Origin: Streptomyces sp. R33
GTDB taxonomy: Bacteria > Actinomycetota > Actinomycetes > Streptomycetales > Streptomycetaceae
Length of the DNA: 64,000 nt
Direction: 5' to 3'
NCBI RefSeq assembly: GCF_041200175.1
Contig: NZ_CP165727.1
Location: 1,426,001-1,490,000, forward strand
A program made the translations under genes and the position numbers. The notes beneath the pieces are model-generated. The model did not search any database, had not been told where the DNA came from, and was given only the letters and a program-made list of their open reading frames with translations. Below, in pieces: positions 1-64,000 of the stretch. The stretch's first letter is position 1, and each line of letters opens with the position of its first letter.

Positions 1-656
1 GCGCGCTGGTGGCCTGCGCCCTGGCCGGTGCGGGGGTGGCCCCGCTGGCCCGTACCCCGGACGGGCTGTCCGGGGCCATGGGCCTGCTGATGAGCCTGGC
101 CATCGCCGCCGCGCTGCTCGTCCTGGCCGTGTCGGGGGTCAACGCCTCCGGTGCGTTCGCGCTGCTGTGGGGCTCGATCCTGTCCGTGGGCACCGCCGAT
201 CTCGTGGTGCTCGGTGCGCTCGCGGTCCTCGTACCGGGCCTGTTCTGGTGGCGGCGGCGCGATGTGGCGCTGCTGCTGTACGACCGTGAGCTCGCCCAGT
301 GTTCCGGCGTCCCGGTCGGGGCGCTGACCGTGGTGCTGCTGGTCCTGGTCGCGGTGGCGGTCGCCGGGGCGATCAAGCTCACCGGCGCACTGCTGGTCGA
401 CGCCCTGACCCTGCTCCCGGCGCTCGCCGCCCGCCGCCTGGGCACCTCGCTGCGGTCCATCACCCTCTGGGCGGTCGGCATCGGCGTGGTCGTGAACCTG
501 ACCGGTTTCCTGCTCGCCCTGCGCCTCGACTGGCCCCCGGGGCCGGTCCTCGTCCTCACCGCGGGGGCGCTCGTCCTCGCGGTCCATCTCGTTCCCGAAC
601 GGAGCATCAGCTCATGGCGCGCACCCGCGTCCGACTCGCTTCCCTCCTCGCACTGA
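1..656 (+). CDS. Metal ABC transporter permease, 5'-truncated by window edge
   Basis: This is the C-terminal part of an inner-membrane permease of the ZnuB/MntB (ABC-3) family, which moves zinc or manganese into the cell. The reading frame is open from base 3, so the start lies outside the window. The visible 216 or so residues hold about six hydrophobic segments and the family-typical stretch near KLTGALLVDALTLLPALAA, which resembles the conserved loop preceding the last helices of ZnuB proteins. Its end overlaps the start of the binding-protein gene by about 43 bases, indicating translational coupling. The ATPase gene is presumably upstream, outside the window. The metal cannot be told from this fragment. 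Confidence 0.88.
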   Translation, partial: ALVACALAGAGVAPLARTPDGLSGAMGLLMSLAIAAALLVLAVSGVNASGAFALLWGSILSVGTADLVVLGALAVLVPGLFWWRRRDVALLLYDRELAQCSGVPVGALTVVLLVLVAVAVAGAIKLTGALLVDALTLLPALAARRLGTSLRSITLWAVGIGVVVNLTGFLLALRLDWPPGPVLVLTAGALVLAVHLVPERSISSWRAPASDSLPSSH

Positions 657-1408
657 GCGCGGCACTGGCCCTCGTCACCGGCTGCGGCAACGGCAACACC
701 GCCTCGAAGGACGGCCCGCCCGGCGGGAAACCGGTCGTCGTCGTCACCACCACCTGGGAGGGCGCCTTCGCCAAAGCCGCCGGAGCCGAGGACGTCAAGG
801 TGATCGTGCCCCAGTCGGTGCACCACGCCCCGGACTACGATCCCAAGCCCTCCGACCTCGCCGCCGTCGGCAAGGCCGACTTCGTCCTCTACGCCCCCTT
901 CGAGCCCTACGCGGCCAAGATCAAGGAGGCCGCCGGCTCGAAGGCCGAGCTGGTCGAGGTGAACCTCGACAACGACGCCGACAAGGTCAAGGCCGAAGTG
1001 GCCAGGCTGGGCAAGCTGTTCGGCACCGAGGCGGCCGCCGCGCGGTGGACGGCGTCGTTCGACACCGAGTACGCGAAGCTGTCGAAGGACGTCCAGGGTT
1101 CCTGGCCCGGCGGGAAGAGCCCGGCGGTGGTGACCCAGGCGTTCACCGGCTGGTCCGCGAGGCTGGCCGGTGCCGCCCCGGTCGGCACGTACGGTCCCGA
1201 GGCGGTCACCCCGGCGCAGCTCGCCGAGCTCTCGGGGAAGAAGCCGGCCCTGGTCCTGGACAACGCCCACATGTCCACCGGGACCGTCCTGCCCGACTCG
1301 GGGGCCCGACAGGTCGAGATCGTCAACTATCCGGGCACGGACCTCGATCTGCTGCCGGTCTACCGCAACGCGGCGGCCGAGCTGAAGAAGGCCATGGGCG
1401 GCTCCTGA
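614..1408 (+). CDS. Metal ABC transporter substrate-binding lipoprotein (ZnuA-like)
   Basis: A 264-residue exported lipoprotein that should capture a divalent metal (zinc or manganese) outside the membrane and deliver it to the permease encoded just upstream. The N-terminus has Arg-rich residues, a hydrophobic core and the lipobox LVTGC near residue 28. The mature part has the features of cluster 9 binding proteins: the VVVTTTWEGAFAKAAG start, a histidine pair in SVHHAPDYDPKPSD, and a late DNAHMSTG segment. The candidate His and Asp ligands at these three places fit metal binding. The ATG at 614 has a GGAG about ten bases upstream. It is somewhat shorter than E. coli ZnuA (about 300 residues) and lacks the His-rich loop. 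Confidence 0.85.
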   Translation: MARTRVRLASLLALSAALALVTGCGNGNTASKDGPPGGKPVVVVTTTWEGAFAKAAGAEDVKVIVPQSVHHAPDYDPKPSDLAAVGKADFVLYAPFEPYAAKIKEAAGSKAELVEVNLDNDADKVKAEVARLGKLFGTEAAAARWTASFDTEYAKLSKDVQGSWPGGKSPAVVTQAFTGWSARLAGAAPVGTYGPEAVTPAQLAELSGKKPALVLDNAHMSTGTVLPDSGARQVEIVNYPGTDLDLLPVYRNAAAELKKAMGGS

Positions 1409-1420
1409 CCCGGCATGCGA

Positions 1421-1455
1421 AAGGGCGGGGAGCAACGACCGTGCTCCCCGCCCTT
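1421..1455. terminator. Strong hairpin between convergent genes
   Basis: A perfect 14-bp stem (1421-1434 with 1442-1455) and a 7-base loop lie between the metal-binding lipoprotein and the convergent DJ-1/PfpI gene. It should serve as a bidirectional terminator. There is no long T tract, as is common in streptomycetes. Confidence 0.8.
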
Positions 1456-1462
1456 CCTGCGT

Positions 1463-2206
1463 TTACGGGCACCCGGCCGCAGGCGGTGTCCACACCGTGC
1501 CGCGTGCCTCGTACTCGAGCATGGCCTCCACACCCGTCGCCGCGTCGGCGCCGAGCTCCCGGCGTACGAGCCACAGGGCGAGCTCCAGGCCGGAGGTGAT
1601 GCCGCCGGCGGTGACCAGGTCGCCGTCGTCCACCACACGGGCGTTCTTCAGCAGGCCGCCCTGCTTCTCGAGGTCGGGGCGCGCCTTGTGGTGGGTGGTG
1701 CAGGGGCGGTTCCCGGTCAGGCCGGCGGCGGCCAGCAGCATGGCGCCCGTGCAGACGGCGCTGACGGTGAGGCCGGGGCGTACTGCTGCGGCCAGGTTCC
1801 GGGGAAGCGTGCCGCCCCGGATCTCGGCCCATACGCCGGGGCCGTCCTGGCGCCCGTAACCGCCGCCCGGTACGAGGAGGATGTCCGCCGAGCGCGGGGC
1901 CCAGGCGTGCTCGACCTCGACCCGGGTCCCGTAGGCGGCGGTCACGACTCCCGGGCCGGTGGTGGTGACGTAGCGGACGTCGACCGCGCGGTCCGTGAAG
2001 AAGCGGGCGGCGGAGAAGACCTCGTAGGGGGCGGCGAAGTCGAGCTCCTCCACTCCGTCGTACATGACGACGTGCACGCGCAGCGGTCCCGCCGCCTTCG
2101 CGGCGGATCGCGGGGGCGCTGCGGCGGCCTGCGCCGTGGCGGTGCCCGCCATCGTGGCCGCGGCGCCGATCGCGGTCGAGGCTCGGAGGAGGTTCCTGCG
2201 GTTCAT
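1463..2206 (-). CDS. Exported DJ-1/PfpI (ThiJ) family protein with Tat-like signal
   Basis: A 247-residue member of the DJ-1/PfpI superfamily, a glutamine-amidotransferase-like fold seen in proteases, glyoxalases and AraC-type sensors. The N-terminus (MNRRNLLRAS followed by an Ala-rich hydrophobic stretch) looks like a twin-arginine signal, so the protein probably acts outside the cell or is membrane-tethered. The nucleophile-elbow motif is visible as VSAVCTGAMLLAAAG with the expected Cys, followed by THH, a common His position. The start is the ATG at 2206. Its Shine-Dalgarno AGGA lies inside a run of CAGGA repeats (see the repeat entry). The substrate is unknown. It sits 83 bases downstream of the acyl-CoA ligase gene and may be co-transcribed. 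Confidence 0.83.
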   Translation of the reverse strand: MNRRNLLRASTAIGAAATMAGTATAQAAAAPPRSAAKAAGPLRVHVVMYDGVEELDFAAPYEVFSAARFFTDRAVDVRYVTTTGPGVVTAAYGTRVEVEHAWAPRSADILLVPGGGYGRQDGPGVWAEIRGGTLPRNLAAAVRPGLTVSAVCTGAMLLAAAGLTGNRPCTTHHKARPDLEKQGGLLKNARVVDDGDLVTAGGITSGLELALWLVRRELGADAATGVEAMLEYEARGTVWTPPAAGCP

Positions 2207-2213
2207 CCGACGG

Positions 2214-2258
2214 TCCTGTCCTGTCCTGTCCTGTCCTGTGCTGTTCTGTTCTGTCGTG
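2214..2258 (-). repeat. Pentanucleotide repeat overlapping a ribosome-binding site
   Basis: Five perfect TCCTG units (2214-2238) are followed by four imperfect units to 2258. Read on the minus strand this is CAGGA repeated, so each unit carries an AGGA core. The unit nearest the DJ-1/PfpI start leaves a 7-base spacer to the ATG at 2206. A change in unit number would change the length of the leader but not the reading frame. Confidence 0.9.
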
Positions 2259-2289
2259 CGCTGCGCCGTGCCGTGCTGCATCGGTTCGG

Positions 2290-3969
2290 TCAGCCCGCGT
2301 GGGCGAGCGGAGGTGCGAGGGCCGCCTGCTGCCCCAGCCGCTCGCGCAGGGCGGCGCGGTCGGGCTTGCCGGCCGGGGTGAGCGGAAGTTCTGCCAGTAC
2401 CAGCAGCCGCTCGGGGTGCTTGCGCTGTTCGAGCCCCCGCCGGGTGAGGTGTGCGCCCAGCGAGGCGAGCGTGGGGGCCTCGGGGCCGCGCGGTACGACG
2501 CAGGCCGCGAGGCGTTCGCCCATCAGCTCGTCCGGGATGCCGACGCACACCACGTCCCGCACCCGGGGGTGAGAGGCGAGTTCCCGCTCGACCTCCGCGG
2601 GGCTGATGTTGGCCCCGCCGCGGATGACGATGTCCTTGAGGCGGCCCACGAGGTGCAGGACGCCGTCCGCGTCGATCAGACCGAGGTCTCCCGTACGGAC
2701 CCAGCCCTCGGGGGTGCGGTAGCGGGCGTCCAGGTCCGGGGCGGCGACGTAGCACATGGGGGTCATCGGGCCGCGGGCGACGATCTCGCCGATCTCGCCG
2801 TCGGGGAGCTGTTCGTGCGTGTCCGGGTCGGTGATGCGGATGTCGGCGACGCGTGGGTCGGGTCGGCCGGCCACGATCCCCGTGCCGTCGGCCTCCGGGG
2901 CCTCGGCGCCGAGTCCGGTGTGGCAGTTGACGCCGTCGGCCGAGCCGTAGAGGTTGACGACCGGACAGCCGAAGGCGCGGGCGGCGTCCTCCGCCGTGGT
3001 CGCGTCCAGGGCCGAGCCGCCGAGGACCAGGGCCGTGGGCGGGGGCAGTTCACCCCCGTCGGGACCGGGGTGTTCCAGCCGGTCCAGCATCATGCGGACC
3101 ATCGTGGGGACGCCCAGGACGTGCGTGGGACGGTGCTCGCGCACGGCGGCGAGCGCCGCCTCGGGGGTGAAGTGGTCGAGCAGGATCAGTGTCCCGCCGT
3201 GCCGGGCGAGCGTGACGGCCGTGCCGTTGGACCCGAACGCGGACCCGAGCGGTACGAGGAACAGGCAGCGCGGCGGGGTCCCGTCGGGCATGAGCGAGGC
3301 GAGGAAGTTGCCCCGGCCCCCGGCGAGCGCGTTGTGGGAGTACGCCACCATCTTGGGCTCCGCCTCGGAGCCGGAGGACACCAGGATGCGGGCCGCGCTG
3401 TCCGGGTCGGGCCGGGCGGGCACGAACGCAGCCGGGTCGGAACGCAGCAGCGCGGACAGCGGAATCGTTCCTTCAGGTGCGGTGCCCACCCGCCCGGCGG
3501 CGATGACGTGGCGCAGCGCCGGCAGGGCGGGCAGCAGGGCCCGCAGGCCGGCGGCGTGGTGGTCGCCGCGGTGCTCGACGGCCGCGATGACCGCGACGGC
3601 CTCAGCCGTGCGCAGCAGCGACGCGGCCTCCCGGATGCCCCGGCCGACGGGGAAGGAGAGGGCCACCGCGCCGAGGGCGGCGAGGGCCAGTTCGGCGATG
3701 ACCGCCCCCCGGCCGTTCGGGAGCTGGACGCCGACCACGTCACCGGGGCGTACGGCGAGGTCCCTGAGCCCGGTGGCGAGAGCGCGCACCTTGCGGTCCA
3801 GCGCGGTGTAGCAGAGCTCGCCCCGGGCGTCGATGACGGCCGTGGCGTGCAGGTCGGCGATCTGCCGGGCCCGGAAGAGGCTGTAGAGGTCGAGGTCGGG
3901 GCAGGTCCCGTCGACCGCCCAGGTGCGGCGCAGGCCGGCGGGCAGCAGGTCGTGCAGGGCGACGGTCAT
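2290..3969 (-). CDS. AMP-dependent acyl-CoA synthetase/ligase
   Basis: A 559-residue member of the ANL superfamily, which activates a carboxylic acid with ATP and joins it to CoA. The family landmarks are visible in order. They are a P-loop region near LVSSGSEAEPKMVAYSHNA (a slightly divergent form of the usual STGTTG-x-PK motif), the NLYGSADG segment, the GWVRTGDLG motif with its ATP-binding Asp, the hinge LVGRLKDIVIRGGANISP, and the C-terminal lysine in TPAGKPDR. The stop of the upstream CoA-transferase gene overlaps its start (ATGA at 3966-3969), so the two are translationally coupled. With the CoA-transferase and the divergent acyl-CoA dehydrogenase this recalls the CaiC-CaiB-CaiA set. 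The acid activated is unknown. Confidence 0.85.
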   Translation of the reverse strand: MTVALHDLLPAGLRRTWAVDGTCPDLDLYSLFRARQIADLHATAVIDARGELCYTALDRKVRALATGLRDLAVRPGDVVGVQLPNGRGAVIAELALAALGAVALSFPVGRGIREAASLLRTAEAVAVIAAVEHRGDHHAAGLRALLPALPALRHVIAAGRVGTAPEGTIPLSALLRSDPAAFVPARPDPDSAARILVSSGSEAEPKMVAYSHNALAGGRGNFLASLMPDGTPPRCLFLVPLGSAFGSNGTAVTLARHGGTLILLDHFTPEAALAAVREHRPTHVLGVPTMVRMMLDRLEHPGPDGGELPPPTALVLGGSALDATTAEDAARAFGCPVVNLYGSADGVNCHTGLGAEAPEADGTGIVAGRPDPRVADIRITDPDTHEQLPDGEIGEIVARGPMTPMCYVAAPDLDARYRTPEGWVRTGDLGLIDADGVLHLVGRLKDIVIRGGANISPAEVERELASHPRVRDVVCVGIPDELMGERLAACVVPRGPEAPTLASLGAHLTRRGLEQRKHPERLLVLAELPLTPAGKPDRAALRERLGQQAALAPPLAHAG

Positions 3970-5759
3970 ACGAAGCTCCAGGGGTCGGGAACGGCGGGGG
4001 CACCGTGCGCATCGCGGCTGATCGAGCCGGTGAAACGCGGGTCGTGGTGCAGCAGGTCGGCCGGATCGGTGGTGACCGCGGTCGCGGACAGGCCGTGGCT
4101 GCGCAATTGGGCCAGGGCCTCGACGGTGGGCAGCTCGCGCAGGTCGTACGCGGCGGCCGCGGGCGCGCAGGTGTCGGTGGGGGCGATCCAGCCGTCGGCG
4201 GTGCGCAGCGGTCGGCGGAATCCGGCGGGCCGGCGCGGATCCGCCCCGCGGCGCGCCCGGCGCAGGGCGGGGGCGGTGAGCGTGTCGGCGGCCCCGAGCA
4301 GCGAGGAGTCGACGCGGACACCCGCTCCGGTGCGCTCGCGCAGGAGCAGTCCGGCCAGTACGGCCTCGGTTCCCATGAGCCCGCCCAGTACGTCGACGAG
4401 GGTCATGAGGGACGGTGCAGGGGGCTCGTCCCGCGGACGTGCGGCTTCGCCGACGCCGGTGCGGGCCTGGACCATGAAGTCCGTACCCATCGGGGCGCCG
4501 GGGATCCGGCCCGCCCAGCCGCCCGTGTACGCGTAGACGAGGGCGGGGTTCACGGCGGCCAGGTCGGCCGAGTCGAGTCCCAGTGCGGCCGCCTTGCCGG
4601 GGGCCCAGTTGTGCAGGAACACGTCGGCCCCGGCGGCCATCTCGCGCAGCCGGCGCCGGTCTGCGGGGGACTTGATGTCCACCTCCACGGCCTGCTTGCC
4701 CCGGTTCAGGGCGAGCCAGCGGGCGGAGATCCCGCAGCAGGCCGGGGGCATTCCGCGCAGCGGGTCGCCGCCCGGCGGTTCGATCCGGACGACATCGGCG
4801 CCGAGCAGGCGCAGCAGGTGGGCGGCGAGGGGCGCCTGGATCCGGCGGCCCGCCTCGAGCACGGTCAGCCCGGCCAGCGGCCGGGCGGCGGCGGGGGGTG
4901 CGGCGAGGGGGCGGTGGCCGGATCCGTACGGTGCCAGGGACCAGGGCGCGGCGCCGTCGTGTTCGGCGGCGCGCTCGGCGAGGGTCCGCAGCCGGCAGAC
5001 CTCGGCGCCCGCCGTCGCGGCCGCCGCCCCGATCCGCTGCCAGGTGTGCCGGCGCGCCGTGGTGTGCAGGGCCCGCGGGAAGGGGGCGCAGGCCGTGGCG
5101 TACCGGAACTGGAACGGCCGCCAGCCGGCCCGGATGGCCTCGAAGGGTGCCTCCAGGACCCGCCAGAACGCGGCCCAGGCGCCCGGGTCCAGCGTCTCCA
5201 GCTCGAAGAGGACGCCGTCGGCGGACGTGAACGGCGGTCCGCCGGGGGCCGTTTCGGCGGCCTCGCCCTCATCGGCCCCGGCGGCGGCGAGGTACTGGGA
5301 GACGGCCAGCAGCCCGGCCCGGTCGGCGCTCGTGTCCACCCGGCCTGCCACGCCGCCCCTGGCCTGGGCCAGCAGCCCGGCGAGCAGCCCCTGCACGGCC
5401 AGTACGCCCGTTGCGGTGGCGGCATAGTCGACCGCGAGGCCGCGCGGAGCGCCGTCGCGGCGCCCGTGCACGGACATGATGCCGGTGGCCGCCTGCACGG
5501 TGGCCTCGTCCGTCATACCGCCCGCCGGATGCGCCGCCCAGCTCAGGGACGCGTCCTGCCGGTCGAATCCCCTGCCGGACACGGCGATGAGCGCCGCGCG
5601 GCCGTCGCCCGGCTCCGGCCCGCCCGTACGGGCTCCGGCGCCCGCGCCGAGGAGCGTGAGGTGCTCCACGACCAGGCCGGTCAGCCCGGGCGGACCCGAG
5701 GCGGCGAGGTGCAGTCCTTCGAGCGGCCGGGCGGTTCGGGTGACGGCTGGTGACGCCAT
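3966..5759 (-). CDS. Family III (CaiB/BaiF-type) CoA-transferase, double-length
   Basis: A 597-residue protein whose C-terminal 310 or so residues form a recognisable CaiB/BaiF CoA-transferase (start at LAGLTVLEAGRRIQAPLAAH). It has the FLHNWAPGKAA and PALVYAYTGG blocks and a conserved Asp (about residue 427, in PMGTDFMVQARTG) at the position of the catalytic aspartate. The first 270 residues look like a degenerate second copy: they open with RPLEGLHLAASGP and contain AVDYAATATGVLAVQGLLAGLLA. Normal enzymes are about 400 residues, so this is a fused or partly duplicated form. It would move CoA between acids, feeding the adjacent ligase and dehydrogenase. Confidence 0.85.
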   Translation of the reverse strand: MASPAVTRTARPLEGLHLAASGPPGLTGLVVEHLTLLGAGAGARTGGPEPGDGRAALIAVSGRGFDRQDASLSWAAHPAGGMTDEATVQAATGIMSVHGRRDGAPRGLAVDYAATATGVLAVQGLLAGLLAQARGGVAGRVDTSADRAGLLAVSQYLAAAGADEGEAAETAPGGPPFTSADGVLFELETLDPGAWAAFWRVLEAPFEAIRAGWRPFQFRYATACAPFPRALHTTARRHTWQRIGAAAATAGAEVCRLRTLAERAAEHDGAAPWSLAPYGSGHRPLAAPPAAARPLAGLTVLEAGRRIQAPLAAHLLRLLGADVVRIEPPGGDPLRGMPPACCGISARWLALNRGKQAVEVDIKSPADRRRLREMAAGADVFLHNWAPGKAAALGLDSADLAAVNPALVYAYTGGWAGRIPGAPMGTDFMVQARTGVGEAARPRDEPPAPSLMTLVDVLGGLMGTEAVLAGLLLRERTGAGVRVDSSLLGAADTLTAPALRRARRGADPRRPAGFRRPLRTADGWIAPTDTCAPAAAAYDLRELPTVEALAQLRSHGLSATAVTTDPADLLHHDPRFTGSISRDAHGAPAVPDPWSFV

Positions 5760-5908
5760 GCCTCTCCTCTTCTCCTGGGGCGCGGCGGTGGCCGGCGCCC
5801 CGGACGTGCGGGAACGCGGGAACCCGGGAGGGTGCGCACCCGACCAGTTCCTCGGGAAGGCAGTCGGACTGTCGTTCCCACGGGTTCCCGGCAGGCTGGA
5901 GGAAAGTG

Positions 5909-7111
5909 GTGCAGAACCAAGGAGCTACGGGTCACGCCCGACCCGGACCGCCCTCGGAGGAGGCCGAGTTGCGGGACCGGGTGGCGGAGTTCGTCCGGAG
6001 CCGGGTCATGCCCTGCGAGCCCGTACTCGACGCGGGCGGCCCCCAGGCAGCCGCAGCCCTGCGGGAGTTGCAGGCGCAGGCGAAGGAGGAGGGCCTGTGG
6101 GCCCTGCCGCTCGGCATCGAACTGGGCGGCCAGGGGCTCCCCCTGGCCCGGTACGCCCGCATCGCCGAGGCCGAAGGAGCCAGCGACCACGGACCGGCGG
6201 CCCTCGGCTCCGCGTCCCTGCTCGACGCGACCATGCTGCGCAACCACGGCAGCGACCGGGTCCGCGGCCTGTACCCCGGGCGGCTGGCCGCCGCGGAGCT
6301 GCGCGCCTGTTACGCGATGACCGAACCGGACGTCCCGGGCACGGATCCGCTGCGCACGGCGACCTGCGCCGAGGAACAGCCGGACGGCAGTTGGCTCGTC
6401 AGCGGCCGCAAGTGGTTCATCTCGGGGGCGGCCGGGGCCGATCTGGTCACCGTCCTCGCACGGACCGACGGGGAGCCCGGCGACCGCGAGGGCCTCTCCC
6501 TCCTGGTGGTGCCGACCGGCTCCCCCGGCTTCCGCGTCGTACGCGAACTGCCCGTGTTCGGGGCGACCGGGCAGTGGGAGATCGAGTTCGAGCACGTCGC
6601 CGTACCCGCCGACCACCTCCTCGGCAGACGCGGGCAGGCCCTGGCCATCGCCGCGGAACGCCTCCGGCTGGGCCGCACCCTGCGCTGCCTGCGCTGGCTG
6701 GGCCAGGCCCAGCGCGCCTTCGACCTCATGTGCGAGCGCGCCAACTCCCGTACGGGGTCCCGCGGTCCGCTCGCCGGCCATCAGCTCGTGCAGCAGCACG
6801 TCTTCGAGGCGCTGCTCGCACTGCGGACCACCCGGCCGCTGGTCCACGAAGCCGCGGCCAAGATCGGAGCGGGCGAGGACGCGCACGTGGAGGTGGGACT
6901 GGCCAAGGTCGCCGCGGCCCGCATGCTCCAGCAGGTCGCGGACGCGGCCGTCCAGGTTCACGGCGCGGCGGGTCTCGGCCCCGACACCCCACTGCCCGCG
7001 CTCCTGCGCACCGGCCGCGCGGCCCGCATCCTCGACGGCCCGGACGAGCTCCACCTCACCTCGGTGGCCCGCCGGGTGCTGCGTACGTACGAGAGCCACG
7101 AGACGAGCTAG
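5909..7111 (+). CDS. Acyl-CoA dehydrogenase family protein
   Basis: A 400-residue flavoprotein of the acyl-CoA dehydrogenase family, expected to introduce an alpha,beta double bond into a CoA thioester. The central beta domain is shown by CYAMTEPDVPGTDP and SGRKWFISGAAGADL, and the C-terminal helical domain by the VQVHGAAGLGPDTPL segment. I prefer the GTG at 5909, which has GGAGG six bases upstream. A GTG at 5906 is also possible, and an in-frame start at 5750 would give a poor N-terminus. It is divergent from the CoA-transferase and ligase genes, with about 150 bases between them for promoters. Its stop overlaps the stop of the convergent hydrolase gene in a shared CTAG. Confidence 0.87.
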   Translation: MQNQGATGHARPGPPSEEAELRDRVAEFVRSRVMPCEPVLDAGGPQAAAALRELQAQAKEEGLWALPLGIELGGQGLPLARYARIAEAEGASDHGPAALGSASLLDATMLRNHGSDRVRGLYPGRLAAAELRACYAMTEPDVPGTDPLRTATCAEEQPDGSWLVSGRKWFISGAAGADLVTVLARTDGEPGDREGLSLLVVPTGSPGFRVVRELPVFGATGQWEIEFEHVAVPADHLLGRRGQALAIAAERLRLGRTLRCLRWLGQAQRAFDLMCERANSRTGSRGPLAGHQLVQQHVFEALLALRTTRPLVHEAAAKIGAGEDAHVEVGLAKVAAARMLQQVADAAVQVHGAAGLGPDTPLPALLRTGRAARILDGPDELHLTSVARRVLRTYESHETS

Positions 7112-8169
7112 ACGTCCCGGATCCCGACCAGTCCGGTCAGCGCGGACAGGCCGAGCGCCAGGAAGAAGTCGCCCCAGATCAGCTCGTGCCTCACCGCGAC
7201 ACCCTGGCCCGCGTCGTAGCAGCCGTCCAGCAGCATGCCCCGGGTCAGGTGCTCGCCCACCAGGCGCTCCAGGATCGCCGCCGCCCTGTACGCGTACTGC
7301 GCGGCCCGGCAGCCCGGTACGCGGGCGAGTTTCAGCAGCGCCACCGCCGCGATGGCGGCGGCGGAGGTGTCCAGCGGGCCCGCGGGCTGCGCCTCGTCGG
7401 CCAGGGGGACGAGCGGGGTGCCGGGCCGCGTCCACGCGTCGGCCAGTCGCTCCGCGACGGCCGCCAGCCGCTCCGGGGCGCTGCGGGCGACCTCGGGGCG
7501 GTGCAGGGCGTCGGCCACGGCCAGCAGCAGCCACGCGCTGCCCCGGCTCCAGCCGGACGCAGGCTCCTCGCACGCCTGCCAGCCCACCTCTGCCGTGAAC
7601 TCCCGGGCCGGTACGACGCGTCCGCCTCCGCCGAGGCACAGGTCGAGGTGCCGGTGCAGGTGCGACGCGGCGGCCCGGGCGCCCTGCGGGCCCCCGGCGG
7701 CGAGCAGCGCCACCATGCCCGGTACGCCGTCGGCCCGGGCCAGCAGCCGGGGGCCGCCGAACGCCGATCCCCAGGGCACCAGCCCGAGTTCGGGGTCCAG
7801 CGCGGCGAGAGCGGCCTTGGCCGCCCGGGTCCGCAGCTCCCGCGCCCCGGTGTCTGCGTCTGCGAGCGCCGTCCCGTACCAGAGGATCAGCCCGCGCGTG
7901 GCGGTGTCGGCCTCCACCCACTCGGCCAGCCGTGCGGTGCAGGCGGAAGCGGCCGCCCGGTCCTGCGCGCCGCCGGTGTGCCGGGCCCGCAGCCACAGCA
8001 GCCCCGCCCAGAACCCGCCGGTCCACGCGCCGCGGCCGGTGGTCGTCCAGCGGCCGGTGTCCGGGTCGGCGTACAGCGGGAACCGGTCACCGGTCTCGGC
8101 GCGGGTGACGGCAGCCCGGTCGAGTACGTCGGCCAGCGCCCGCCCGGCCCAGCTCGACGGGGTGGTCAC
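7108..8169 (-). CDS. Glycoside hydrolase family 88-like (unsaturated glucuronyl/galacturonyl hydrolase)
   Basis: A 353-residue protein with an alpha/alpha-toroid (six-hairpin) pattern similar to family 88/105 unsaturated uronyl hydrolases, which cleave the delta-4,5 sugar left by polysaccharide lyases. Supporting blocks are GGFWAGLLWL near the N-terminus, GLILWYGTAL, GWSRGSAWLLLAVADAL (compare the WxRGQAW motif of the family) and the late LIWGDFFLALGLSAL. No signal peptide is seen, so it acts inside the cell. The GTG start at 8169 overlaps the stop of the MFS gene (GTGA), so the transporter may import the substrate. Catalytic Asp residues could not be assigned with certainty. Confidence 0.75.
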   Translation of the reverse strand: MTTPSSWAGRALADVLDRAAVTRAETGDRFPLYADPDTGRWTTTGRGAWTGGFWAGLLWLRARHTGGAQDRAAASACTARLAEWVEADTATRGLILWYGTALADADTGARELRTRAAKAALAALDPELGLVPWGSAFGGPRLLARADGVPGMVALLAAGGPQGARAAASHLHRHLDLCLGGGGRVVPAREFTAEVGWQACEEPASGWSRGSAWLLLAVADALHRPEVARSAPERLAAVAERLADAWTRPGTPLVPLADEAQPAGPLDTSAAAIAAVALLKLARVPGCRAAQYAYRAAAILERLVGEHLTRGMLLDGCYDAGQGVAVRHELIWGDFFLALGLSALTGLVGIRDV

Positions 8170-9404
8170 GCCGGGACCTCCGTACGCGTGCCGCGCCTCC
8201 GTTCGCGTAGGGCCCAGGTCGTTGCGACGGCGCACGCCACGCCGAACTCGGCGGCGACCAGCAGCCAGCCCGGCCCGTACCGGCCCGCTTCCGCCAGCCG
8301 TCCGAACAGCGGCGGACCGACCGCGAACCCGGCGAAGAAGCCGGCCGCCACCAGCGCGGAGTCCTGCCCGGCCCGGCCGGGAGCGGCCCGCTGCATCACC
8401 AGCACCATCGAGACGGCGTTGCCGGAGACGGCGAACACCCCGACCGCGACGGCCGCGATCCAGACCAGCGGCCGTACGTACAGTGCGGCGGCCAGCAGGC
8501 CGGCCGCGAGGACCGCTCCGGCCGCCAGCAGGCCGGGCAGCCACTCGGCGCGCCCCGGCCGGGCCGCCTTCGACCAGCCCACCCGTCCGGCGATGCCCGC
8601 GATGCCGAGCACCGCCACCAGCGCTGCGGCCGCCGTCGGTCCCATGCCGAGCCGCTGGGCGCCGAAGAGTGCCACGTAGGTGTTGACCGAGGCGATTCCG
8701 CAGCCCAGGAAGAGGGAGAAGGCCGCCAGCCAGGCGATGGCGCCGCGCGGCACCGGCGACGGGTGCGGCGCCGCCGCTCTGGCCGGCGGGTCGGCGGGCA
8801 GGGCGCGATGCGCCCAGAGCGCGGCCAGGACGGCCGCGGCGGAGGCCGTCCACACCGCCCCGCGCCAGCCGACCCCGCCGGCCAGCGCCGCCAGGGGCAA
8901 CCCGGCGGCGAACGCGCCCAGTTGCACACCGGACTGCTTCATCCCGGTCACCGCCCCGCGCCGGGAAGGCGGAACGGCGGCCAGGACCGCCTTGTTGGTC
9001 GCGGGATTGGCGAGCGCCTGCGGCAGTCCGCCCAGCGCGACGGCGGCGAGGAGGAACCCCGGCCCGGGCGCGGCGCCGATCAGCGCGAGCGCCGCCGCGG
9101 ACACCAGCAGCAGGACGACGAGGGAGCGGCGCGGACCCGTCCGGTCCACCATGCGCCCGCCCACCGGTGACAGAACGGCCGCCGTTGCGAAGCCGATCGT
9201 CGTCGTCAGGCCGAGGGCGGTGGGCGAGACGCCCAACTCGCCCACGAGCCGCGGACCGAGCGCGCCGAGCAGGAACAGCTGCAGCATGGAGAAGGCCATG
9301 GCGGCGGTCAGCAGCGCCGTCAGGCGGCCCTCCGCCGCTGCCCCGGCCGCCTTCGCCGAGGTCGTCCGTACTGCCACTGCAGACTCCGATCCCACACCTG
9401 TCAT
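8166..9404 (-). CDS. MFS transporter
   Basis: A 412-residue major facilitator with about twelve hydrophobic segments. The loop 2-3 signature is visible as GGRMVDRTGPRRS and a second half begins near AWLAAFSLFLG. The ATG at 9404 was chosen because upstream in-frame starts add a non-hydrophobic, unlikely N-terminus, but its Shine-Dalgarno is weak. The gene is the first of a two-gene unit with the GH88-like hydrolase, which overlaps it by four bases, suggesting uptake of an oligosaccharide or sugar acid. The direction of transport cannot be told from sequence. Confidence 0.82.
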   Translation of the reverse strand: MTGVGSESAVAVRTTSAKAAGAAAEGRLTALLTAAMAFSMLQLFLLGALGPRLVGELGVSPTALGLTTTIGFATAAVLSPVGGRMVDRTGPRRSLVVLLLVSAAALALIGAAPGPGFLLAAVALGGLPQALANPATNKAVLAAVPPSRRGAVTGMKQSGVQLGAFAAGLPLAALAGGVGWRGAVWTASAAAVLAALWAHRALPADPPARAAAPHPSPVPRGAIAWLAAFSLFLGCGIASVNTYVALFGAQRLGMGPTAAAALVAVLGIAGIAGRVGWSKAARPGRAEWLPGLLAAGAVLAAGLLAAALYVRPLVWIAAVAVGVFAVSGNAVSMVLVMQRAAPGRAGQDSALVAAGFFAGFAVGPPLFGRLAEAGRYGPGWLLVAAEFGVACAVATTWALRERRRGTRTEVPA

Positions 9405-9550
9405 TTCGGTCCACGGCAGGAGTCGGAACGGCCAACAGGCGGGTTCCCAGCCCCTGTTGTGGCGTGCGACACATATGGTTTTGTCCGGTGATGCCAATTC
9501 CCGACGCCCCTCTGTAGCGGCCACGAGAGGGATGCGACGATGAGCCCGCC

Positions 9551-10237
9551 ATGACCCAGGGACGATGTTGTCGCGCGGTACGGGCTGCGATGTTCGCGGC
9601 CACCTGCGTGCTGCTCGCCTCCCTCGCCCACATCCTCATGACGGGGACTGCGGTCCCCTGGTGGGCCGTGGCGGCGGCCTCGGGCGCCACCGGTGCGTTC
9701 GCCTGGTTCCTCGCGGGGCGCGAACGCGGCCTCCCGGCCGTCATCTCGGCGACGGTCGCCGTCCAGGCCGCACTGCACACCGGGTTCTCACGGGCCCAGG
9801 CGGCCGTTCAGCCGTCCGCGCCGGTGCGCGGCGCCGGCCACGCGCATCACGCCGCGCACGCGATGACCGACGGCAGCATGGCCGTGCACATGCCGATGCA
9901 GATGCCGATGCCCGTGCGGATGCCGGTGCGGACTGCTCTGCCCGCAGGGCACGACATGGGCTCCATGTCACCGACCGGCATGCTGGCCGCGCACCTGCTC
10001 GCCGCCCTGCTCTGCGGGCTCTGGCTCGCGTACGGGGAGCGGGGCGCGTTCCGGGTCCTGCGCGCCGTGGCCGGTCTGCTCCTCGTACCGCTGCGGCCGC
10101 CCCTGCGCCTGCCCGCGCCCCCTCACCGGCCGCGCCTGCGTCCCCGCCGCGGCCTCGGCCCGCGCCGTCTGCGCGGGCTCCTGCTCGTCCACGCCCTCAC
10201 CTCACGGGGTCCGCCCCCCGGGACCGCTGTCAGCTGA
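9551..10237 (+). CDS. Met/His-rich membrane protein
   Basis: A 228-residue membrane protein of unknown function. It has hydrophobic segments near residues 10-30, 35-55 and 145-165. Between the second and third lies a loop very rich in Met and His: GHAHHAAHAM, then alternating Met-Pro pairs (VHMPMQMPMPVRMP), then a GHDMGSMSPTGM stretch. Such loops bind Cu(I) or other soft metals in copper-handling proteins, so copper binding is a reasonable inference. The C-terminus is Arg/Pro-rich and probably cytoplasmic. It lies 160 bases upstream of an ECF sigma factor gene on the same strand and is divergent from the MFS gene. Confidence 0.7.
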   Translation: MTQGRCCRAVRAAMFAATCVLLASLAHILMTGTAVPWWAVAAASGATGAFAWFLAGRERGLPAVISATVAVQAALHTGFSRAQAAVQPSAPVRGAGHAHHAAHAMTDGSMAVHMPMQMPMPVRMPVRTALPAGHDMGSMSPTGMLAAHLLAALLCGLWLAYGERGAFRVLRAVAGLLLVPLRPPLRLPAPPHRPRLRPRRGLGPRRLRGLLLVHALTSRGPPPGTAVS

Positions 10238-10241
10238 CAGC
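10226..10241. promoter_or_regulatory. 16-bp perfect palindrome over a stop codon
   Basis: The palindrome GCTGTCAGCTGACAGC spans the stop codon of the Met/His-rich gene, about 160 bases upstream of the ECF sigma gene. It could be a weak terminator or an operator for the sigma gene; the sequence alone does not decide. The rest of the 10238-10399 gap holds nothing I recognise. Confidence 0.4.
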
Positions 10242-10399
10242 CGGCTCACCGACGCGCGCGCCGCTGCTGCGCCGCCCGCCTCGGTCATCGGCCTCGCCGT
10301 CCGGCAGGCCGTACAGCTCACCGGCCCGCCGCGCCCCGCTGTCGCAGTGCGTGCGCGGCGCCGGCTCCGGATCCCGGATTCCCAGAAGGACATCAGGCG

Positions 10400-11038
10400 A
10401 TGACCCCTGCCCTCCATCCCCGTCCGACCGCCGCCGAGACGACGACGGCACCCGCACGCCGTACGGACGGTGCCGACGAGTCGACCACCCTGCTGGCGCT
10501 CGCCGCGCGCGACGGCGACCCCGATGCGGTGGACCGCTTCGTACGCGCCCTGCACCGTGACGTCCGGCGCTACGTCGCGTACCTCAGCGCCGATCCGCAG
10601 GCGGCGGACGACCTCACGCAGGAGACGTTCCTGCGCGCCCTCGGCAGCCTGCACCGCTTCGAGGGCCGCTCCTCCGCCCGCACCTGGCTGCTGTCCATCG
10701 CCCGGCGCACCGTCATCGACAGCCTCCGCCACAAGGCGGCCCGTCCCAGGATCTCGGACCGGGACGACTGGCAGACCGCCGCCGAACGGACGCAGCCGCG
10801 CGGCCTGCCCGGGTTCGAGGACGGAATCGCCCTCGCCGAGCTGCTGGGCACGATCCCCGCCGAACGCCGTGACGTCTTCGTCCTCACGCAGGTCCTGGGC
10901 CTTCCGTACGCCGAGGCGGCGACCGCCCTCGGCTGCCCGATCGGCACGATCCGCTCCCGCGTGGCCCGCGCCCGCACGTCGCTGATGGAGCTCCTCACGG
11001 ACGCCGAAGCGCCGGCCCTCGCGGCTTCGGCCGCCTGA
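10400..11038 (+). CDS. ECF-type RNA polymerase sigma factor
   Basis: A 212-residue group 4 sigma factor that directs RNA polymerase to a small regulon. Region 2 spans about residues 35-105 with the DDLTQETFLRAL core and WLLSIARR at its end. Region 4 spans about residues 140-205 with AERRDVFVLTQVLG, LPYAEAATALGCPIGTIRSR (the helix-turn-helix) and VARARTSL. No anti-sigma gene follows; the next gene is convergent. The 30-residue N-terminal extension is of low complexity. The Met/His-rich membrane protein upstream is the only candidate partner or target, so metal stress is a possible signal, but this is inference. Confidence 0.9.
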   Translation: MTPALHPRPTAAETTTAPARRTDGADESTTLLALAARDGDPDAVDRFVRALHRDVRRYVAYLSADPQAADDLTQETFLRALGSLHRFEGRSSARTWLLSIARRTVIDSLRHKAARPRISDRDDWQTAAERTQPRGLPGFEDGIALAELLGTIPAERRDVFVLTQVLGLPYAEAATALGCPIGTIRSRVARARTSLMELLTDAEAPALAASAA

Positions 11039-11047
11039 CCGCCACCG

Positions 11048-11071
11048 GCCGGGGCAGGCGCCTGCCCCGGC
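11048..11071. terminator. Perfect palindrome between convergent genes
   Basis: A 24-base perfect palindrome (arms 11048-11059 and 11060-11071) lies between the ECF sigma gene and the convergent membrane protein. It can form a GC-rich hairpin and probably terminates both. Confidence 0.7.
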
Positions 11072-11086
11072 CCGACTTCCCGGCGC

Positions 11087-12634
11087 CTACCCGCCCTTCA
11101 GCCGCCGGACGACCTCGTCGGACACGCGCCGCTGGAGGTCGGCGAGTTGCTCGGGGGTGTAGGCGGTGAGGTCGCCCGGGGCCCCGGCGCCGCCCGTGCC
11201 CTGGTCCTTCTGTTTCTGTTTCTCCTGCTCCCTGCGCTGGAGTTCCTGCTCCTCCGGCGAGCCGGGGGCCGCGTACGCGCACCGGATGAGCGCTCCGTCG
11301 GCGGCCTTCAGGCAGGTCGCCTCGCGGCCGTCCGGCAGGCCCCTGCCCTCCACCCGGTAGCGGATGTTCTGCTCGCTGCCGACCGTCGCCGTCCAGGTGC
11401 TGCCGCCGGTGGGGACGACCTCGAAGACCCTGTCGTCGTTGTAGCAACAGACGTCCCGGTACTCGGCCTTGATCAGCGCGACGAGCGCCTTGGGCGAGGA
11501 CCACGTCGGACTGAGCCGGTGGACGGTCATCGGGGCGAGCCCGCCGCCCTGATGACGGGTCGGCACGGTCGACACGGCCACCACCGAGCTGGCCTCGCCC
11601 TGCGGGGTGAGCGGGGTGACGTACGCGCTGCTTCCGGTCGCGCCGCGGTACTGGAGGGCGAACTCGGACTCGTTGCCCTCGTTGGCGCCGTCCTCGGACG
11701 CGTCCCAGCCACTGCGTTCGAACCACCAGTCGCTGAAGCCGCCGACCGCGGCCGTTGCCTCCCGCTGCCGGGCCGCGAGGCTCAGCGGATAGGACGGGCC
11801 GGGTACCGCGGCCGTGTCGTCGGTGACGGTGAGCTTCCCGGTCCGCCCGTCGTAGAGCGCGAGCCCGGCGGGCCGTTCCGTCACCACCAGGATCCCGGTC
11901 TGGCGCTTGAGGGGGACGACCACGATCGGGGTGTCGCCCGAGCAGGTCACGTACGCGTCGTCGGCCTCGAAGCGCAGCCAGCGCTTCTGTGCCGAGATCT
12001 TCCGGCCCAGATTGTGGGTGAACCAGCCGCCGATCCGTGCGTCCGCCCTCTCCACGTCGAACGAACAGCGTTGCCGGCTGCGGCTGTTGCCGCCGAGCGG
12101 AATGTCCTGCACCAGGCCGACCTCGTAGCCGGACAGCCAGCCCCGTCGTTCGACCAGGGTCGCGAACCGGTCCGAGTCGGGCAGGTACGTGATGTCGGAT
12201 ATCTCGCCGGTGACATCGCCGAGGTGCGGCGCGGCCTGTGCCTTTCCGACGACGTAGGGGGCCCGGGCCGCGAGCTCGGGCACCGGCTCGGCCACGATCT
12301 GCACGTTGTGCATGTACGCGCGATCCTGGAGGTAGGAGCCGTACACCAGCCACCAGACCGTGATGCCCAGCCCGAGGATGCCGGCCAGCCATCCGAGGGC
12401 CACGGCCGCGCCCCCGCTCCCGCGGCCGGCGGCGCCCTGCCTGTCGCGCTTGCCCCGGAGCACCTTCACCACCAGCCACAGCACGGTGACGAGGACGGCG
12501 GTCAGCAGCGGCGCAGCCAGCCACGACAGGATCTTCCGGAGTTCCCAGACCATGATCGTGGTGGCGTACGAGGCCCACCAGAAGAACAGACCCAACAGAA
12601 GGACGGGGATCCCCACCCGCAGTGCCCGGCCCAT
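11087..12634 (-). CDS. Membrane-anchored protein of unknown function
   Basis: A 515-residue protein of unknown function. Three hydrophobic segments near residues 5-30, 38-60 and 80-105 anchor it. The remaining 400 residues form a large, probably extracytoplasmic region with many beta-type stretches and Cys pairs (for example DVCCYNDD), which could form disulfides. The C-terminus has a charged, probably coiled region (EEQELQRREQEKQKQKDQ) and then a short helix. It is convergent with the sigma gene and divergent from the Pls-type synthetase gene. No enzymatic motif was recognised. The ATG at 12634 directly precedes the first membrane segment, which supports this start. Confidence 0.7.
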   Translation of the reverse strand: MGRALRVGIPVLLLGLFFWWASYATTIMVWELRKILSWLAAPLLTAVLVTVLWLVVKVLRGKRDRQGAAGRGSGGAAVALGWLAGILGLGITVWWLVYGSYLQDRAYMHNVQIVAEPVPELAARAPYVVGKAQAAPHLGDVTGEISDITYLPDSDRFATLVERRGWLSGYEVGLVQDIPLGGNSRSRQRCSFDVERADARIGGWFTHNLGRKISAQKRWLRFEADDAYVTCSGDTPIVVVPLKRQTGILVVTERPAGLALYDGRTGKLTVTDDTAAVPGPSYPLSLAARQREATAAVGGFSDWWFERSGWDASEDGANEGNESEFALQYRGATGSSAYVTPLTPQGEASSVVAVSTVPTRHQGGGLAPMTVHRLSPTWSSPKALVALIKAEYRDVCCYNDDRVFEVVPTGGSTWTATVGSEQNIRYRVEGRGLPDGREATCLKAADGALIRCAYAAPGSPEEQELQRREQEKQKQKDQGTGGAGAPGDLTAYTPEQLADLQRRVSDEVVRRLKGG

Positions 12635-12903
12635 CAGCGCCCCCCGGCGTCGAATTGCTCCATGTGCGCGACCGCGTACCCCGCGTGTGTACCCCGCACC
12701 GCGGCAGGCCAGTCACTCGCCGCATCCGTCACGGACGCCACCGCTATACCGTCCCTTCTGCGCCACCCGCAAGGCTTCAGCGGGAAAATCCTTGATGACG
12801 CACTAGACTGGCCGGTTGTTTGGCGCTGGACCGGAACAACCCGGGCAAACCTGGGCTCCGCCAGCGACCCGGACCTCCTTCCGGGACCGAGACGCGAGGG
12901 CCG

Positions 12904-15900
12904 ATGGCAGCCACACCTGAGCGCGGTGAAATGACCCTGCTCGACGACGGGGACCCGTTCGACGAGTCCGGCAAATCCGCCCGGTTCTCGGCCGGGCCCG
13001 CCGCCCCGACGCGCACCCTCGTGGACATCTTCGAAGCCTCCGTACGGGCCTGCCCCGACGAGCTCGCCCTGGACGACGGCACCGCCCGGCTGACCTACCG
13101 GGCGCTGGCCGCCGAGGTCGAACGCCGCAGGCGCGCCCTCGAGGCCGCCGGGGTGGGCCTCGGCGACCGGGTCGGCGTACGCGTGCCGTCCGGGACCAAC
13201 GAGCTGTACGCGGCCATCCTCGCCGTGCTCGCCGCCGGCGCCGCCTATGTGCCCGTCGATGCCGAGGACCCGGACGAGCGGGCCGAGCTGGTCTTCGCCG
13301 AGGCAGGGGTGCGGGCGGTGCTGGGTGCCGGAGGGCGCATCGAGGCCACCGGCCCCGCGGACGCCGCCGTGCCGGCCGCGCGGCCCGGCCCCGAGCACGA
13401 CGCGTGGGTCATCTTCACCTCCGGGTCCACCGGCAAGCCCAAGGGCGTCGCCGTCAGCCACCGCAGCGCCGCCGCGTTCGTGGACGCCGAGGCCGCGCTG
13501 TTCCTCAGCGAGGAGCCGATCGGCCCCGGCGACCGGGTCATGGCCGGCCTGTCCGTCGCCTTCGACGCCTCCTGCGAGGAGATGTGGCTGGCCTGGCGCT
13601 ACGGCGCCTGCCTGGTGCCCGTCCCCCGCTCTCAGGTGCGCAGCGGCGCCGACCTCGGCCCCTGGCTGGTGGACCAGGAGATCACCGTGGTCTCCACCGT
13701 GCCGACCCTGGCCGCGCTCTGGGAGCCCGAAGCCCTCAACGAGGTCCGGCTGCTGATCTTCGGCGGTGAGGCCTGCCCGCCCGAGCTGACCCAGCGCCTG
13801 GTCACCGAGGGCCGCGAGGTCTGGAACACGTACGGCCCCACCGAGGCCACCGTCGTCGCCTGCGCCTCGCTCCTGACCGGGGAGGAGCCGATCCGCATCG
13901 GCCTCCCGCTGAACGGCTGGGAACTGGCCGTGGTCGACGAGTCCGGCGAGCCGGTGCCGATGGGCGGCAGCGGCCAGCTCGTGATCGGCGGCGTCGGCCT
14001 GGCCCGCTACCTCGACCCCGAGAAGGACGCCGAGAAGTACGCCCCGCTGGAATCCCTCGGCTGGGAGCGCGCCTACCGCAGCGGCGACCTGGTGCGCGCG
14101 GAGCCCGAGGGGCTCGTCTTCCTCGGCCGCGGCGACGAGCAGATCAAGCTCGGCGGCCGCCGGATCGAGCTGGGCGAGGTGGACGCCGCGCTCCAGGCCC
14201 TGCCGGGGGTGGCCGGCGCCGCCGCGGCCGTCCGTACGGCGCGCAGCGGCAACCAGCTGCTCGTCGGCTACCTGGTCGCCCAGGAGGGCTGGGACCACGC
14301 GGCGGCCGTCGAGCGGCTGCGCGCCGAGCTGCCCGCGGCCCTCGTACCGCTGCTCGCACCGGTCGAGGAGCTGCCGACCCGCACCTCCGGCAAGGTGGAC
14401 CGCGACGCGCTGCCCTGGCCGCTGCCCGAGCTGGAGACCACGGGCCCGGCGGAGCAGCTGTACGGCACCGAGGCCTGGCTCGCCGAGCAGTGGAGCGAGA
14501 CCCTCGGGGTGGCCGTCACGAGCGCCGCCGACGACTTCTTCGCGATCGGCGGCAGCAGCCTCGCCGCCGCACAGCTCACCACCCGGCTGCGCACCCGCTA
14601 CCCGCGGGCGGCCGTCCTCGACATCTACCAGCAGCCGACCCTGCGCAAGCTGGCCCGGCGGCTGGAGAAGTCCGTACGGGAGGACGACGCGGCCCGGACC
14701 GTCGCGCCCGTTCCGCTGCGGACCAAGGTGGTGCAGTCGCTCCTGCTGCTGCCGCTGTTCACCCTGGTCGGTCTGCGCTGGACGGTGGCGCTGCTGGCCC
14801 TCGGCAACGCGCTGCACTGGTTCGGCGCGTATCCGTGGGCGCCGACCGCCTCGTGGTGGCTCGTCGTCCCCGGTGCGGCGCTGCTCTTCAGCCCGCCGGG
14901 CCGGCTCGCGATCGCGGCCGGCGGCGCGCGGCTTCTGCTGCGCGGGGTGAAGGCGGGGCGCTACCCGCGCGGGGGCAGCGTGCACCTGAGGCTGTGGACG
15001 GCCGAGCGGCTCGCCGAGTACGTCGGCGCGACCTCGCTCACCGGTTCCTGGCTGGAGCGGTACGCGCGGGCACTCGGCGCCAAGATCGGCCCCGAGGTGG
15101 ACCTGCACTCGCTGCCGCCGGTGACCGGCATGCTCAAGCTCGGCCGCGGCAGCGCCGTGGAGTCCGAGGTGGACCTGTGCGGGCACTGGCTGGACGGGGA
15201 CCGGCTCGAGATCGGCCCGGTCAAGGTCGGCGCGGGCGCGGTGGTCGGCACCCGCAGCATGCTGTTTCCCGGTGCGCGGGTCGGCAAGCGGGCCGAGGTG
15301 GCCCCCGGGTCCGCGGTGGTCGGGCAGATTCCGACGGGTCAGCGCTGGGCCGGCGCGCCCGCCGTGAAGCTCGGCAGGGCCAAGCGGAACTGGCCCAAGG
15401 AGCGCCCGCCGCGCGGGCTCCCCTGGCGGGCCGCGTACGGGGCGGCCGGCTTCGGTCTGACGGCGCTGCCGGTGCTCGCCACGGTGCCGGCGCTGCTCGT
15501 GGTGAGCCGGTTCGTGCCCGCCGGCGCCGGGCTCGTGGAGGCGCTGCGCGGAGCCCTGATCGCCCTGGTGCCCGGGGCGCTCGCGTACGGGTTCACGTAC
15601 GCGCTGCTCCTGCTGGTCTCCGTACGTCTGCTCAGCCTCGGGCTGCGCACCGGGACCCATCCGACGCACAGCCGGGTCGGCTGGCAGGCCTGGACCGTCA
15701 CCCAGCTGATGGACCTGTCCCGCGAGACGCTCTTCCCGCTGTACGCCGGGCTGATCACACCGGTGTGGCTGCGGCTGCTCGGCATGAAGATCGGCCGGGG
15801 CGCGGAGGTGTCGACCGTGCTCGCGCTGCCGAGCCTCACCACCGTCGGCGAAGGCGCGTTCCTCGCCGACGACACCCTGACCGCGCCCTACGAGCTGGGC

Positions 15901-16809
15901 GGCGGCTGGATGCGGATCGGCCACTCCCAGATCGGCCGCCGGGCGTTCCTCGGCAACTCCGGCATGACCGCGCCGGGCCGCACCGTACCGGACGACGGGC
16001 TGGTCGGCGTGCTGTCGGCGACCCCGAAGAAGGCCAAGAAGGGCAGTTCGTACCTGGGCCTGCCGCCGGTCCGGCTGCCGCGGTCCGCGGCCGACGCCGA
16101 CCAGAGCCGGACGTACGACCCGCCCGCGCGGCTGCTGTGGGCGCGCGGGCTGGTGGAGCTGTGCCGGATGATCCCGGTGTTCTGCTCGGCCGCGCTGGCC
16201 GTCCTGACCGTGGCGGCGCTCTGCGCGCTGGGCACGGCGAGCCGGCTCGGGACCTGGGAAGCGGCGCTGCTGTCCGGAGTGGTGCTGCTGAGCGCCGGTG
16301 TGGCCGCGGGCGCGGTGTCCGTGGCCGCGAAGTGGCTGCTCGTGGGCCGGCACCGGGCGGGCGAGCACCCGCTGTGGAGCAGCTTCGTATGGCGCAACGA
16401 GCTGGCCGACACCTTCGTCGAGGTGCTGGCCGTGCCGTGGCTGGCCGGTCCGGTGCCCGGGACCCCGCTGCTGAACCTGTGGCTGCGCGGGCTCGGGGCG
16501 CGGATCGGCCGGGGCGTGTGGTGCGAGAGCTACTGGCTGCCCGAGACGGACCTGGTGGTGCTGGGCGACGCGGTCAGCGTGAACCGTGGCTGCGTGTTGC
16601 AGACTCACCTCTTCCACGACCGGATCTTGAGGACGGATACTGTGGTCCTCCGTGAGGGCGCCACCCTGGGCCCGGGCGGAATCGTCCTGCCCGGAACCAC
16701 GGTCGGGGCCCACAGCACACTGGGTCCGGCCTCTCTCGTGATGGCCGGGGAATCCGTCCCCGCCGACACGCGTTGGCTGGGCAACCCGATCGAGGCATGG
16801 CGGACCTGA
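12904..16809 (+). CDS. Pls/PosA-type single-module poly-amino-acid synthetase
   Basis: A 1301-residue NRPS-like membrane protein with the architecture of epsilon-poly-L-lysine synthetase (about 1319 residues). An adenylation domain spans about residues 40-515, with A3 FTSGSTGKPKGVAVSHRS, A5 NTYGPTEAT and A10 lysine in TSGKVDRD. A carrier domain has phosphopantetheine Ser at about 551 in FAIGGSSLAA. From about residue 600, several membrane segments alternate with three left-handed beta-helix (hexapeptide) domains. My manual reading of the specificity residues is D-A-E-S-I-G-T-V-V-K. The acidic residue at the third position fits a cationic amino acid such as lysine. I chose the ATG at 12904; a TTG at 12820 is less likely. 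A short M1 peptidase follows. Confidence 0.88.
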   Translation: MAATPERGEMTLLDDGDPFDESGKSARFSAGPAAPTRTLVDIFEASVRACPDELALDDGTARLTYRALAAEVERRRRALEAAGVGLGDRVGVRVPSGTNELYAAILAVLAAGAAYVPVDAEDPDERAELVFAEAGVRAVLGAGGRIEATGPADAAVPAARPGPEHDAWVIFTSGSTGKPKGVAVSHRSAAAFVDAEAALFLSEEPIGPGDRVMAGLSVAFDASCEEMWLAWRYGACLVPVPRSQVRSGADLGPWLVDQEITVVSTVPTLAALWEPEALNEVRLLIFGGEACPPELTQRLVTEGREVWNTYGPTEATVVACASLLTGEEPIRIGLPLNGWELAVVDESGEPVPMGGSGQLVIGGVGLARYLDPEKDAEKYAPLESLGWERAYRSGDLVRAEPEGLVFLGRGDEQIKLGGRRIELGEVDAALQALPGVAGAAAAVRTARSGNQLLVGYLVAQEGWDHAAAVERLRAELPAALVPLLAPVEELPTRTSGKVDRDALPWPLPELETTGPAEQLYGTEAWLAEQWSETLGVAVTSAADDFFAIGGSSLAAAQLTTRLRTRYPRAAVLDIYQQPTLRKLARRLEKSVREDDAARTVAPVPLRTKVVQSLLLLPLFTLVGLRWTVALLALGNALHWFGAYPWAPTASWWLVVPGAALLFSPPGRLAIAAGGARLLLRGVKAGRYPRGGSVHLRLWTAERLAEYVGATSLTGSWLERYARALGAKIGPEVDLHSLPPVTGMLKLGRGSAVESEVDLCGHWLDGDRLEIGPVKVGAGAVVGTRSMLFPGARVGKRAEVAPGSAVVGQIPTGQRWAGAPAVKLGRAKRNWPKERPPRGLPWRAAYGAAGFGLTALPVLATVPALLVVSRFVPAGAGLVEALRGALIALVPGALAYGFTYALLLLVSVRLLSLGLRTGTHPTHSRVGWQAWTVTQLMDLSRETLFPLYAGLITPVWLRLLGMKIGRGAEVSTVLALPSLTTVGEGAFLADDTLTAPYELGGGWMRIGHSQIGRRAFLGNSGMTAPGRTVPDDGLVGVLSATPKKAKKGSSYLGLPPVRLPRSAADADQSRTYDPPARLLWARGLVELCRMIPVFCSAALAVLTVAALCALGTASRLGTWEAALLSGVVLLSAGVAAGAVSVAAKWLLVGRHRAGEHPLWSSFVWRNELADTFVEVLAVPWLAGPVPGTPLLNLWLRGLGARIGRGVWCESYWLPETDLVVLGDAVSVNRGCVLQTHLFHDRILRTDTVVLREGATLGPGGIVLPGTTVGAHSTLGPASLVMAGESVPADTRWLGNPIEAWRT

Positions 16810-16846
16810 CAAGGGCCCGGGCACAGCGCAGGGAGCGGAAGCGGCA

Positions 16847-18253
16847 ATGAGCGGCCAGAGAACAGCGGCATCGGACCCGTACTTCCCGGACAACGGCGAC
16901 TCCCGTTACCGCGTGCACCGGTACGAACTCGCTCTGGAGTACCGTCCCGGCCCCAACCGGCTGGCCGGGACGGCCCGGATCAGTGCGATCGCCGGGCGGG
17001 CGCCCCTGACCGAGTTCCACCTGAACCTGTCCGAGTTCAAGATAGGCCGGATCCTGGTGAACGGCCGGGCCCCGCACTACACCCACCGGGGCGGAAAGCT
17101 CCGCATCCGGCCGGCCAAGCCGCTGCCCGCCGGCGCCGCCTTCACGGTGGAGGTGCACTGGGCGGGCAATCCGAAGCCGGTCCGCAGCCCGTGGGGCGGT
17201 CTCGGCTGGGAGGAGCTGAGTGACGGCGCGCTGGTGGCCAGCCAGCCGGTCGGCGCGCCCTCCTGGTACCCGTGCAACGACCGGCCCGCTGACAAGGCCT
17301 CGTACCAGATCTCGGTCAACACCCCGTCCGCCTATACGGTGGTGGCCGGCGGCCGCCTGCTCACCCGGACGACGAAGGCCAGCACGACCACCTGGGTGTA
17401 CGAGCAGTCCGCGCCGACCTCCAGCTATCTGGTCGGGCTGTCCATCGGCATGTACCAGACGGTGCTGCTCGGCGACCCGGGTCTCGGCGGTGTCCCGCAG
17501 AGCGCCCACGTACCGGCACACCTGCTGCCGCAGTTCTCCCGCGACTTCGCCCGCCAGCCCGCCATGATGCAGTTGTTCGAGGAGCTGTTCGGGCCCTACC
17601 CGTTCGGCGAGTACGCGGTGGTCGTGGCCGACGAGGAACTCGACGTCCCGGTGGAGGCACAGGGGCTGTCCCTGTTCGGCGCCAACCACGTGGACGGCAG
17701 GCGCGGTTCGGAGCGCCTCGTCGCCCACGAGCTCGCGCACCAGTGGTTCGGCAACAGCGTGAGCATCGCCGACTGGCGGCACATCTGGCTGAACGAGGGC
17801 TTCGCGAAGTACGCCGAGTGGCTCTGGTCGGAGCGCTCCGGCGGCCGCACCGCACACGCGCTGGCCGCCGCCGCACACCGGCTGCTGGCCTCTCAGCCGC
17901 TGGATCTGCGTCTCGTCGACCCGGGCCGCAAGCTGATGTTCGACGACCGCCTGTACCAGCGCGGGGGTCTCGTCCTGCACGCGGTCCGCTGCGCCCTGGG
18001 GGACGGGGCGTTCTTCCGCATGCTCCGCGACTGGGCCACCGTGCACCGCCACGGCGTCGTGACCACCGCGGGCTTCACCCAGCACGTGGCCCGCTATGCG
18101 GGCGAGCCGCTGGACGACCTGTTCTCGGGCTGGCTGTACGAACCGGCCCTCCCGTCGCTGCCGTCGCCGCCCGCACGGCTGGCGACACCGGCGAAGCCGG
18201 CGTACCCGCCCACGAACGGCGGGGCCGCGCACCGCGGCCGGACCTCCGCCTGA
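16847..18253 (+). CDS. Short M1-family zinc metallopeptidase
   Basis: A 468-residue gluzincin that should cleave residues from peptide N-termini. The zinc site is complete: HELAH at residues 294-298 and the third ligand Glu at about 317 in LNEGFAKY. The N-terminal beta domain (YELALEYRPGPNRLAGTARI) and a WYPCNDRPADKASY block are typical of M1 enzymes. The protein lacks the large C-terminal helical domain of the usual 850-residue aminopeptidase N and has no signal peptide. It lies 37 bases after the Pls-type synthetase and is probably co-transcribed. In epsilon-polylysine producers, polymer-degrading zinc aminopeptidases are known, so it may trim or degrade the polymer. That role is inferred from context. 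Confidence 0.87.
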   Translation: MSGQRTAASDPYFPDNGDSRYRVHRYELALEYRPGPNRLAGTARISAIAGRAPLTEFHLNLSEFKIGRILVNGRAPHYTHRGGKLRIRPAKPLPAGAAFTVEVHWAGNPKPVRSPWGGLGWEELSDGALVASQPVGAPSWYPCNDRPADKASYQISVNTPSAYTVVAGGRLLTRTTKASTTTWVYEQSAPTSSYLVGLSIGMYQTVLLGDPGLGGVPQSAHVPAHLLPQFSRDFARQPAMMQLFEELFGPYPFGEYAVVVADEELDVPVEAQGLSLFGANHVDGRRGSERLVAHELAHQWFGNSVSIADWRHIWLNEGFAKYAEWLWSERSGGRTAHALAAAAHRLLASQPLDLRLVDPGRKLMFDDRLYQRGGLVLHAVRCALGDGAFFRMLRDWATVHRHGVVTTAGFTQHVARYAGEPLDDLFSGWLYEPALPSLPSPPARLATPAKPAYPPTNGGAAHRGRTSA

Positions 18254-18260
18254 CGCGGGT

Positions 18261-18294
18261 CCGGCCCTGCGCCGCGGGTGCGGCGCAGGGCCGG
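18261..18294. terminator. Bidirectional terminator hairpin
   Basis: A perfect 15-bp stem (18261-18275 with 18280-18294) with a GGGT loop sits eight bases after the M1 peptidase stop. On the other side it lies 20 bases beyond the end of the convergent six-gene operon, so it should terminate both transcripts and marks the operon boundary. Confidence 0.85.
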
Positions 18295-18313
18295 TTCGCC
18301 CCGTCGCTGCCGG

Positions 18314-18781
18314 TCAGCCGGCTGCCTTGCGCATGTGCGCCTCGGCGCGCTGGTCGAACTCCTCCGGGGGCACGTCCTCGATGTGGGTGGCTATCGTCCA
18401 CCGGTGGCCGAACGGGTCGATGACCTGCCCCGCCCGGTCGCCGAAGAAGTGGTCCTGGACTTCTCGCTGCTGCTTCGCGCCGGCCCGCAGGGCACGGGCG
18501 AAGGTGGCGTCGACGTCCTCGACGAACAGGTACAGCGTGACCGGGGTACCGCCGACGGAGTGGGGGCCGAGCAGGCCGGCTTCCCGCAGCTCGTCGGACA
18601 GCATCACGATCGTGCCGCCGATCCGGATCTGTGCGTGCATGATCTTGCCGTTGGGAGCGGTGGAGCGGGCCAGTTCCTTCGCACCGAAGGCCTCGGTGTA
18701 GAAGTCGATCGCCTCGCTCGCCCCGTCGACGGACAGGTAGGCCGTCAGCTCCGCGTACCCGTCCGGGATTGCTTTGACCAT
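18314..18781 (-). CDS. VOC (glyoxalase/bleomycin-resistance, PhnB-like) protein
   Basis: A 155-residue vicinal oxygen chelate fold protein of the PhnB-like branch. The paired beta-alpha-beta-beta-beta modules are visible as AYLSVDGASEAIDFYTEAFGA (first), the HAQIRIGGTIVMLSD strand pair, LYLFVEDVDATFARALRAGA (second) and the closing FGDRAGQVIDPFGHRW. Family members bind metal-chelated substrates or sequester toxic ligands. The start is the ATG at 18781, preceded by GAGGTCAAGA. It is the last gene of the operon, 22 bases after the HisC-like aminotransferase, so it may act in the pathway or protect the producer. The exact substrate is unknown. Confidence 0.82.
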   Translation of the reverse strand: MVKAIPDGYAELTAYLSVDGASEAIDFYTEAFGAKELARSTAPNGKIMHAQIRIGGTIVMLSDELREAGLLGPHSVGGTPVTLYLFVEDVDATFARALRAGAKQQREVQDHFFGDRAGQVIDPFGHRWTIATHIEDVPPEEFDQRAEAHMRKAAG

Positions 18782-18803
18782 TCTTGACCTCCGTGATCTT
18801 CGA

Positions 18804-19868
18804 TTACTTGCGGGTGGTGAGCTCGTCGAGTGCGTCGAGGAAGCTGCGCAGCTCCTCCTCCGTACCGAGCGATACGCGCAGGTGGCCGGGGAAACCGAAC
18901 AGGCCCGTGTCCCGCACGAGAATCCCGTACTCCTTGGCCAGGGCGTCCTGAGCCTCCCGGGAGGCGTCGACCCGGACGGCAACGAAGTTCGTCACCGACG
19001 GCAGGTACCGGTACCCGCGCCGCTCCAGCTCCGCGGTGAACCACTCGCGCCGCTGCGCGGTGCCCGTGCGGATCTCGCCGAGGAACTCCTGGTCGGCGAG
19101 TGCGGCCAGGGCGCCGGCCTGTGCGACGCGGTTGACGCTGAACGGAAGGACGTTCAGCGTCCGGCGGACCTCGGCGATGAGATCGGCCCGGCCGACGGCA
19201 TACCCGATCCGCAGGGCCGCCAGCCCGTACGCCTTGGAGAAGGTGCGCAGCGCCACCACCGGGGCGCCGCGGTCGAGGAAGTCCCTCGTCTGCGGCAGGC
19301 CCGGGTCGCTGAACTCCTGGTACGCCTCGTCGAAGACCAGCGGTACCCCGGCGGCCTGCGCGGCGTCGATCAAAGTGGCGTACGCCTCCTCATGAAGCGC
19401 GGTTCCGGAGGGGTTGTGCGGATTGCACACGTACCCGATGCCGTGCTCGGGCAGCGCGTCCGCGAACTCCTTGACGTCGAGGGCGCCGTCCCGCAGGGGG
19501 AGGGCCACGGCCCCTCGGCCGATGCGTTCCAGGGATTCCGGGTAGCCGGGGAACGTACCGGCGGCGACCAGACCGGGCCGCGAGAGGTCGCCGAGCGTCA
19601 GCGCGGTCGCCAGCACCAGCTCGTCGCTGCCGTTGGCCACGGCGATCTGGTCCTCGGACACGCCCCAGTGCCCGGCGAGGGCCTTGACGAGGCCCTCCCG
19701 CTGCGGCGCGGGGTAGCGGTTGACCCGTCCCAGTGCTCCGGCGGCCGCGGCGACGGCCGCCGGGCTCGCCCCGTAGGGGCTCTCGCTCAGGTGCAACCGC
19801 ACCATCGTGTCCGCATCCGGCACGCTGGTGTTGTAGACCTTCGGCTCCGGCCGGGCGGGCGCACTCAC
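18804..19868 (-). CDS. HisC-like PLP-dependent aminotransferase
   Basis: A 354-residue fold-type I aminotransferase resembling histidinol-phosphate aminotransferases. The landmarks are LHLSESPYGASP (substrate loop), VANGSDELV, CNPHNPSGT (PLP ring contact), FDEAYQEFSD with the PLP Asp and Tyr, and the Schiff-base Lys in RTFSKAYGLAALRIGY. The GTG start at 19868 overlaps the stop of the cupin gene by four bases. Its position in a biosynthetic operon, away from any his genes, suggests a specialised role: transamination between an aromatic or imidazole amino acid and its 2-oxo acid. The substrate is inferred, not shown. Confidence 0.87.
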   Translation of the reverse strand: MSAPARPEPKVYNTSVPDADTMVRLHLSESPYGASPAAVAAAAGALGRVNRYPAPQREGLVKALAGHWGVSEDQIAVANGSDELVLATALTLGDLSRPGLVAAGTFPGYPESLERIGRGAVALPLRDGALDVKEFADALPEHGIGYVCNPHNPSGTALHEEAYATLIDAAQAAGVPLVFDEAYQEFSDPGLPQTRDFLDRGAPVVALRTFSKAYGLAALRIGYAVGRADLIAEVRRTLNVLPFSVNRVAQAGALAALADQEFLGEIRTGTAQRREWFTAELERRGYRYLPSVTNFVAVRVDASREAQDALAKEYGILVRDTGLFGFPGHLRVSLGTEEELRSFLDALDELTTRK

Positions 19869-20245
19869 AGCCGGGATCCCAACAGGATCCCGAAGCAGTA
19901 ACTGCCCACCACTGCTTCCTTGGTGACGAAGCAGTGCTCGCTGCCCGCCGGGATGCGCATCACGGCCGGCGAGGTCAGTTCGTGAAGGACCCCGTCGAGA
20001 TGGACCTCGATGCGCGCCTGGCCGGGGAGCGGCGAGACGAGGAAGTAGATCTCGTCGACCTCGTGGGTGTGCGGTGCGGCCACCGGCTTGTCCACGAGCG
20101 TGCTGAGCTCACCGCCCGCAATCTGCACCGGCATCCCGCCGAACATGTCCGCCGTGAGGTAGAAGGGCGCGGGCTGGTGGTGCCCCGCCACCGCGAGCGG
20201 GATGGGAAGGTCGGAGACGATCTCGGGGGCGGCTGTGCGGCTCAC
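19865..20245 (-). CDS. Small cupin-domain protein
   Basis: A 126-residue single-domain cupin. The metal-binding motif is present: HTHEVDEIYFL supplies two His and a Glu, and the His in AGSEHCFV supplies the fourth ligand. Such cupins act as small dioxygenases, isomerases or epimerases, or bind small molecules. It starts at GTG 20245, overlapping the methyltransferase stop (GTGA), and its own stop overlaps the aminotransferase start. This tight coupling implies a defined stoichiometric role in the pathway. I cannot say which reaction it performs. Confidence 0.8.
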   Translation of the reverse strand: MSRTAAPEIVSDLPIPLAVAGHHQPAPFYLTADMFGGMPVQIAGGELSTLVDKPVAAPHTHEVDEIYFLVSPLPGQARIEVHLDGVLHELTSPAVMRIPAGSEHCFVTKEAVVGSYCFGILLGSRL

Positions 20246-21279
20246 GCTGCCTCCAGCACGAAGAGATAGGTGTGCGGCGCACCGAAGGGCACCGCGCGTC
20301 GCAGATGCATGCCTCCCTTGTCGAAGAGTTCCTCGTACTGCTCGCGCGTGTAGATGGGGACGCCCATCAGGGCGTGGGCCAGTTCGAACCCGCTGGAGAA
20401 CACCGGCAGCGTGCTCTCGCCGCCCCGCGGCCGCACCGTGGTGTCGCCCAGCAGGAACGTGTTGGCCTTGGGGAAGGCCGCACGCAGCCGGGGGATCACC
20501 TCGTCGCGGCGGGTCGGGTCGACCAGCAGGTCGTGCAGGAACATGAAGCTCATCACGACGTCGGCCTCGTCGGCGCCCTCGACCCGCTGCCCGTTGAACA
20601 GGATGTCGAGTACGTCCGCGCACACCGGCTCGACGGTGCCCTTGAGGCCGTACCGGTCGACGGTGTCGGCCCCGAGTTCGGTGGCGGACTTGCTGATGTC
20701 GATACCGAGTCCGCGGCTTCCCGGGCGGGCCTTGACCAGCCGGGAGACCCGCTCGCTGACGCCGGCGCCGAGGTCGACGAGGGTCGTGAAGTCGAGCCTG
20801 GAGATCTCGTCGTCCAGGATGTGCCGCATGAGGGCGGTGTCCGCCTGCGCCGAGCCGAGGGCCACCATCCCCTCGTCGCGGTGGAGGTCGACGCCGAAGC
20901 GGCGCTCCCCGCGGGCGACGGAGGCGGCGTTCGCGAACACGTCGTGGTAGCCGCCGACGCCCCAGGTGAAGAAGCCCAGCTTCTGGCGGGCCTCCTCACC
21001 GGTCCGGGTCGCCCGGACGCGGTCGCCGTGCGCCTCGACGTACCCGAAGGACTCCGCGGCGCGGATCAGGGAGCGGAAGACGGCCTCGTCCAGGCCGTTC
21101 TCCCGGCAGAACGGGGCCACGTCGGCGGAGCCGTCGTCCTGCAGTGTGCGGAACAGGCCGAGGCGCTCCAGTGCGTGCAGCACGTGCGCGCAGATGAAGC
21201 CGTTGAAAGCGGTGTCGGGGTTCAGTGGCGTCGGCGCCTCGCCGAGCCATTGTGCGGTCGATGTGTCTACCGGCGGCAT
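20242..21279 (-). CDS. SAM-dependent methyltransferase (O-methyltransferase-like)
   Basis: A 345-residue class I methyltransferase. Residues 20-110 form a helical winged-helix-like domain (FNGFICAHVLHALERLGLFRTL and FRSLIRAAESFGYVE) like the dimerisation domain of small-molecule O- and N-methyltransferases. The SAM-binding fold begins at LVDLGAGVSERVSRL (motif I), with GLGIDISKSA as the acidic loop and VVMSFMFLHDL as motif IV. The ATG start at 21279 lies 67 bases after the FAD oxidase stop and the gene overlaps the cupin gene. It probably methylates an O, N or carboxyl group of the pathway product. Confidence 0.84.
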   Translation of the reverse strand: MPPVDTSTAQWLGEAPTPLNPDTAFNGFICAHVLHALERLGLFRTLQDDGSADVAPFCRENGLDEAVFRSLIRAAESFGYVEAHGDRVRATRTGEEARQKLGFFTWGVGGYHDVFANAASVARGERRFGVDLHRDEGMVALGSAQADTALMRHILDDEISRLDFTTLVDLGAGVSERVSRLVKARPGSRGLGIDISKSATELGADTVDRYGLKGTVEPVCADVLDILFNGQRVEGADEADVVMSFMFLHDLLVDPTRRDEVIPRLRAAFPKANTFLLGDTTVRPRGGESTLPVFSSGFELAHALMGVPIYTREQYEELFDKGGMHLRRAVPFGAPHTYLFVLEAA

Positions 21280-21346
21280 CGTCTACACCTCTCGGAAATG
21301 CGGCGGGCGGGCCGTGGGGGCGCCGCCCGCCGCGAGACTGACCTGG

Positions 21347-22474
21347 TCAGAAGGCCTCGAGCCGGGCCAGGTTGAGGCCCAGCGAGTACGGGGTGAGATC
21401 GACGTTCGGGTTGTGGCCGAGGTAGAGGTCACGGATGATCTGGCCGGCGAGGGGTGCCTGTGCCAGTCCGTGGCCGGTGAAGCCGGCGGCGAAGAGGACC
21501 CGCTCGTGCTTGCCGGTGCCCTTGCCGATGATGGCCGACTTCGTCGGCGTGACGTCCAGACTTCCGGTCCACGCGCTGTAGAGCTTGACGCCCTCGAGCT
21601 CCGGGTACCACTTCGGCAGCTCGTCGACGGCCGCCTGGTACCAGATGTCCCGCAGCCCGTCCTGCTTGGAGATGCGCTCCAGGCCGACGAGGAAGGCCTT
21701 GCCCATGCCCATCGTCTTCAGCCCCGACACGGGGTGGAAGGTGAACGGCAGGTTGTGCACGTCACGGTCGGTGCGGATCGCGTCGGAGTGCAGCAGCTCG
21801 GCGAACTGCCCCCACACCGGCAGGTCCAGGCCGGCCAGCTTGGCGACGTCGCCGCTCAGCGGTCCGGCCGCGATGACGATCGACTGGGCGGTGAAGTCGC
21901 CCGCCGTCGTGCTGACCACGCCGCTGTCGCTGTCCAGCCCGGTCACGGCGACGTTGGAGAAGAGTCGTGCTCCGTGCCGCCTCGCGCCCTCGACGTAGCC
22001 CTGGACGATCGCCTCCGGCTTGATGCGGTAGGTGGCCGGGTTCCAGACCGCGGCCTCGATCGTGTCGGGGTCCAGCCAGGGGTTGAGCTCGACCGCCTGC
22101 GCGGCGGTGACCATTTCGACGGCCGCTCCGGCCTCGCGGTGGTCCGCCAGGTCCGCTTCCAGCTCGGCCACCTGCTGCGGGCTGGTCAGGATCGTCAGCA
22201 GGCCCAGGTTCTCCAGCCCGAGGTCGACGCCCATGGTCTCGGAGAACTGCTTGTACTCGGCGAGGCTGCGCGTCGCCATCTCGGAGTCGTGCGGCTTGCG
22301 GGGGAAATAGGTACGGAATGCGCGCGCGGTCTGCGAAGTGGTCGCGGCACCGAACTGGTTCTTCTCCACGAGGACGACGTCGATGCCCGCCTTCGCCGCG
22401 TGGTAGGCGATGGAAGTGCCGATCACCCCTCCGCCGATGACCAGCATTTCCGCCGTGTTCTTCTGCTCAGACAT
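21347..22474 (-). CDS. FAD-dependent amine/amino acid oxidase (DAO family), intact copy
   Basis: A 375-residue flavoprotein of the D-amino acid oxidase/glycine oxidase/sarcosine oxidase family. The Rossmann motif GGGVIG is at residues 14-19, the ribose-binding Glu at 37 (VLVEK), the second motif is in SIVIAAGPLSG, and the C-terminal FAD contact is in VLFAAGFTGHGLAQAP. It would oxidise a secondary or primary amine to an imine. The ATG at 22474 overlaps the upstream cucumopine-synthase-like gene by eight bases and has GAGGAGC as Shine-Dalgarno. It may oxidise or aromatise the ring product of that enzyme. A degenerate paralogue lies at 23732-24835. Confidence 0.87.
   Translation of the reverse strand: MSEQKNTAEMLVIGGGVIGTSIAYHAAKAGIDVVLVEKNQFGAATTSQTARAFRTYFPRKPHDSEMATRSLAEYKQFSETMGVDLGLENLGLLTILTSPQQVAELEADLADHREAGAAVEMVTAAQAVELNPWLDPDTIEAAVWNPATYRIKPEAIVQGYVEGARRHGARLFSNVAVTGLDSDSGVVSTTAGDFTAQSIVIAAGPLSGDVAKLAGLDLPVWGQFAELLHSDAIRTDRDVHNLPFTFHPVSGLKTMGMGKAFLVGLERISKQDGLRDIWYQAAVDELPKWYPELEGVKLYSAWTGSLDVTPTKSAIIGKGTGKHERVLFAAGFTGHGLAQAPLAGQIIRDLYLGHNPNVDLTPYSLGLNLARLEAF
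22442..22474 (-). repeat. Duplicated oxidase 5' end, copy A
   Basis: The first 33 bases of the intact oxidase match the first 33 bases of its paralogue (24803-24835) at 32 positions, although the rest has diverged. This fits either recent duplication or local gene conversion. Confidence 0.85.
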
Positions 22475-23432
22475 TCGTGCTCCTCGCAACGTTCGGACGG
22501 TAGGTCCATTCGTCTCCCGTGAGATCCCACGGGAACAGCTGCAGATTCCACGCACCGAGGGCGTTGACGTACGTCGCCATCTGCGCCATCAGAGCGACGA
22601 ATTCTTCCCGGGTGGTGATGACGTCGAGTGCGGCCACCACCTCCTTGGTGATGTCCCAGAGGGTGTTCATTCCGCAGTAGCCCAGGAACTCGGTGGGCTT
22701 CACCAGCAGGATCTTGGCCAGCTCGACCAGCGACGGGAACGGCATGTCGATCTTCCGGCCGGCCCGCACCAGGGTGGTGTAGTTCACGTAACCGAGCGGC
22801 CGCGTCTCGCCGTTCACGGCGACCAGGGTCGTGAGGACCGAGTTCTTCGTCCCGGCGCCGGAGGTGCCCCGCGACTTGCCCTCGTGGATGTCCACCAGCT
22901 CGTCGGTCGGGTCGACCAGCACCCGCTCGGTCTCCGCGGCGATCTTCTCGATCAGCTCGCGGACCAGCTCGGACTCGGCGGCGAGCCGCTGCACGCCCTG
23001 GCCGGCCGGCCCGTCCACCCGGCGCACGTGGGCGATCACGGGCACGCCGTTGCCGTGGACGGATTCCCAGACCAGCTGACCGATCTTCGGCAGCATGTCG
23101 ACGTCCTCCGGCACGACGTGGCCGATCGGCGAGGTCGGCATCGGCTCGGTGAGCTCGCCGTACTTGATGGTCAGGTGCTGCACGGGGGAAAGGAACACCG
23201 TGCCATTGGGCTGGATCTTGCGATTCACCTTGTAATCCGGAACCGCGTGCAGCAAGTCGTGCGCCGGCGGCACGTGGTACATGCAATCGCCGGCCACGAG
23301 CGCATGCCCCTGGAGGGTGGTGTACGGCAGAGCCGCCCACAACGGCTCCACAAGTTCGGCGTTGCGCCCCTCGAGGAGGGTGACGCGAACCTTGGCGCCG
23401 ATCGGCTCCCAGGAAATCTCGATTTGCCGCAT
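22467..23432 (-). CDS. Cucumopine synthase-like (cyclophilin-like/DUF3830 plus helical bundle) protein
   Basis: A 321-residue protein. Residues 1-145 look like a cyclophilin-like DUF3830 domain: a Lys/Arg beta strand IEISWEPIGAKVRVTLLEG, a short helix ELVEPLWAALP, then VAGDCMYHVPP and later PVQHLTIKYGEL and MPTSPIGHV. The rest is mostly helical, including LAKILLVKPTEFLGYCGMNT and VALMAQMATYVNALG, like the helical-bundle domain of cucumopine synthase relatives. Cucumopine synthase joins histidine and 2-oxoglutarate in a Pictet-Spengler-type cyclisation. The assignment is from remembered family features, so moderate. It is the first gene of the operon, with AGGAGC before the ATG at 23432. Confidence 0.58.
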   Translation of the reverse strand: MRQIEISWEPIGAKVRVTLLEGRNAELVEPLWAALPYTTLQGHALVAGDCMYHVPPAHDLLHAVPDYKVNRKIQPNGTVFLSPVQHLTIKYGELTEPMPTSPIGHVVPEDVDMLPKIGQLVWESVHGNGVPVIAHVRRVDGPAGQGVQRLAAESELVRELIEKIAAETERVLVDPTDELVDIHEGKSRGTSGAGTKNSVLTTLVAVNGETRPLGYVNYTTLVRAGRKIDMPFPSLVELAKILLVKPTEFLGYCGMNTLWDITKEVVAALDVITTREEFVALMAQMATYVNALGAWNLQLFPWDLTGDEWTYRPNVARSTNV

Positions 23433-23466
23433 TGTGCTCCTACCTCTAATCGCGGTTGGAATACGA

Positions 23467-23490
23467 GCGACGGCCACGCTGCCGTCGCAA
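23467..23490 (-). repeat. 24-base hairpin element, copy 1
   Basis: Arms GCGACGGC (23467-23474) and GCCGTCGC (23481-23488) flank a 6-base loop. The whole 24-base word recurs in inverted orientation at 27609-27632, loop included. Here it lies 35 bases upstream of the first gene of the operon. Confidence 0.85.
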
Positions 23491-23638
23491 ATCGAATATA
23501 CGAATGGCGACATTCGATCGGCCGACAGGGGGCGCTTTTCTGTCACATTGCCGATTCCCTGTCACTTCGCACGACCCCGCCGATTCCCGGGAATTCGGAA
23601 TTCCGATTCCAGAAATGCAGAATTCCCGGATTCTCGTG

Positions 23639-23683
23639 AAAAACACATGGCCGCCGCACTGTGGACAGTGCGGCGGCCATGTG
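23639..23683 (-). terminator. Intrinsic terminator with T tract
   Basis: A perfect 17-bp stem (23644-23660 with 23667-23683) is followed on the minus strand by TTTTT (23639-23643), a classical rho-independent terminator and rare in such GC-rich DNA. It ends the transcript of the degenerate FAD oxidase and insulates the next operon. Confidence 0.9.
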
Positions 23684-23731
23684 GGCGCAGACCCCGGGCC
23701 GGCAGCGGCACGGGGGTGAAGTCCTGGCGGA

Positions 23732-24835
23732 TCAGGCCCCGTTGCGGGCGAGCGAGAACGGCGTGATGTCGACGCCGGGGTGCCGGCCGAGGTGGAGGTC
23801 CCGAATGATCTTGCCGGTGGCGGGTGCCTGGCCGAGTTCGTGACCGGTGAAGCCGGCGGCGAACAGGATGCGTTCGTGCGGGCCGCCCGCCCTGCCGATC
23901 AGGGCGCTCCTGGAGGGCGTGACGTCGAGGGTTCCGGTCCATGCGCTGTGCAGCGTGACGTCCCGCAGGCGCGGGTACCGCTGCGCCACCCCGTCCATGG
24001 CCGCCTCGTGCCAGATGTCGCGCATGCCCGGCTTCCGGGAGAAGCGTTCGAGGCCCACCAGGAAGGACGGCCCCATCCCCATCGTCTTCAGTCCGGCCGC
24101 GGGGTGGAAGGTGAACGGCGACGCGACGTCGCCGTCGCCTATCGGGTCGGTGTGGAACAGTTCGGCGAACTGGCCCCACACGGGGAGCTCGAAGCCGGCC
24201 AGCGCGGCGATGTCACCGCTGCCGGACTCGTCCGCGAGAACGATCGCCTCCGCGGTGAAATCACCGGCCGTGGTGGCGACCCGGCCGCCGGACGCGTCCA
24301 GCCCCGTCACGGTGGCGCCGGTGACCAGGCGCGCGCCGTGCTTCTGCGCGCCTTCGGTGTAGCCCCGGAGCACCTCGTCCGCCCTGAGGCGGATCATCTG
24401 CGGGCACCAGAGCGCCGCTTCGACACCGGCCGGGTCCAGCCAGGGATTGCGCTCGACGGCCTGCGCCGCGGTCAGCAGCTCCAGCTGCACACCGGCATCC
24501 CGCTGGGCGGGCACCTCCGCCAGCAGCTCGGCCGCCTCGTCCGCGCTGGCCGCCACCACGAGCATCCCGGTCTGCGTCACCTCGAGTTCGGCGCCGGTGG
24601 TGGCACCGAACGAACGGAAATCGGCCAGGCTGCGCGCGACCAGTTCGGAGTCGTACACGCGCCCGGGAAAATAGGTGCGGAAAGCGCCTGCGGTCTGTGT
24701 CGCGGTGGCACCGGGCTGATCCCGTCCCAGCACGACGACGTCGACGCCCGCTTCCGCGCAGTGGTATGCAACGGACATCGCGATCACTCCGGTACCGATG
24801 ACCAGCAATTCCGCCGTGTTCTTCTGCTCAGACAT
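23732..24835 (-). CDS. Degenerate paralogue of the FAD-dependent oxidase
   Basis: A 367-residue paralogue of the oxidase at 21347-22474, alike over the whole length and starting with the same nine residues (MSEQKNTAE). The FAD-binding signature is damaged: residues 14-19 read GTGVIA instead of GGGVIG, the ribose-binding Glu37 is Gly (VLGRD), and the second-motif IAAGP is replaced by LADES. The C-terminal FAAGFTGHELGQAP block is kept. The reading frame is intact, so it may be a non-catalytic partner, a binding protein or a relaxed duplicate. It starts at ATG 24835 and ends in a strong terminator, separating it from the main operon. Confidence 0.8.
   Translation of the reverse strand: MSEQKNTAELLVIGTGVIAMSVAYHCAEAGVDVVVLGRDQPGATATQTAGAFRTYFPGRVYDSELVARSLADFRSFGATTGAELEVTQTGMLVVAASADEAAELLAEVPAQRDAGVQLELLTAAQAVERNPWLDPAGVEAALWCPQMIRLRADEVLRGYTEGAQKHGARLVTGATVTGLDASGGRVATTAGDFTAEAIVLADESGSGDIAALAGFELPVWGQFAELFHTDPIGDGDVASPFTFHPAAGLKTMGMGPSFLVGLERFSRKPGMRDIWHEAAMDGVAQRYPRLRDVTLHSAWTGTLDVTPSRSALIGRAGGPHERILFAAGFTGHELGQAPATGKIIRDLHLGRHPGVDITPFSLARNGA
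24803..24835 (-). repeat. Duplicated oxidase 5' end, copy B
   Basis: Partner of the copy at 22442-22474, with a single mismatch over 33 bases. Confidence 0.85.
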
Positions 24836-25009
24836 CCGCAATCTCCGTAACGTGGCCTGCCCGCGTCGGCCCGGAATTCGAACAGCCGAGTATGCCGAGT
24901 GGTGGTGTGGCCGACGGAGTGCAGCATGGAAGCCGACGCGGAGCCGTACGGGGAAAATGGCGCGGGTCTGTCAGGTCAACGGGCCGCCCCTCCCCCGAGT
25001 TGACGAACA

Positions 25010-25048
25010 GTCCGCCTCTTCGTCGGCTGCTGCGCCGAAGAGGCGGAC
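25010..25048 (-). terminator. Hairpin after the RHH-VOC unit
   Basis: A perfect 13-bp stem (25010-25022 with 25036-25048) and a 13-base loop lie just beyond the end of the VOC gene at 25080. It should end the RHH-VOC transcript. The remaining bases up to 24836 must then hold the promoter of the FAD-oxidase paralogue. Confidence 0.75.
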
Positions 25049-25079
25049 CATGTCGCACATGAGGACAGCTGCCCCGCAC

Positions 25080-25424
25080 CTACTTCTTGAGCGGCGCCTG
25101 GAGGCTCCAGACGCGCCCGTCGGGGTCGCGCACCTTCATCTCCTGCGTTCCGTAGTGGGTCTCCTCGAACGGCGTGACCACCTCGACGGACGGGTCGACC
25201 GCGAACTCGCCGGCGTCCCCCACCCGCAGGACGACCTGGAAGTCGGGCTTCTGGTCCTCGGGGATCTCGGCGAGCAGCAGGTAGGGGCCGTCCCCGTTGC
25301 GGAGCATCCCCGAGCCCTCCTCGGTCGCGAACTCGACGTTGTAGCCCAGCGACTGGAAGAACTTGGCCGCCTTGCCCCAGTTATGGGTCTCGAGGTACAC
25401 GCCTTCGACGCCTTCGGTGCTCAT
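25080..25424 (-). CDS. VOC family protein
   Basis: A 114-residue vicinal oxygen chelate protein. It begins with [22 protein letters not shown] (first module), has [11 protein letters not shown], and ends in [20 protein letters not shown], the usual closing strand. Single-chain VOC proteins of this size often dimerise and bind a metal or a small aromatic or peptide ligand, as in bleomycin-binding proteins. Its ATG (25424) overlaps the stop of the tiny ribbon-helix-helix gene. Close to a divergent drug-type exporter, it may be a resistance or ligand-binding protein, but a catalytic role in the pathway is equally possible. Confidence 0.82.
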
Positions 25425-25591
25425 GCCTGCTTTCCTTTCCGCGGTTCCTGCTCGTGGACGGCGAGATACGTGCGCAACGCCTCGGCGACCAGGGCCGAGA
25501 GCGACGACTCGTTCTCGATTGCATGGTGCTTGATCTGCCGGATGAGTTCCACCGGCAAGTAGACGTTGAACTGCTTTACTTCTGCACGCAT
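25421..25591 (-). CDS. Ribbon-helix-helix (CopG/Arc-type) regulator, 56 aa
   Basis: A small gene of 57 codons from ATG 25591 to the TGA overlapping the VOC start (ATGA). The product has the ribbon-helix-helix pattern: a strand [11 protein letters not shown], helix [11 protein letters not shown], a turn ENESS, and helix [15 protein letters not shown], then a basic tail. Such proteins bind DNA as dimers at palindromes. One lies only four bases upstream (25596-25609). No usual Shine-Dalgarno is present; a TAGCAT at -12 to -7 suggests leaderless transcription. It probably represses its own operon and the divergent exporter. An antitoxin is the alternative, but no toxin gene is adjacent. Confidence 0.8.
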
Positions 25592-25595
25592 ACTA

Positions 25596-25609
25596 GGATG
25601 CTAGCATCC
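25596..25609. promoter_or_regulatory. 14-bp palindromic operator candidate with embedded -10
   Basis: GGATGCTAGCATCC is a perfect palindrome in the 79-base gap between the RHH gene and the divergent exporter. On the minus strand it contains TAGCAT located at -12 to -7 of the RHH start codon. It is a natural site for autorepression. Confidence 0.65.
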
Positions 25610-25670
25610 GTCCGCTCGTCCAACTAGGGCCGATCGAACAAGAGTTACGAACCGAGGAGGAATCCCAACA

Positions 25671-27242
25671 ATGAAACGCCAATGGTGGACGCTGCTGGTG
25701 GTGTGCGCCGCCACGTTCATGCTGCTGCTGGACGTCACGATCGTCGCGGTCGCGCTCCCCGACATCCAGCACTCGCTGGACGCGAGCTTCAGCGGCCTGC
25801 AATGGACGACGGATGCCTACGCGTTAAGCCTGGCGGCGCTCCTGCTCACCTCGGGCTCCCTGGCCGACCTGTACGGCAGGCGGCGCCTGTTCGTCATCGG
25901 ACTGGCGGTCTTCACCGCAGGATCGCTGCTGTGCGGCATCGCGCAGGACCAGCTGATGCTGATCCTGTCCCGCGCGGTGCAGGGAATCGGCGGCGCGATC
26001 CTGTTCGCCACCTCCCTGGCGCTGCTCGCCGGCACGTTCCAGGGCAGGGAGCGGGGCTCGGCCTTCGGCATCTGGGGCGCCGTCGCCGGTGTCGCCACCG
26101 CGCTCGGCCCGGTGCTCGGCGGTGTGATCACCAGCGGGATCAGCTGGCGCGGCATCTTCCTGGTGAACCTGCCGATCGGCATCGCCGCGATCTTCATCAC
26201 GCTGCGCCTCGTCGACGAGTCCCGTCCGCCGCGCGCCTCCAAGATCGACTGGCTGGGCATCGTGCCGCTCACGGCGGGCTTGTTCAGCCTGGTGTACGCC
26301 CTCATCAGGGCGAGCGACACGGCATGGGGCGAGCAGGGCGTGCTGATCTGCTTCGGTCTGGCAGCGGTGTTCCTCGTGGCGTTCGCGGTGATCGAATCGC
26401 GTGTTTCCGAGCCGATGTTCGACCTGAAGCTGCTGCGCACCCCGACCTTCCTGGGCGGCTCGATCGCCGCCTTCGCCATGAACGCCTCCCTGTTCGCGAT
26501 GTTCATCTACCTCGTGCTGTACCTGCAGAACGACCTCGGCTACAGCGCGATGGGCACCGGCGCCCGGCTCCTGGTGAGCTCCGGCTGCACGCTCGTCGCC
26601 GCCATGGCGGCCGGCCGCCTCATGAGCAAGGTCCCGACCCGGTGGCTGATCGGCCCCGGCCTGGTCATCGTGGGCATCGGCCTCCTGCTCATGACGGGGG
26701 TCTCCGCCGACTCCGACTGGACCCACCTCATCCCGGGCTTCATCGTCACGGGCATCGGGGCCGGCATGGTCAACCCGCCGCTGGCCTCCACCGCGATCGG
26801 TGTCGTCCCGGTGTGGCGCGCCGGAATGGCGTCCGGCGTGAACCAGACCTTCCGGCAGGTGGGCATCGCCGTCGGCATCGCCGTGTACGGCTCGCTCTTC
26901 ACCGCGTCGCTGCACGACGCCCTGAGGGAGCGGCTCGCGAACATCCCGGCACTGCAGGGGCAGAGCGATCAGATCGCCGACTCCATCCGCATGGGCTCTC
27001 CCGGGCAGGCGATCGCCTCGGCCCCGGCGGAGTTCCGGGGAGAGGTCCAGCACGCGGTCCAGGCCGGCTTCGCCACGTCGATGAACGACCTGCTGGTCGC
27101 GAGCGGCATCGTGGCGCTGGTCGGCGGCGTCCTGGCGTTCGCCCTCATCCGCAGCAAGGACTTCGTCGCCCCCCAGGGCGGCCCCGGCCAGCAGGCCCGG
27201 CCGCCCCAGGCCCAGAACACGGAGGCCCCGCAACCGCGCTGA
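25671..27242 (+). CDS. MFS drug exporter, DHA2 (EmrB/QacA) type
   Basis: A 523-residue proton-driven exporter with about fourteen membrane segments. Motif A is GSLADLYGRRRLFVIG, motif C is GPVLGGVITSGISWRGIFLVNLP-like near residues 145-170, and motif D1 is seen as LDVTIVAVALPDIQ in helix 1. A GAGGAGG Shine-Dalgarno precedes the ATG. The gene is divergent from the RHH-VOC unit, with the palindrome between them, so it is likely controlled by the RHH protein and exports the product of the neighbouring pathway. The C-terminal tail is Pro/Gln-rich and cytoplasmic. Confidence 0.9.
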   Translation: MKRQWWTLLVVCAATFMLLLDVTIVAVALPDIQHSLDASFSGLQWTTDAYALSLAALLLTSGSLADLYGRRRLFVIGLAVFTAGSLLCGIAQDQLMLILSRAVQGIGGAILFATSLALLAGTFQGRERGSAFGIWGAVAGVATALGPVLGGVITSGISWRGIFLVNLPIGIAAIFITLRLVDESRPPRASKIDWLGIVPLTAGLFSLVYALIRASDTAWGEQGVLICFGLAAVFLVAFAVIESRVSEPMFDLKLLRTPTFLGGSIAAFAMNASLFAMFIYLVLYLQNDLGYSAMGTGARLLVSSGCTLVAAMAAGRLMSKVPTRWLIGPGLVIVGIGLLLMTGVSADSDWTHLIPGFIVTGIGAGMVNPPLASTAIGVVPVWRAGMASGVNQTFRQVGIAVGIAVYGSLFTASLHDALRERLANIPALQGQSDQIADSIRMGSPGQAIASAPAEFRGEVQHAVQAGFATSMNDLLVASGIVALVGGVLAFALIRSKDFVAPQGGPGQQARPPQAQNTEAPQPR

Positions 27243-27252
27243 CCACCCCGGC

Positions 27253-27291
27253 GCCCGTCAGCCCCGGCCCCGCACGCCGGCACTGACGGGC
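27253..27291 (+). terminator. Hairpin after the exporter
   Basis: Nine-bp arms (27253-27261 with 27283-27291, GCCCGTCAG/CTGACGGGC) begin 10 bases after the exporter stop. It is a probable terminator, with moderate stem strength and a 21-base GC-rich loop. Confidence 0.6.
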
Positions 27292-27304
27292 CCCCGCGGC
27301 CGGG

Positions 27305-27691
27305 TCAGGTCCGGCGCGAACGGCCCGGGAAGTGGGCGCCGGCCGCGGGCAGGTACAGCGGGACCACGGCGGCGGCCGTGAGCAGGTCGGGGACGGCGGC
27401 CAGGACCGGCCAGGCGCCGGGCCACAGCCCGTCCATGCCGAGGTCGGTGGCCACGAAGAGCAGGGATCCGGCGCCGGCGATCGCGAGGACCGTACGGGCC
27501 CAGCCGCGGCCCGCCCGCATCCTCACCCCCACGGCAAGCCAGGCCGCCAGGGCCACGGTCAGGACCTCGCCCGACAGGGCGAGTTGGCGCGCGGCGCCGT
27601 CGGCTCCTTGCGACGGCAGCGTGGCCGTCGCAACTGCGCGCCTCCTGCGTGTCCGCCCTCTGAGAGGGAGAACGGGCCCGCCCGGTTCCAC
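27305..27691 (-). pseudogene. Membrane protein remnant or doubtful ORF
   Basis: The frame could encode 128 residues. The last 90 look like a real Streptomyces membrane protein: LTVALAAWLAVGVRM, VLAIAGAGSLLFVAT, and a third helix VPDLLTAAAVVPLYLP with charged residues between. The first 40 residues are Arg/Pro-rich and do not look native, no start codon has a good Shine-Dalgarno, and the hairpin element copy 2 lies inside the proposed N-terminal part. I read it as the 3' remnant of a longer gene that lost its start, but a small real gene cannot be excluded. Confidence 0.4.
27609..27632 (+). repeat. 24-base hairpin element, copy 2
   Basis: Exact inverted copy of the element at 23467-23490. Here the palindromic arms extend to ten bases (TTGCGACGGC at 27609-27618, GCCGTCGCAA at 27625-27634). 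Confidence 0.85.
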
Positions 27692-27731
27692 GGGTCCACC
27701 GGGCGGCGCTGCGCGTGATCGCCCGTGGCTT

Positions 27732-28310
27732 CTACTTCGACGACACCCCCTGGACCGGGCAGGGCCGGTACTCGAGGCTGAGTTCGCGGTCGACGGCGTA
27801 ACTGGTCCGCATCGAGGCGTCGATGACCTGCTGCCAGGAGCCGTACTTGGCGTAGAGCTGGTCCGCGGTGGGGCCGAGCGGGTTGCCGTACTTGGCGGTG
27901 TTCCGGTCCTCCAGGATGCGGACCTCCTCCGGGGTCATGCCGGCCCGGGTGATCGCCTTGGCCTGGTTGCGCATGTCGACCAGCTCCCGGGCGATCTCCT
28001 CGTCGGTGGCCCCGGCCGCGCGCATGTCGGCCTCCGTACGGTGCATGTCCTCGAGGAGCCCGTGGTAGCTCATCCGGGTCCGCTGGGCCTCGACCTTCTC
28101 GTCCATCGGCAGGACGCGGATGCGGCACACGACGGGGTCGGTGCTGGGGCACGGGTCGTCGGCGGGGACGGGGCGGGCGAGCGGCGCGGTGATGATCGAA
28201 CCGCACGCTTCGGCCGCGCCGGCCACCGACGAGGAGGCGGCGGCCATCAGGGCGACGGCGGCCACGAACGGGAGGAGGGCGCGGCGGGAGGAGGAGAGGG
28301 AAAGAGGCAT
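27732..28310 (-). CDS. Secreted protein of unknown function
   Basis: A 192-residue protein with a clear Sec signal (MPLSLSSSRRALLPF, a hydrophobic core, then an AGAAEA cleavage region near residue 35). The mature part has two closely spaced cysteines (DPCPSTDPVVC) and a long helical, charged region with EDMHRTEADMRAAGATDEEIARELVDMRN. It ends in a Tyr-rich stretch with another Cys. This suggests a small helical exported protein with disulfides. The ATG at 28310 has AAGGA seven bases upstream. No family was recognised and no catalytic motif is visible. Confidence 0.75.
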   Translation of the reverse strand: MPLSLSSSRRALLPFVAAVALMAAASSSVAGAAEACGSIITAPLARPVPADDPCPSTDPVVCRIRVLPMDEKVEAQRTRMSYHGLLEDMHRTEADMRAAGATDEEIARELVDMRNQAKAITRAGMTPEEVRILEDRNTAKYGNPLGPTADQLYAKYGSWQQVIDASMRTSYAVDRELSLEYRPCPVQGVSSK

Positions 28311-28445
28311 GCCCGCATCCTTGGCGACCCTGCCGCGCCCTGACACGCGGACACCCCGGTGATCACTCCAACGGGTGCCCCGGGGCCGGTTGCCGCCCGG
28401 TACGGAACCGGCGTACTGCCCGTCCGGCCTGCGCAGGAGACCGGC

Positions 28446-29999
28446 TCAGAGGCGGTGGATCCGGTCGACCCCGTACCACTTCGAGACGCAGCCGGCGACC
28501 CAGTCCCGGGTGTGGTCGGACGTGAAGAAGGGCTCGGCCAGGCCCCCGATGTACAGGGGCCGGTATCCGACATCGGTGACGCCCTGCGCGGCGGCGGTCC
28601 GGATGCGGGAGTTCTGTGCGTCCCAGGCAGCGGCACGGGTGACCGTGGCCGTGGTGAGCTGCTGGACACTCGGGACGAGTACCGCCAGCGCTGCCAGCGC
28701 CAGGCCGCCCGCGCCCACGATGCCGGCCGGGACGACCACGGCCGAGGCGCGTCGGCGGGCCAGGGAGCGGCCGGCCCACTCCCCCAGCAGGGCTCCGTAG
28801 GCGCACAGGGCCAGTTCCATCGGTACGAGGTAGTTCGTCCAGGTGCGGGCGTAGGTCCACCCGCTCGGGCCGTAGCCGCTGCGCAGGCCCAGCACCACGG
28901 CGAACGACCCCAGGACGACCACCGGCACGGGGAGCAGCAACACGGCGATCTGCATCTTCCGCGGGGTGGCCCGGCGCCATTGCCACTGCCGCGGCCCGGG
29001 TGCAGGTGCCCGCAGGCCGACTGCCCAGCCGAGGAGGACGCCGACGGCGGCCGCTCCGAGGTAGGCCCACTGACCCGTGACGGTGTCCCACATGTGCAGC
29101 CAGTCCCGGAAGGTGGCCCTGAGTTCGCCCGCGGAGAGCACGGACTCCCCGTCCGGCTGCTGGGCGCGGCGCCACCGGGCGCCGGGCGAGGTGTAGAGCA
29201 CGACCAGACCGCAGAGGAGTCCGGCGCACCACAGCGCGCACCAGGTGAACGGGTGCCAGGTCTGCGCCAGTTTGAGGCGGGGCAGGGCCAGCAGGGCGAC
29301 CCCGGCCGCGAGCAGACCGCTGACGAGGGCGAACGGTTCGCTCAGGGTGCCGAGACCGAACGCGATGAGAAACGCGGCGGCACATCCCCCTGCGCGTACG
29401 GCGGTACGGGGTTGGCGGACGGTCCAGATGGCCAGCAGGAGCGCCCACACCCCGATGACGCTGGGAATGGTGTGGGAAATGGTGGCAGGAGCCCACAGCA
29501 GGACTTGATAACTGCGCGTTCCGGCGTAGTAGAGCAGTGCCTGGATGGCCAGGGAGCAGGCGAACAGGGCCAATATCGGCGGTCTTCCACCGATTGACCG
29601 CACGAACCGGCAGCCGAGCAGCACCAGACCGACCGTGAACGTCACGGCCATGACGGTCGGCAGGACCTTGACCCCGCCGAGGCCGTCGCCATAGATGACG
29701 CCGCTCAGGAAGGCATTGGCGATCCGGCCGTTCTGGGTCGTGTAGAAGTCGGACGTGATGCCGAGGACCCCCAGGTCACGGGATTTCCAGGCGGCGCACC
29801 AGTCGTCCGATGTGGGCCGTACGTAGAGCCCGAGGAAGCACCCGACGGCGACCAGGGCCCCGGCCGCCGCCACGAGGGTCCCGCCCGCGCCCAGCAGGAG
29901 CCTGCGGGCCGGCGGGCGACGGCGGCTTCCCCGGACGTCCGCTCCGGGGGAACGCGTTCGACGGCCCTCGCCCTCGGACAGCAGCGGAGCAGTGCTCAT
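28446..29999 (-). CDS. Polytopic membrane protein (DUF6056-like)
   Basis: A 517-residue integral membrane protein with about eleven to twelve hydrophobic segments. After a 45-residue basic N-terminus the first helix leads into a conserved periplasmic-type loop, GLYVRPTSDDWCAAWKSRD, then FYTTQNGRIANAF. This DD-containing first loop resembles GT-C-fold glycosyltransferases and DUF6056 proteins. The last 70 residues are outside and contain YRPLYIGGLAEPFFTSD. A polyprenyl-phosphate-sugar glycosyltransferase is possible but unproved. The ATG at 29999 has AAAGGA upstream. It is divergent from a GH15-like secreted enzyme. Confidence 0.72.
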   Translation of the reverse strand: MSTAPLLSEGEGRRTRSPGADVRGSRRRPPARRLLLGAGGTLVAAAGALVAVGCFLGLYVRPTSDDWCAAWKSRDLGVLGITSDFYTTQNGRIANAFLSGVIYGDGLGGVKVLPTVMAVTFTVGLVLLGCRFVRSIGGRPPILALFACSLAIQALLYYAGTRSYQVLLWAPATISHTIPSVIGVWALLLAIWTVRQPRTAVRAGGCAAAFLIAFGLGTLSEPFALVSGLLAAGVALLALPRLKLAQTWHPFTWCALWCAGLLCGLVVLYTSPGARWRRAQQPDGESVLSAGELRATFRDWLHMWDTVTGQWAYLGAAAVGVLLGWAVGLRAPAPGPRQWQWRRATPRKMQIAVLLLPVPVVVLGSFAVVLGLRSGYGPSGWTYARTWTNYLVPMELALCAYGALLGEWAGRSLARRRASAVVVPAGIVGAGGLALAALAVLVPSVQQLTTATVTRAAAWDAQNSRIRTAAAQGVTDVGYRPLYIGGLAEPFFTSDHTRDWVAGCVSKWYGVDRIHRL

Positions 30000-30222
30000 C
30001 CACCCATCCTTTGCGGCGGCCCGCGTCCCCGCGACGGCTGTTACGCCATGCGATGACGCGTGGTGTCGCGGGCTCTCCCGGTCACCCGGGCGGCGGGCGT
30101 GTCGTGGCGGGCTCCGGAGCGGTCGGCCACGATGGGAATTCCGGAGTTCCGCGCACACGCACGTGCACGGGTACGCACGGAGACGCGCCGAGGCTCACGG
30201 AAGCCCGACGGAGGGAGTGGCG

Positions 30223-31704
30223 ATGCCTGCTGTCCGGCTCGTTCGCTGGGCGGTCGTCACGGCGTCCCTCGCGAGCGTCGCCCTTCCCGTCTGCGTCGCC
30301 GGAGCCCCTGCCGGCCGGCCCGCCGGCGAAGAACGGCCGGTGTTCCTGGTCAGGCCGCCGGGACACCACAGCCGTGGCGACGCCGAGGGCAACTACGCGC
30401 CCCTGTCGGTCCTCGCCGCCCCCACGGTCGGGCTCCTCTCCAACACGACCGCCACCGAGGGCGTCACACCGGCCGTCGCCCAGGGCGCACGGTACGTCGA
30501 GCGGAGCAACGTACTGCGGTTGCCGTCCGGCCGGTGGAAGTACCTGCCCGCCGGCCGGACGGCGTCGGCCGTGGTGGCCCTCGACGATCCGACGGCCCGG
30601 CAGCAGATCGCGCAGAGCCGCGCCTGGCTGGCGGCCGGCCGGATCCCGGGCGGCTCGCCCGCACAGCGTGCGGCGGCCGAACGGGCCCTGCTGACCATGC
30701 GTGCACTGCTCCGGCCGAACGGCGCCATGGCGGCGGGGTGGACGCCCGGCTGGATGTACTCCTGGCCGCGTGACTCCAGCTTCGCCTCCGCCGCGTTCGC
30801 GCACACCGGCCACGAGGCCGAGGCGTACCGGATCCTCCGCTACAGCGCCGCGACCCAGCGGAAGGACGGCACCTGGGAGGCGCGGACCAAACTCGACGGC
30901 TCCGGACCGCCGGACGGCAGGCCCTCGCAACTCGACGCCAACGGCTGGGTCCCCTGGGCGACTTGGCAGTGGTACCAGACCGCGCCCCGCACCACCCGGC
31001 ACGCCCGGCTGGCCGGCCTCTACCCGATGGTCCGCAAGGCGGCCGACCGCGCGGCGGCCTCCCTGGGGGCGGACGGCCTGCCGCCGGCCTCCCCGGACTA
31101 CTGGGAGCTGATGACGACCACGCCGAACATCGGTACGGCAGCGCCCCTGCTCGCCGGGCTCAACGCCTCCGCGGACCTCGCACGGGCACTGGACCGCCCG
31201 GACGATGCGGCACGCTGGACCGCTGCCGCCGGCCGGCTCTCGTCCGGGATATCCAGAAGGTTCGCACCCCTCGGTTACCAGCGCACCGTCGACGGACAGC
31301 ACGGACACGACAGCGCGGTGGCGTTCATGGCGCCGCCTTTCAACGCCGCCCCCGCCGACCTGCCCCGGGCACTCGACGCCACGCACAGGGCGCTGCTCCT
31401 GCCCAACGGCGGACTCACGCCCGGGAACGATCCCACCGCGCCCTGGGGCGGGAACGCGTGGACGCCCAGTACCTCGTTCTTCGCCCTCGCATGGGCCGGG
31501 ACGGGGCAGACGGCGAAGGCCGGGCAGGTCCTGGACTGGGTCCTCTCCAAACGGAACTCGCTCGGGGAGCTGCCCGAGAAGGTGAACCGGGCGGGGCGGC
31601 CCTCGTCGGTCGCACCGCTGGCCTGGACGGGCTCGATCACCGTCCTCGCCCTGGTGGCACTCGACGGCAAGCCCCTCCCCACACCACCCTTGCGGGCCCG
31701 GTGA
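30223..31704 (+). CDS. Exported glycoside hydrolase family 15-like enzyme
   Basis: A 493-residue protein with an N-terminal Sec signal (VRLVRWAVVTASLASVALPVCVAGAPA). The body has an alpha/alpha-toroid pattern with GWTPGWMYSWPRDSSFASAAFAHTG, close to the glucoamylase/GH15 WxRDxxF block, and PSQLDANGWVPWATW as well as an acidic YWELMTTTPN segment where the catalytic Glu of GH15 would lie. It may release glucose or trehalose-type sugars from outer glycans. The ATG at 30223 has GGAGGGAG upstream. It stands alone, convergent with a lipoprotein gene. Confidence 0.75.
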   Translation: MPAVRLVRWAVVTASLASVALPVCVAGAPAGRPAGEERPVFLVRPPGHHSRGDAEGNYAPLSVLAAPTVGLLSNTTATEGVTPAVAQGARYVERSNVLRLPSGRWKYLPAGRTASAVVALDDPTARQQIAQSRAWLAAGRIPGGSPAQRAAAERALLTMRALLRPNGAMAAGWTPGWMYSWPRDSSFASAAFAHTGHEAEAYRILRYSAATQRKDGTWEARTKLDGSGPPDGRPSQLDANGWVPWATWQWYQTAPRTTRHARLAGLYPMVRKAADRAAASLGADGLPPASPDYWELMTTTPNIGTAAPLLAGLNASADLARALDRPDDAARWTAAAGRLSSGISRRFAPLGYQRTVDGQHGHDSAVAFMAPPFNAAPADLPRALDATHRALLLPNGGLTPGNDPTAPWGGNAWTPSTSFFALAWAGTGQTAKAGQVLDWVLSKRNSLGELPEKVNRAGRPSSVAPLAWTGSITVLALVALDGKPLPTPPLRAR

Positions 31705-31728
31705 CCGTCACGCGCTCTGCGCGCCGCC

Positions 31729-32193
31729 TCAGACGGGCTGCGTCCCGTCACCCGGGGGCGGAGCGGTGCGGAGGCTTTCCAGCTCGGCGAGGAGGCGCCG
31801 GTACGCGAGCCGCTCCGCGTGCACCGCACGCCTGAGGGGGAGGTAGTGCGGATCACGCCGTACCCGCGCCTCGTGCGCGGCGGCGAGGCGGAGCCGCCTC
31901 GCTCCGGCCAGGTCGTTCATCGCCGCCACGTATCCGCGGTCGAGAAGCTTGTGGTCGAGGACCTCGGCGAAGGCCCGGTCCGCCAGCACGCCGATCCGGT
32001 CGAGTCCTTCCACGCATCTCGCCGGGTCCGTCTCGGCGCAGTCCTCGTCCAGGTCGTGGGACAGCGATCTCAAGGCCGTGCCGAGCTCCGGGTACTCCCA
32101 GGCGGGCGCCGTGTCGTTCCTGCATCCGGTCGCGAGGGCGGTGAGGGCCGTGAGCGCGGCCACGGCGCGGACCGTTCCCCCTCCCCCGCGCAT
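31729..32193 (-). CDS. Small lipoprotein of unknown function
   Basis: A 154-residue putative lipoprotein. From the ATG at 32193 the sequence is MRGGGGTVRAVAALTALTALATGC, a compact signal with lipobox. The mature part is mostly helical with HDLDEDCAETDPARC, where two Cys may pair, and a C-terminal Arg/Leu-rich helix (RAVHAERLAYRRLLAELESL). A longer start at 32247 adds a basic stretch before the signal. I prefer the shorter form, though neither has a good Shine-Dalgarno. No family was recognised. It follows the PIG-L deacetylase gene on the same strand by 216 bases. Confidence 0.6.
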   Translation of the reverse strand: MRGGGGTVRAVAALTALTALATGCRNDTAPAWEYPELGTALRSLSHDLDEDCAETDPARCVEGLDRIGVLADRAFAEVLDHKLLDRGYVAAMNDLAGARRLRLAAAHEARVRRDPHYLPLRRAVHAERLAYRRLLAELESLRTAPPPGDGTQPV

Positions 32194-32409
32194 GCGGGTG
32201 CCCGTGCGTATCCGTATGCGGCTGTGCGAGAGGAAGAGAGGAGCCATGTGAGCCCCGATCGCCCGAGGGTCGGAGTGCGGCCGCCGTCGCCGGCGAGGCG
32301 GTGTACACGCCACCGCCCGGCGAGGTGGCCCTGGCCGCCATCCTCACCCGCCCCGATCCGCGCTGCCACCCGGCGGCCCAGGGGCCGCGGGTGCACGGTG
32401 CGGCGCAGG

Positions 32410-34539
32410 TCACTGCCGCGGCCGGCCCCCGGCCTGCGCAAGGGTCGGGGGCTGGACCGCCCGGTGCCACGGGGTGGGGGTCCGGCCTGCGATCTGCTCG
32501 GATCCGGCCGCGGGAAGCGTCGTGACGACGTGCAGATCGGCGTCCAGGCCGAGGGCCGCCGCGACGGCCGTACCGGCCCCCCAGTCGGCCACGCCCGCCG
32601 GGGCACCCGTGTACAGCATCTGGGACTCCTGCCAGGACTGCGGGCCGTCCGCGCCCGCCACGCCCACCGTCCCCGTGCCCGCGCGGCCCGCGAGCACGTG
32701 GCCCGCGACGCCCACCGCGCCGTACCCGCCGAGACCGCCGGCCGCGGCGACCCGGGAGAACTGCGGCGCGGGCCCGCCCGCGGCGGCCAGGCTCGTACCG
32801 ACGGCGCCCGTGCCGGGGCGGCGGAAGAAGAGCCGGACCCCGTCGCCCTCCGGGCGCACCGAGAGCACGCCCGTCGTCTGGGGCAGCCCGGTCGGGAAGG
32901 GGCCGCCGAACGGGGCACCCGGCGTCGGCTGGACCCAGGCCAGCACGGAGCCGGCCGTCGCCGCGTACACGTGCCGCCGCCCCGAGCCGTCGGTCGCGGT
33001 GACCGGATCGCCCAGGAGGCCGGCGCCGCCCAGGGCCTGCCATGCGCCGAAGGCGCCGTCCGGGGCCGTCTGGGTCCGGGCGCGCAGCGTACGCCTGGAG
33101 TCGCGCACGTACACCGCCATCCGGCCGGCCAGGTCCACGGCGACGGCCGGTCCGCTGATCGCCGAGGTGACGGACCTGTCGGTGGTGTCCGGGGTGCCCA
33201 GCGACTGCCACGGGCCGAATGCGCCGTCGGCCTTGGTCTGGACTGCGTAGACGATGTCCCGGCCGTAGTCCTGGGGTTTCGTGCCCAGGGTGGTGCGGTT
33301 GGCGAACACCGCGACCCTGCCGTCGGGGAGCCGGACCGCCGTCGCGCCGGCGTCTATCCCGGTGCCGGGTCCGGCGTCGGGCAGGAACCGGGGGCCCTGC
33401 CAGGGGGCCTGCGGGCCGCTGCGCGACCAGTACGCCATCCGGCCGTCCAGCACGGCGAAGGCCCAGAGCCGTCCGGAGACGCCTTCGGTCATCCAGGAGG
33501 TGCCGTCACCCCGGCTGTAGCGGATGGTCTGGCTCCAGCCGGCGCCGGTGGGCCTGGTCGCGGTCTTGCGGTCGCCGCAGCCGGCGGGGCTGCCGCACCA
33601 GTCCTCGTGGTCAGTCCAGGCGTAGGTCTTGAGGTAGCCGAGCTTCTCCTCGGCCGTCTGCGGGTCGAGCGTCGGCGGCAGCGAGCTGTTCGGGTAGCTC
33701 ATGTAGTTCTGGACCGAGAAGTGCGGCCGGTCCGTGGACTGCGCGTAGCGTTCGGCGGCGGCCTGGACGAAGCGGGCGCCGTACATGTGGTCCTGGTGGT
33801 CGAGGAAGGTGCCGCCCTCCGACCTGCCGGGGGTCGGGTCCTGCGTCCGTATCGTCGTCGGCCGGTAGAGCGCGAACACGTCCGCGATGGCGGCTATCGC
33901 CTGGTCCTTGGTGTAGGAGAACGCCTGCCTGACCGGCGTCCCGGAGGTCAGCTGGGCGCCCAGGGCGGGTATCCGGCCGTCCCACAGACCGCGCATGCTG
34001 TCCGGATTGTCGCCGGAGATGCTGCGGGCCTCGCGGAGCTGCATCCACACCAGGTTGACCTCGGGCCTGGCGACGAGGACGTCCACCTCGGCGCTGCCCC
34101 CGCCGGCGGTGGGTACGGACTTCCGCTGCCAGGCGCTGGTGCGGTCGCCGGTGGCCATCTGGGCGTAGGCGCCGCGGATGCCGTTCTGCCGGGCCTCCGC
34201 GTAGGCGGCGCGGTCGGCGGGCCCGGCGGCGTCCTCGAGGTGAGGGCTGTGGGCCTCGTTCCTGCCATCGGACTCGCCGGAGGTCAGGTAGACGGTGGTG
34301 ACCTTGATGCCCGTCGATATGGAGCGGCTCAGGTCGGGGTTCATGAAGAAGAGGTCGTCGTCGGGGTGTGCGACGACCTGGAGGGCCGAGCCCTCGGTCA
34401 CGCTCGGCCTGACGAACGCCTCGGGGGCCGCCTGCTGCCGGTCGGTCCCGTATCCGTAGGCCCAGGTCGTCACGCCGGCGATGCCCACGGAGGCCGCGGC
34501 GAGCAGGGCCGCGATGCGGGTGCGGCTGGCCAGGGACAT
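32410..34539 (-). CDS. Exported PIG-L family deacetylase with C-terminal beta-propeller-like region
   Basis: A 709-residue exported protein. An N-terminal hydrophobic segment (RIAALLAAASVGIAGVTTW) is followed by a PIG-L/LmbE domain. Its zinc motif is AHPDDDLFF (Pro-Asp-Asp) and a later HQDHMYGARFV supplies the third His ligand. These enzymes remove acetyl groups from N-acetyl sugars or related amides. From about residue 310 the rest has repeated blade-like units with AFGPWQSLG, AFGAWQALG and similar WQ repeats, typical of lectin-like or propeller domains, probably binding glycans. The start at 34539 was chosen for the compact signal; 34611 is an alternative. Confidence 0.83.
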   Translation of the reverse strand: MSLASRTRIAALLAAASVGIAGVTTWAYGYGTDRQQAAPEAFVRPSVTEGSALQVVAHPDDDLFFMNPDLSRSISTGIKVTTVYLTSGESDGRNEAHSPHLEDAAGPADRAAYAEARQNGIRGAYAQMATGDRTSAWQRKSVPTAGGGSAEVDVLVARPEVNLVWMQLREARSISGDNPDSMRGLWDGRIPALGAQLTSGTPVRQAFSYTKDQAIAAIADVFALYRPTTIRTQDPTPGRSEGGTFLDHQDHMYGARFVQAAAERYAQSTDRPHFSVQNYMSYPNSSLPPTLDPQTAEEKLGYLKTYAWTDHEDWCGSPAGCGDRKTATRPTGAGWSQTIRYSRGDGTSWMTEGVSGRLWAFAVLDGRMAYWSRSGPQAPWQGPRFLPDAGPGTGIDAGATAVRLPDGRVAVFANRTTLGTKPQDYGRDIVYAVQTKADGAFGPWQSLGTPDTTDRSVTSAISGPAVAVDLAGRMAVYVRDSRRTLRARTQTAPDGAFGAWQALGGAGLLGDPVTATDGSGRRHVYAATAGSVLAWVQPTPGAPFGGPFPTGLPQTTGVLSVRPEGDGVRLFFRRPGTGAVGTSLAAAGGPAPQFSRVAAAGGLGGYGAVGVAGHVLAGRAGTGTVGVAGADGPQSWQESQMLYTGAPAGVADWGAGTAVAAALGLDADLHVVTTLPAAGSEQIAGRTPTPWHRAVQPPTLAQAGGRPRQ

Positions 34540-34760
34540 GTACGGCGCCTTGAGGGTCGGTCCGGTGCGGAGTTCCGCCTGGGAGGTCGGTCGATGTCCC
34601 GATGGCTCCACTGCTCCCGGAGACGACCGGGGCCGATTATGCCTCGCGGGTTTGCGGCTGACACACCCTCAAGAGGCATATGACTGGAACCAAGTTGAAT
34701 GCGAACAATGCACCACTTGCCCGTTTTGCCGCCTATGCGATGCGGCGATGGTGATCCCCG

Positions 34761-35539
34761 TCACGCGCCGAGTGCGTCCCCGATGTCCTGCTGCCAGTAG
34801 GTGACCGTCAGCGAGCTGTCGTAGTACACACCGGCGGCCGGCAGGGACGGGGTGGCGGACGCGCCGCCGCTGCTGTGGGGCGTGCGGCCCTGGAAGGCGA
34901 TCGTGAGCCGGTGTGCGGTCGTACCGCCCTCGCCGCTGCCGTCGGCCGCCGACAGCACGGCCGCCGCGTAGCCCGACTCGCCGGGCGCGAGGGACACCAC
35001 CGCCTGGGGCCGGGTCCCCTCCTGCGCGGTCGGCGCCCACTGCATCTCGTCGAAGCGGAGCTGCGGGTGGTACGGCAGGTCGCAGACCTTCGAGCCGGTG
35101 TTCTTCACCGTGATCAGCATGTGGTTGAGCGGACGGGGGACCGTCCGGACGGTGACCTCGGTGTTGGAGCCGTTGCACAGGACGCGGTTCCCCGCGGCGG
35201 ACGGGTCCGTCGAACCCTTCGCGCCCCCCTGGCCGCCGCCGGTCTTCGCACCCCCGGTCGCCTTCGCCCCGCCGGTCGGAGCCGCGGGGCCCCCGGGGCC
35301 GGGGTGCCCGGGGCCGGGGTGCCCTGGGCGCTGTCCGTACCGCCCGTCGCCGAGGGAGTGGCCGCGGTGGAGTCCGATGCGGCCGCGGCTCCCCCGTCCT
35401 TGACGCCCGTCCCGTCCTGGCACGCCGTGAGGGCGAGCGCGGCGAGGGCGACGGCGGCTGCACTCACGAGCCGGCGTCGGGCACGGGCCCGGGACGGGCG
35501 AGCGCTGTTCGTGGTGGGGGTGCTGTGTGATGCGGACAT
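34761..35539 (-). pseudogene. DUF4232-like lipoprotein gene with a frameshift
   Basis: From ATG 35539 the frame encodes a lipoprotein signal (RRLVSAAAVALAALALTAC lipobox) and a Thr/Ser/Pro linker. The natural continuation, a DUF4232-type beta domain with two Cys (NRVLCNGSNTEVTV and GSKVCDLPYHP) ending at 34761, is in another frame. The switch point lies in the G/C runs near 35280-35300, beside a tandem 15-base repeat. One extra base would restore a 260-codon gene. The cause may be a sequencing error, a real inactivating deletion, or -1 slippage at CCCGGGG. The gene is divergent from the membrane-anchored XRE regulator. Confidence 0.75.
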
Positions 35540-35751
35540 GGCTGACGGCCTCTCATACGACGTGGCTGCGGCGGCCGGTGGAGGCCGGTCGCCACGAGCG
35601 GTGTGCTTGGATGACTCAAGGCTGTGCGGTGATCCGTCCCGGCCGCCACACACGACGGGCGGTCAGGGACGCTGGAACGCCGAAACAGGCGCTGAGCTGC
35701 TGAAACAACCTGTTCCTGGGACGCGGGACGGGACACGGGGTGGGAGGAACG

Positions 35752-37092
35752 GTGTCGGAAGACACTGCCGAGACCGAGTTCGCCCGGCTGCTGCGGGAGT
35801 TGAAGGACCGGTCCGGCCACAGCTACGGGATGCTCGCCAAGCGGCTCCACATGAGTACGTCGACGCTGCACCGGTACTGCAACGGCGATGTCGTCCCCAC
35901 CGAGTACGCACCCGTCGAATGGCTGGCCCGCCTCTGCAAGGCATCGCCCGAAGAACTCGTGGCCCTGCACCGGAGTTGGGTGCTGGCGGACACCAACCGC
36001 AGCCGCAAGGGCGCCGGCGGCGGAGCCAAGGCGCAGCCCGCGGCCGCCACGGTGACCGCCGGGCCCCGCGCTTCGGAGACGGAGCCCGGGCCGGCCGCGC
36101 AGGCGCCGGCGGGGAACGGGATCCTTCCGGCCGGCGCGGCCGTCCCTTCGGACCCGCCCGCGCCGAAGGCACGGCGCCGTCTGCGCCGGGCCGTTCTCGC
36201 CGGGATCGCCGTGGCCGCCGTCACCGGGGCGGTCGCGTTCACCGCGAGCCTGGCGGGACGGGACGCCGGCGTCCGCGACAGCCCCGTCGGCGCCGCAACC
36301 GCCGCACACGGCGAGGGGGGACGTACGCAGGGCAGTACGGCCTCCGCGGCTGAGTCCGCTGCGTCCCCGTCGGACTCCGCATCCCCCGCCGACGGAGCCG
36401 GGGCCGGTCCCGAAACGGCCGGTACCGGCGCCGCCTCGACACCGTCACCCCCCGGCCGTGGCGAAGACCCCGCGCCCGGTACGCCGGTGAAGGTGACCAC
36501 CCAGCCCTACACCTGGGAGGCGCCCTGCGGCCAGCACTACCTGATCGACAAGCCTCCGGCCCAGGTGGGCCCGCCGCCCGTGGAGCGGGACGCGCCGGCA
36601 TGGGTCGCGGCGTCCGGAGCGGTGTCCGCGGGCGAGCAGTACGTCACGCTCACCCTTCAGGGCGCCGGCAAGGACACGGTGGTCCTTGACAGCCTGACCG
36701 TCCGCACCGCCGGCAAGCGCACGCCCCTGGCCTGGAACGACTACGCCATGGGCTACCCGGGGGTCGGCTGCGGGGCCGGCGTTCCGACCCGCTCGTTCAC
36801 CGTGGCCCTCGACGCCGCACGCCCGGCCGTCGTGCCCGAGGAAGGTCAGCCGGACTTCCCGTTCAAGGTGAGCGAGTCCGAACCGGAGGTGTTCCACATC
36901 AAGGCGGGCGCCTCCGCGTACGACGTGAACTGGTACCTGGAGCTTTCCTGGTCCAGCGGCTCCCGCCACGGCACCCTCACCATCGACCACAACGGCAAAC
37001 CGTTCCGCACCAGCGGCCGCGGCGGGCGGCCCGGCTACGAGTTCCCCCTCGGCGGCGACGGATGGGTCAAGGCGGGGACGACCATCCGCTGA
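35752..37092 (+). CDS. Membrane-anchored XRE-type regulator with extracytoplasmic domain
   Basis: A 446-residue one-component regulator. Residues 1-85 form an XRE helix-turn-helix domain (EFARLLRELKDRSGHSYGML, then KRLHMSTSTLHRYCNGD). A linker leads to one membrane helix at about residue 150 (RRAVLAGIAVAAVTGAVAF). After a Ser/Ala/Gly linker, the C-terminal 200 residues form an outside domain with two Cys (PCGQHYL and GVGCGAG) and beta strands ending GYEFPLGGDGWVKAG. I chose the GTG at 35752, four bases after GGGAGG. It is divergent from the frameshifted lipoprotein of similar extracytoplasmic type, which may be its target or partner. Confidence 0.82.
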   Translation: MSEDTAETEFARLLRELKDRSGHSYGMLAKRLHMSTSTLHRYCNGDVVPTEYAPVEWLARLCKASPEELVALHRSWVLADTNRSRKGAGGGAKAQPAAATVTAGPRASETEPGPAAQAPAGNGILPAGAAVPSDPPAPKARRRLRRAVLAGIAVAAVTGAVAFTASLAGRDAGVRDSPVGAATAAHGEGGRTQGSTASAAESAASPSDSASPADGAGAGPETAGTGAASTPSPPGRGEDPAPGTPVKVTTQPYTWEAPCGQHYLIDKPPAQVGPPPVERDAPAWVAASGAVSAGEQYVTLTLQGAGKDTVVLDSLTVRTAGKRTPLAWNDYAMGYPGVGCGAGVPTRSFTVALDAARPAVVPEEGQPDFPFKVSESEPEVFHIKAGASAYDVNWYLELSWSSGSRHGTLTIDHNGKPFRTSGRGGRPGYEFPLGGDGWVKAGTTIR

Positions 37093-37233
37093 CCTGGAGC
37101 GACCGGGCGGGTACCCGGAGCGCACGGCCCCGGCGTCCCCGGGGCGGTCCCGGACGATCGAACATACGATGGGCGGGAACCGGCGCGGGCGCCCCGCCGG
37201 GCCGCCCGCCCAGACCACTCGGGGTGGAGACGT

Positions 37234-38910
37234 ATGGCACAGCCCGCCGACACAGCGCGGACCGTCATCCTGACCGTGGACGACGACCCGGGAGTCTCCC
37301 GGGCCATCGCCCGTGACCTGCGGCGCCACTACGGCGCCGGGTACCGGATCGTGCGCGCCGAGTCCGGCGAGTCCGCGCTGGAGGCGCTGCGCGAGCTGAA
37401 GCTGCGGGGCGACCTGGTGGCGGTGATCCTCGCCGACTACCGCATGCCGCAGATGAACGGCATCGAGTTCCTCGAGCAGGCCCTCGGCGTGTACCCGGGC
37501 GCGCGGCGCGTGCTGCTGACCGCGTACGCCGACACCAACGCGGCGATCGACGCGATCAACGTCGTCGACCTCGACCACTACCTGCTCAAGCCGTGGGACC
37601 CGCCGGAGGAGAAGCTCTACCCGGTCCTGGACGATCTGCTCACGGCCTGGCGTTCCAGCGACTACCGGCCGGTGCCCGCCACCAAGGTGGTCGGGCACCG
37701 CTGGTCGGCGCGTTCCTCGTACGTGCGGGAGTTCCTGGCCCGCAACCAGGTGCCGTACCGCTGGTACTCCTCCGACGAGCCCGAGGGACGGCGGCTGCTG
37801 GAGGCCGCCGGCGCCGACGGGCAGCGGCTGCCCCTGGTGGTCACACCGGGCGGCACCGTGCTGGTCGAGCCGGATGCGCCCGAACTGGCCGCCCACGTGG
37901 GGCTCGCGACGACGCCGACGGCCGACTTCTACGACCTCGTCGTGATCGGCGGCGGCCCGGCCGGGCTCGGCGCCGCGGTGTACGGGGCCTCCGAGGGGCT
38001 GCGGACCGTACTGGTCGAGAGGTCGGCGACGGGCGGGCAGGCCGGGCAGAGTTCCCGCATCGAGAACTACCTCGGCTTCCCGGACGGCGTGTCGGGTGGC
38101 CAGCTCACGGAGCGCGCCCGCCGCCAGGCCGGCCGGTTCGGTGCCGAGATCCTCACGGCGCGCGAGGTCACGGGGCTGGAGGTCAACGGGGCGGCACGTG
38201 TCGTCCGCTTCTCCGACGGGTCGGCGGTCGCCGCGCAGAGCGTCATCCTGGCGACCGGTGTGACGTACCGGCAGCTCCGGGCTCCGGGCTGCGACGACCT
38301 GACCGGCTGCGGGGTGTACTACGGCTCCTCGCTCACCGAGGCCTCCTCCTGCCAGGGGGAGGACGTGTACATCGTGGGCGGCGCCAACTCGGCGGGGCAG
38401 GCGGCGATGTACCTGGCGCGGGGTGCGAAGTCGGTGACGCTGCTGGTGCGCGGGGCGTCCCTGAGGGCGTCGATGTCGTACTACCTGGTCCAGCAGATCG
38501 AGGAGGCGCCGAACATCACGGTGCGGACCCGGACCGAGGTCGAGGCGGCGCACGGCGAGGGACACCTGGAGCAGCTCACCCTGCGGGACGTGGACAGCGG
38601 TGCGACCGAACTCGTCGACGCCCAGTGGATGTTCGTCTTCATCGGCGCGGCCCCGCTGACGGACTGGCTGGACGGCACGGTACTGCGCGACGAGCACGGT
38701 TTCATCCTGGCCGGGCCGGACCTCACGCCGGACGGGCGGCCGCCGGCCGAGTGGGAGCTGGACCGGCCGCCCTACCACCTGGAGACCAACATTCCCGGCG
38801 TATTCGTGGCGGGCGACGCGCGCGCCCGGTCCGCGAAGCGCGTCGCGTCCGCCGTAGGAGAGGGAGCCATGGCCGTGATGCTCGTCCACCGGTACCTGGA
38901 GCAGTCATGA
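37234..38910 (+). CDS. Response regulator fused to thioredoxin reductase-like flavoprotein
   Basis: A 558-residue fusion. Residues 10-130 form a receiver domain with phospho-acceptor Asp68 (LADYRMP), Thr/Ala switch (LLTAYAD) and Lys119 (YLLKPW). After a linker with a thioredoxin-like stretch (SSYVREFLARNQVPYRWY), residues 235-555 form a pyridine-nucleotide-disulfide reductase-like domain with IGGGPAGLG, GGQAGQSSRIENYLG and VYIVGGANSAGQAA. The redox CxxC of true thioredoxin reductases is absent (the site reads SSLTEASSC). It may therefore be an NAD(P)H-FAD oxidoreductase or sensor switched by phosphorylation from the kinase encoded next, whose start overlaps its stop. Confidence 0.88.
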   Translation: MAQPADTARTVILTVDDDPGVSRAIARDLRRHYGAGYRIVRAESGESALEALRELKLRGDLVAVILADYRMPQMNGIEFLEQALGVYPGARRVLLTAYADTNAAIDAINVVDLDHYLLKPWDPPEEKLYPVLDDLLTAWRSSDYRPVPATKVVGHRWSARSSYVREFLARNQVPYRWYSSDEPEGRRLLEAAGADGQRLPLVVTPGGTVLVEPDAPELAAHVGLATTPTADFYDLVVIGGGPAGLGAAVYGASEGLRTVLVERSATGGQAGQSSRIENYLGFPDGVSGGQLTERARRQAGRFGAEILTAREVTGLEVNGAARVVRFSDGSAVAAQSVILATGVTYRQLRAPGCDDLTGCGVYYGSSLTEASSCQGEDVYIVGGANSAGQAAMYLARGAKSVTLLVRGASLRASMSYYLVQQIEEAPNITVRTRTEVEAAHGEGHLEQLTLRDVDSGATELVDAQWMFVFIGAAPLTDWLDGTVLRDEHGFILAGPDLTPDGRPPAEWELDRPPYHLETNIPGVFVAGDARARSAKRVASAVGEGAMAVMLVHRYLEQS

Positions 38911-40388
38911 GCGGGCAGCCCATGCCGTGCAGCCCGCAGGAGATCGCCTCGCTGTTCCTGTTCGAGAAGCTCTCCCCGGAGCAGCTCGGGCGGCTGTGCG
39001 GCGAGGGGCGGGTGGAGCGCTTCGAAGCCGGCCCGGTGTACACCGAGGGCGACCCGGCCACCTGCTTCTACGTGATGATCGAGGGCACCGTCGTACTGTC
39101 GCGCCGGGTCGGCGGCGACGACGTCGAGGTGAGCCGCACCTCGCAGCGCGGTGTGTACGCGGGTGCCATGCAGGCGTACTTGGGCGACCGCGTGCCGCAG
39201 ACGTACAACAACTCGATGCGGGTGACGGAGCCGACCCGGTTCTTCGTGCTGCCCGCGCAGTCCTTCGCGGACATCATGCGGGACTGGTTCCCGATGGCGG
39301 CGCACCTGCTGGAGGGGCTGTTCTTCGGTTCGAGGAACACCCAGCGGGCCATCGGGCAGCGCGAACGGCTGCTGGCGCTGGGGTCGTTGTCCGCCGGGCT
39401 CACCCACGAGCTCAACAACCCGGCCGCGGCTGCCGTCCGGGCCACCGCGACGCTGCGGGAACGGGTCGGCAAGATGCGGCACAAGCTGGCCCACATCTCC
39501 CAGGGCCAGTACTCGCGCGAGGTGATCGCCGATCTCATCGAGATCCAGGAGCGCACCGTCGAGCGCGTGGCGAAGGCAACGGCGCTCAGCCCGCTGGAGG
39601 CCTCCGACCGGGAGGACGAACTCGCCGACTGGCTCGACGACCACGGCATTGCGGAGGGCTGGCGGATCGCGCCGACCTTCGTGCAGGCGGGGCTGGACAC
39701 GGACTGGCTGGAGCAGGTCGCGGCGACCGTGGCCGAGGAGATCCTGCCGTCGGCCATCGGCTGGCTCAACTACACGGTCGAGACCGAGCTGCTGATGGAC
39801 GAGATCGACGACTCCACCACCCGCATCTCCCACCTCGTGGACGCGGCCAAGCAGTACTCGCAACTGGACCGTGCGCCGCACCGGGTCGTCGACGTCCATG
39901 AACTCCTCGACAGCACGCTGCTGATGCTGTCCGGCAAGATCGGCTCCCGGGTGCGGGTGGTCAAGGAGTACGACCGCTCGGTGCCGGACGTGCCCGCGTA
40001 CCCGGCGGAGCTCAACCAGGTCTGGACGAACCTCATCGACAACGCCGTCTTCGCCATCGGGAGCACCGGCGGCGAGGGCACGCTGACGGTCCGCACCGCG
40101 CGGGAAGGCGACCGGCTGCTGGTGGAGTTCCGCGACACCGGGCCCGGCATCCCGCCGGACATCCGCAGCCGCATCTTCGATCCCTTCTTCACCACCAAGC
40201 CGGTCGGCGAGGGCACCGGCCTCGGCCTCGACATCTCCTGGCGGATCGTGGTCAGCAAGCACCACGGCAGCCTCCAGGTCGAGTCCGCACCGGGCGACAC
40301 GCGGTTCCAGGTGCTGCTTCCGCTGACCGCCCCCGAGCCCTCCCCCGAGCACTCCCCCGCATCCGAGACCGCCGAGGAGCCGGCATGA
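38907..40388 (+). CDS. Sensor histidine kinase with cyclic-nucleotide-binding domain
   Basis: A 493-residue soluble kinase. Residues 10-130 form a cNMP-binding fold (FLFEKLSPEQLGRLC, RFEAGPVYTEGDPATCFYVMIEG). The kinase core has an H box at His167 (LTHELNNPAAA), N box WTNLIDNAVFA, G1 DTGPGIPPDI and G2 GEGTGLGL. No membrane segment is present, so it senses an internal signal. It overlaps the response regulator-flavoreductase gene by ATGA and should phosphorylate that receiver. The conserved arginine pocket of classical cAMP receptors is not obvious, so the ligand may not be cAMP. Confidence 0.88.
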   Translation: MSGQPMPCSPQEIASLFLFEKLSPEQLGRLCGEGRVERFEAGPVYTEGDPATCFYVMIEGTVVLSRRVGGDDVEVSRTSQRGVYAGAMQAYLGDRVPQTYNNSMRVTEPTRFFVLPAQSFADIMRDWFPMAAHLLEGLFFGSRNTQRAIGQRERLLALGSLSAGLTHELNNPAAAAVRATATLRERVGKMRHKLAHISQGQYSREVIADLIEIQERTVERVAKATALSPLEASDREDELADWLDDHGIAEGWRIAPTFVQAGLDTDWLEQVAATVAEEILPSAIGWLNYTVETELLMDEIDDSTTRISHLVDAAKQYSQLDRAPHRVVDVHELLDSTLLMLSGKIGSRVRVVKEYDRSVPDVPAYPAELNQVWTNLIDNAVFAIGSTGGEGTLTVRTAREGDRLLVEFRDTGPGIPPDIRSRIFDPFFTTKPVGEGTGLGLDISWRIVVSKHHGSLQVESAPGDTRFQVLLPLTAPEPSPEHSPASETAEEPA

Positions 40389-40738
40389 CCGACATCAACG
40401 GAATCGACCCGAGCGTCCCGCCCACCGGAACCGGCTGCGCCGAGTGCGACGCGGTGGGCGGCTGGTGGTTCCACCTGCGGCGCTGCGCCCAGTGCGGCCA
40501 CATCGGCTGCTGCGACTCCTCGCCGGCCCAGCACGCCACCGCGCACTGGAAGTCCGCCGGCCATCCCCTGGTGCAGAGCTTCGAGCCGGGCGAGGAGTGG
40601 TTCTGGGACTACGACACCAATGAGCTGTACGAGTCCGGGCCCGAGCTGACGCCTCCGGCCGCCCACCCGGCGGACCAGCCGGTCCCGGGACCGGTCGGCC
40701 GGGTTCCGCAGGACTGGACGAGCCGGCTGCACGGCTGA
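40385..40738 (+). CDS. UBP-type zinc finger protein
   Basis: A 117-residue protein with a UBP-type (ubiquitin C-terminal hydrolase-like) zinc finger: CAECDAVGGWWFHLRRCAQC, GHIGCCDSS, HATAHWKSAGHPLVQSFEPG, with the expected Cys/His ligands and the aromatic pocket WFWDYD. In eukaryotes this domain binds free C-terminal Gly-Gly ends; bacterial copies occur beside the response regulator-flavoreductase fusion and are of unknown role. It starts within the kinase stop codon (ATGA), so the three genes form one operon. The Pro-rich tail lacks other motifs. Confidence 0.88.
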   Translation: MTDINGIDPSVPPTGTGCAECDAVGGWWFHLRRCAQCGHIGCCDSSPAQHATAHWKSAGHPLVQSFEPGEEWFWDYDTNELYESGPELTPPAAHPADQPVPGPVGRVPQDWTSRLHG

Positions 40739-40811
40739 CAGCGGGGGCGTGCCCGAGGCGTCACCGGCTTCCGGTACGGCGGCCGGGTCGTCAGCGCTGC
40801 GGCGATCAATC

Positions 40812-41081
40812 ATGACCAGTGTCTTCTCCGGCTTCATCGTGGAGGACGACGACTTCGTCAAGATGATCGGCTTCGGTCTAGGGGGTGTCGTCCTGTTCGA
40901 TGCCTTCGTGGTCCGCATGGCCATCGTGCCGGCGCTGTTCGCCCTCCTCGGCAAGTCCGCCTGGTGGCTGCCGAAATGGCTGGACCGCCTGCTGCCGAAC
41001 ATCGACGTCGAGGGCGGGAACCTGACGCACCGGCCCACAACGCCCTCGAACAGCTCCCCCCGGAAGCACCTCGTGGCCTGA
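40812..41081 (+). pseudogene. Remnant of an MMPL-family transporter C-terminus
   Basis: About 90 residues match the end of MMPL/RND-type lipid transporters: FIVEDDDFVKMIGFGLGGVVLF, then VVRMAIVPALFALLGKSAWWLPKWLDRLLPNIDVEG, the usual last two helices and amphipathic tail. The other ten helices and periplasmic domains are missing. Upstream, only 70 bases separate it from the zinc finger gene. It is therefore the leftover of a deletion that brought the operon and this fragment together. An ATG at 40812 could still allow a short hydrophobic peptide. Confidence 0.75.
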
Positions 41082-41187
41082 CCACCGAACTCCCCCACGG
41101 CCCGGCGGACTCCCGCCGGGCCGTCGGCCGGTTCGGCCGAAGTCGGGCGGAATGCCGGGCTCGTCCCTGTGTCGATCCTGCGGGCTT

Positions 41188-41248
41188 CCTTAAGGGAACT
41201 TGAAGAACCCCTCCCGGCGGCCCTTTTCGCTGATCACCGGCCTAGGCT
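41188..41248 (+). promoter_or_regulatory. Promoter of the CAP-domain gene with tandem boxes
   Basis: Two related heptamers, CCTTAAG at 41188 and CTTGAAG at 41199 (11 bases apart, one helical turn), precede a -10-like TAGGCT at 41243-41248 with no good -35. The distances from the boxes to the -10 are 55 and 44 bases, the same as at the thiol-redox promoter. This fits an OmpR-type activator. Confidence 0.6.
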
Positions 41249-41293
41249 CGAGCGGACTCCCCTCCTCCCCCTCTCCTGTGAGGTGTTACCGGC

Positions 41294-42157
41294 ATGAGCC
41301 GCAGCCGAACTCCCGGTCCCGAAACGCCGTCCCGCGTCGAGGCTCGGCGGAGGAAGACGGTGCGTACGCGCATCGTCCTGTCCGTCACCGCGGCGGCTGC
41401 GGCGGTGGCGGTCGGCGTCGCGGTGGCCGACTCCGACGGCGATGCCCGCGCGGACCGGCGGGCCGACGGCGCGGCCGGTACGGCGTCCCCGTCGGCGGGC
41501 ACCGGTGACGCGACGGGAACCCCCACCCCTGCCGCCTCCACACCCACCGCCGACGCCTCGGCGTCGGCGAGCCCGAGTCCGTCCGGTACGCCCGGTGCCG
41601 AGGCGTCGGGATCCGCCGCTCCGACGAAGCCCGAGGCGGCGCAGAGCAGCATTGCGGCCAAGTCGGCGTCGGGCGAGGGCGGCAAGGCCACGCGGAAGCC
41701 CGGTACCACGACGGGCGGCGGGTCCGGCGGCTCGGGTGGCTCCGGCGGTTCGGGCGGTTCCGGCACCGTCGACGGCAACTCCGAGTCCGCGGTTCTGGCC
41801 CTGGTCAACAAGGAGCGGGCCGCTGCCGGATGCGGCCCGCTGGCCATGAACGCCAAGCTGAGCACCGCCGCGCGCACGTACAGCGACACGATGGCCCGCA
41901 GCGGCGTCATGTCCCACACCGGACCCGACGGATCCACCATGACCAGCCGCGTCGAGGCCGCCGGGTACGCGTGGTCCGGCCTGGGCGAGAACATAGCCCG
42001 CGGCCAGGCCGACGCCGACGCGGTCATGAAGGCGTGGATGAACAGCTCCGGTCACAGGGCGAACATCCTCAACTGCTCCTTCAAGGAGATCGGCATAGGC
42101 GTCCACAAGGGCGACGGCGGCCCGTGGTGGACGCAGGACTTCGGGACCCCGAGGTAG
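41294..42157 (+). CDS. Secreted CAP (SCP/PR-1) domain protein
   Basis: A 287-residue protein with a basic N-terminus, a membrane/signal segment (RIVLSVTAAAAAVAVGVAVA), a long Ser/Ala/Pro and Gly-rich linker (residues 55-155), and a C-terminal CAP domain. The CAP signatures are visible: SAVLALVNKERAAAGCGPL, His in SGVMSHTGPDG, GENIARGQADADAVMKAWMNSSGHRANIL and the closing GDGGPWWTQDFG. Bacterial CAP proteins are extracellular and of poorly known function. It may stay anchored by the N-terminal helix, with the linker crossing the peptidoglycan. Its promoter carries boxes resembling those of the thiol-redox operon. Confidence 0.88.
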   Translation: MSRSRTPGPETPSRVEARRRKTVRTRIVLSVTAAAAAVAVGVAVADSDGDARADRRADGAAGTASPSAGTGDATGTPTPAASTPTADASASASPSPSGTPGAEASGSAAPTKPEAAQSSIAAKSASGEGGKATRKPGTTTGGGSGGSGGSGGSGGSGTVDGNSESAVLALVNKERAAAGCGPLAMNAKLSTAARTYSDTMARSGVMSHTGPDGSTMTSRVEAAGYAWSGLGENIARGQADADAVMKAWMNSSGHRANILNCSFKEIGIGVHKGDGGPWWTQDFGTPR

Positions 42158-42362
42158 CCGACCCCGGGGCAGCCGGCCCCGCCTTGCGAACAGACCCCCG
42201 CCGGCCGCATGAACGACCCCCCACCGGCCGCCGAGCGGGCGTCCACGTCCTCCGACCCGTACGCGGGTGCGGAGGACGTCGGCGTTGCTCCGGCGGGAGG
42301 TCCCGGCCGCCCCTCGGGGGGACGGGTGACAGGTCGGCCGGCGCGTCGGCCACTATGGGGCC

Positions 42363-42911
42363 GTGCCTCGAATTCCGCGCTACCTGTTCATATGGCTGTC
42401 GTGCACGGCCACGAGCGTGACTGCCGTACTCCTCACGGTCCAGTTCGTGGTCGGCACGACCAGGCACACGCCCCCGGTCGCGCGGTCCGCCCCGACGGTC
42501 ATCGAAACGCCGCCGGCCTGGCAGGCGGGCCAGAGCCCGCCGTCCCCGACCGCGTCCACGAGCCCCTCGCCCACGGTGTCGCAGCGGCCCTCCCCCTCGG
42601 CCACGGCCCCCACCCCCGCGAAGGCCTCGAAGACCCCCCGGCCCAGCACACCGAAGCCCGCCGTGGACTGCGAGGACGGCGGAGCGGGCCTGCACACCGT
42701 CCCCTCGCAGGGCGGCAAGGCCACCGTGCGGTACGGGAGCCGGGGCGTGTGCCTCATCTCCGCGATCCCCGCCCTCGGGTTCAAAGCCACCACCTCGCAG
42801 AACGCGGACGACACCCTCACGGTCACGTTCACCAGTGCCGACCACCGGTCGGTCATCACGGCGACGGTCGACCCGGGGGCGAGGGCCAGCGTCCGCGAAT
42901 CGTCGCTCTGA
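42363..42911 (+). CDS. Anchored or secreted small protein of unknown function
   Basis: A 182-residue protein with an N-terminal membrane helix (YLFIWLSCTATSVTAVLLTVQFVVG), a Pro/Ser/Thr-rich linker (residues 35-100), and an 80-residue C-terminal domain with two Cys (AVDCEDGGAG and GVCLISAIP) likely to form a disulfide and beta strands (DDTLTVTFTSADHRSVITATV). No family was recognised. The start is a GTG at 42363 with a weak ribosome-binding site. It lies between the CAP gene and the thiol-redox operon, all encoding exported proteins. Confidence 0.68.
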   Translation: MPRIPRYLFIWLSCTATSVTAVLLTVQFVVGTTRHTPPVARSAPTVIETPPAWQAGQSPPSPTASTSPSPTVSQRPSPSATAPTPAKASKTPRPSTPKPAVDCEDGGAGLHTVPSQGGKATVRYGSRGVCLISAIPALGFKATTSQNADDTLTVTFTSADHRSVITATVDPGARASVRESSL

Positions 42912-43235
42912 GGCCCGGTCCCCTCGGCCGTCCCGACCGATCCGCACGACGGGGCCCTTCTGGTCCCTTTCGCGCATTTCACCACGTTGTACGGGCTGAT
43001 GGACCGGGTTCCGGCGAAGCGGAAGGTGAGCTCTTCCTTAGGGCACCTTAGGGCAACCTCAAGATCGCGCCGATACGGTTCCGGCCGCCCGTCGCGGTCC
43101 TATGCTCGCGTCAGCCGAGCGGCCTTCGGCGCCGGGGCGTGACACCCCGGCGGACCTCGGGGCCGCCGACTTCACCGAGCCGAGGGGGCGTTCTGCCCTC
43201 CCGCAGTCCGAACCGTGCCCTGGGGTGTCTTCACC
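42912..43235 (+). promoter_or_regulatory. Promoter region of the thiol-redox operon with three boxes
   Basis: This 324-base gap carries CCTTAGGGCA twice in tandem (43036-43045, 43046-43055) and a related CCTCAAG at 43057, ahead of a TATGCT -10 at 43101-43106 and no recognisable -35. The boxes at 43046 and 43057 are 55 and 44 bases from the -10, exactly as at the CAP-gene promoter. About 130 bases of leader follow. No further gene is seen. Confidence 0.6.
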
Positions 43236-44006
43236 ATGAGTCCTGACATGCTCCGATCCGTCCGTGCCGACCGCCGTACGAGCCCGCACCGCTCCCCCGC
43301 GCCGCTGGGGGCGCGGCTGCCGCTGGTGGCCGCGGCCGTGGTCGCGGCGGGCCTGACGGCCGCCTGCGGGCCGTCCTCCCAGCCCGCCGGATCCGCCGCG
43401 CCGTCCGCCCTCGGACAGTCCTCGCAGGCCCTCGCCTCCGGGACGCTGTCCGCGACCGGGTCCCCCGAGGCGTCGCCGACCGCGTCTGCCTCGCCGTCCG
43501 CGTCGGCCACCGTCCTGCCCAGCTCGTCGCCGACTCCCCCGACGGGCGCCCGGAGCGGCTCCGCGACGCCGGCCAAGCCGCCCCGTACGTCCGCCGCGCC
43601 CGAGCCGGCGAAAATACCCGGTCCCGGCTACGACAGTTCGGCCGATGCGCAGAAGCAGATCGACGCGGCGCTGCGCGCGGCCAAGGCGGACGGGCGTACG
43701 GTGCTGCTCGACTTCGGCGCGAACTGGTGCGGCAACTGCAAGGCCGCCGACAAGGTGTTCGGCCAGTCGCAGACCGCCGCGATCCTGGGGGCCTCGTACC
43801 ACCTGGTCAAGGTCGACATCGGCGGCAACAGCTCCGCCAACTCCGCGCTGCTGCGCAAGTACAGCCCGTCGGGCGGGACCTACACGATGCCCGTACTGGT
43901 CGTGGTCTCCCCCTCCGGCACGGTGCGCACCGACACCCATGTCACGGGCAACCCGTCCCTGACTTCGGAGGGCATCAACGCCTTCCTGCGCCAGTGGGCG
44001 TCGTGA
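43236..44006 (+). CDS. Thioredoxin-domain lipoprotein
   Basis: A 256-residue lipoprotein: Arg-rich N-terminus, hydrophobic stretch, lipobox LTAAC near residue 43, then a long Ser/Pro/Thr linker and a C-terminal thioredoxin fold. The active site is WCGNC (Cys165, Cys168) in LLDFGANWCGNCKAADK, and the cis-Pro is in TYTMPVLVVVSP. It works outside the membrane on disulfides, probably receiving electrons from the CcdA protein two genes on. I chose the ATG at 43236; a GTG at 43215 is an alternative. Its stop overlaps the TlpA-like gene (GTGA). Confidence 0.87.
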   Translation: MSPDMLRSVRADRRTSPHRSPAPLGARLPLVAAAVVAAGLTAACGPSSQPAGSAAPSALGQSSQALASGTLSATGSPEASPTASASPSASATVLPSSSPTPPTGARSGSATPAKPPRTSAAPEPAKIPGPGYDSSADAQKQIDAALRAAKADGRTVLLDFGANWCGNCKAADKVFGQSQTAAILGASYHLVKVDIGGNSSANSALLRKYSPSGGTYTMPVLVVVSPSGTVRTDTHVTGNPSLTSEGINAFLRQWAS

Positions 44007-44638
44007 GACGACCCGCCCCGCAGGTCCCGGGGCGCCGGCGGCGCTCCGCCGCCGTCCTCGCCGGGGCCGGCCTGACGGTCGCGGTGGCGGCCGCGGTCGG
44101 CGGTGTCCTCGCCGTCGGCGGTACCGCCGGTGGGGCGCCGGACGGGCGGGTGAGCGCCGTACGGGCCGCGGCCGGGGCGACGGTCGTGGATCCCGGTGCC
44201 CGCGAGGAGGCGCCCGCACTGGCCGGCGACGACCTGGACGGGAAGCCCGTCGACCTCGCCGGGTTCCGGGGCCAGGTCGTCGTCCTCAACGTCTGGGGTT
44301 CCTGGTGCGGACCCTGCCGGGCCGAGGCCGACGGCCTGGAGCGGCTCAGCCGGCAGACCCGGGGTGACGGGGTCCGGTTCCTCGGGATCAACACGCGGGA
44401 CCGGGACCGGGCCGCGGCCCGGTCCTTCGTCCGGGCGCACGCCCTGGGCTTCCCCAGCCTGTACGACCCCACCGGTGAACTCCTGCTCCGCTTCCCTCCC
44501 TCGCTGCTCAACCCGCAGGCGATTCCCTCGACCCTCGTGATCGACCGCCGCGGACGCATCGCCGTCGGCATCGGGGGCGCCGTCACCGAGGAGCAGCTGC
44601 GCCCCCTACTCACGCGCGTGGTGGAGGAGGAGTCATGA
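44003..44638 (+). CDS. TlpA/ResA-like thiol-disulfide oxidoreductase
   Basis: A 211-residue membrane-anchored redoxin. A basic N-terminus leads to a single hydrophobic segment (AGAGLTVAVAAAVGGVLAVGG). The thioredoxin domain has the active site WCGPC (Cys102, Cys105) in VLNVWGSWCGPCRAEADGL, then GINTRDRDRAAARSFVRA (the TlpA insertion) and the cis-Pro in AIPSTLVIDRRG. Related proteins reduce apocytochrome c or rescue oxidised cell-wall enzymes. It starts at GTG 44003, overlapping the lipoprotein gene, and overlaps ccdA-like (ATGA). Confidence 0.88.
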   Translation: MRRPAPQVPGRRRRSAAVLAGAGLTVAVAAAVGGVLAVGGTAGGAPDGRVSAVRAAAGATVVDPGAREEAPALAGDDLDGKPVDLAGFRGQVVVLNVWGSWCGPCRAEADGLERLSRQTRGDGVRFLGINTRDRDRAAARSFVRAHALGFPSLYDPTGELLLRFPPSLLNPQAIPSTLVIDRRGRIAVGIGGAVTEEQLRPLLTRVVEEES

Positions 44639-45390
44639 CGACGGCCACGCACTGGGCGCTCGCCGCCGCGGACGCCCCTTCCCTCGTGAACGGAACCCTC
44701 GCGATCGCAGCTCCCGTGGCGTTCGCGGCGGGGCTCGTCTCCTTCCTCTCGCCGTGCGTACTGCCGCTCGTACCGGGCTACCTCAGCTACGTGACCAGTC
44801 TGTCGGTCGCCGACCTGGCGGACGCGGACGGCGGGCGCCGCAGCCGGATGGCGGCGGGCGCGCTGCTGTTCGTCCTGGGCTTCACGGCGGTCCTCGTCTC
44901 CGGAGGCGCCCTGTTCGGCCACGCCGGCCGTCTCTTCGTGGCCCACCAGGAGGCGGTCACCCAGGTGCTCGGGGTCTTCACCGTGCTCATGGGGCTGTCC
45001 TTCATGGGGTTCCTGCCGGGCTTCGCGCAGCGGGAGTTCCGCAGCCACCGGCGCCCCGCGCTGGGGCTCGCCGGGGCGCCTCTGCTCGGCGCGGTGTTCG
45101 CGGTCGGCTGGACCCCGTGCATCGGCCCGACGCTGGCCGCCGTCCAGGCGCTCGCCTGGACGCTGATGGCCGCCTACTGCCTCGGGCTGGGCCTGCCGTT
45201 CATCGTGGCCGCGCTGGCCTTCCGGCGGGCCCTGGGCGCCTTCGGCCTGGTCAAGCGCCACTACCCGGCGGTCCTGCGGCTCGGCGGGGGGATGCTCGTA
45301 CTCGTCGGCGTGCTGCTGGCCACCGGTGTGTGGAACGACCTGGTGTACGCCCTGCAGTTGTGGAGCGCCAACTCCACCACCGTCTTCTAG
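44635..45390 (+). CDS. ccdA: CcdA-family transmembrane thiol transporter
   Basis: A 251-residue membrane protein with about six helices of the CcdA/DsbD-beta type. It passes electrons from cytoplasmic thioredoxin across the membrane through two cysteines, here Cys41 (FLSPCVLPLVPGY) and Cys162 (GWTPCIGPTL). It would recharge the two extracytoplasmic thioredoxin-type proteins encoded upstream and the DsbD-alpha-like protein downstream. It overlaps the TlpA-like gene by ATGA. Classical actinobacterial ccdA genes lie with resB/resC for cytochrome c maturation; those genes are absent here, so the role may be a general thiol supply. Confidence 0.9.
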   Translation: MTTATHWALAAADAPSLVNGTLAIAAPVAFAAGLVSFLSPCVLPLVPGYLSYVTSLSVADLADADGGRRSRMAAGALLFVLGFTAVLVSGGALFGHAGRLFVAHQEAVTQVLGVFTVLMGLSFMGFLPGFAQREFRSHRRPALGLAGAPLLGAVFAVGWTPCIGPTLAAVQALAWTLMAAYCLGLGLPFIVAALAFRRALGAFGLVKRHYPAVLRLGGGMLVLVGVLLATGVWNDLVYALQLWSANSTTVF

Positions 45391-45454
45391 GGCGGCCGTT
45401 CGCTCCAGGTCGAAGTCCCCCTTTCTCTCCCCGACACACGACACAGAGGTACAT

Positions 45455-46045
45455 GTGAACCCTTCGACGCATACGAGGCCTTCCCGGACGGCCCCCGTCA
45501 CGGCCGCCCTGCTCTCCTTCGTCTCCCTCGCTGCACTCGCGGCCTGCGGCGGGCAGCCCGCCGAGGGCGCAGGCGACTCCCCGCCACCCGCGACCCGGAC
45601 GACGCGCTTCACCGAGAACGGGGTCACCGTCACGCTCTCGGTGTCCGACTGGCACGCCTCGCAGGGCACCCTCACCGCGGTCTTCACGCCCGAGGCCAAG
45701 GGGTTCCACCTCTACAGCGCCGATCTGCCGCCCAACGGCATCGAGGGCGTGGGCAGACCGACCGCGATGGCCGTCACCGGCGCCCTGAAGGCGCAGGGCA
45801 GGCTGACGGCCGCGGCGGACGTACGGTCGATCAGCGTGCCCGGAGTCGACGCCCCGGTCCCCGTCTACCCGGACGGCCCGGTCACCACCACCCTGCCCGT
45901 CCGCGCCGACGCCGGCGGGGACGCGACGGTGCTGTTCGGCTACGCGAGCTGCAGCACTCGGGACGGCTGCACCATCCCGGTGTCCGACCACCCCGTGCAC
46001 CTGCGCATCACCGGCGACGGACCGGCGTTCGACGCCGCCCCCTAA
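45455..46045 (+). CDS. DsbD N-terminal (alpha) domain-like lipoprotein
   Basis: A 196-residue lipoprotein (lipobox LAALAAC near residue 32) whose mature part resembles the immunoglobulin-like alpha domain of DsbD/ScsB. The strand GVTVTLSVSDWHASQGTLTAVFTP starts the fold. The cysteine pair with the family spacing, Cys166 and Cys172 in YASCSTRDGCTIPVSDH (compare the CxxxxxCYPP of DsbD), ends it. Together with CcdA and the two thioredoxin-type proteins it gives a DsbD relay split into separate genes. The GTG at 45455 follows AGAGGT. A 64-base gap from ccdA allows read-through. Confidence 0.78.
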   Translation: MNPSTHTRPSRTAPVTAALLSFVSLAALAACGGQPAEGAGDSPPPATRTTRFTENGVTVTLSVSDWHASQGTLTAVFTPEAKGFHLYSADLPPNGIEGVGRPTAMAVTGALKAQGRLTAAADVRSISVPGVDAPVPVYPDGPVTTTLPVRADAGGDATVLFGYASCSTRDGCTIPVSDHPVHLRITGDGPAFDAAP

Positions 46046-46054
46046 GGTGTCCCC

Positions 46055-46777
46055 ATGCCGAGCGTCCTGATCGTGGAAGACGACCCCAGCATCCGCCAGT
46101 CACTCATCGAGGTGCTGACGGAACACGGTTATGCCGTGCGCAGCGCTGCCGACGGGTTCGGCGCGCTGCGGGAGGTCACCCAGGCCCCCGTCGACGCCGT
46201 GGTCCTCGACCTGGGACTGCCCGATCTCGACGGAGGGGACGCCCTGCGCATGATCCGGGGCATTTCCTCCGTACCCGTGCTGGTGGCCACCGCCCGCGAC
46301 GACGAGAGGGAGATCATCAAGCTCCTCAACGCGGGCGCCGACGACTACCTGGTCAAGCCCTTCTCCGGGGGGCAGCTCATCGCGCGCCTCTCCGCCGTCC
46401 TGCGGCGCACCAGCCACGTCCCCCCTGCCGGTACCCCGGCGGGCGCACCGGTGGCGGCGGCGAGCGAGCCGCTGCGCGCCACCACCGTGGGCGAGCTGGC
46501 GGTGGACCCGGGCGCGCGCACCGCGTACCTGGCCGGCCGGGAGCTCCGTCTCACCCGCCGCGAGTTCGACCTCCTGGCGTTCCTCGCCCACCACTGCGGC
46601 CAGGTCGTCTCCAAACGCCGTCTGCTGACCGAGGTCTGGCGCGAGCCGTACGTGGACGACCAGACCGTCGACGTGCACCTGTCGTCCCTGCGCCGCAAGC
46701 TCGGCGAACGCGCGGCGGCCCCGCGCTACCTGCTGACCGTCCGGGGCGTCGGCATCAAGCTGGTGGCACCGCGTTGA
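46055..46777 (+). CDS. OmpR/PhoB-family response regulator
   Basis: A 240-residue regulator. The receiver has Asp9/Asp10 (VEDDPS), phospho-acceptor Asp52 (VVLDLGLPD) and Lys101 (YLVKPFSG). The C-terminal winged helix begins near residue 145 (GELAVDPGARTAYLAG) with LTRREFDLLAFLAHHCGQVVS, DQTVDVHLSSLRRKLG and the closing TVRGVGIKL. Such regulators bind tandem direct repeats about 11 bases apart, which are found upstream of the CAP gene and the thiol-redox operon. It begins nine bases after the DsbD-alpha-like gene and its stop overlaps the kinase start. Confidence 0.9.
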   Translation: MPSVLIVEDDPSIRQSLIEVLTEHGYAVRSAADGFGALREVTQAPVDAVVLDLGLPDLDGGDALRMIRGISSVPVLVATARDDEREIIKLLNAGADDYLVKPFSGGQLIARLSAVLRRTSHVPPAGTPAGAPVAAASEPLRATTVGELAVDPGARTAYLAGRELRLTRREFDLLAFLAHHCGQVVSKRRLLTEVWREPYVDDQTVDVHLSSLRRKLGERAAAPRYLLTVRGVGIKLVAPR

Positions 46778-48177
46778 GACGCTCGCTGGCCGGAGTGGCG
46801 CTCGCCGTGACCTCCATGGTCGCCCTCTCCTTCCTCATACCGCTGGCCGCGCTGGTGATGTCGCTCGTCAAGGAACAGGGCGTCACCGCGGCCGAGCAGC
46901 GTGCCGCCGCCCTGGCCCCCGTCCTCACCCTGACCACGGATCCGGACGCCCTGCGGGAATCCGTCGCGAGCCTGGACGCGGCCGAGGACCTGGTCGTGCA
47001 CCTGCCGGACTCGGGGCCCCTCGGCAGCTCGAAGGCGCCGGTGAACCTGCTCGAACGGGCCCAGCAGGCACGCGAGTCCATCTCCCAGGAGATCCCGGGC
47101 GGCTGGATATGCCTGCAGCCGGTGGTGCTCCCCGGTGACCGGGTCGCCGTCATCGAGAACTTCGTCCCCGACGCGGAACTGACCCGCGGGGTCAAGGAGT
47201 CCTGGGCGGTCATGGCCTTCCTGGCCGTGGGGCTGGTCGGCGGTTCCGTACTGGTCGCCGACCGCCTCGGCGCGAAGGTCGTCCGGTCCTCGAAGAGGCT
47301 CGCGCGGGCCTCGCACGCCCTCGGCCAGGGCGACCTGGACACCCGCGTGGACCCCATGGGTCCCAGGGAGCTGCGCGACGCGGGCGTCGCCTTCAACGCG
47401 ATGGCCCACCGGATGACGGAGCTGCTCGCCGTCGAACGCGAACTCGTCGCCGATCTGTCCCACCGGCTGCGCACCCCGCTGACCGCCCTGCACCTGGCGT
47501 CCGAGCGCATGGCCGGCACACCGGAGTCGGCCAGGGTCGAGGCGGCGGTCGGCGAACTGGAGGCCGAGCTCCGGGCCATCATCGCTGCGGCGCGCACCCC
47601 GCTCGCCGTGGGCCCCATGGCCCAGGGCCTGCTCGGTACGGAAGCGCCCGCAGACCGTCACTCCGTCGGCGCGGGGGCGTCCGGCCCCCGCTGCGAGACG
47701 GCCGAGGTCGTCCGGCGCCGCACCGCCTTCTGGACGGTCCTGGCCGAGCAGCAGAACCGCTCCTGCTCACTCGACCTCACCCAGGAACCCACGTCCATCG
47801 CCCTGTCCGACGACGACGTCGCCGCCGTGGTGGACGCGCTCATCGGCAACATCTTCCGCCACACCGCACCCGGGACCCCGTTCGCCGTCCACGTCGTACG
47901 TACGGCACAGGCCGTGGAGCTGGTGGTGGAGGACGGCGGACCGGGCATCCCCGACCCGGACCGGGCCCTCTCCCGCGGGAGCAGCACCGGTTCCACGGGG
48001 CTGGGTCTCGACATCGCGCAACGGGCCGCGAGCGCCACGGGCGGCTCCATGCGCATCGGCCGCGGCCCGCTGGGGGGCGCGCACATCACCGTGACGTTCG
48101 CCCTGGCCCCACCGGCCCCGTCCAGCCGCAGGCCCCGCATCTCCCGCCGCCGCCCGACCCGCCCGCGCGGACGGTAG
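46774..48177 (+). CDS. Sensor histidine kinase, partner of the upstream regulator
   Basis: A 467-residue membrane kinase. A first helix at residues 3-30 and a second at about 146-168 enclose a 115-residue outside sensor domain. HAMP-like GSVLVADRLGAKVVRSSKRLARASHALGQGDLDTRVDP follows. The H box is at His230 (DLSHRLRTPLTAL), the N-box region is ALIGNIFRHTAPG, and G1/G2 are EDGGPGIPDPD and STGLGLDIAQ. The TTG start overlaps the regulator stop (TTGA). The outside domain probably senses envelope or redox stress, matching its neighbours, but this is inference. The C-terminus is Arg-rich. Confidence 0.9.
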   Translation: MRRSLAGVALAVTSMVALSFLIPLAALVMSLVKEQGVTAAEQRAAALAPVLTLTTDPDALRESVASLDAAEDLVVHLPDSGPLGSSKAPVNLLERAQQARESISQEIPGGWICLQPVVLPGDRVAVIENFVPDAELTRGVKESWAVMAFLAVGLVGGSVLVADRLGAKVVRSSKRLARASHALGQGDLDTRVDPMGPRELRDAGVAFNAMAHRMTELLAVERELVADLSHRLRTPLTALHLASERMAGTPESARVEAAVGELEAELRAIIAAARTPLAVGPMAQGLLGTEAPADRHSVGAGASGPRCETAEVVRRRTAFWTVLAEQQNRSCSLDLTQEPTSIALSDDDVAAVVDALIGNIFRHTAPGTPFAVHVVRTAQAVELVVEDGGPGIPDPDRALSRGSSTGSTGLGLDIAQRAASATGGSMRIGRGPLGGAHITVTFALAPPAPSSRRPRISRRRPTRPRGR

Positions 48178-48359
48178 GCCGGGCCGCGCGAGCGCCGGGG
48201 CCCTGCCGGCTCCGGCATGCGCCGGGCCCGGATGCGGGGCACGCTGGAGCGTGGGTGCGCAGCGCCGAGAGGCGTGCCTCGACCGGACGGAGAGCAGGCC
48301 CGAGTCCGAAACCGCCCGGGGCGGGGCGTGACCGTCCGCCGGGCCGACGTGCGGAGGTG

Positions 48360-49778
48360 ATGGCGGTGGCCGGTACACGAACCCCGCAGCGGCCGTCCAG
48401 CGCTCAGCGGCGCGTCCTCGCCCCCCTGGCCCTCGCGCAGTTCATCTGCAGCTTCGCCGGGTCCAACATGAACGTGATGATCAACGACATCAGCGAGGAC
48501 CTGGACACCACCGTCCAGGGGGTGCAGATCGCCATCACGATCTTCCTCCTGGTCATGGCCGCGCTGATGATCCCCGGCGGCAAGCTGACCGACCGCTACG
48601 GCCGCAAGCGCTGTCTCATGGTCGGCCTCGTCGTCTACGGCATCGGCGCCCTGCTGAGCGCCGCCGCCCCGGGGCTGGGCGTACTGATCCTCGGGAACTC
48701 GATCCTGGAGGGGATCGGAACGGCCCTGCTCATCCCGCCCGTCTACATCCTCACGACGCTCATCTTCACGGACCTGACCTCACGGGCCCGCGCCTTCGGC
48801 GCCATCATGGCGCTGGGCGGCATCGGCGCCGCCGCCGGGCCGCTGATCGGCGGGCTCATCACCTCGTGGCTGAGCTGGCGGGCGGCCTTCGTATTCCAGA
48901 CCCTGGTCATCCTGGTGATCATCGTGCTGAGCCGGAGCCTCGAGGACCCGCTGCCGCCCGATCCGACGCGCTCGTTCGACACCACCGGAGCGGTCCTCTC
49001 GGCCGCCGGCCTCATCCTGGTCGTCATGGGCATCCTCGCCGCCGACAACAACGTCTGGCTCATGATCGGCCTGCTCGTGCTGGGCGCCCTCGTGCTCCTG
49101 TGGTTCTTCCGCTCCGTACGGGCCAAGGAGCGGGCCGGCAAGGAACCCCTGCTGTCCACCAGCCTGTTCCGTGACCGCACCTCCAACCTGGGCCTCGTCA
49201 CGCAGAACGTTCAGTGGCTGCTGCTGATGGGTTCCTCGTTCACCATCGCGGCCTACCTCCAGGTGGTGCGCGGCTACGACGCCGTCCAGACCGGCGTCAT
49301 CTTCACCGCCGCCACGCTCGGCCTGCTCGTGTCCTCGCTCGCCGCCGAACGCCTCGCGAAGCGGTGGCCCCAGCGGACCCTCATCATGACCGGCTTCATC
49401 GTCACCCTCGCCGGCATCGTCGTCCTGATCGCCCTGGCCGGCGGCTCCCCGAACCCTTGGGCCCTCACCCCCGGACTCCTGCTGATCGGACTGGGCCTCG
49501 GCGTGATGCTGACCCCCTCGGTCAACGTCGTCCAGTCGAGCTTCCCCGAGGAGCGGCAGGGCGAGATCTCCGGCCTCTCCCGCAGCGTGTCGAACCTCGG
49601 GTCCTCGCTCGGCACGGCAGTCGCCGGCACCATCCTCGTCTCGGGCCTGACCAGCGGCGCCTACGCGGCCGCGATGATCACGCTGGCCGTGATCGGACTC
49701 GCCGGACTCGCTGCCGCGGTACTCCTTCCGAAGAAGCCGCGCCCGGTGGCCGGCCGTGTCCAACCGAGCATGGAATGA
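48360..49778 (+). CDS. MFS exporter, DHA2 type
   Basis: A 472-residue drug-type exporter with fourteen hydrophobic segments. Motif A is GGKLTDRYGRKRCLMVG, motif C is GIGAAAGPLIGGLITSWLSWRAAF, and loop 6-7 is charged. GGAGG ends two bases before the ATG at 48360, which is too close, so the true start may be the GTG at 48366 (spacing eight). In-frame sequence further upstream is Arg/Pro-rich and unlikely. It stands 180 bases after the kinase gene with no obvious terminator between, so partial read-through is possible. The substrate is unknown. Confidence 0.87.
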   Translation: MAVAGTRTPQRPSSAQRRVLAPLALAQFICSFAGSNMNVMINDISEDLDTTVQGVQIAITIFLLVMAALMIPGGKLTDRYGRKRCLMVGLVVYGIGALLSAAAPGLGVLILGNSILEGIGTALLIPPVYILTTLIFTDLTSRARAFGAIMALGGIGAAAGPLIGGLITSWLSWRAAFVFQTLVILVIIVLSRSLEDPLPPDPTRSFDTTGAVLSAAGLILVVMGILAADNNVWLMIGLLVLGALVLLWFFRSVRAKERAGKEPLLSTSLFRDRTSNLGLVTQNVQWLLLMGSSFTIAAYLQVVRGYDAVQTGVIFTAATLGLLVSSLAAERLAKRWPQRTLIMTGFIVTLAGIVVLIALAGGSPNPWALTPGLLLIGLGLGVMLTPSVNVVQSSFPEERQGEISGLSRSVSNLGSSLGTAVAGTILVSGLTSGAYAAAMITLAVIGLAGLAAAVLLPKKPRPVAGRVQPSME

Positions 49779-49812
49779 CCATGCGGAACGTCCTCACGCG
49801 AGGTGACGGGTG

Positions 49813-50805
49813 ATGTCGGACGAGAGAGCCGAACGCATCGCGGATTTCATCGAGCCGCTACGGGTGCGACCGGGGTCGAAGGTGCACCTGGAGCGGGACT
49901 TCGATCCCCGCTACAAGGCCGGTGTCAAGAAGCGGAACGCGGTCGAGCTGCTGCAGGCCGGCGTGTCCTTGCTCGCCGAGTACCAGGAGCGGCTGGCCGC
50001 CCAGCACACGTACGGGGTGGTGCTCTGTCTCCAGGCACTCGACGCCGGAGGCAAGGACGGGACGATCCGCCACGTGATGAGCGGGGTCAATCCCCAGGGC
50101 GTACGCGTCAGCAGCTTCAAGGTGCCGTCCTCCGAGGAGCTCGACCACGACTACCTGTGGCGCTACGCCCAGCGGCTGCCAGCGCGCGGCGAGATCGCCA
50201 TCTTCAACCGCTCGCACTACGAGGAAGTCCTCGTGGTACGGGTCCACCCCGAGAACCTCGTCCGGCAGAAGCTGCCGGAGGGCTCGTTCGGACCGGGCAT
50301 CTGGGACCGGCGTTACCGGGAGATCAACCGCTGGGAGCGGTACCTCACGGACAACGGGTTCAAGGTGGTGAAGATCTTCCTCAACCTGTCCAAGGAGGAG
50401 CAGCGCACCCGCTTCCTGAAGCGGATCGACCTGCCGGAGAAGAACTGGAAGTTCTCCGCCGCCGACGTCCGGGAGCGGCGCCGGTGGGACGACTACCAGG
50501 AAGCGTTCTCCGAGATGCTGTCCGCCACGAGTACGCGGTGGGCTCCGTGGTACGTCGTACCGGCGGACCGGAAGTGGTTCGCGCGGATCTGCGCGGCGGC
50601 GGTCCTCGCGCACACCCTGATGGAGATCGATCCCCAGTACCCCGATGTGGGGGAAGAGGCACGCAAGGACCTCCTCGTCACCAAACGGGGGCTGGAGCGC
50701 GAGGCCCCCGCCGGGGCCGTGGCCGATCCGTACACCACCCGGCACCCGTCGGCGGGACACGGGCACCGCAAGGGACGCAAGGGGCGGGGGAAGAAGCGCG
50801 GCTAG
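49813..50805 (+). CDS. Polyphosphate kinase 2 family protein
   Basis: A 330-residue member of the PPK2 family, which transfers phosphate between polyphosphate and nucleotides. The Walker A-like loop is LQALDAGGKDGTIRHVMSGVNPQG, the lid and Walker B regions are HDYLWRYAQRLPARGEIAIFNRSHYEEVLVVRVHP and KIFLNLSKEEQRTRFLKRIDLPEKNWKFS, all typical of one-domain enzymes acting on nucleoside mono- or diphosphates. The C-terminal tail is His/Lys/Arg-rich (HGHRKGRKGRGKKRG) and may contact polyphosphate. The ATG at 49813 follows AGGTGA; a GTG at 49810 is equally near. The adjacent ATPase gene follows 63 bases later. Confidence 0.9.
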   Translation: MSDERAERIADFIEPLRVRPGSKVHLERDFDPRYKAGVKKRNAVELLQAGVSLLAEYQERLAAQHTYGVVLCLQALDAGGKDGTIRHVMSGVNPQGVRVSSFKVPSSEELDHDYLWRYAQRLPARGEIAIFNRSHYEEVLVVRVHPENLVRQKLPEGSFGPGIWDRRYREINRWERYLTDNGFKVVKIFLNLSKEEQRTRFLKRIDLPEKNWKFSAADVRERRRWDDYQEAFSEMLSATSTRWAPWYVVPADRKWFARICAAAVLAHTLMEIDPQYPDVGEEARKDLLVTKRGLEREAPAGAVADPYTTRHPSAGHGHRKGRKGRGKKRG

Positions 50806-50868
50806 CGACCCTCGGACGGCGCGCGAACGGCCCGGACGCGTCCGCGGCCCCGTATCGGAGGCAGAACC

Positions 50869-53589
50869 ATGACTATGCGGTCGGACTCTGTGGCAGAACA
50901 GCCCCGGGCTGGCGGGGACGGCTGGTACACGCGCTCTCCCGAGCAGGTCGTGGCGGCGTTCGGTGTCGATCCCGCGGTCGGTCTGTCCGCGGCGCGGGCC
51001 GCCGAACTCCTGACCGCACACGGTCCGAACGCGCTGCCCGAGGAGCAGCGGACTCCCGCCTGGCGGCGGTTCCTCGCGCAGTACCGCAGTTACATGCAGA
51101 TCGTCCTGGTGGCCGCGGCGATCGTCTCGCTGGTCATCCACGAGTGGACCACCGGGATCCTGCTGGTCGTGCTGACGCTGCTGAACGCGGTCGTGGGCCT
51201 GCGCCAGGAGGGCAAGGCCGAGAGCGCCATGAACGCGCTGAAGTCGATGATGAAGGCGACGGCACGGGTGCGCAGGGACGGTACGGAGGCCGAGATCCCC
51301 GCGGAACAGCTCGTCGACGGCGATGTCGTGCTCATCTCCGCCGGGGACCAGGTGCCCGCGGACGGACGGCTCATCAAGGCCAGCGCCCTGCAGATCGACG
51401 AGTCGGCACTCACCGGGGAAAGCGTTCCCGCCGCGAAGGACACCGGCCCGCTGGCCGGCAGCCGGCTGTCGCCCGGCGACCAGACCAATACCGCGTTCAT
51501 GAACACTCCGGTCACCCACGGCAGCGGCGTCATGGTCGTCACCGCGACCGGCGCGGACACCGAGCTCGGCAAGATCTCGGGCATGCTGTCGGCCACCGAG
51601 AAGGAGGTGCCGCCGCTCACCAAGGAGCTCGACCGGCTGACCCTGTGGATCACGGGGGCGGCGGGCCTCACCATGATCGTGATGTTCGCCCTGGGGCGCC
51701 AGCGGGACCAGGCCTGGGACGTCCTGTTCGTCAGCGCGGTCTCGCTGGCCATCGCGGCCATCCCCGAGGCCCTGCCGACCGTGACCCAGGCGATCCTTTC
51801 CGTCGGGAGCCTGAACCTGGCGAAGCGGCACGCCATCGTGAAGGAACTGCCGTCGGTCGAGACGCTGGCGTTCACCTCCGCGATCAACTCGGACAAGACC
51901 GGCACCCTGACGATGAACCAGATGACCGCCGTCGAAGTGCTGAGCCCCACCGACCGGTACACCGTGTCGGGCACCGGCTACGGACTCGAAGGCAGGATCC
52001 ACCACGCTGCCGGGTCCGGCGCCGGGATCGAGGACGCGATCCTGCCGTACGTGGTGGCCAGCGACGCCAAGCTGGTGGACGGCGAGGTGGTGGGCGATCC
52101 CACCGAGGGCGCGCTGCTGGTGCTCGCGCACAAGGCCGGCCTGGACACCGACGCCACCAGGGACGCGCTTCCCCGGCTCGCCACCCTCCCGTTCGACCCC
52201 GGGTACAAGCTGATGGCCACGTTCCATTCGGCGGCCGACGCCTCCGGGCGGCAGGTCGTGCGCTGCTTCGTGAAAGGGGCGGCCCCGGCGGTCATGGCGC
52301 GGGCCTCCACCGCGCTCGCGGCGGGCGAAAGCGTCCCGTGGGACGCCGATCTGCTCCGCCGGGCCGAGGCCCAGAGCGAGCGGATGGGCGGCGAGGGGCG
52401 CCGGGTGATGGCCGCGGCCACCCGTGACCTGGACCCGGCCGGCTTCGATCCGGAGGGCGACCTGCTCGCGTACGTCACCGAGCTGCGGATGACCAGTCTC
52501 GTCGGCATGGTCGATCCGCCCCGCGAGGAGGCCAGGGCCGCGGTGGCCGCCGCCCGGGCGGCGCACATCAGGGTGCGCCTGGTGACCGGGGACGACGTCA
52601 CCACGGGGGCGGCGATCGCCCGGCAGATCGGCATCCCCGGCGAGGCGGTGCTCGGCGCCGACTTCGCCGCCATGGGCGAGGAGGAACAGCTCGCCCGTAT
52701 CGAGGGGATCGGCGTGGTGGGGCGGGTCGCGCCGGAGCACAAGGTCCTGCTCGCGAACACGCTCAAGAAGAGGGGCGAGGTCGTGGCGATGACCGGGGAC
52801 GGCGTCAACGACGCTCCCGCCATCAAGGCCGCCGACATCGGTATCGCCATGGGCAGCGGCACGGACGTGGCGAAGAACGCCGGACGCATGATCCTCTCCG
52901 ACGACAACTTCGCCACCATCGTCTACGCCGTGGAGCAGGGCCGGACGATCTACGACAACCTCACCAAGTACATCCGGTTCGTGCTGCTCCTGCTGGTCAC
53001 CTTCGTGCTGACGTTCCTCGGCGCCACGGTCTTCAACATCGCCGCCGGTGAACCGTTCACCCCGCCGCAGGTGCTCTGGATCCACTTCGTCGTCAACGCC
53101 TCCTTCGGCTTCGCGCTCGGTTTCGACCGGGAGAGCGCCGGACTCATGCGGCGCCGGCCGCGTCCGCGCGGGGAATCGGTGCTCACGCGGCCCGTGCTGG
53201 TCACGGTCGGGCTGGGCGGGCTGGCGATCACCGTCCTGCTGCTCGGCCTGATCCAGCTCGGCGAAGCCCGCTACGACAGCATCGCGACGGGCCGGTCGAT
53301 CGCGTTCACGGCCTTCTCGCTCTGCCTGATCGTGGCCGCCTTCGAATGCCGCAGCGAGACGGAATCCGTGCTGACGACCTCCACGTTCGACAGCAAGCAG
53401 ATGAACTGGGTCGCCCTGGCCCAGTTCGTCCTCTCCGTACTGGTGACCCAGATGGACGGCTTCCAGCGCCTGCTCGGGACGACCGACATCGACGCGAGGC
53501 AGTTCGGCTGGGCGCTGCTGGCCGCACTGGCACTGCTGCTCGTATGGGAACTGGGCAAGCTCGTGGCCCGCCGGTCGAGGGCCGCGTGA
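50869..53589 (+). CDS. P2-type cation-transporting ATPase
   Basis: A 906-residue P-type pump of the calcium-like (P2A) group. In order: N-terminal actuator part, TGES motif (LTGESVPAAKD), PEALP in helix 4, phosphorylation Asp342 in SDKTGTLT, nucleotide-binding KGAAPAVM, hinge TGDGVNDAPAIK, and a C-terminal six-helix region. It should export or import Ca2+ or another divalent ion using ATP. GGAGG upstream of ATG 50869 supports this start. The sulfate-type transporter gene starts 13 bases after its stop, so both are probably on one transcript. The ion is not certain. Confidence 0.9.
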   Translation: MTMRSDSVAEQPRAGGDGWYTRSPEQVVAAFGVDPAVGLSAARAAELLTAHGPNALPEEQRTPAWRRFLAQYRSYMQIVLVAAAIVSLVIHEWTTGILLVVLTLLNAVVGLRQEGKAESAMNALKSMMKATARVRRDGTEAEIPAEQLVDGDVVLISAGDQVPADGRLIKASALQIDESALTGESVPAAKDTGPLAGSRLSPGDQTNTAFMNTPVTHGSGVMVVTATGADTELGKISGMLSATEKEVPPLTKELDRLTLWITGAAGLTMIVMFALGRQRDQAWDVLFVSAVSLAIAAIPEALPTVTQAILSVGSLNLAKRHAIVKELPSVETLAFTSAINSDKTGTLTMNQMTAVEVLSPTDRYTVSGTGYGLEGRIHHAAGSGAGIEDAILPYVVASDAKLVDGEVVGDPTEGALLVLAHKAGLDTDATRDALPRLATLPFDPGYKLMATFHSAADASGRQVVRCFVKGAAPAVMARASTALAAGESVPWDADLLRRAEAQSERMGGEGRRVMAAATRDLDPAGFDPEGDLLAYVTELRMTSLVGMVDPPREEARAAVAAARAAHIRVRLVTGDDVTTGAAIARQIGIPGEAVLGADFAAMGEEEQLARIEGIGVVGRVAPEHKVLLANTLKKRGEVVAMTGDGVNDAPAIKAADIGIAMGSGTDVAKNAGRMILSDDNFATIVYAVEQGRTIYDNLTKYIRFVLLLLVTFVLTFLGATVFNIAAGEPFTPPQVLWIHFVVNASFGFALGFDRESAGLMRRRPRPRGESVLTRPVLVTVGLGGLAITVLLLGLIQLGEARYDSIATGRSIAFTAFSLCLIVAAFECRSETESVLTTSTFDSKQMNWVALAQFVLSVLVTQMDGFQRLLGTTDIDARQFGWALLAALALLLVWELGKLVARRSRAA

Positions 53590-53602
53590 GAAAGGCGCGC
53601 AA

Positions 53603-55372
53603 GTGACCACCCGGCACCACGGCCACGGGGTCCTCTCCCGCTTCCGGGCGGTTCCCGGGATCCGCGCGGTCTCGGCCTACCGGCGGGAGTGGCTCGTCAA
53701 GGACCTGGTCGCGGGAGTCGTCCTGACCACGCTGCTGGTGCCGCAGGGCATGGCGTACGCCGAGCTGGCGGGCCTGCCGGCCATCACCGGCCTGTACACG
53801 ACGATCCTCTGCCTGCTCGGATACGCGGTGTTCGGCCCCTCCCGGATCCTGGTGCTCGGCCCGGACTCCTCGCTGGGGCCGATGATCGCCGCCACCGTGC
53901 TGCCCCTGGTGGCCGCCGGCGGGGATCCCGACCGGGCCGTCGCGCTGGCGTCGATGCTCGCGGTCATGGTGGCGGCGATCATGATCCTGGCCTCGGTGGC
54001 GAAGCTCGGCTTCATCGCCGACCTGATCTCCAAACCGACGATGATCGGCTACATGAACGGTCTGGCGCTGACCATCCTGATCGGCCAGCTGCCCAAGCTG
54101 CTCGGCTTCAAGGTGGAGGCGGACAACCTGATCGGCGAGTGCGCCGGCCTCGTGCGGAAAATCGCCGACGGGGCGGTGGTACCGGCCTCCGCCGCCGTGG
54201 GCCTCGGCGGGATCGCCCTGATCCTGGTCCTGCAGCGTTTCCTGCCGAAGATCCCCGCAGTGCTCGTGATGGTGGTCCTGGCCATCGGCGCGACCGCCGC
54301 CTTCGACCTGGACGAGCACGGCGTCGGCCTGGTCGGGGTACTGCCCGAGGGCTTCCCGCCGTTCACGATCCCCGAAGTGCGGCTCGCCGACCTGGCGCCG
54401 CTGCTCGGGGGTGCACTGGGCATCGCCCTGGTGTCCTTGGCCGACACGATCTCCAACGCGTCCGCCTTCGCGGCGCGTACGGGCCAGGAGGTCCGCGGCA
54501 ACCAGGAGATGGCGGGCGTCGGTGCGGCCAACCTGGCGGCCGCCCTCTTCCAGGGCTTCCCCGTCAGCACCAGCGGGTCCCGGACGGCGGTGGCGGAGCG
54601 GGCGGGCGCCAGGAGCCAGCTCACCGGGGTCGTCGGAGCGGCGCTCATCGTCCTCATGCTCGTGCTGGCTCCGGGCCTGTTCCGCAACCTGCCCCAGCCG
54701 GCCCTGGCCGCCGTGGTCATCACCGCGTCGCTGTCGCTGGCCGACATCCCCGGGGCCGTACGGCTGTGGCGGCAGGACCGGGCGGAGTTCCTGCTGTGCT
54801 TCGCGGCCTTCGCCGGCGTGGCCCTGCTCGGTGTGCTGCCCGGGATCGCCGTCGCCGTGGGCCTGTCCGTACTCAACGTCTTCCGGCGCGCCTGGTGGCC
54901 GTACGACACCGTACTGGGGCGGGTGCAGGGCCTGGAGGGCTACCACGACATCCGCTCCTACCCGCAGGCCGAGCAGCTGCCGGGCCTGGTGATCTACCGG
55001 TTCGACGCCCCGCTGTTCTTCGCCAACGCCAGGGCCTTCCGGGACGAGGTCAGGCGACTGGCCGGCGCGGACCCGCGGCCGAGCTGGATCGTGATCGCGG
55101 CGGAGCCCATGACCGACGTGGACACCACCGCCGCCGACGTCCTGGAAGAGCTCGACGAGGCGCTCAACGCGGATGACATCCACCTCGTGTTCGCCGAGCT
55201 CAAGGACCCGGTGCGGCGGAAGATCGAGCGGTACGAACTCACCCGGACCATCGACCCCGCGCACTTCTACCCCACCGTCGAGACCGCCGTCGCCGCCTTC
55301 CGCCTGCGCACCGGGGCGCAATGGTCACCCGGGCCCGGGGCCGGCCCGCCCCCGCCCGCCGACGGCAAGTGA
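53603..55372 (+). CDS. SulP-family anion transporter with STAS domain
   Basis: A 589-residue SLC26/SulP transporter. The N-terminal half has about twelve to fourteen membrane segments, with the family block VLTTLLVPQGMAYAELAGLPAITGLY and GLFQGFPVSTSGSRTAVAE-type loop. The C-terminal 130 residues form a STAS domain (GLVIYRFDAPLFFANARAFRDEV and DVDTTAADVLEELDE). Substrates may be sulfate, bicarbonate or dicarboxylates. The GTG start lies 13 bases after the P-type ATPase gene. It converges with the lipid kinase-like gene across a 33-base GC-rich spacer. Confidence 0.9.
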   Translation: MTTRHHGHGVLSRFRAVPGIRAVSAYRREWLVKDLVAGVVLTTLLVPQGMAYAELAGLPAITGLYTTILCLLGYAVFGPSRILVLGPDSSLGPMIAATVLPLVAAGGDPDRAVALASMLAVMVAAIMILASVAKLGFIADLISKPTMIGYMNGLALTILIGQLPKLLGFKVEADNLIGECAGLVRKIADGAVVPASAAVGLGGIALILVLQRFLPKIPAVLVMVVLAIGATAAFDLDEHGVGLVGVLPEGFPPFTIPEVRLADLAPLLGGALGIALVSLADTISNASAFAARTGQEVRGNQEMAGVGAANLAAALFQGFPVSTSGSRTAVAERAGARSQLTGVVGAALIVLMLVLAPGLFRNLPQPALAAVVITASLSLADIPGAVRLWRQDRAEFLLCFAAFAGVALLGVLPGIAVAVGLSVLNVFRRAWWPYDTVLGRVQGLEGYHDIRSYPQAEQLPGLVIYRFDAPLFFANARAFRDEVRRLAGADPRPSWIVIAAEPMTDVDTTAADVLEELDEALNADDIHLVFAELKDPVRRKIERYELTRTIDPAHFYPTVETAVAAFRLRTGAQWSPGPGAGPPPPADGK

Positions 55373-55405
55373 CCGCCCGCCCCCGGCGCCGGCGCGGTGC
55401 GCCGC

Positions 55406-56746
55406 TCAGGCGGGGTCGCGTCCCGCGGCGGTCCGCCCCATGGTCAGCGCCAGCCGCCGCACCCGGCGCCAGTCCATCGGCGGCGCGGCGCGCGGCACGC
55501 CGGGACGGTGCCGGGGCACCCGCACGCGCAGGGCGCCGGACGCGATGCGGCAGCGCACGGGAGTGGACAGCACCAGGGCCTCCCCGTCGACGCCGACGGG
55601 GATGGCGGGAGCGTCGGAGTCGACGACGACCTCACGGGTGGTGACGGCGGTCAGCCCGCGGTCCTGCCTGCCGTGCAGCAGCAGCCCGGCCGCTTCGGCG
55701 GCGCTCGCGACGTCCACGCCGAGCACCCCCAGCTCGCCGGAGTCCAGTCGCTCCCGGCGCCCGACCCCCGCCGGATCCCCTCTCCGATAGGGGTTGTTGC
55801 TCACCAGCACGGCCTGGGGGCCGTCCAGGGCCAGGGCATCCGCACGGACGCTCAGCCGCGCGCCAGTGGCGTGGGTCAGCAGGGCCGGCAGCATCTCGAG
55901 CATGGTGCGGGCCTTGTCGTCACGGTAGGCCGGACTCTGCACGACCTCCGCGTACACGCCGAACGAGGCGCTGTTGACGAAGACGCGGCCCGGGTTCCCG
56001 GCCGCCGGTTCTCCCTCGTGGAGGTACCCGAGGTCGACGCGCAGTTCGACGCCGTCGGTCAGTGCCTCCAGACACCGGGAGGGATCCTGCCGGTCGAGGC
56101 CCAGGTCCATCGCGAAGTGGTTGCGCGTGCCCGCGCTGATCACCATGAACGGAATGTCGTACTCCACGGCCACGGCGGCGACCAGGGCCTGCGTACCGTC
56201 GCCGCCTGCGACACCCAGCAGGTCGGCCCCGCCCTCGACGGCCTGCCGCGCCAGCTCGGCCACGTCCTGCCGGTGGTCCGGATCGAGTACGACGACCTCG
56301 GCACCGAGGTCCCTGGCCCGCTCCGCCAGGCGGAACTTCCCGACCTTTCCGCCACCCGAGCGCGGATTCATGATCACGAACGGCCGCTCGGCCCGGACGA
56401 CGGAGCGCTCCGGCATGCCCGGCGCGGAGTCCCCGGCAAGGGCGGCGCTGCCCGCTGCCACGGCCAGCGCCCACAGGGCGAGGGAGGCCAGGACGACCCA
56501 CAGCAGCCCGGCGGCCGAGTACAGCAGCAGGACGGCGACCGGCGCGAGGACCACCAGCAGCCCGGCGAGCACCCTGATCCAGCCGGTGTGGGTGAGCATC
56601 CACCACACGCCAGCCGCCGTGAGGACCAGTCCCGCCCACCCCAGCGCCATCAGCACGAGGCTCGCGAGGCCGCCGAACACCACCAGCACCGCGAGCGCCG
56701 CCAGGCCCGTCACCAGGGCCAGGCGCGCGGTCCACCGCCTGCTCAT
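55406..56746 (-). CDS. Diacylglycerol kinase-catalytic domain protein with membrane N-terminus
   Basis: A 446-residue protein. The first 105 residues hold about four membrane helices. The rest is a DAGK/YegS-type lipid kinase domain with FVIMNPRSGGGKVGKF (nucleotide loop), the catalytic GVAGGDGTQ, and GTRNHFAMDLGLD, followed by a beta-rich part (ELRVDLGYLHEGE, FVNSASFGVYAEVV). It would phosphorylate a lipid such as diacylglycerol or a ceramide-like compound at the membrane. GGAGG lies ahead of ATG 56746. It may serve membrane lipid turnover. Confidence 0.88.
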   Translation of the reverse strand: MSRRWTARLALVTGLAALAVLVVFGGLASLVLMALGWAGLVLTAAGVWWMLTHTGWIRVLAGLLVVLAPVAVLLLYSAAGLLWVVLASLALWALAVAAGSAALAGDSAPGMPERSVVRAERPFVIMNPRSGGGKVGKFRLAERARDLGAEVVVLDPDHRQDVAELARQAVEGGADLLGVAGGDGTQALVAAVAVEYDIPFMVISAGTRNHFAMDLGLDRQDPSRCLEALTDGVELRVDLGYLHEGEPAAGNPGRVFVNSASFGVYAEVVQSPAYRDDKARTMLEMLPALLTHATGARLSVRADALALDGPQAVLVSNNPYRRGDPAGVGRRERLDSGELGVLGVDVASAAEAAGLLLHGRQDRGLTAVTTREVVVDSDAPAIPVGVDGEALVLSTPVRCRIASGALRVRVPRHRPGVPRAAPPMDWRRVRRLALTMGRTAAGRDPA

Positions 56747-57153
56747 GGGACAACCTCCCGCCGCTTCACCGGTCACCGGCTGCCGGTCAGCAGTCGGGCA
56801 CCCCCTTCAGGCTACGAGCGCCACCCCCGCACGGCCTGCCCATCGCACTGCGCGAGCGGGCATCGTCCGCACCGGATCCCGCCAGCTGGTCGTCACCGAC
56901 CTCGAACCGCTGCGGCTGCTCGCCGGCGGCGGGCCGCCCGCACCGCGGCCGCGTGTGTAAACGGCTACATGCTTCATGAAGCGGCCGTGCACCGGCTGGT
57001 GAGCGCGGACATCAAGGGGTCGGGGCAGCTCGACCAGCACGCCAAACTCCGGTCGCGGCCGGCGCCGTGCGCGGCGGACGGGCGCGTACGCGAAGACGCC
57101 CGGCCGGGAGGTCCCGGCCGGGCGTCTTCGCGTGTCTGCTGCCTGCTGGTGGC
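56747..57153. other. Gene-free stretch with a strong hairpin and a small palindrome
   Basis: No convincing gene is seen. It holds the divergent promoter side of the lipid kinase gene, a 12-bp perfect palindrome GCTTCATGAAGC at 56971-56982 in a locally less GC-rich patch, and the terminator at 57088-57133. Open frames through here are antisense shadows. Confidence 0.6.
57088..57133 (-). terminator. Long perfect hairpin downstream of the SLT gene
   Basis: A perfect 21-bp stem (57088-57108 with 57113-57133) with a four-base loop lies 20 bases past the end of the secreted SLT-like gene. It is the longest hairpin in the window and a very likely terminator for that gene. Confidence 0.9.
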
Positions 57154-57558
57154 TCAGTACCAGTGGTGGGTCTGCCAGAAGTTCCAGGCACCGACGGGGC
57201 TGCCGTAGCGGGAGTTCATGTAGTCCAGGCCCCACTTGATCTGGGTGGCCGGGTTGGTCTTCCAGTCGGCACCCGCGGAGGCCATCTTCGAGGCCGGCAG
57301 GGCCTGGACCAGGCCGTAGGCGCCCGAGGAGGCGTTGGTGGCGGTGTGGTCCCAGCCGCTCTCACGGGAAACGATGTTGTTGAACGCCGCGAACTGCGCC
57401 GGGTCCTTGATCATCTGCTGGGCGATCGCCTTGGCGCTCGTCGGGGCCGCCTGGGCGGGAACCGTGGCGAGCATCGAGCCGGCGACGCCCAGGGCGACGA
57501 TGGAGCCGGCGAGGGTCTTCTTGGAAGCGGCGATGCGGCGGATGACAGCGTGGGACAC
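57154..57558 (-). CDS. Secreted lytic transglycosylase-like (SLT) protein
   Basis: A 134-residue exported protein: signal peptide (RRIAASKKTLAGSIVALGVAGSMLATVPAQA), then a small SLT/lysozyme-type domain with NNIVSRESGWDHTATNASSGAYGLVQALP, where the Glu of SRESGW is the catalytic acid, and NPATQIKWGLDYMNSRYGSPVGAWNFW. It should cleave glycan strands in the cell wall. Size and layout match small Streptomyces wall hydrolases. The GTG at 57558 has GGAAGG upstream. The long leader upstream may contain a riboswitch. Confidence 0.88.
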   Translation of the reverse strand: MSHAVIRRIAASKKTLAGSIVALGVAGSMLATVPAQAAPTSAKAIAQQMIKDPAQFAAFNNIVSRESGWDHTATNASSGAYGLVQALPASKMASAGADWKTNPATQIKWGLDYMNSRYGSPVGAWNFWQTHHWY

Positions 57559-57974
57559 GGATGAACCTTCCGAAGGCGACAGGGACGGTCGCGGGCATGC
57601 CGAAGACATGCGTGAGCCACTCACACGGAGGAGAGGGATTCACCGGCAGCGGGTGAAGCACCCGTGCCGCCCGGCGACACATCCAGTTCTACGCACGTCC
57701 CGACCCCCTGGCAACGACCCCTCCTACTAGCCGCCCTCGCAGCGAGGGTCTACCACTCCCGAACCTTCCGGGACGGAACCCTGCAGATCGGACGGCACGA
57801 GGTGGGCGGCAGCGGGCCCTCAGGCAGCTACTACCCGCGTTCGTGTGTGACGTGGGCCCTATGGGGCGGCTCACCCCCAGAGCACCCCGATCTCACCGAA
57901 CGTCATCGCTCGTACACCTTCGAGAAGCCCGACCGGATGTCTGATTTAGGTAGAAATCAAAGGGAATGCCCGAC
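57559..57974 (-). promoter_or_regulatory. Leader of the SLT gene; possible c-di-AMP (ydaO-type) riboswitch
   Basis: This 416-base gap holds no gene. On the minus strand a hairpin (CGGGTG/CACCCG, 57650-57664) is followed by GGTGAATCC (57636-57644), a core word of ydaO-type riboswitches, which often precede wall hydrolases in actinomycetes. The downstream conserved GACAGC-type core was not found, so the assignment is weak. A CCCTCG/CGAGGG hairpin (57734-57748) and an AT-rich hairpin after the HAD gene (57942-57959) are also present. Confidence 0.3.
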
Positions 57975-58685
57975 CTAAGGCTGCCTTCCGTGCGGCCCGC
58001 CGGCCGGGACGCCCGCCAGGTGGTGCCAACCGCGCAGGCCGGCCTCCGCCAGCAGGTCCGGGTGGTCGCCGACGACGACCGGGTGGCCGACGAGGCGGAG
58101 AAGCCCCAGGTCGGAGACGTGGTCGCCGTAGGCGTGACACTCCTCAGGGCCGATGCCGCGCTCGGACAGGAGCTCGCGGGCGGCCCGGGCCTTGGCGTCA
58201 CCGATCATGGTCGCCAGTACTTCCCCGGTGTACACCCCGTCCCGGATCTCCGGGCGGGTGCACAGCACGATGTCGGCTCCGACGTGGGCGGCCACCGGGT
58301 CCAGAGCGGCGGGGAAGGAACCGGAGACGAGGACGGTGGCCAGCCCCCGCTCCCGGTGCGCCGTGAGCGCTGCAAGGACGTCCTGGTGGAAGAAGCCGCC
58401 CTGTCGCAGGTGCTGCGCGAACCACGCGCGGCCGACCGCCTGCGTCTGCTCGGCCGCGTAGCCGGCGAACCGCCGGTAGAAGAGCCGGTTGCCCTGTTCC
58501 CGGGGCAAGCCGGGGCGCAGCAGGTCGCGGGCGTCCCGGCGGAGCCTTTCCTGCTCCTGCGGGGTGTGCCCGACGGCTTCCAGAAAGAAGTCGTAGAAGT
58601 CGAACATGGTCTTGACGGTGGTGAGCGTCTCGTCGACGTCGAAGAATGCGACGGCGTGCGTGGTGCTCGGCAGTGCCGTGGTCAC
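57975..58685 (-). CDS. HAD-IB family phosphatase
   Basis: A 236-residue haloacid dehalogenase-type phosphatase of the SerB-like IB group. Motif I is FFDVDETLTTV with the nucleophile Asp, motif II is VLVSGSFPAAL, and motif III-IV is GDAKARAARELL with CHAYGDHVSDLGLL. It removes phosphate from a small molecule such as a lipid, sugar or precursor. The start is the GTG at 58685, with CGGAG upstream. It follows the AfsA-like gene by 75 bases and may dephosphorylate the phosphorylated intermediate that AfsA-type enzymes make. Confidence 0.87.
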   Translation of the reverse strand: MTTALPSTTHAVAFFDVDETLTTVKTMFDFYDFFLEAVGHTPQEQERLRRDARDLLRPGLPREQGNRLFYRRFAGYAAEQTQAVGRAWFAQHLRQGGFFHQDVLAALTAHRERGLATVLVSGSFPAALDPVAAHVGADIVLCTRPEIRDGVYTGEVLATMIGDAKARAARELLSERGIGPEECHAYGDHVSDLGLLRLVGHPVVVGDHPDLLAEAGLRGWHHLAGVPAGGPHGRQP

Positions 58686-58760
58686 GGAGAACTCCGGAGG
58701 CGAGAAGGGAGAGGGGAAAGGGAAGAGGGGACGGGAGGGGAAAGCCCGCATACGGAGGGC

Positions 58761-59741
58761 TCAGCCCAGCGCCACGCGTACCTCGGCCACCGTCTCGTCC
58801 TGCTGGACGGCGCTCATGCGGAAGGCGCCCGGGCCGCCGTCTTCCTCGCGCACGGCGGTCAGACGCACCTCGTCGTCCAGTTCCGCGAACTTCAGGAAGC
58901 GGCCGTGCAGCCGCAGCACGCGTGCGGTGTCGGCCTCCGCGGCGGCGGTGTCCTCCGGGCCGAGCAGCAGGGCGCACTGGCGCGCCGCCTCGCTGAAGAC
59001 CATGGCCGGGACGTGGTCGTAGGGGTGGTCGTACATGCTGCGGTTGCGGTACGTACGGGGGCTGAGCCGGGCGGCGAGGGCGGCCGGGTCCACGTGCACC
59101 GCGTCGAGGACGGCGTTCGCCGGGTCGAGCCGGCGTACCCTTGCCGGGTCGACCGGTGCTCCATCGGGCTCGGCCGGCAGGGTGAACGCCGTCGGGACGG
59201 TGGTCCCGCGCTGCATGCGGCGCAGTGCGTGGTACTGGTCGGTGGGGGTGCAGTTGATGTCCATGGTGAGCCGGCCCAGGGCGCGGCCGTCGAGCGTGAG
59301 GTCCATGGCGAAGGCCAGTCGGCGCAGCCGTCCGCCGCGGCGGGCGCGCTGGGTGACCTCTGCGTCCATGCGCAGTTCCCCGGGCCGTTCGCCGCATCGG
59401 AGCGCCTCCGGCTCGGTGATGTCGAGCGTCCAGGACGTGACCATGAACGTGGTGTCGCGCGGCACCGCCTCGTAGAGGTGTGAGGCGTAGGTGACTGCCT
59501 GGCGGCAGCTCTCCAGGACGAGCAGCGGGTCGTGGAAGCTCCGTCCCGGTACGTGGTCGCGGAAGTACTGGTGAGAGAGAGGCAGTTGAGCGGCGGCCCT
59601 GAAGAGGCCCTCGCCGGTGGCGACCGAATCGGTGAGGAACACCTCGGACAGGGCCCAGCGGTGGACGAGCGAGCGGGACACGGTCCGGTCGTAGGCGGGG
59701 GTGGTGGGGCTGCGGGGCGCGTCGAGGACGGATGCTTCCAC
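58761..59741 (-). CDS. AfsA/ScbA-type protein (double hotdog)
   Basis: A 326-residue protein with two AfsA repeats. The first has VHRWALSEVFLTDS and SHQYFRDHVPGRSFHDPLLVLESCRQA; the second has VHVDPAALAARLSPR, RNRSMYDHPYDHVPAMVFSEAARQCALL. AfsA enzymes join a beta-ketoacyl chain to dihydroxyacetone phosphate on the way to gamma-butyrolactone or furan signals, which are later dephosphorylated and reduced. The GTG at 59741 has AAGGAAG as ribosome-binding site. Its neighbours, a ketosynthase pair, a phosphatase and a reductase, fit such a pathway, but a role in another polyketide or lipid pathway is also possible. Confidence 0.87.
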   Translation of the reverse strand: MEASVLDAPRSPTTPAYDRTVSRSLVHRWALSEVFLTDSVATGEGLFRAAAQLPLSHQYFRDHVPGRSFHDPLLVLESCRQAVTYASHLYEAVPRDTTFMVTSWTLDITEPEALRCGERPGELRMDAEVTQRARRGGRLRRLAFAMDLTLDGRALGRLTMDINCTPTDQYHALRRMQRGTTVPTAFTLPAEPDGAPVDPARVRRLDPANAVLDAVHVDPAALAARLSPRTYRNRSMYDHPYDHVPAMVFSEAARQCALLLGPEDTAAAEADTARVLRLHGRFLKFAELDDEVRLTAVREEDGGPGAFRMSAVQQDETVAEVRVALG

Positions 59742-59768
59742 GGTGGCTTCCTTTCGTGTCAAGGGTGT

Positions 59769-60968
59769 TCAGAGGGCGGCGGCGCTGCCGCCGGGTGCGG
59801 TGACCGTGGCCCTGGCGGCGCGGTCCTCCTTGCGCTCCGCCGCCACGCCAAGGCCGGCGAGGAGGAGTCCTGCGAGGGTGACGAGGGCCCCGGCCCAGTT
59901 GAGGGCGGGGTAGCCGAGGCCGCCGGCGATGATCCTGCCGCCGAGGAGTGGGCCGGCGGCGTTGGCGAGGTTGAAGGCCGCGATGTTCGACGCCGAGGCG
60001 AGCGTGGGGGCGCCGTCGGCCTTGGCCATGATCCGCATCTGGAGCGGGGCGATGGTGGCGAAGGTGGCCGCGCCGAAGAGGAAGACGGTCACGCAGGTGG
60101 CCGCCTTGTCGTGCACCGTGAAGGTGAACGCACCGAGGACGAGGGTGAGCAGGGCCAGCGCACCGCACAGGGCGCTCTTGGGGGCGCGGTCCGCGATCCG
60201 GCCGCTGACCAGGTTGCCGACGAACATGCCGACGCCGAAGAGCACCATGATCAGGGTGACGGCGTCGTCGGTGAAACCGGTGACGCGGGTGACCATTTCG
60301 GCGATGTAGGTGTACGAGGTCATGACACCACCGAAGCCGAGCACGGTGGTGAGCAGGACGAGCAGCACCTGCGGGCGGCGCAGCACCCTCAGTTCGGAGC
60401 GCAGCCCGGTTCCCTCAGGCGCCGGGGTCCGGGGCACGAGCGAGGCGATGCCCGCCAGGCCCACGGTGGCGAAGAGGGCGACCATCCAGAACGCCCAGCG
60501 CCAGCCGAAGTGCTGGCCGATGAAGGTGCCGGCCGGGACGCCGAGGATCGTGGAGAGGGTGAGACCCGCGGCGACCATCGACACGGCGCGGCCCTTGCGG
60601 TCTTCGGGAACGAGATCGGAGGCGACCACCATCGCGACACCGAAGAACGCGCCGTGGGCGAGGGCGGACAGCACCCGCCCCGCCATGAGCAGCCCGTAGC
60701 CGGGGGCGAGGGCGGAGAGCACCGTTCCGGCGAGGAAGAGCAGCATGAGCCGGATCAGCAGGCTCCTGCGTTCGGTGCGGGCGCAGAGAACGGTGAGGCC
60801 GGGGGCGCCGATGACGACGCCGAGCGCGTACCCGGACACCAGAAGTCCCGCGGTGGGGATGGAGACGGAGAGGTCGGTTCCGATGTCGGGGAGGATCCCC
60901 GCGATGATGAACTCGGCGACTCCGATGGCGAAACCGCTGAGGGACAGGGCGATGACGGCAATGGGCAC
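59769..60968 (-). CDS. MFS transporter, DHA1 type
   Basis: A 399-residue transporter with twelve membrane segments resembling chloramphenicol/arabinose-type exporters (AraJ/Cmx). It starts with PIAVIALSLSGFAIGVAEFIIAG, has ALGVVIGAPGLTVLCARTERR in the first loop region, GRVLSALAHGAFFGVAMVVASDLVP in helix 4, and a second half beginning VLLTTVLGFGGVMTSY. It probably exports the product of the cluster. The GTG at 60968 follows AGGAGC; 27 bases separate it from the AfsA-like gene, so the genes form one transcript. Confidence 0.88.
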   Translation of the reverse strand: MPIAVIALSLSGFAIGVAEFIIAGILPDIGTDLSVSIPTAGLLVSGYALGVVIGAPGLTVLCARTERRSLLIRLMLLFLAGTVLSALAPGYGLLMAGRVLSALAHGAFFGVAMVVASDLVPEDRKGRAVSMVAAGLTLSTILGVPAGTFIGQHFGWRWAFWMVALFATVGLAGIASLVPRTPAPEGTGLRSELRVLRRPQVLLVLLTTVLGFGGVMTSYTYIAEMVTRVTGFTDDAVTLIMVLFGVGMFVGNLVSGRIADRAPKSALCGALALLTLVLGAFTFTVHDKAATCVTVFLFGAATFATIAPLQMRIMAKADGAPTLASASNIAAFNLANAAGPLLGGRIIAGGLGYPALNWAGALVTLAGLLLAGLGVAAERKEDRAARATVTAPGGSAAAL

Positions 60969-61024
60969 GGCTGTGCTCCTGGGTTGGGCTTCTGCAGAAC
61001 TGTGGGGGTGGGCGCGGGCCGCGG

Positions 61025-62092
61025 TCAGGGCTGGATGTCTCCCGGCAGGTTCCGGTCGCCGGCGATCGCGCGCATGTGCCAGTACGGGTAGGGCGCGGGC
61101 CGGTCGCTGACCGCGTCCAGGTGCTGCCGCTCCTCGGTGGTGAGCTCCCACTCGACCGTGCCGAGGTTGTCCTGGAGCTGGCCGGGGCGGCTGGCGCCGA
61201 AGACCACGGACGTCACGGCGGGCTTGCTCAGCACCCAGTTGAGGGCGACCTGGGCGATCGAGACGCCGCGCTCGCGGGCGATGCCGTCGAGCACCTCCAC
61301 CACGTCGTACGCCTGCTCGCGATCGGTGAGGGGGGCGATGGAGGCGGGGCCCTCGTGTGCCAGACGGAAGTCCGCGGAGACCTCCTGCCCGCGCCGGTAC
61401 TTGCCGCTGAAGAACCCGCCCGCCAGCGGGCTCCAGACGGTGATGCCCACGCCCTGGTCGGCGGCGGCGGGCACGATCTCGTGTTCCAGCTCACGGGCGC
61501 CCAGGTTGTAGTAGCCCTGGTAGGCGGCGAAGCGGGCGAGATTGCGGTGGTCGGAGATGTCGAGTGCCTTCATCAGCTGCCAGCCGGGGAAGTTCGAGCA
61601 GCCGATGTAGCGCAGTTTTCCGGCGCGCACCAGGTCGTCGAGGGCCCCGAGGGTCTCCTCGAGGGACGTCCGCGGGTCGGTGCCGTGGAGGTAGAGGACG
61701 TCGATGTAGTCGGTGCCGAGGCGGCGGAGGCTGGCCTCGACCGCGCGCACCAGGTGGTGCCGGGAGGAACCGGCCGCGTTGATGTCGTCGGGGTCGGTGC
61801 GGAAGCGGGCCTTCGTGGCGATGACGGCCTTGTCCCGGCGGTCCTTGAGCGCCAGGCCGAGCAGTTCCTCGCACTCGCCGTCCCGGTAGACGTCGGCGGT
61901 GTCGAAGAAGTTGACGCCTGCGTCGTGGCAGGCGTGGACGAGGCGGACGGCGTCGTCGCCCGCGTTGACGCCGAACTGGGACCAGTTCGCACCGGGCAGC
62001 CCGCCGAACGCACCGGGGGTGCCGAGGGTGGCCGCCCCGAAGGACAGCTCGGAGACCTGGAGGCCGGTTCGGCCGAGATAGCGGTAACGCAT
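61025..62092 (-). CDS. Aldo/keto reductase
   Basis: A 355-residue NADPH-dependent reductase with the TIM-barrel AKR fold. It begins MRYRYLGRTGLQVSELSFGAATLG. Catalytic residues are visible: Asp and Tyr in NFFDTADVYRDGECEE, Lys in VIATKARFR and His in LYLHGTDP. The NADPH site is in VTSVVFGASRPGQLQDN. It would reduce a ketone or aldehyde, possibly the keto group of an AfsA-type product. It lies 56 bases before the MFS gene and 59 bases after the ketosynthase-like gene in the same direction. Confidence 0.88.
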   Translation of the reverse strand: MRYRYLGRTGLQVSELSFGAATLGTPGAFGGLPGANWSQFGVNAGDDAVRLVHACHDAGVNFFDTADVYRDGECEELLGLALKDRRDKAVIATKARFRTDPDDINAAGSSRHHLVRAVEASLRRLGTDYIDVLYLHGTDPRTSLEETLGALDDLVRAGKLRYIGCSNFPGWQLMKALDISDHRNLARFAAYQGYYNLGARELEHEIVPAAADQGVGITVWSPLAGGFFSGKYRRGQEVSADFRLAHEGPASIAPLTDREQAYDVVEVLDGIARERGVSIAQVALNWVLSKPAVTSVVFGASRPGQLQDNLGTVEWELTTEERQHLDAVSDRPAPYPYWHMRAIAGDRNLPGDIQP

Positions 62093-62151
62093 GGGGAGGG
62101 GATGTCCTTACGTGGTGGTGGATCGGTGGGCGGGTGTCTGGGCGGGGCGTC

Positions 62152-63294
62152 TCAGACCGCGGCGTGCGGGTGCAGCAGGACGGCGCAGCCGACCGAGCCG
62201 TCCGGTCCGACGGAGGTGACCAGGCCGGCCCGCTCACCGCGGGTGTCGAGGTGGGGGTCGTGCCAGCGGGCGACGACGGCGGCGACCTGGAGGGCGGCGC
62301 CCGCACCGTGGGTCTCGCCGAGCACCTCCTGTACGCGCAACACGTGCCGGTCGCACGGGCCGTCGAGCGCTGCGCGCAGGGCGCGTTCCTCCACGGCCGC
62401 CCAGCCTCGCCGGCCGGCCGCACCGGGTGCGAGCACGGCGATGTCGGCGGCGCCGACGCCGCTGCGGGCGAGCGCGCTGCGTACGCAGGTGGTGAGACGG
62501 CGGGCGACGGCGAGGGGGCCGCCTGCGGCGAACCCGGTCTCGACGGCCATGACGAGGGCGAGGGGGTTCTCGCCGGGGGCGCCGTCCGGGACGGTCCGCA
62601 GGCCGAACACCGCTGCGCCTTCGCCGAGTGCGGTGCCGGGTGCGAGCGTTCCGGCCCGGTGCCAGGCCCAGGCGCTCTGGGGCGACAGCTCCTCCACGCC
62701 TCCGGTCAGCAGCCGGCGTGCATGGCCGGCCACCAGGGTGTTGCGGGCGAAACGCAGTGCGTGCAGTGAGGCCAGCGGGCCGCCGGAGACGGTGGCGTTC
62801 GCGTCGGTGAGCCCGTGGCGGATGGCCGTGCGGCCTGCCACCGCGTTCATCAGGGTGCCCGGGAAGGCCGACGGGTTCACCATGTACGGGCGTTCCCGGA
62901 CGAAGGTGTCCCGGGTGAAGCGGCCGACACCGCCGCTGCTGCCGACGGCGCTGCCGAGGACCACGCCGGTCCCGGAGCGGTCGGAGTCCGGTCCGAGCGC
63001 CAGGGTGCACGCGGCCATGCCCAGTTGTTCGGCGCGCGTGAGCCGGTTCAGTCCCTTGCTGCCGAGGAGGTCGGCGGCCTCGAAGTCGGCCGGGCGCAGG
63101 GCGAGGGGCGGGTAGGCCTCTGCCTCGTGGGCGGCCGGCGGCTGTCCGCCGCCCGCCGCGCCCCGCCGCAGGGCGTCGGCGAGAGCGTGCAGTCCGGGGC
63201 CGGCTGCGCTGACCACGCCGGCGGTGTCCAGTGCCAAGGGGACCACCGTCCGCGAGGTGGCGGCCGGACGCCGTTGATCGTCCACGATGCTCAT
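62152..63294 (-). CDS. Ketosynthase-like protein lacking the active-site Cys (chain-length-factor-like)
   Basis: A 380-residue member of the thiolase-fold ketosynthase family. The early GVVLGSAVGSSGGVGRFTRDTF, the middle VSGGPLASLHALRFARNTLVAG and the late EVLGETHGAGAALQVAAVV can be recognised. The nucleophile position, usually VSTACAS, reads VSGGPLAS, without Cys, as in chain length factors. It therefore probably partners the ketosynthase encoded just upstream, whose stop overlaps its start (ATGA). The His of HGTGT is also changed. The pair is of type II PKS/FAS organisation. Confidence 0.83.
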   Translation of the reverse strand: MSIVDDQRRPAATSRTVVPLALDTAGVVSAAGPGLHALADALRRGAAGGGQPPAAHEAEAYPPLALRPADFEAADLLGSKGLNRLTRAEQLGMAACTLALGPDSDRSGTGVVLGSAVGSSGGVGRFTRDTFVRERPYMVNPSAFPGTLMNAVAGRTAIRHGLTDANATVSGGPLASLHALRFARNTLVAGHARRLLTGGVEELSPQSAWAWHRAGTLAPGTALGEGAAVFGLRTVPDGAPGENPLALVMAVETGFAAGGPLAVARRLTTCVRSALARSGVGAADIAVLAPGAAGRRGWAAVEERALRAALDGPCDRHVLRVQEVLGETHGAGAALQVAAVVARWHDPHLDTRGERAGLVTSVGPDGSVGCAVLLHPHAAV

Positions 63295-64000
63295 ACGGTG
63301 AACTCTCCGAAGATCGTTACGGCGTTGTTCCCGCCGAAGGCGAAGCCGTGGTTCTGTACGATGCGCGGCCGGGCGTCCCGGCCCCGCCCCTGAACGCAGT
63401 CGAGTCCCGGTCCCAGCGCCGGGTCCACCTGGCGGAGCGTGGCGCTCGGCGGGAGGAAGCCCTCGGACAGGGCGGCGCAGCACACCAGGGCTCCGAAGCC
63501 GGCTGCCGCTCCCATCGTGTGCCCGAGCATGGACTTGATCGAGCTGATCGGCGGAGGGCCGTCGGTGAACACCTCGCGCACGGCGGCCGTCTCCGTGGAG
63601 TCGTTCGCCTTGGTACCCGTACCGTGTGCGCAGATGTAGTCCACGTCGCCGGGTTTGATGCCTGCGTGGCGGTGGGCGCGCCGGATGCACTCGGCGATCG
63701 AAGCGGCGTCCGGGTTGGTCATGTGGCTCGCGTCGCAGGTCATGCCGTACCCGAGGACCTCGGCGTAGATCCGGGCCCCGCGGGCCAGCGCCGTGTCGAG
63801 GGGTTCCAGGAGCAGTGCCGCGCTGCCCTCCGCGGTGACGATGCCGTCGCGGTGTTCGTCGAAGGGGCGGGGGACGTCGGCGGCGAGGGCCCCGAGGCGG
63901 TGGAAGCCGGCGTGGGTGGCCCGGTTGGAGGCATCGGCGCCGCCGCACAGTGCCGCGTCCGCCTCTCCCGTGCGGACCAGGTCGTAGCCGTAGCCGATGG
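63291..64000 (-). CDS. Beta-ketoacyl-ACP synthase, 5' part outside window
   Basis: The C-terminal part of about 236 residues of a ketosynthase; the frame is open to the window edge. Visible blocks are GYDLVRTGEADAALCGGADA, DGIVTAEGSAALLLE, the catalytic His in HGTGTKANDS, and Lys/His in KSMLGHTMGAAAGF, then a C-terminal NHGFAFGGNNAV. The active Cys must lie within the last few residues outside the window. It overlaps the Cys-less partner by four bases. Acyl carrier protein and further enzymes are presumably encoded just to the right. Confidence 0.9.
   Translation of the reverse strand, partial: IGYGYDLVRTGEADAALCGGADASNRATHAGFHRLGALAADVPRPFDEHRDGIVTAEGSAALLLEPLDTALARGARIYAEVLGYGMTCDASHMTNPDAASIAECIRRAHRHAGIKPGDVDYICAHGTGTKANDSTETAAVREVFTDGPPPISSIKSMLGHTMGAAAGFGALVCCAALSEGFLPPSATLRQVDPALGPGLDCVQGRGRDARPRIVQNHGFAFGGNNAVTIFGEFTV

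What the first reader, a model, noticed from the sequence alone, without database searches (positions are those of the whole stretch)
18314..27242. Candidate new opine-like biosynthetic cluster built on a cucumopine synthase-like enzyme
Seen: a tightly packed minus-strand operon (starts at 23432, ends at 18314; overlaps of 8 and 4 bases) encodes a DUF3830/cyclophilin-like protein with a helical bundle, an FAD amine oxidase, a SAM methyltransferase, a cupin, a HisC-like aminotransferase and a VOC protein. Adjacent are an FAD oxidase paralogue, a second VOC protein, a ribbon-helix-helix regulator and a divergent 14-TM exporter. Known: cucumopine synthase makes a ring from histidine and 2-oxoglutarate by a Pictet-Spengler-type step; DAO-family oxidases act on amines; HisC-type enzymes handle imidazole or aromatic amino acids. 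Inference: the operon makes a cyclised amino acid (imidazo- or other fused pyridine type), oxidised and methylated, then exported. I do not recall a described cluster with this gene set.
Basis: partly seen in the sequence, partly recalled or inferred. Interest (0 to 1): 0.82.

Follow-up and report, generated by a model that had tools for sequence, protein, structure and literature searches.

The report
Stand-alone methyl-β-carboline alkaloid gene cluster
A 9-kb Streptomyces gene cluster carries relatives of the tryptophan-processing genes of the streptonigrin antibiotic pathway, without the second set of genes that lies beside them in several other bacteria, and is predicted to make a simpler methylated β-carboline alkaloid rather than the opine-like compound first suggested.

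Summary
The operon is real and at the stated coordinates, but it is not opine-like. The 22467-23432 product carries the Cucumopine_C domain; its best solved relative by sequence (6.7e-71) and fold (TM 0.85/0.88) is McbB, a tryptophan Pictet-Spenglerase. The DUF3830 label fails. Methyltransferase, cupin and aminotransferase stand in the order of stnQ1-stnK3-stnR, which makes (2S,3S)-β-methyltryptophan. A DAO-family flavoenzyme directly follows the Pictet-Spenglerase in 74 of 79 named loci. The six-gene block recurs in 10 of those 79; in 6 of the 10, streptonigrin-type aminoquinone genes (stnM-like) lie nearby, which the window lacks. Predicted chemistry: L-Trp to β-methyl-Trp, ring closure with an aldehyde (likely a sugar phosphate), flavin oxidation, export: a 4-methyl-β-carboline. 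The genome holds stnM-, stnK1- and stnL-like genes about 2.9 Mb away, but relatives without a Pictet-Spenglerase hold such genes too, so a split streptonigrin-type pathway is possible but unsupported. The second flavoenzyme has lost the canonical FAD motif yet shows dN/dS of 0.17-0.37. New variant of a known kind; product untested.

The parts
22467..23432 (-). Pictet-Spenglerase of the McbB/StnK2 kind (cyclophilin-like N-terminal half + Cucumopine_C helical bundle); predicted to close the β-carboline ring
   Evidence: PF18631 3.5e-35; 3x27 McbB 6.7e-71; AF2 model mean pLDDT 82, TM 0.85/0.88 to McbB
21347..22474 (-). FAD1: DAO-family flavoenzyme, StnP2-like by position (not compared with StnP2 itself); predicted to oxidise the tetrahydro-β-carboline
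   Evidence: PF01266 1.3e-54; directly downstream of the Pictet-Spenglerase in 74 of 79 loci; GxGxxG and acid motif intact
20242..21279 (-). SAM methyltransferase, StnQ1/MarI-like by position; predicted β-methylation of indolepyruvate
   Evidence: nearest solved relative is MppJ methyltransferase, 1.2e-31; place in the stnQ1-stnK3-stnR order
19865..20245 (-). cupin, StnK3/MarH-like; predicted epimerase of β-methyl-indolepyruvate
   Evidence: PDB 7eqk 5.5e-67 and 6j4b 6e-65; that these are StnK3 and MarH is recalled
18804..19868 (-). PLP aminotransferase, StnR/MarG-like by position
   Evidence: PF00155 2e-51; hisC model below cut-off; best solved relative a putative phenylalanine aminotransferase
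18314..18781 (-). VOC1, glyoxalase/bleomycin-resistance-fold protein, last gene of the conserved block, role unknown
   Evidence: PF00903 2.7e-16; distant relative TioX 3itw, 4.2e-13; follows the aminotransferase in the 10 block loci
23732..24835 (-). FAD2: paralogue of FAD1 with degenerate FAD-binding motif, upstream of the operon and followed by a terminator-like hairpin
   Evidence: PF01266 2.8e-44; third Gly of GxGxxG replaced by Ala; dN/dS 0.17-0.37 in five pairs
23644..23683 (-). strong terminator-like hairpin after FAD2
   Evidence: 18-pair stem followed by T-rich tail; perfect 19-nt inverted repeat
25080..25424 (-). VOC2, small VOC-family protein; candidate product-binding/immunity protein (inferred)
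   Evidence: no Pfam match at E<=0.1; homologues named VOC family or glyoxalase/bleomycin resistance; weak matches to Zbm binding protein, E 0.014 and 0.024
25421..25591 (-). RHH/CopG-family protein; predicted regulator, StnY-like by family
   Evidence: PF01402 2.2e-06; StnY is a CopG-family regulator in the streptonigrin cluster (PMC10339500 passages)
25671..27242 (+). MFS exporter, DHA2/EmrB type; predicted product exporter
   Evidence: TIGR00711 4.6e-79, above cut-off

Best explanation
The operon encodes relatives of a tryptophan Pictet-Spenglerase (McbB kind), a DAO-family flavoenzyme and a methyltransferase-cupin-aminotransferase trio in the order of the set that makes (2S,3S)-β-methyltryptophan for streptonigrin, and is predicted to build a 4-methyl-β-carboline alkaloid from L-tryptophan and likely a sugar-phosphate aldehyde. 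Predicted steps (all inferred from homology): (1) the aminotransferase turns L-Trp into indolepyruvate; (2) the methyltransferase adds the β-methyl group; (3) the cupin inverts that centre; (4) the aminotransferase returns (2S,3S)-β-methyl-Trp; (5) the 22467-23432 enzyme condenses it with an aldehyde, most likely D-erythrose 4-phosphate as recalled for StnK2, to a 1-substituted 4-methyl-tetrahydro-β-carboline-3-carboxylate; (6) FAD1 oxidises the new ring towards the aromatic β-carboline; (7) the MFS protein exports it, with the RHH/VOC2 pair as regulator and possible immunity. The cluster would be a streptonigrin-type pathway reduced to its β-carboline half, so the product would be a small free 4-methyl-β-carboline (oxopropaline- or pyridindolol-like) rather than an aminoquinone.
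For: Pictet-Spenglerase: 3x27, 6.7e-71; model, TM 0.85/0.88 to McbB with tryptophan; KslB, also with tryptophan, matches over about 140 columns; R71, H86, E96 invariant in 24 of 24 aligned sequences, window included; one search aligns them with R, H, E of McbB. β-Methyl-Trp trio: searches (cupin; MppJ-type methyltransferase), gene order as in PMC4742848. Flavoenzyme coupling: (74 of 79). Block conservation: (10 of 79 named loci, three genera). Pyridindolol precedent of a StnK2-like plus StnP2-like pair: PMC7955054. Aminoquinone genes absent from the cluster but near 6 of the 10 blocks. Grouping with the stnM-bearing clusters L002/L003.
Against: No activity or metabolite data. The aldehyde partner is not encoded and is recalled, not shown; no phosphatase or carboxyl-reducing gene is present. 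In the Pictet-Spenglerase-only tree the node joining the window clade to L002/L003 has support of only 0.479, and 4 of the 10 blocks lack stnM2-like genes in the stretch held, so reduction rather than accretion is not proven. The stn proteins themselves were not held, so stn names rest on family, order and papers. FAD2's role is unexplained. The active-site residue roles are recalled.
Confidence: 0.8

Rival explanations
1. A two-locus streptonigrin/lavendamycin-type pathway: the β-carboline made here would be joined to an aminoquinone built by stnM1/M2/SDR/M3-, stnK1- and stnL-like genes about 2.9 Mb away in the same genome.
For: G000 holds stnM1-like (65% to the L005 gene), stnM2-like (63%), SDR- and stnM3-like genes in the same order at C1:4.411-4.415 Mb, and genes 69% and 73% identical to the stnK1- and stnL-like genes of the G259 cluster at about 4.380-4.383 Mb; G331, which also has the mini-cluster, has stnM- and stnL-like genes too.
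Against: G250 and G278 hold close orthologues (85-90%) of the stnL-like and stnM2-like genes 27-29 kb apart but no Pictet-Spenglerase match at E<=1e-20, so that locus stands alone there; stnM2-like genes occur in 190 of 392 Streptomyces genomes at E<=1e-60.
Confidence: 0.08
2. One reading: an opine-like cluster that condenses histidine (or another amino acid) with 2-oxoglutarate to an imidazo-fused pyridine.
For: The C-terminal domain is named after cucumopine synthase, and a relative, KslB, is solved with a product of 2-oxoglutarate (PDB titles).
Against: In those entries KslB's amino acid is tryptophan; the nearest relative is tryptophan-bound McbB; the operon carries the β-methyl-tryptophan trio.
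Confidence: 0.03
3. A decaying or non-productive remnant of a streptonigrin-type cluster, making at most β-methyl-Trp or a dead-end tetrahydro-β-carboline.
For: Lack of aminoquinone genes; degenerate FAD2 motif.
Against: All ten genes are open; dN/dS of the six block genes is 0.11-0.45 against L001 and L002; L001 keeps the same ten genes at 80-93% identity without the window's M1-peptidase and Pls neighbours; an exporter and a regulator are kept.
Confidence: 0.08

Closest known systems
Streptonigrin (stn) gene cluster, Streptomyces flocculus
   Same: Methyltransferase-cupin-aminotransferase in stnQ1-stnK3-stnR order, a Pictet-Spenglerase (StnK2 in stn), a StnP2-type flavoenzyme and a CopG/RHH protein (StnY in stn)
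   Different: No stnM1/M2/M3-, stnK1-, stnL-like or further methyltransferase, P450 or amidotransferase genes beside it; the stn sequence itself was not held, so the comparison runs through papers and the stn-like clusters L002-L007 and L079
McbB (marinacarboline Pictet-Spenglerase; PDB 3x27)
   Same: Fold and domain order; 41% identity in the structural alignment
   Different: McbB works on L-Trp with oxaloacetaldehyde and is reported to decarboxylate and oxidise by itself (PMC7024544 passages); here a flavoenzyme and a β-methyl-Trp trio are adjacent
Proposed pyridindolol cluster (Streptomyces sp. ID38640, PMC7955054)
   Same: Pictet-Spenglerase (49% to StnK2) next to a StnP2-like flavoenzyme (39%)
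   Different: It has AMP-ligase, aldehyde dehydrogenase, histidine phosphatase and F420-enzyme genes, and its table as far as read lists no β-methyl-Trp trio
Maremycin marG-marH-marI set
   Same: Aminotransferase, cupin epimerase and C-methyltransferase making (2S,3S)-β-methyl-Trp (PMC4742848)
   Different: I recall no Pictet-Spenglerase in that pathway; its products are diketopiperazines (PMC5454204, listing only)
KslB (PDB 9ns6, 9k0a and others)
   Same: Tryptophan Pictet-Spenglerase with the same two kinds of domain
   Different: Domains apparently in reversed order (query 4-138 aligns to chain 182-316), so only about 140 of 321 residues align at once

Membership tests
McbB/StnK2-type Pictet-Spenglerase | Cucumopine_C helical bundle behind a cyclophilin-like half, McbB fold | tested here: met
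   PF18631 3.5e-35; TM 0.85/0.88 to 3x27 over 304 columns
McbB/StnK2-type Pictet-Spenglerase | Active-site Arg72/His87/Glu97 of McbB (numbers and roles recalled) | tested here: met
   R71, H86, E96 align with R, H, E of McbB and are invariant in 24 of 24
McbB/StnK2-type Pictet-Spenglerase | Ring closure of L-Trp or β-methyl-Trp with an aldehyde | not testable with these tools
   needs purified enzyme
(2S,3S)-β-methyltryptophan set (stnQ1-stnK3-stnR, marI-marH-marG) | C-methyltransferase, cupin and PLP aminotransferase in this order on one strand | tested here: met
   order from PMC4742848
(2S,3S)-β-methyltryptophan set (stnQ1-stnK3-stnR, marI-marH-marG) | Forms (2S,3S)-β-methyl-Trp from L-Trp and SAM | not testable with these tools
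   needs assay
Streptonigrin/lavendamycin cluster | β-carboline block with stnK2/P2/Q1/K3/R-type genes | tested here: met
   by family, order and conserved block; not by comparison with the stn sequence
Streptonigrin/lavendamycin cluster | stnM1/M2/M3-, stnK1-, stnL-like aminoquinone genes beside the block | tested here: not met
   not among the ten genes; the copies found in the genome and read in 58-65 are about 2.9 Mb away (a further 66% stnL-family match lies at C1:4.200 Mb)
Pyridindolol-type cluster | Pictet-Spenglerase + StnP2-like flavoenzyme | tested here: met
Pyridindolol-type cluster | AMP-ligase, aldehyde dehydrogenase and histidine phosphatase beside it | tested here: not met
   one search covers all ten cluster genes; none is of these families
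Cucumopine/opine synthase | Histidine + 2-oxoglutarate specificity | not testable with these tools
   context argues for tryptophan; no direct test
DUF3830 | PF12903 match | tested here: not met
   no match at E<=0.1; 0 matches in the genome at E<=0.001

The most novel reading that the evidence does not exclude
The window holds the β-carboline half of a lavendamycin-type aminoquinone antibiotic whose other half is encoded by an older stand-alone locus about 2.9 Mb away: a pathway assembled in trans from two chromosomal clusters, with a flavin-degenerate FAD2 acting as a non-catalytic partner of FAD1.
Probability: 0.08. Interest if true: 0.72.

Novelty: new variant of a known kind. Interest (0 to 1): 0.42.

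Why it matters
If the prediction holds, this is a compact (10 genes, 9 kb) self-contained route to C4-methylated β-carbolines, useful to test which aldehyde this enzyme branch takes and what the flavoenzyme pair does, without the rest of the streptonigrin pathway. It also shows the streptonigrin-type β-carboline block both with and without aminoquinone genes beside it. stnM2-like genes were found in 190 of 392 Streptomyces genomes, so crosstalk between the two modules is a testable idea.

Tried and rejected
DUF3830 membership: rejected. Histidine opine: rejected as main reading. Split streptonigrin pathway: kept only as the novel case, because relatives without a Pictet-Spenglerase match hold the distant locus. 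Recent insertion shown by an empty site: looked for in five relatives; close orthologues of both flank genes exist in 2 of 5 (G331, G278) and lie on different contigs, so inconclusive. Identity of L004 (S. albus NRRL B-1811) with the streptonigrin cluster: its cupin is identical to PDB 7eqk over 131 residues, but G368, the same contig position, has no close stnM2-like gene (best 29%; a 58% stnM1-family match lies on another contig), so I do not call it the stn cluster. That 7eqk is StnK3 and 6j4b is MarH is recalled, not shown; one search found no paper naming those entries. Anti-phage role of RHH, VOC1 and VOC2: no PADLOC match. Oxopropaline as product: its structure is recalled; I saw its name, a mass-spectrometric mention and titles, not its structure.
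Full report
What is there. The window lies at C1:1426001-1490000 of a 9.1-Mb genome; the closest named relative found is Streptomyces katrae NRRL B-16271 (L010, 93-100% protein identity over the six block genes). The finding's genes are all present at the stated places: a six-gene minus-strand operon from 23432 to 18314, upstream FAD2 (24835-23732), VOC2 (25424-25080) and RHH (25591-25421), and a divergent DHA2/EmrB-type exporter (25671-27242). A perfect 19-nt inverted repeat with a T-rich tail at 23683-23644 separates FAD2 from the operon. The count of terminator-like sites in the region is not above shuffles (3 against a mean of 2.9), but this stem has 18 pairs against 6 and 5 for the others. 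The simple sigma-70 scan found no promoter.

The key enzyme. Pfam lists Cucumopine_C only; DUF3830 is not met. By sequence the nearest solved protein is 3x27 (6.7e-71), whose molecule name is 'cucumopine synthase' but whose title is 'Structure of McbB in complex with tryptophan'. The AlphaFold model (mean pLDDT 82.1, pTM 0.85; residues 192-213, 301-311 and 313-321 below 50) matches McbB at TM 0.85/0.88 over 304 columns; KslB, another tryptophan Pictet-Spenglerase, matches over about 140 columns, and the sequence match (query 4-138 on chain 182-316) indicates that its domains are in reversed order. R71, H86 and E96 align with R, H and E of McbB and are invariant in 24 of 24 aligned sequences, the window's included; that these are the catalytic residues is recalled.

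The β-methyltryptophan trio. The cupin matches 7eqk (5.5e-67) and 6j4b (6e-65), the methyltransferase matches MppJ (1.2e-31), the aminotransferase scores below the hisC cut-off. PMC4742848 (abstract and part 1 of 4 of the text read) describes stnQ1-stnK3-stnR, homologous to marI-marH-marG, as methyltransferase, cupin and aminotransferase, and shows that the stn enzymes make (2S,3S)-β-methyl-Trp.

Neighbourhoods. One scan of named genomes gave 79 loci with a relative of the Pictet-Spenglerase (96 stretches encode one, the best 80 were kept). In all 79: the full block PS-FAD1-MT-cupin-AT-VOC1 is in 10 (L001-L008, L010, L079; Streptomyces, Sciscionella, Mangrovihabitans); a DAO-family flavoenzyme lies within 400 bp downstream on the same strand in 74, elsewhere in 3 (L055, L062, L074), and was not found in 2 (L045, L066). 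In 6 of the 10 block loci (L002, L003, L005, L006, L007, L079) relatives of an isochorismatase and an SDR, and in 5 of these also of a class II DAHP synthase, lie in the stretch held (families tested in L005; shared by clustering); L001, L010, L004 and L008 show none there (L008 reaches its contig end 6.9 kb downstream). Anthranilate synthase, isochorismatase and DAHP synthase are StnM1, StnM2 and StnM3 in the streptonigrin cluster (PMC6265801, passages); I use these names by family and order, as the stn proteins were not held. In 392 Streptomyces genomes 30 have a Pictet-Spenglerase match at E<=1e-20, 7 of them, the window's own included, at 72% identity or more. An unrooted tree of the six concatenated proteins groups window+L010+L001 with L002+L003 (support 1.000); the Pictet-Spenglerase-only tree with outgroups gives that node only 0.479. 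I read the window cluster as a streptonigrin-type cluster reduced to its β-carboline half; this direction is likely, not proven.

The distant locus. The same genome has stnM1-like (65%), stnM2-like (63%), SDR- and stnM3-like genes at C1:4.411-4.415 Mb and stnK1/stnL-like genes (69% and 73% to the G259 cluster) at about 4.380-4.383 Mb. G331 (same contig position as L001) has stnM- and stnL-like genes as well. G250 and G278 have the stnL-like and stnM2-like genes at 85-90% identity 27-29 kb apart but are not among the 30 genomes with a Pictet-Spenglerase match. stnM2-like genes occur in 190 of 392 genomes at E<=1e-60; stnL-family genes in 268 of 392 at E<=1e-90, a loose count that likely includes ordinary family members. 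The locus therefore stands alone in some relatives, and a split pathway is only a possibility.

FAD2. FAD1 keeps GxGxxG and the following acid in 11 of 11 sequences (window and 10 loci); FAD2, present in the window and 9 of the 10 block loci (not in the stretch held of L004), has Ala for the third Gly in 9 of 10 (Gly in L008) and an acid in 5 of 10, by my reading of the alignments. Yet FAD2 dN/dS is 0.17-0.37 in five pairs. It is likely kept for something other than ordinary flavin catalysis, for example as a partner of FAD1; untested, and an Ala at that place does not by itself exclude flavin. In the table the 69 other loci show at most one DAO-type gene each.

Mechanism and product. The predicted route is in Best explanation. 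The D-erythrose 4-phosphate partner of StnK2 is recalled (the StnK2 paper was seen only as a citation in PMC7955054). PMC7955054 (passages and part 1 of 2 of section 6 read) proposes glyceraldehyde (phosphate) for pyridindolol and aromatisation by the FAD- and/or F420-dependent enzyme, with the same enzyme pair. A lavendamycin precursor carries a 4-methyl-β-carboline-3-carboxylate (title and start of abstract of PMC3120419 in the listings).

Literature position. Searches for cucumopine synthase, McbB/StnK2/KslB, methyltryptophan/streptonigrin/lavendamycin, streptonigrin clusters, lavendamycin clusters and methyl-β-carbolines listed no paper that I recognised as describing a stand-alone β-methyl-Trp plus Pictet-Spenglerase cluster. 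Four of these listings were capped (40 of 280, 40 of 197, 20 of 32, 20 of 33) and the library lacks most subscription journals, so this is weak evidence of novelty. Overall: a new variant of a known kind, moderately interesting.

Noticed in passing
window 12820-16809 and 16847-18253 (+): A Pls/PosA-family non-ribosomal peptide synthetase (TIGR02353, 844 bits) followed by an M1-family peptidase, directly beside the finding; present beside the cluster in L010 but not in the other nine block loci's stretches.
   Followed up: partly
L002:4987-6819, L003:5077-6834, L005:6560-8581, L006:6640-8592, L007:3245-7081, L079:6174-7397: An IS701-transposase-like protein (NF033540 above cut-off in L005; a relative by the distant locus, L116:1902-3056, also above it), in several cases behind a ParB-like stretch (by eye), is conserved beside the second flavoenzyme; where I recall a catalytic Asp pair in IS701 these six read RP or TP, so it may be a domesticated, inactive transposase serving as regulator.
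   Followed up: partly
window 21201-22400: FAD1 differs from S. katrae NRRL B-16271 more (91-95% DNA identity in 300-base steps) than the rest of 18201-27500 (96-100%), as if this stretch had been exchanged by recombination.
   Followed up: partly
L115:7356-9070: The distant stnM-like locus also carries an EPSP synthase gene and a gene with only a transketolase C-terminal domain, as if it boosted shikimate supply.
   Followed up: no
window 25080-25424: VOC2 is more alike (85-88%) to proteins of Streptosporangium and Nonomuraea than to that of the sister cluster L001 (81%), which hints at separate transfer of this gene or of the RHH-VOC2 pair.
   Followed up: no
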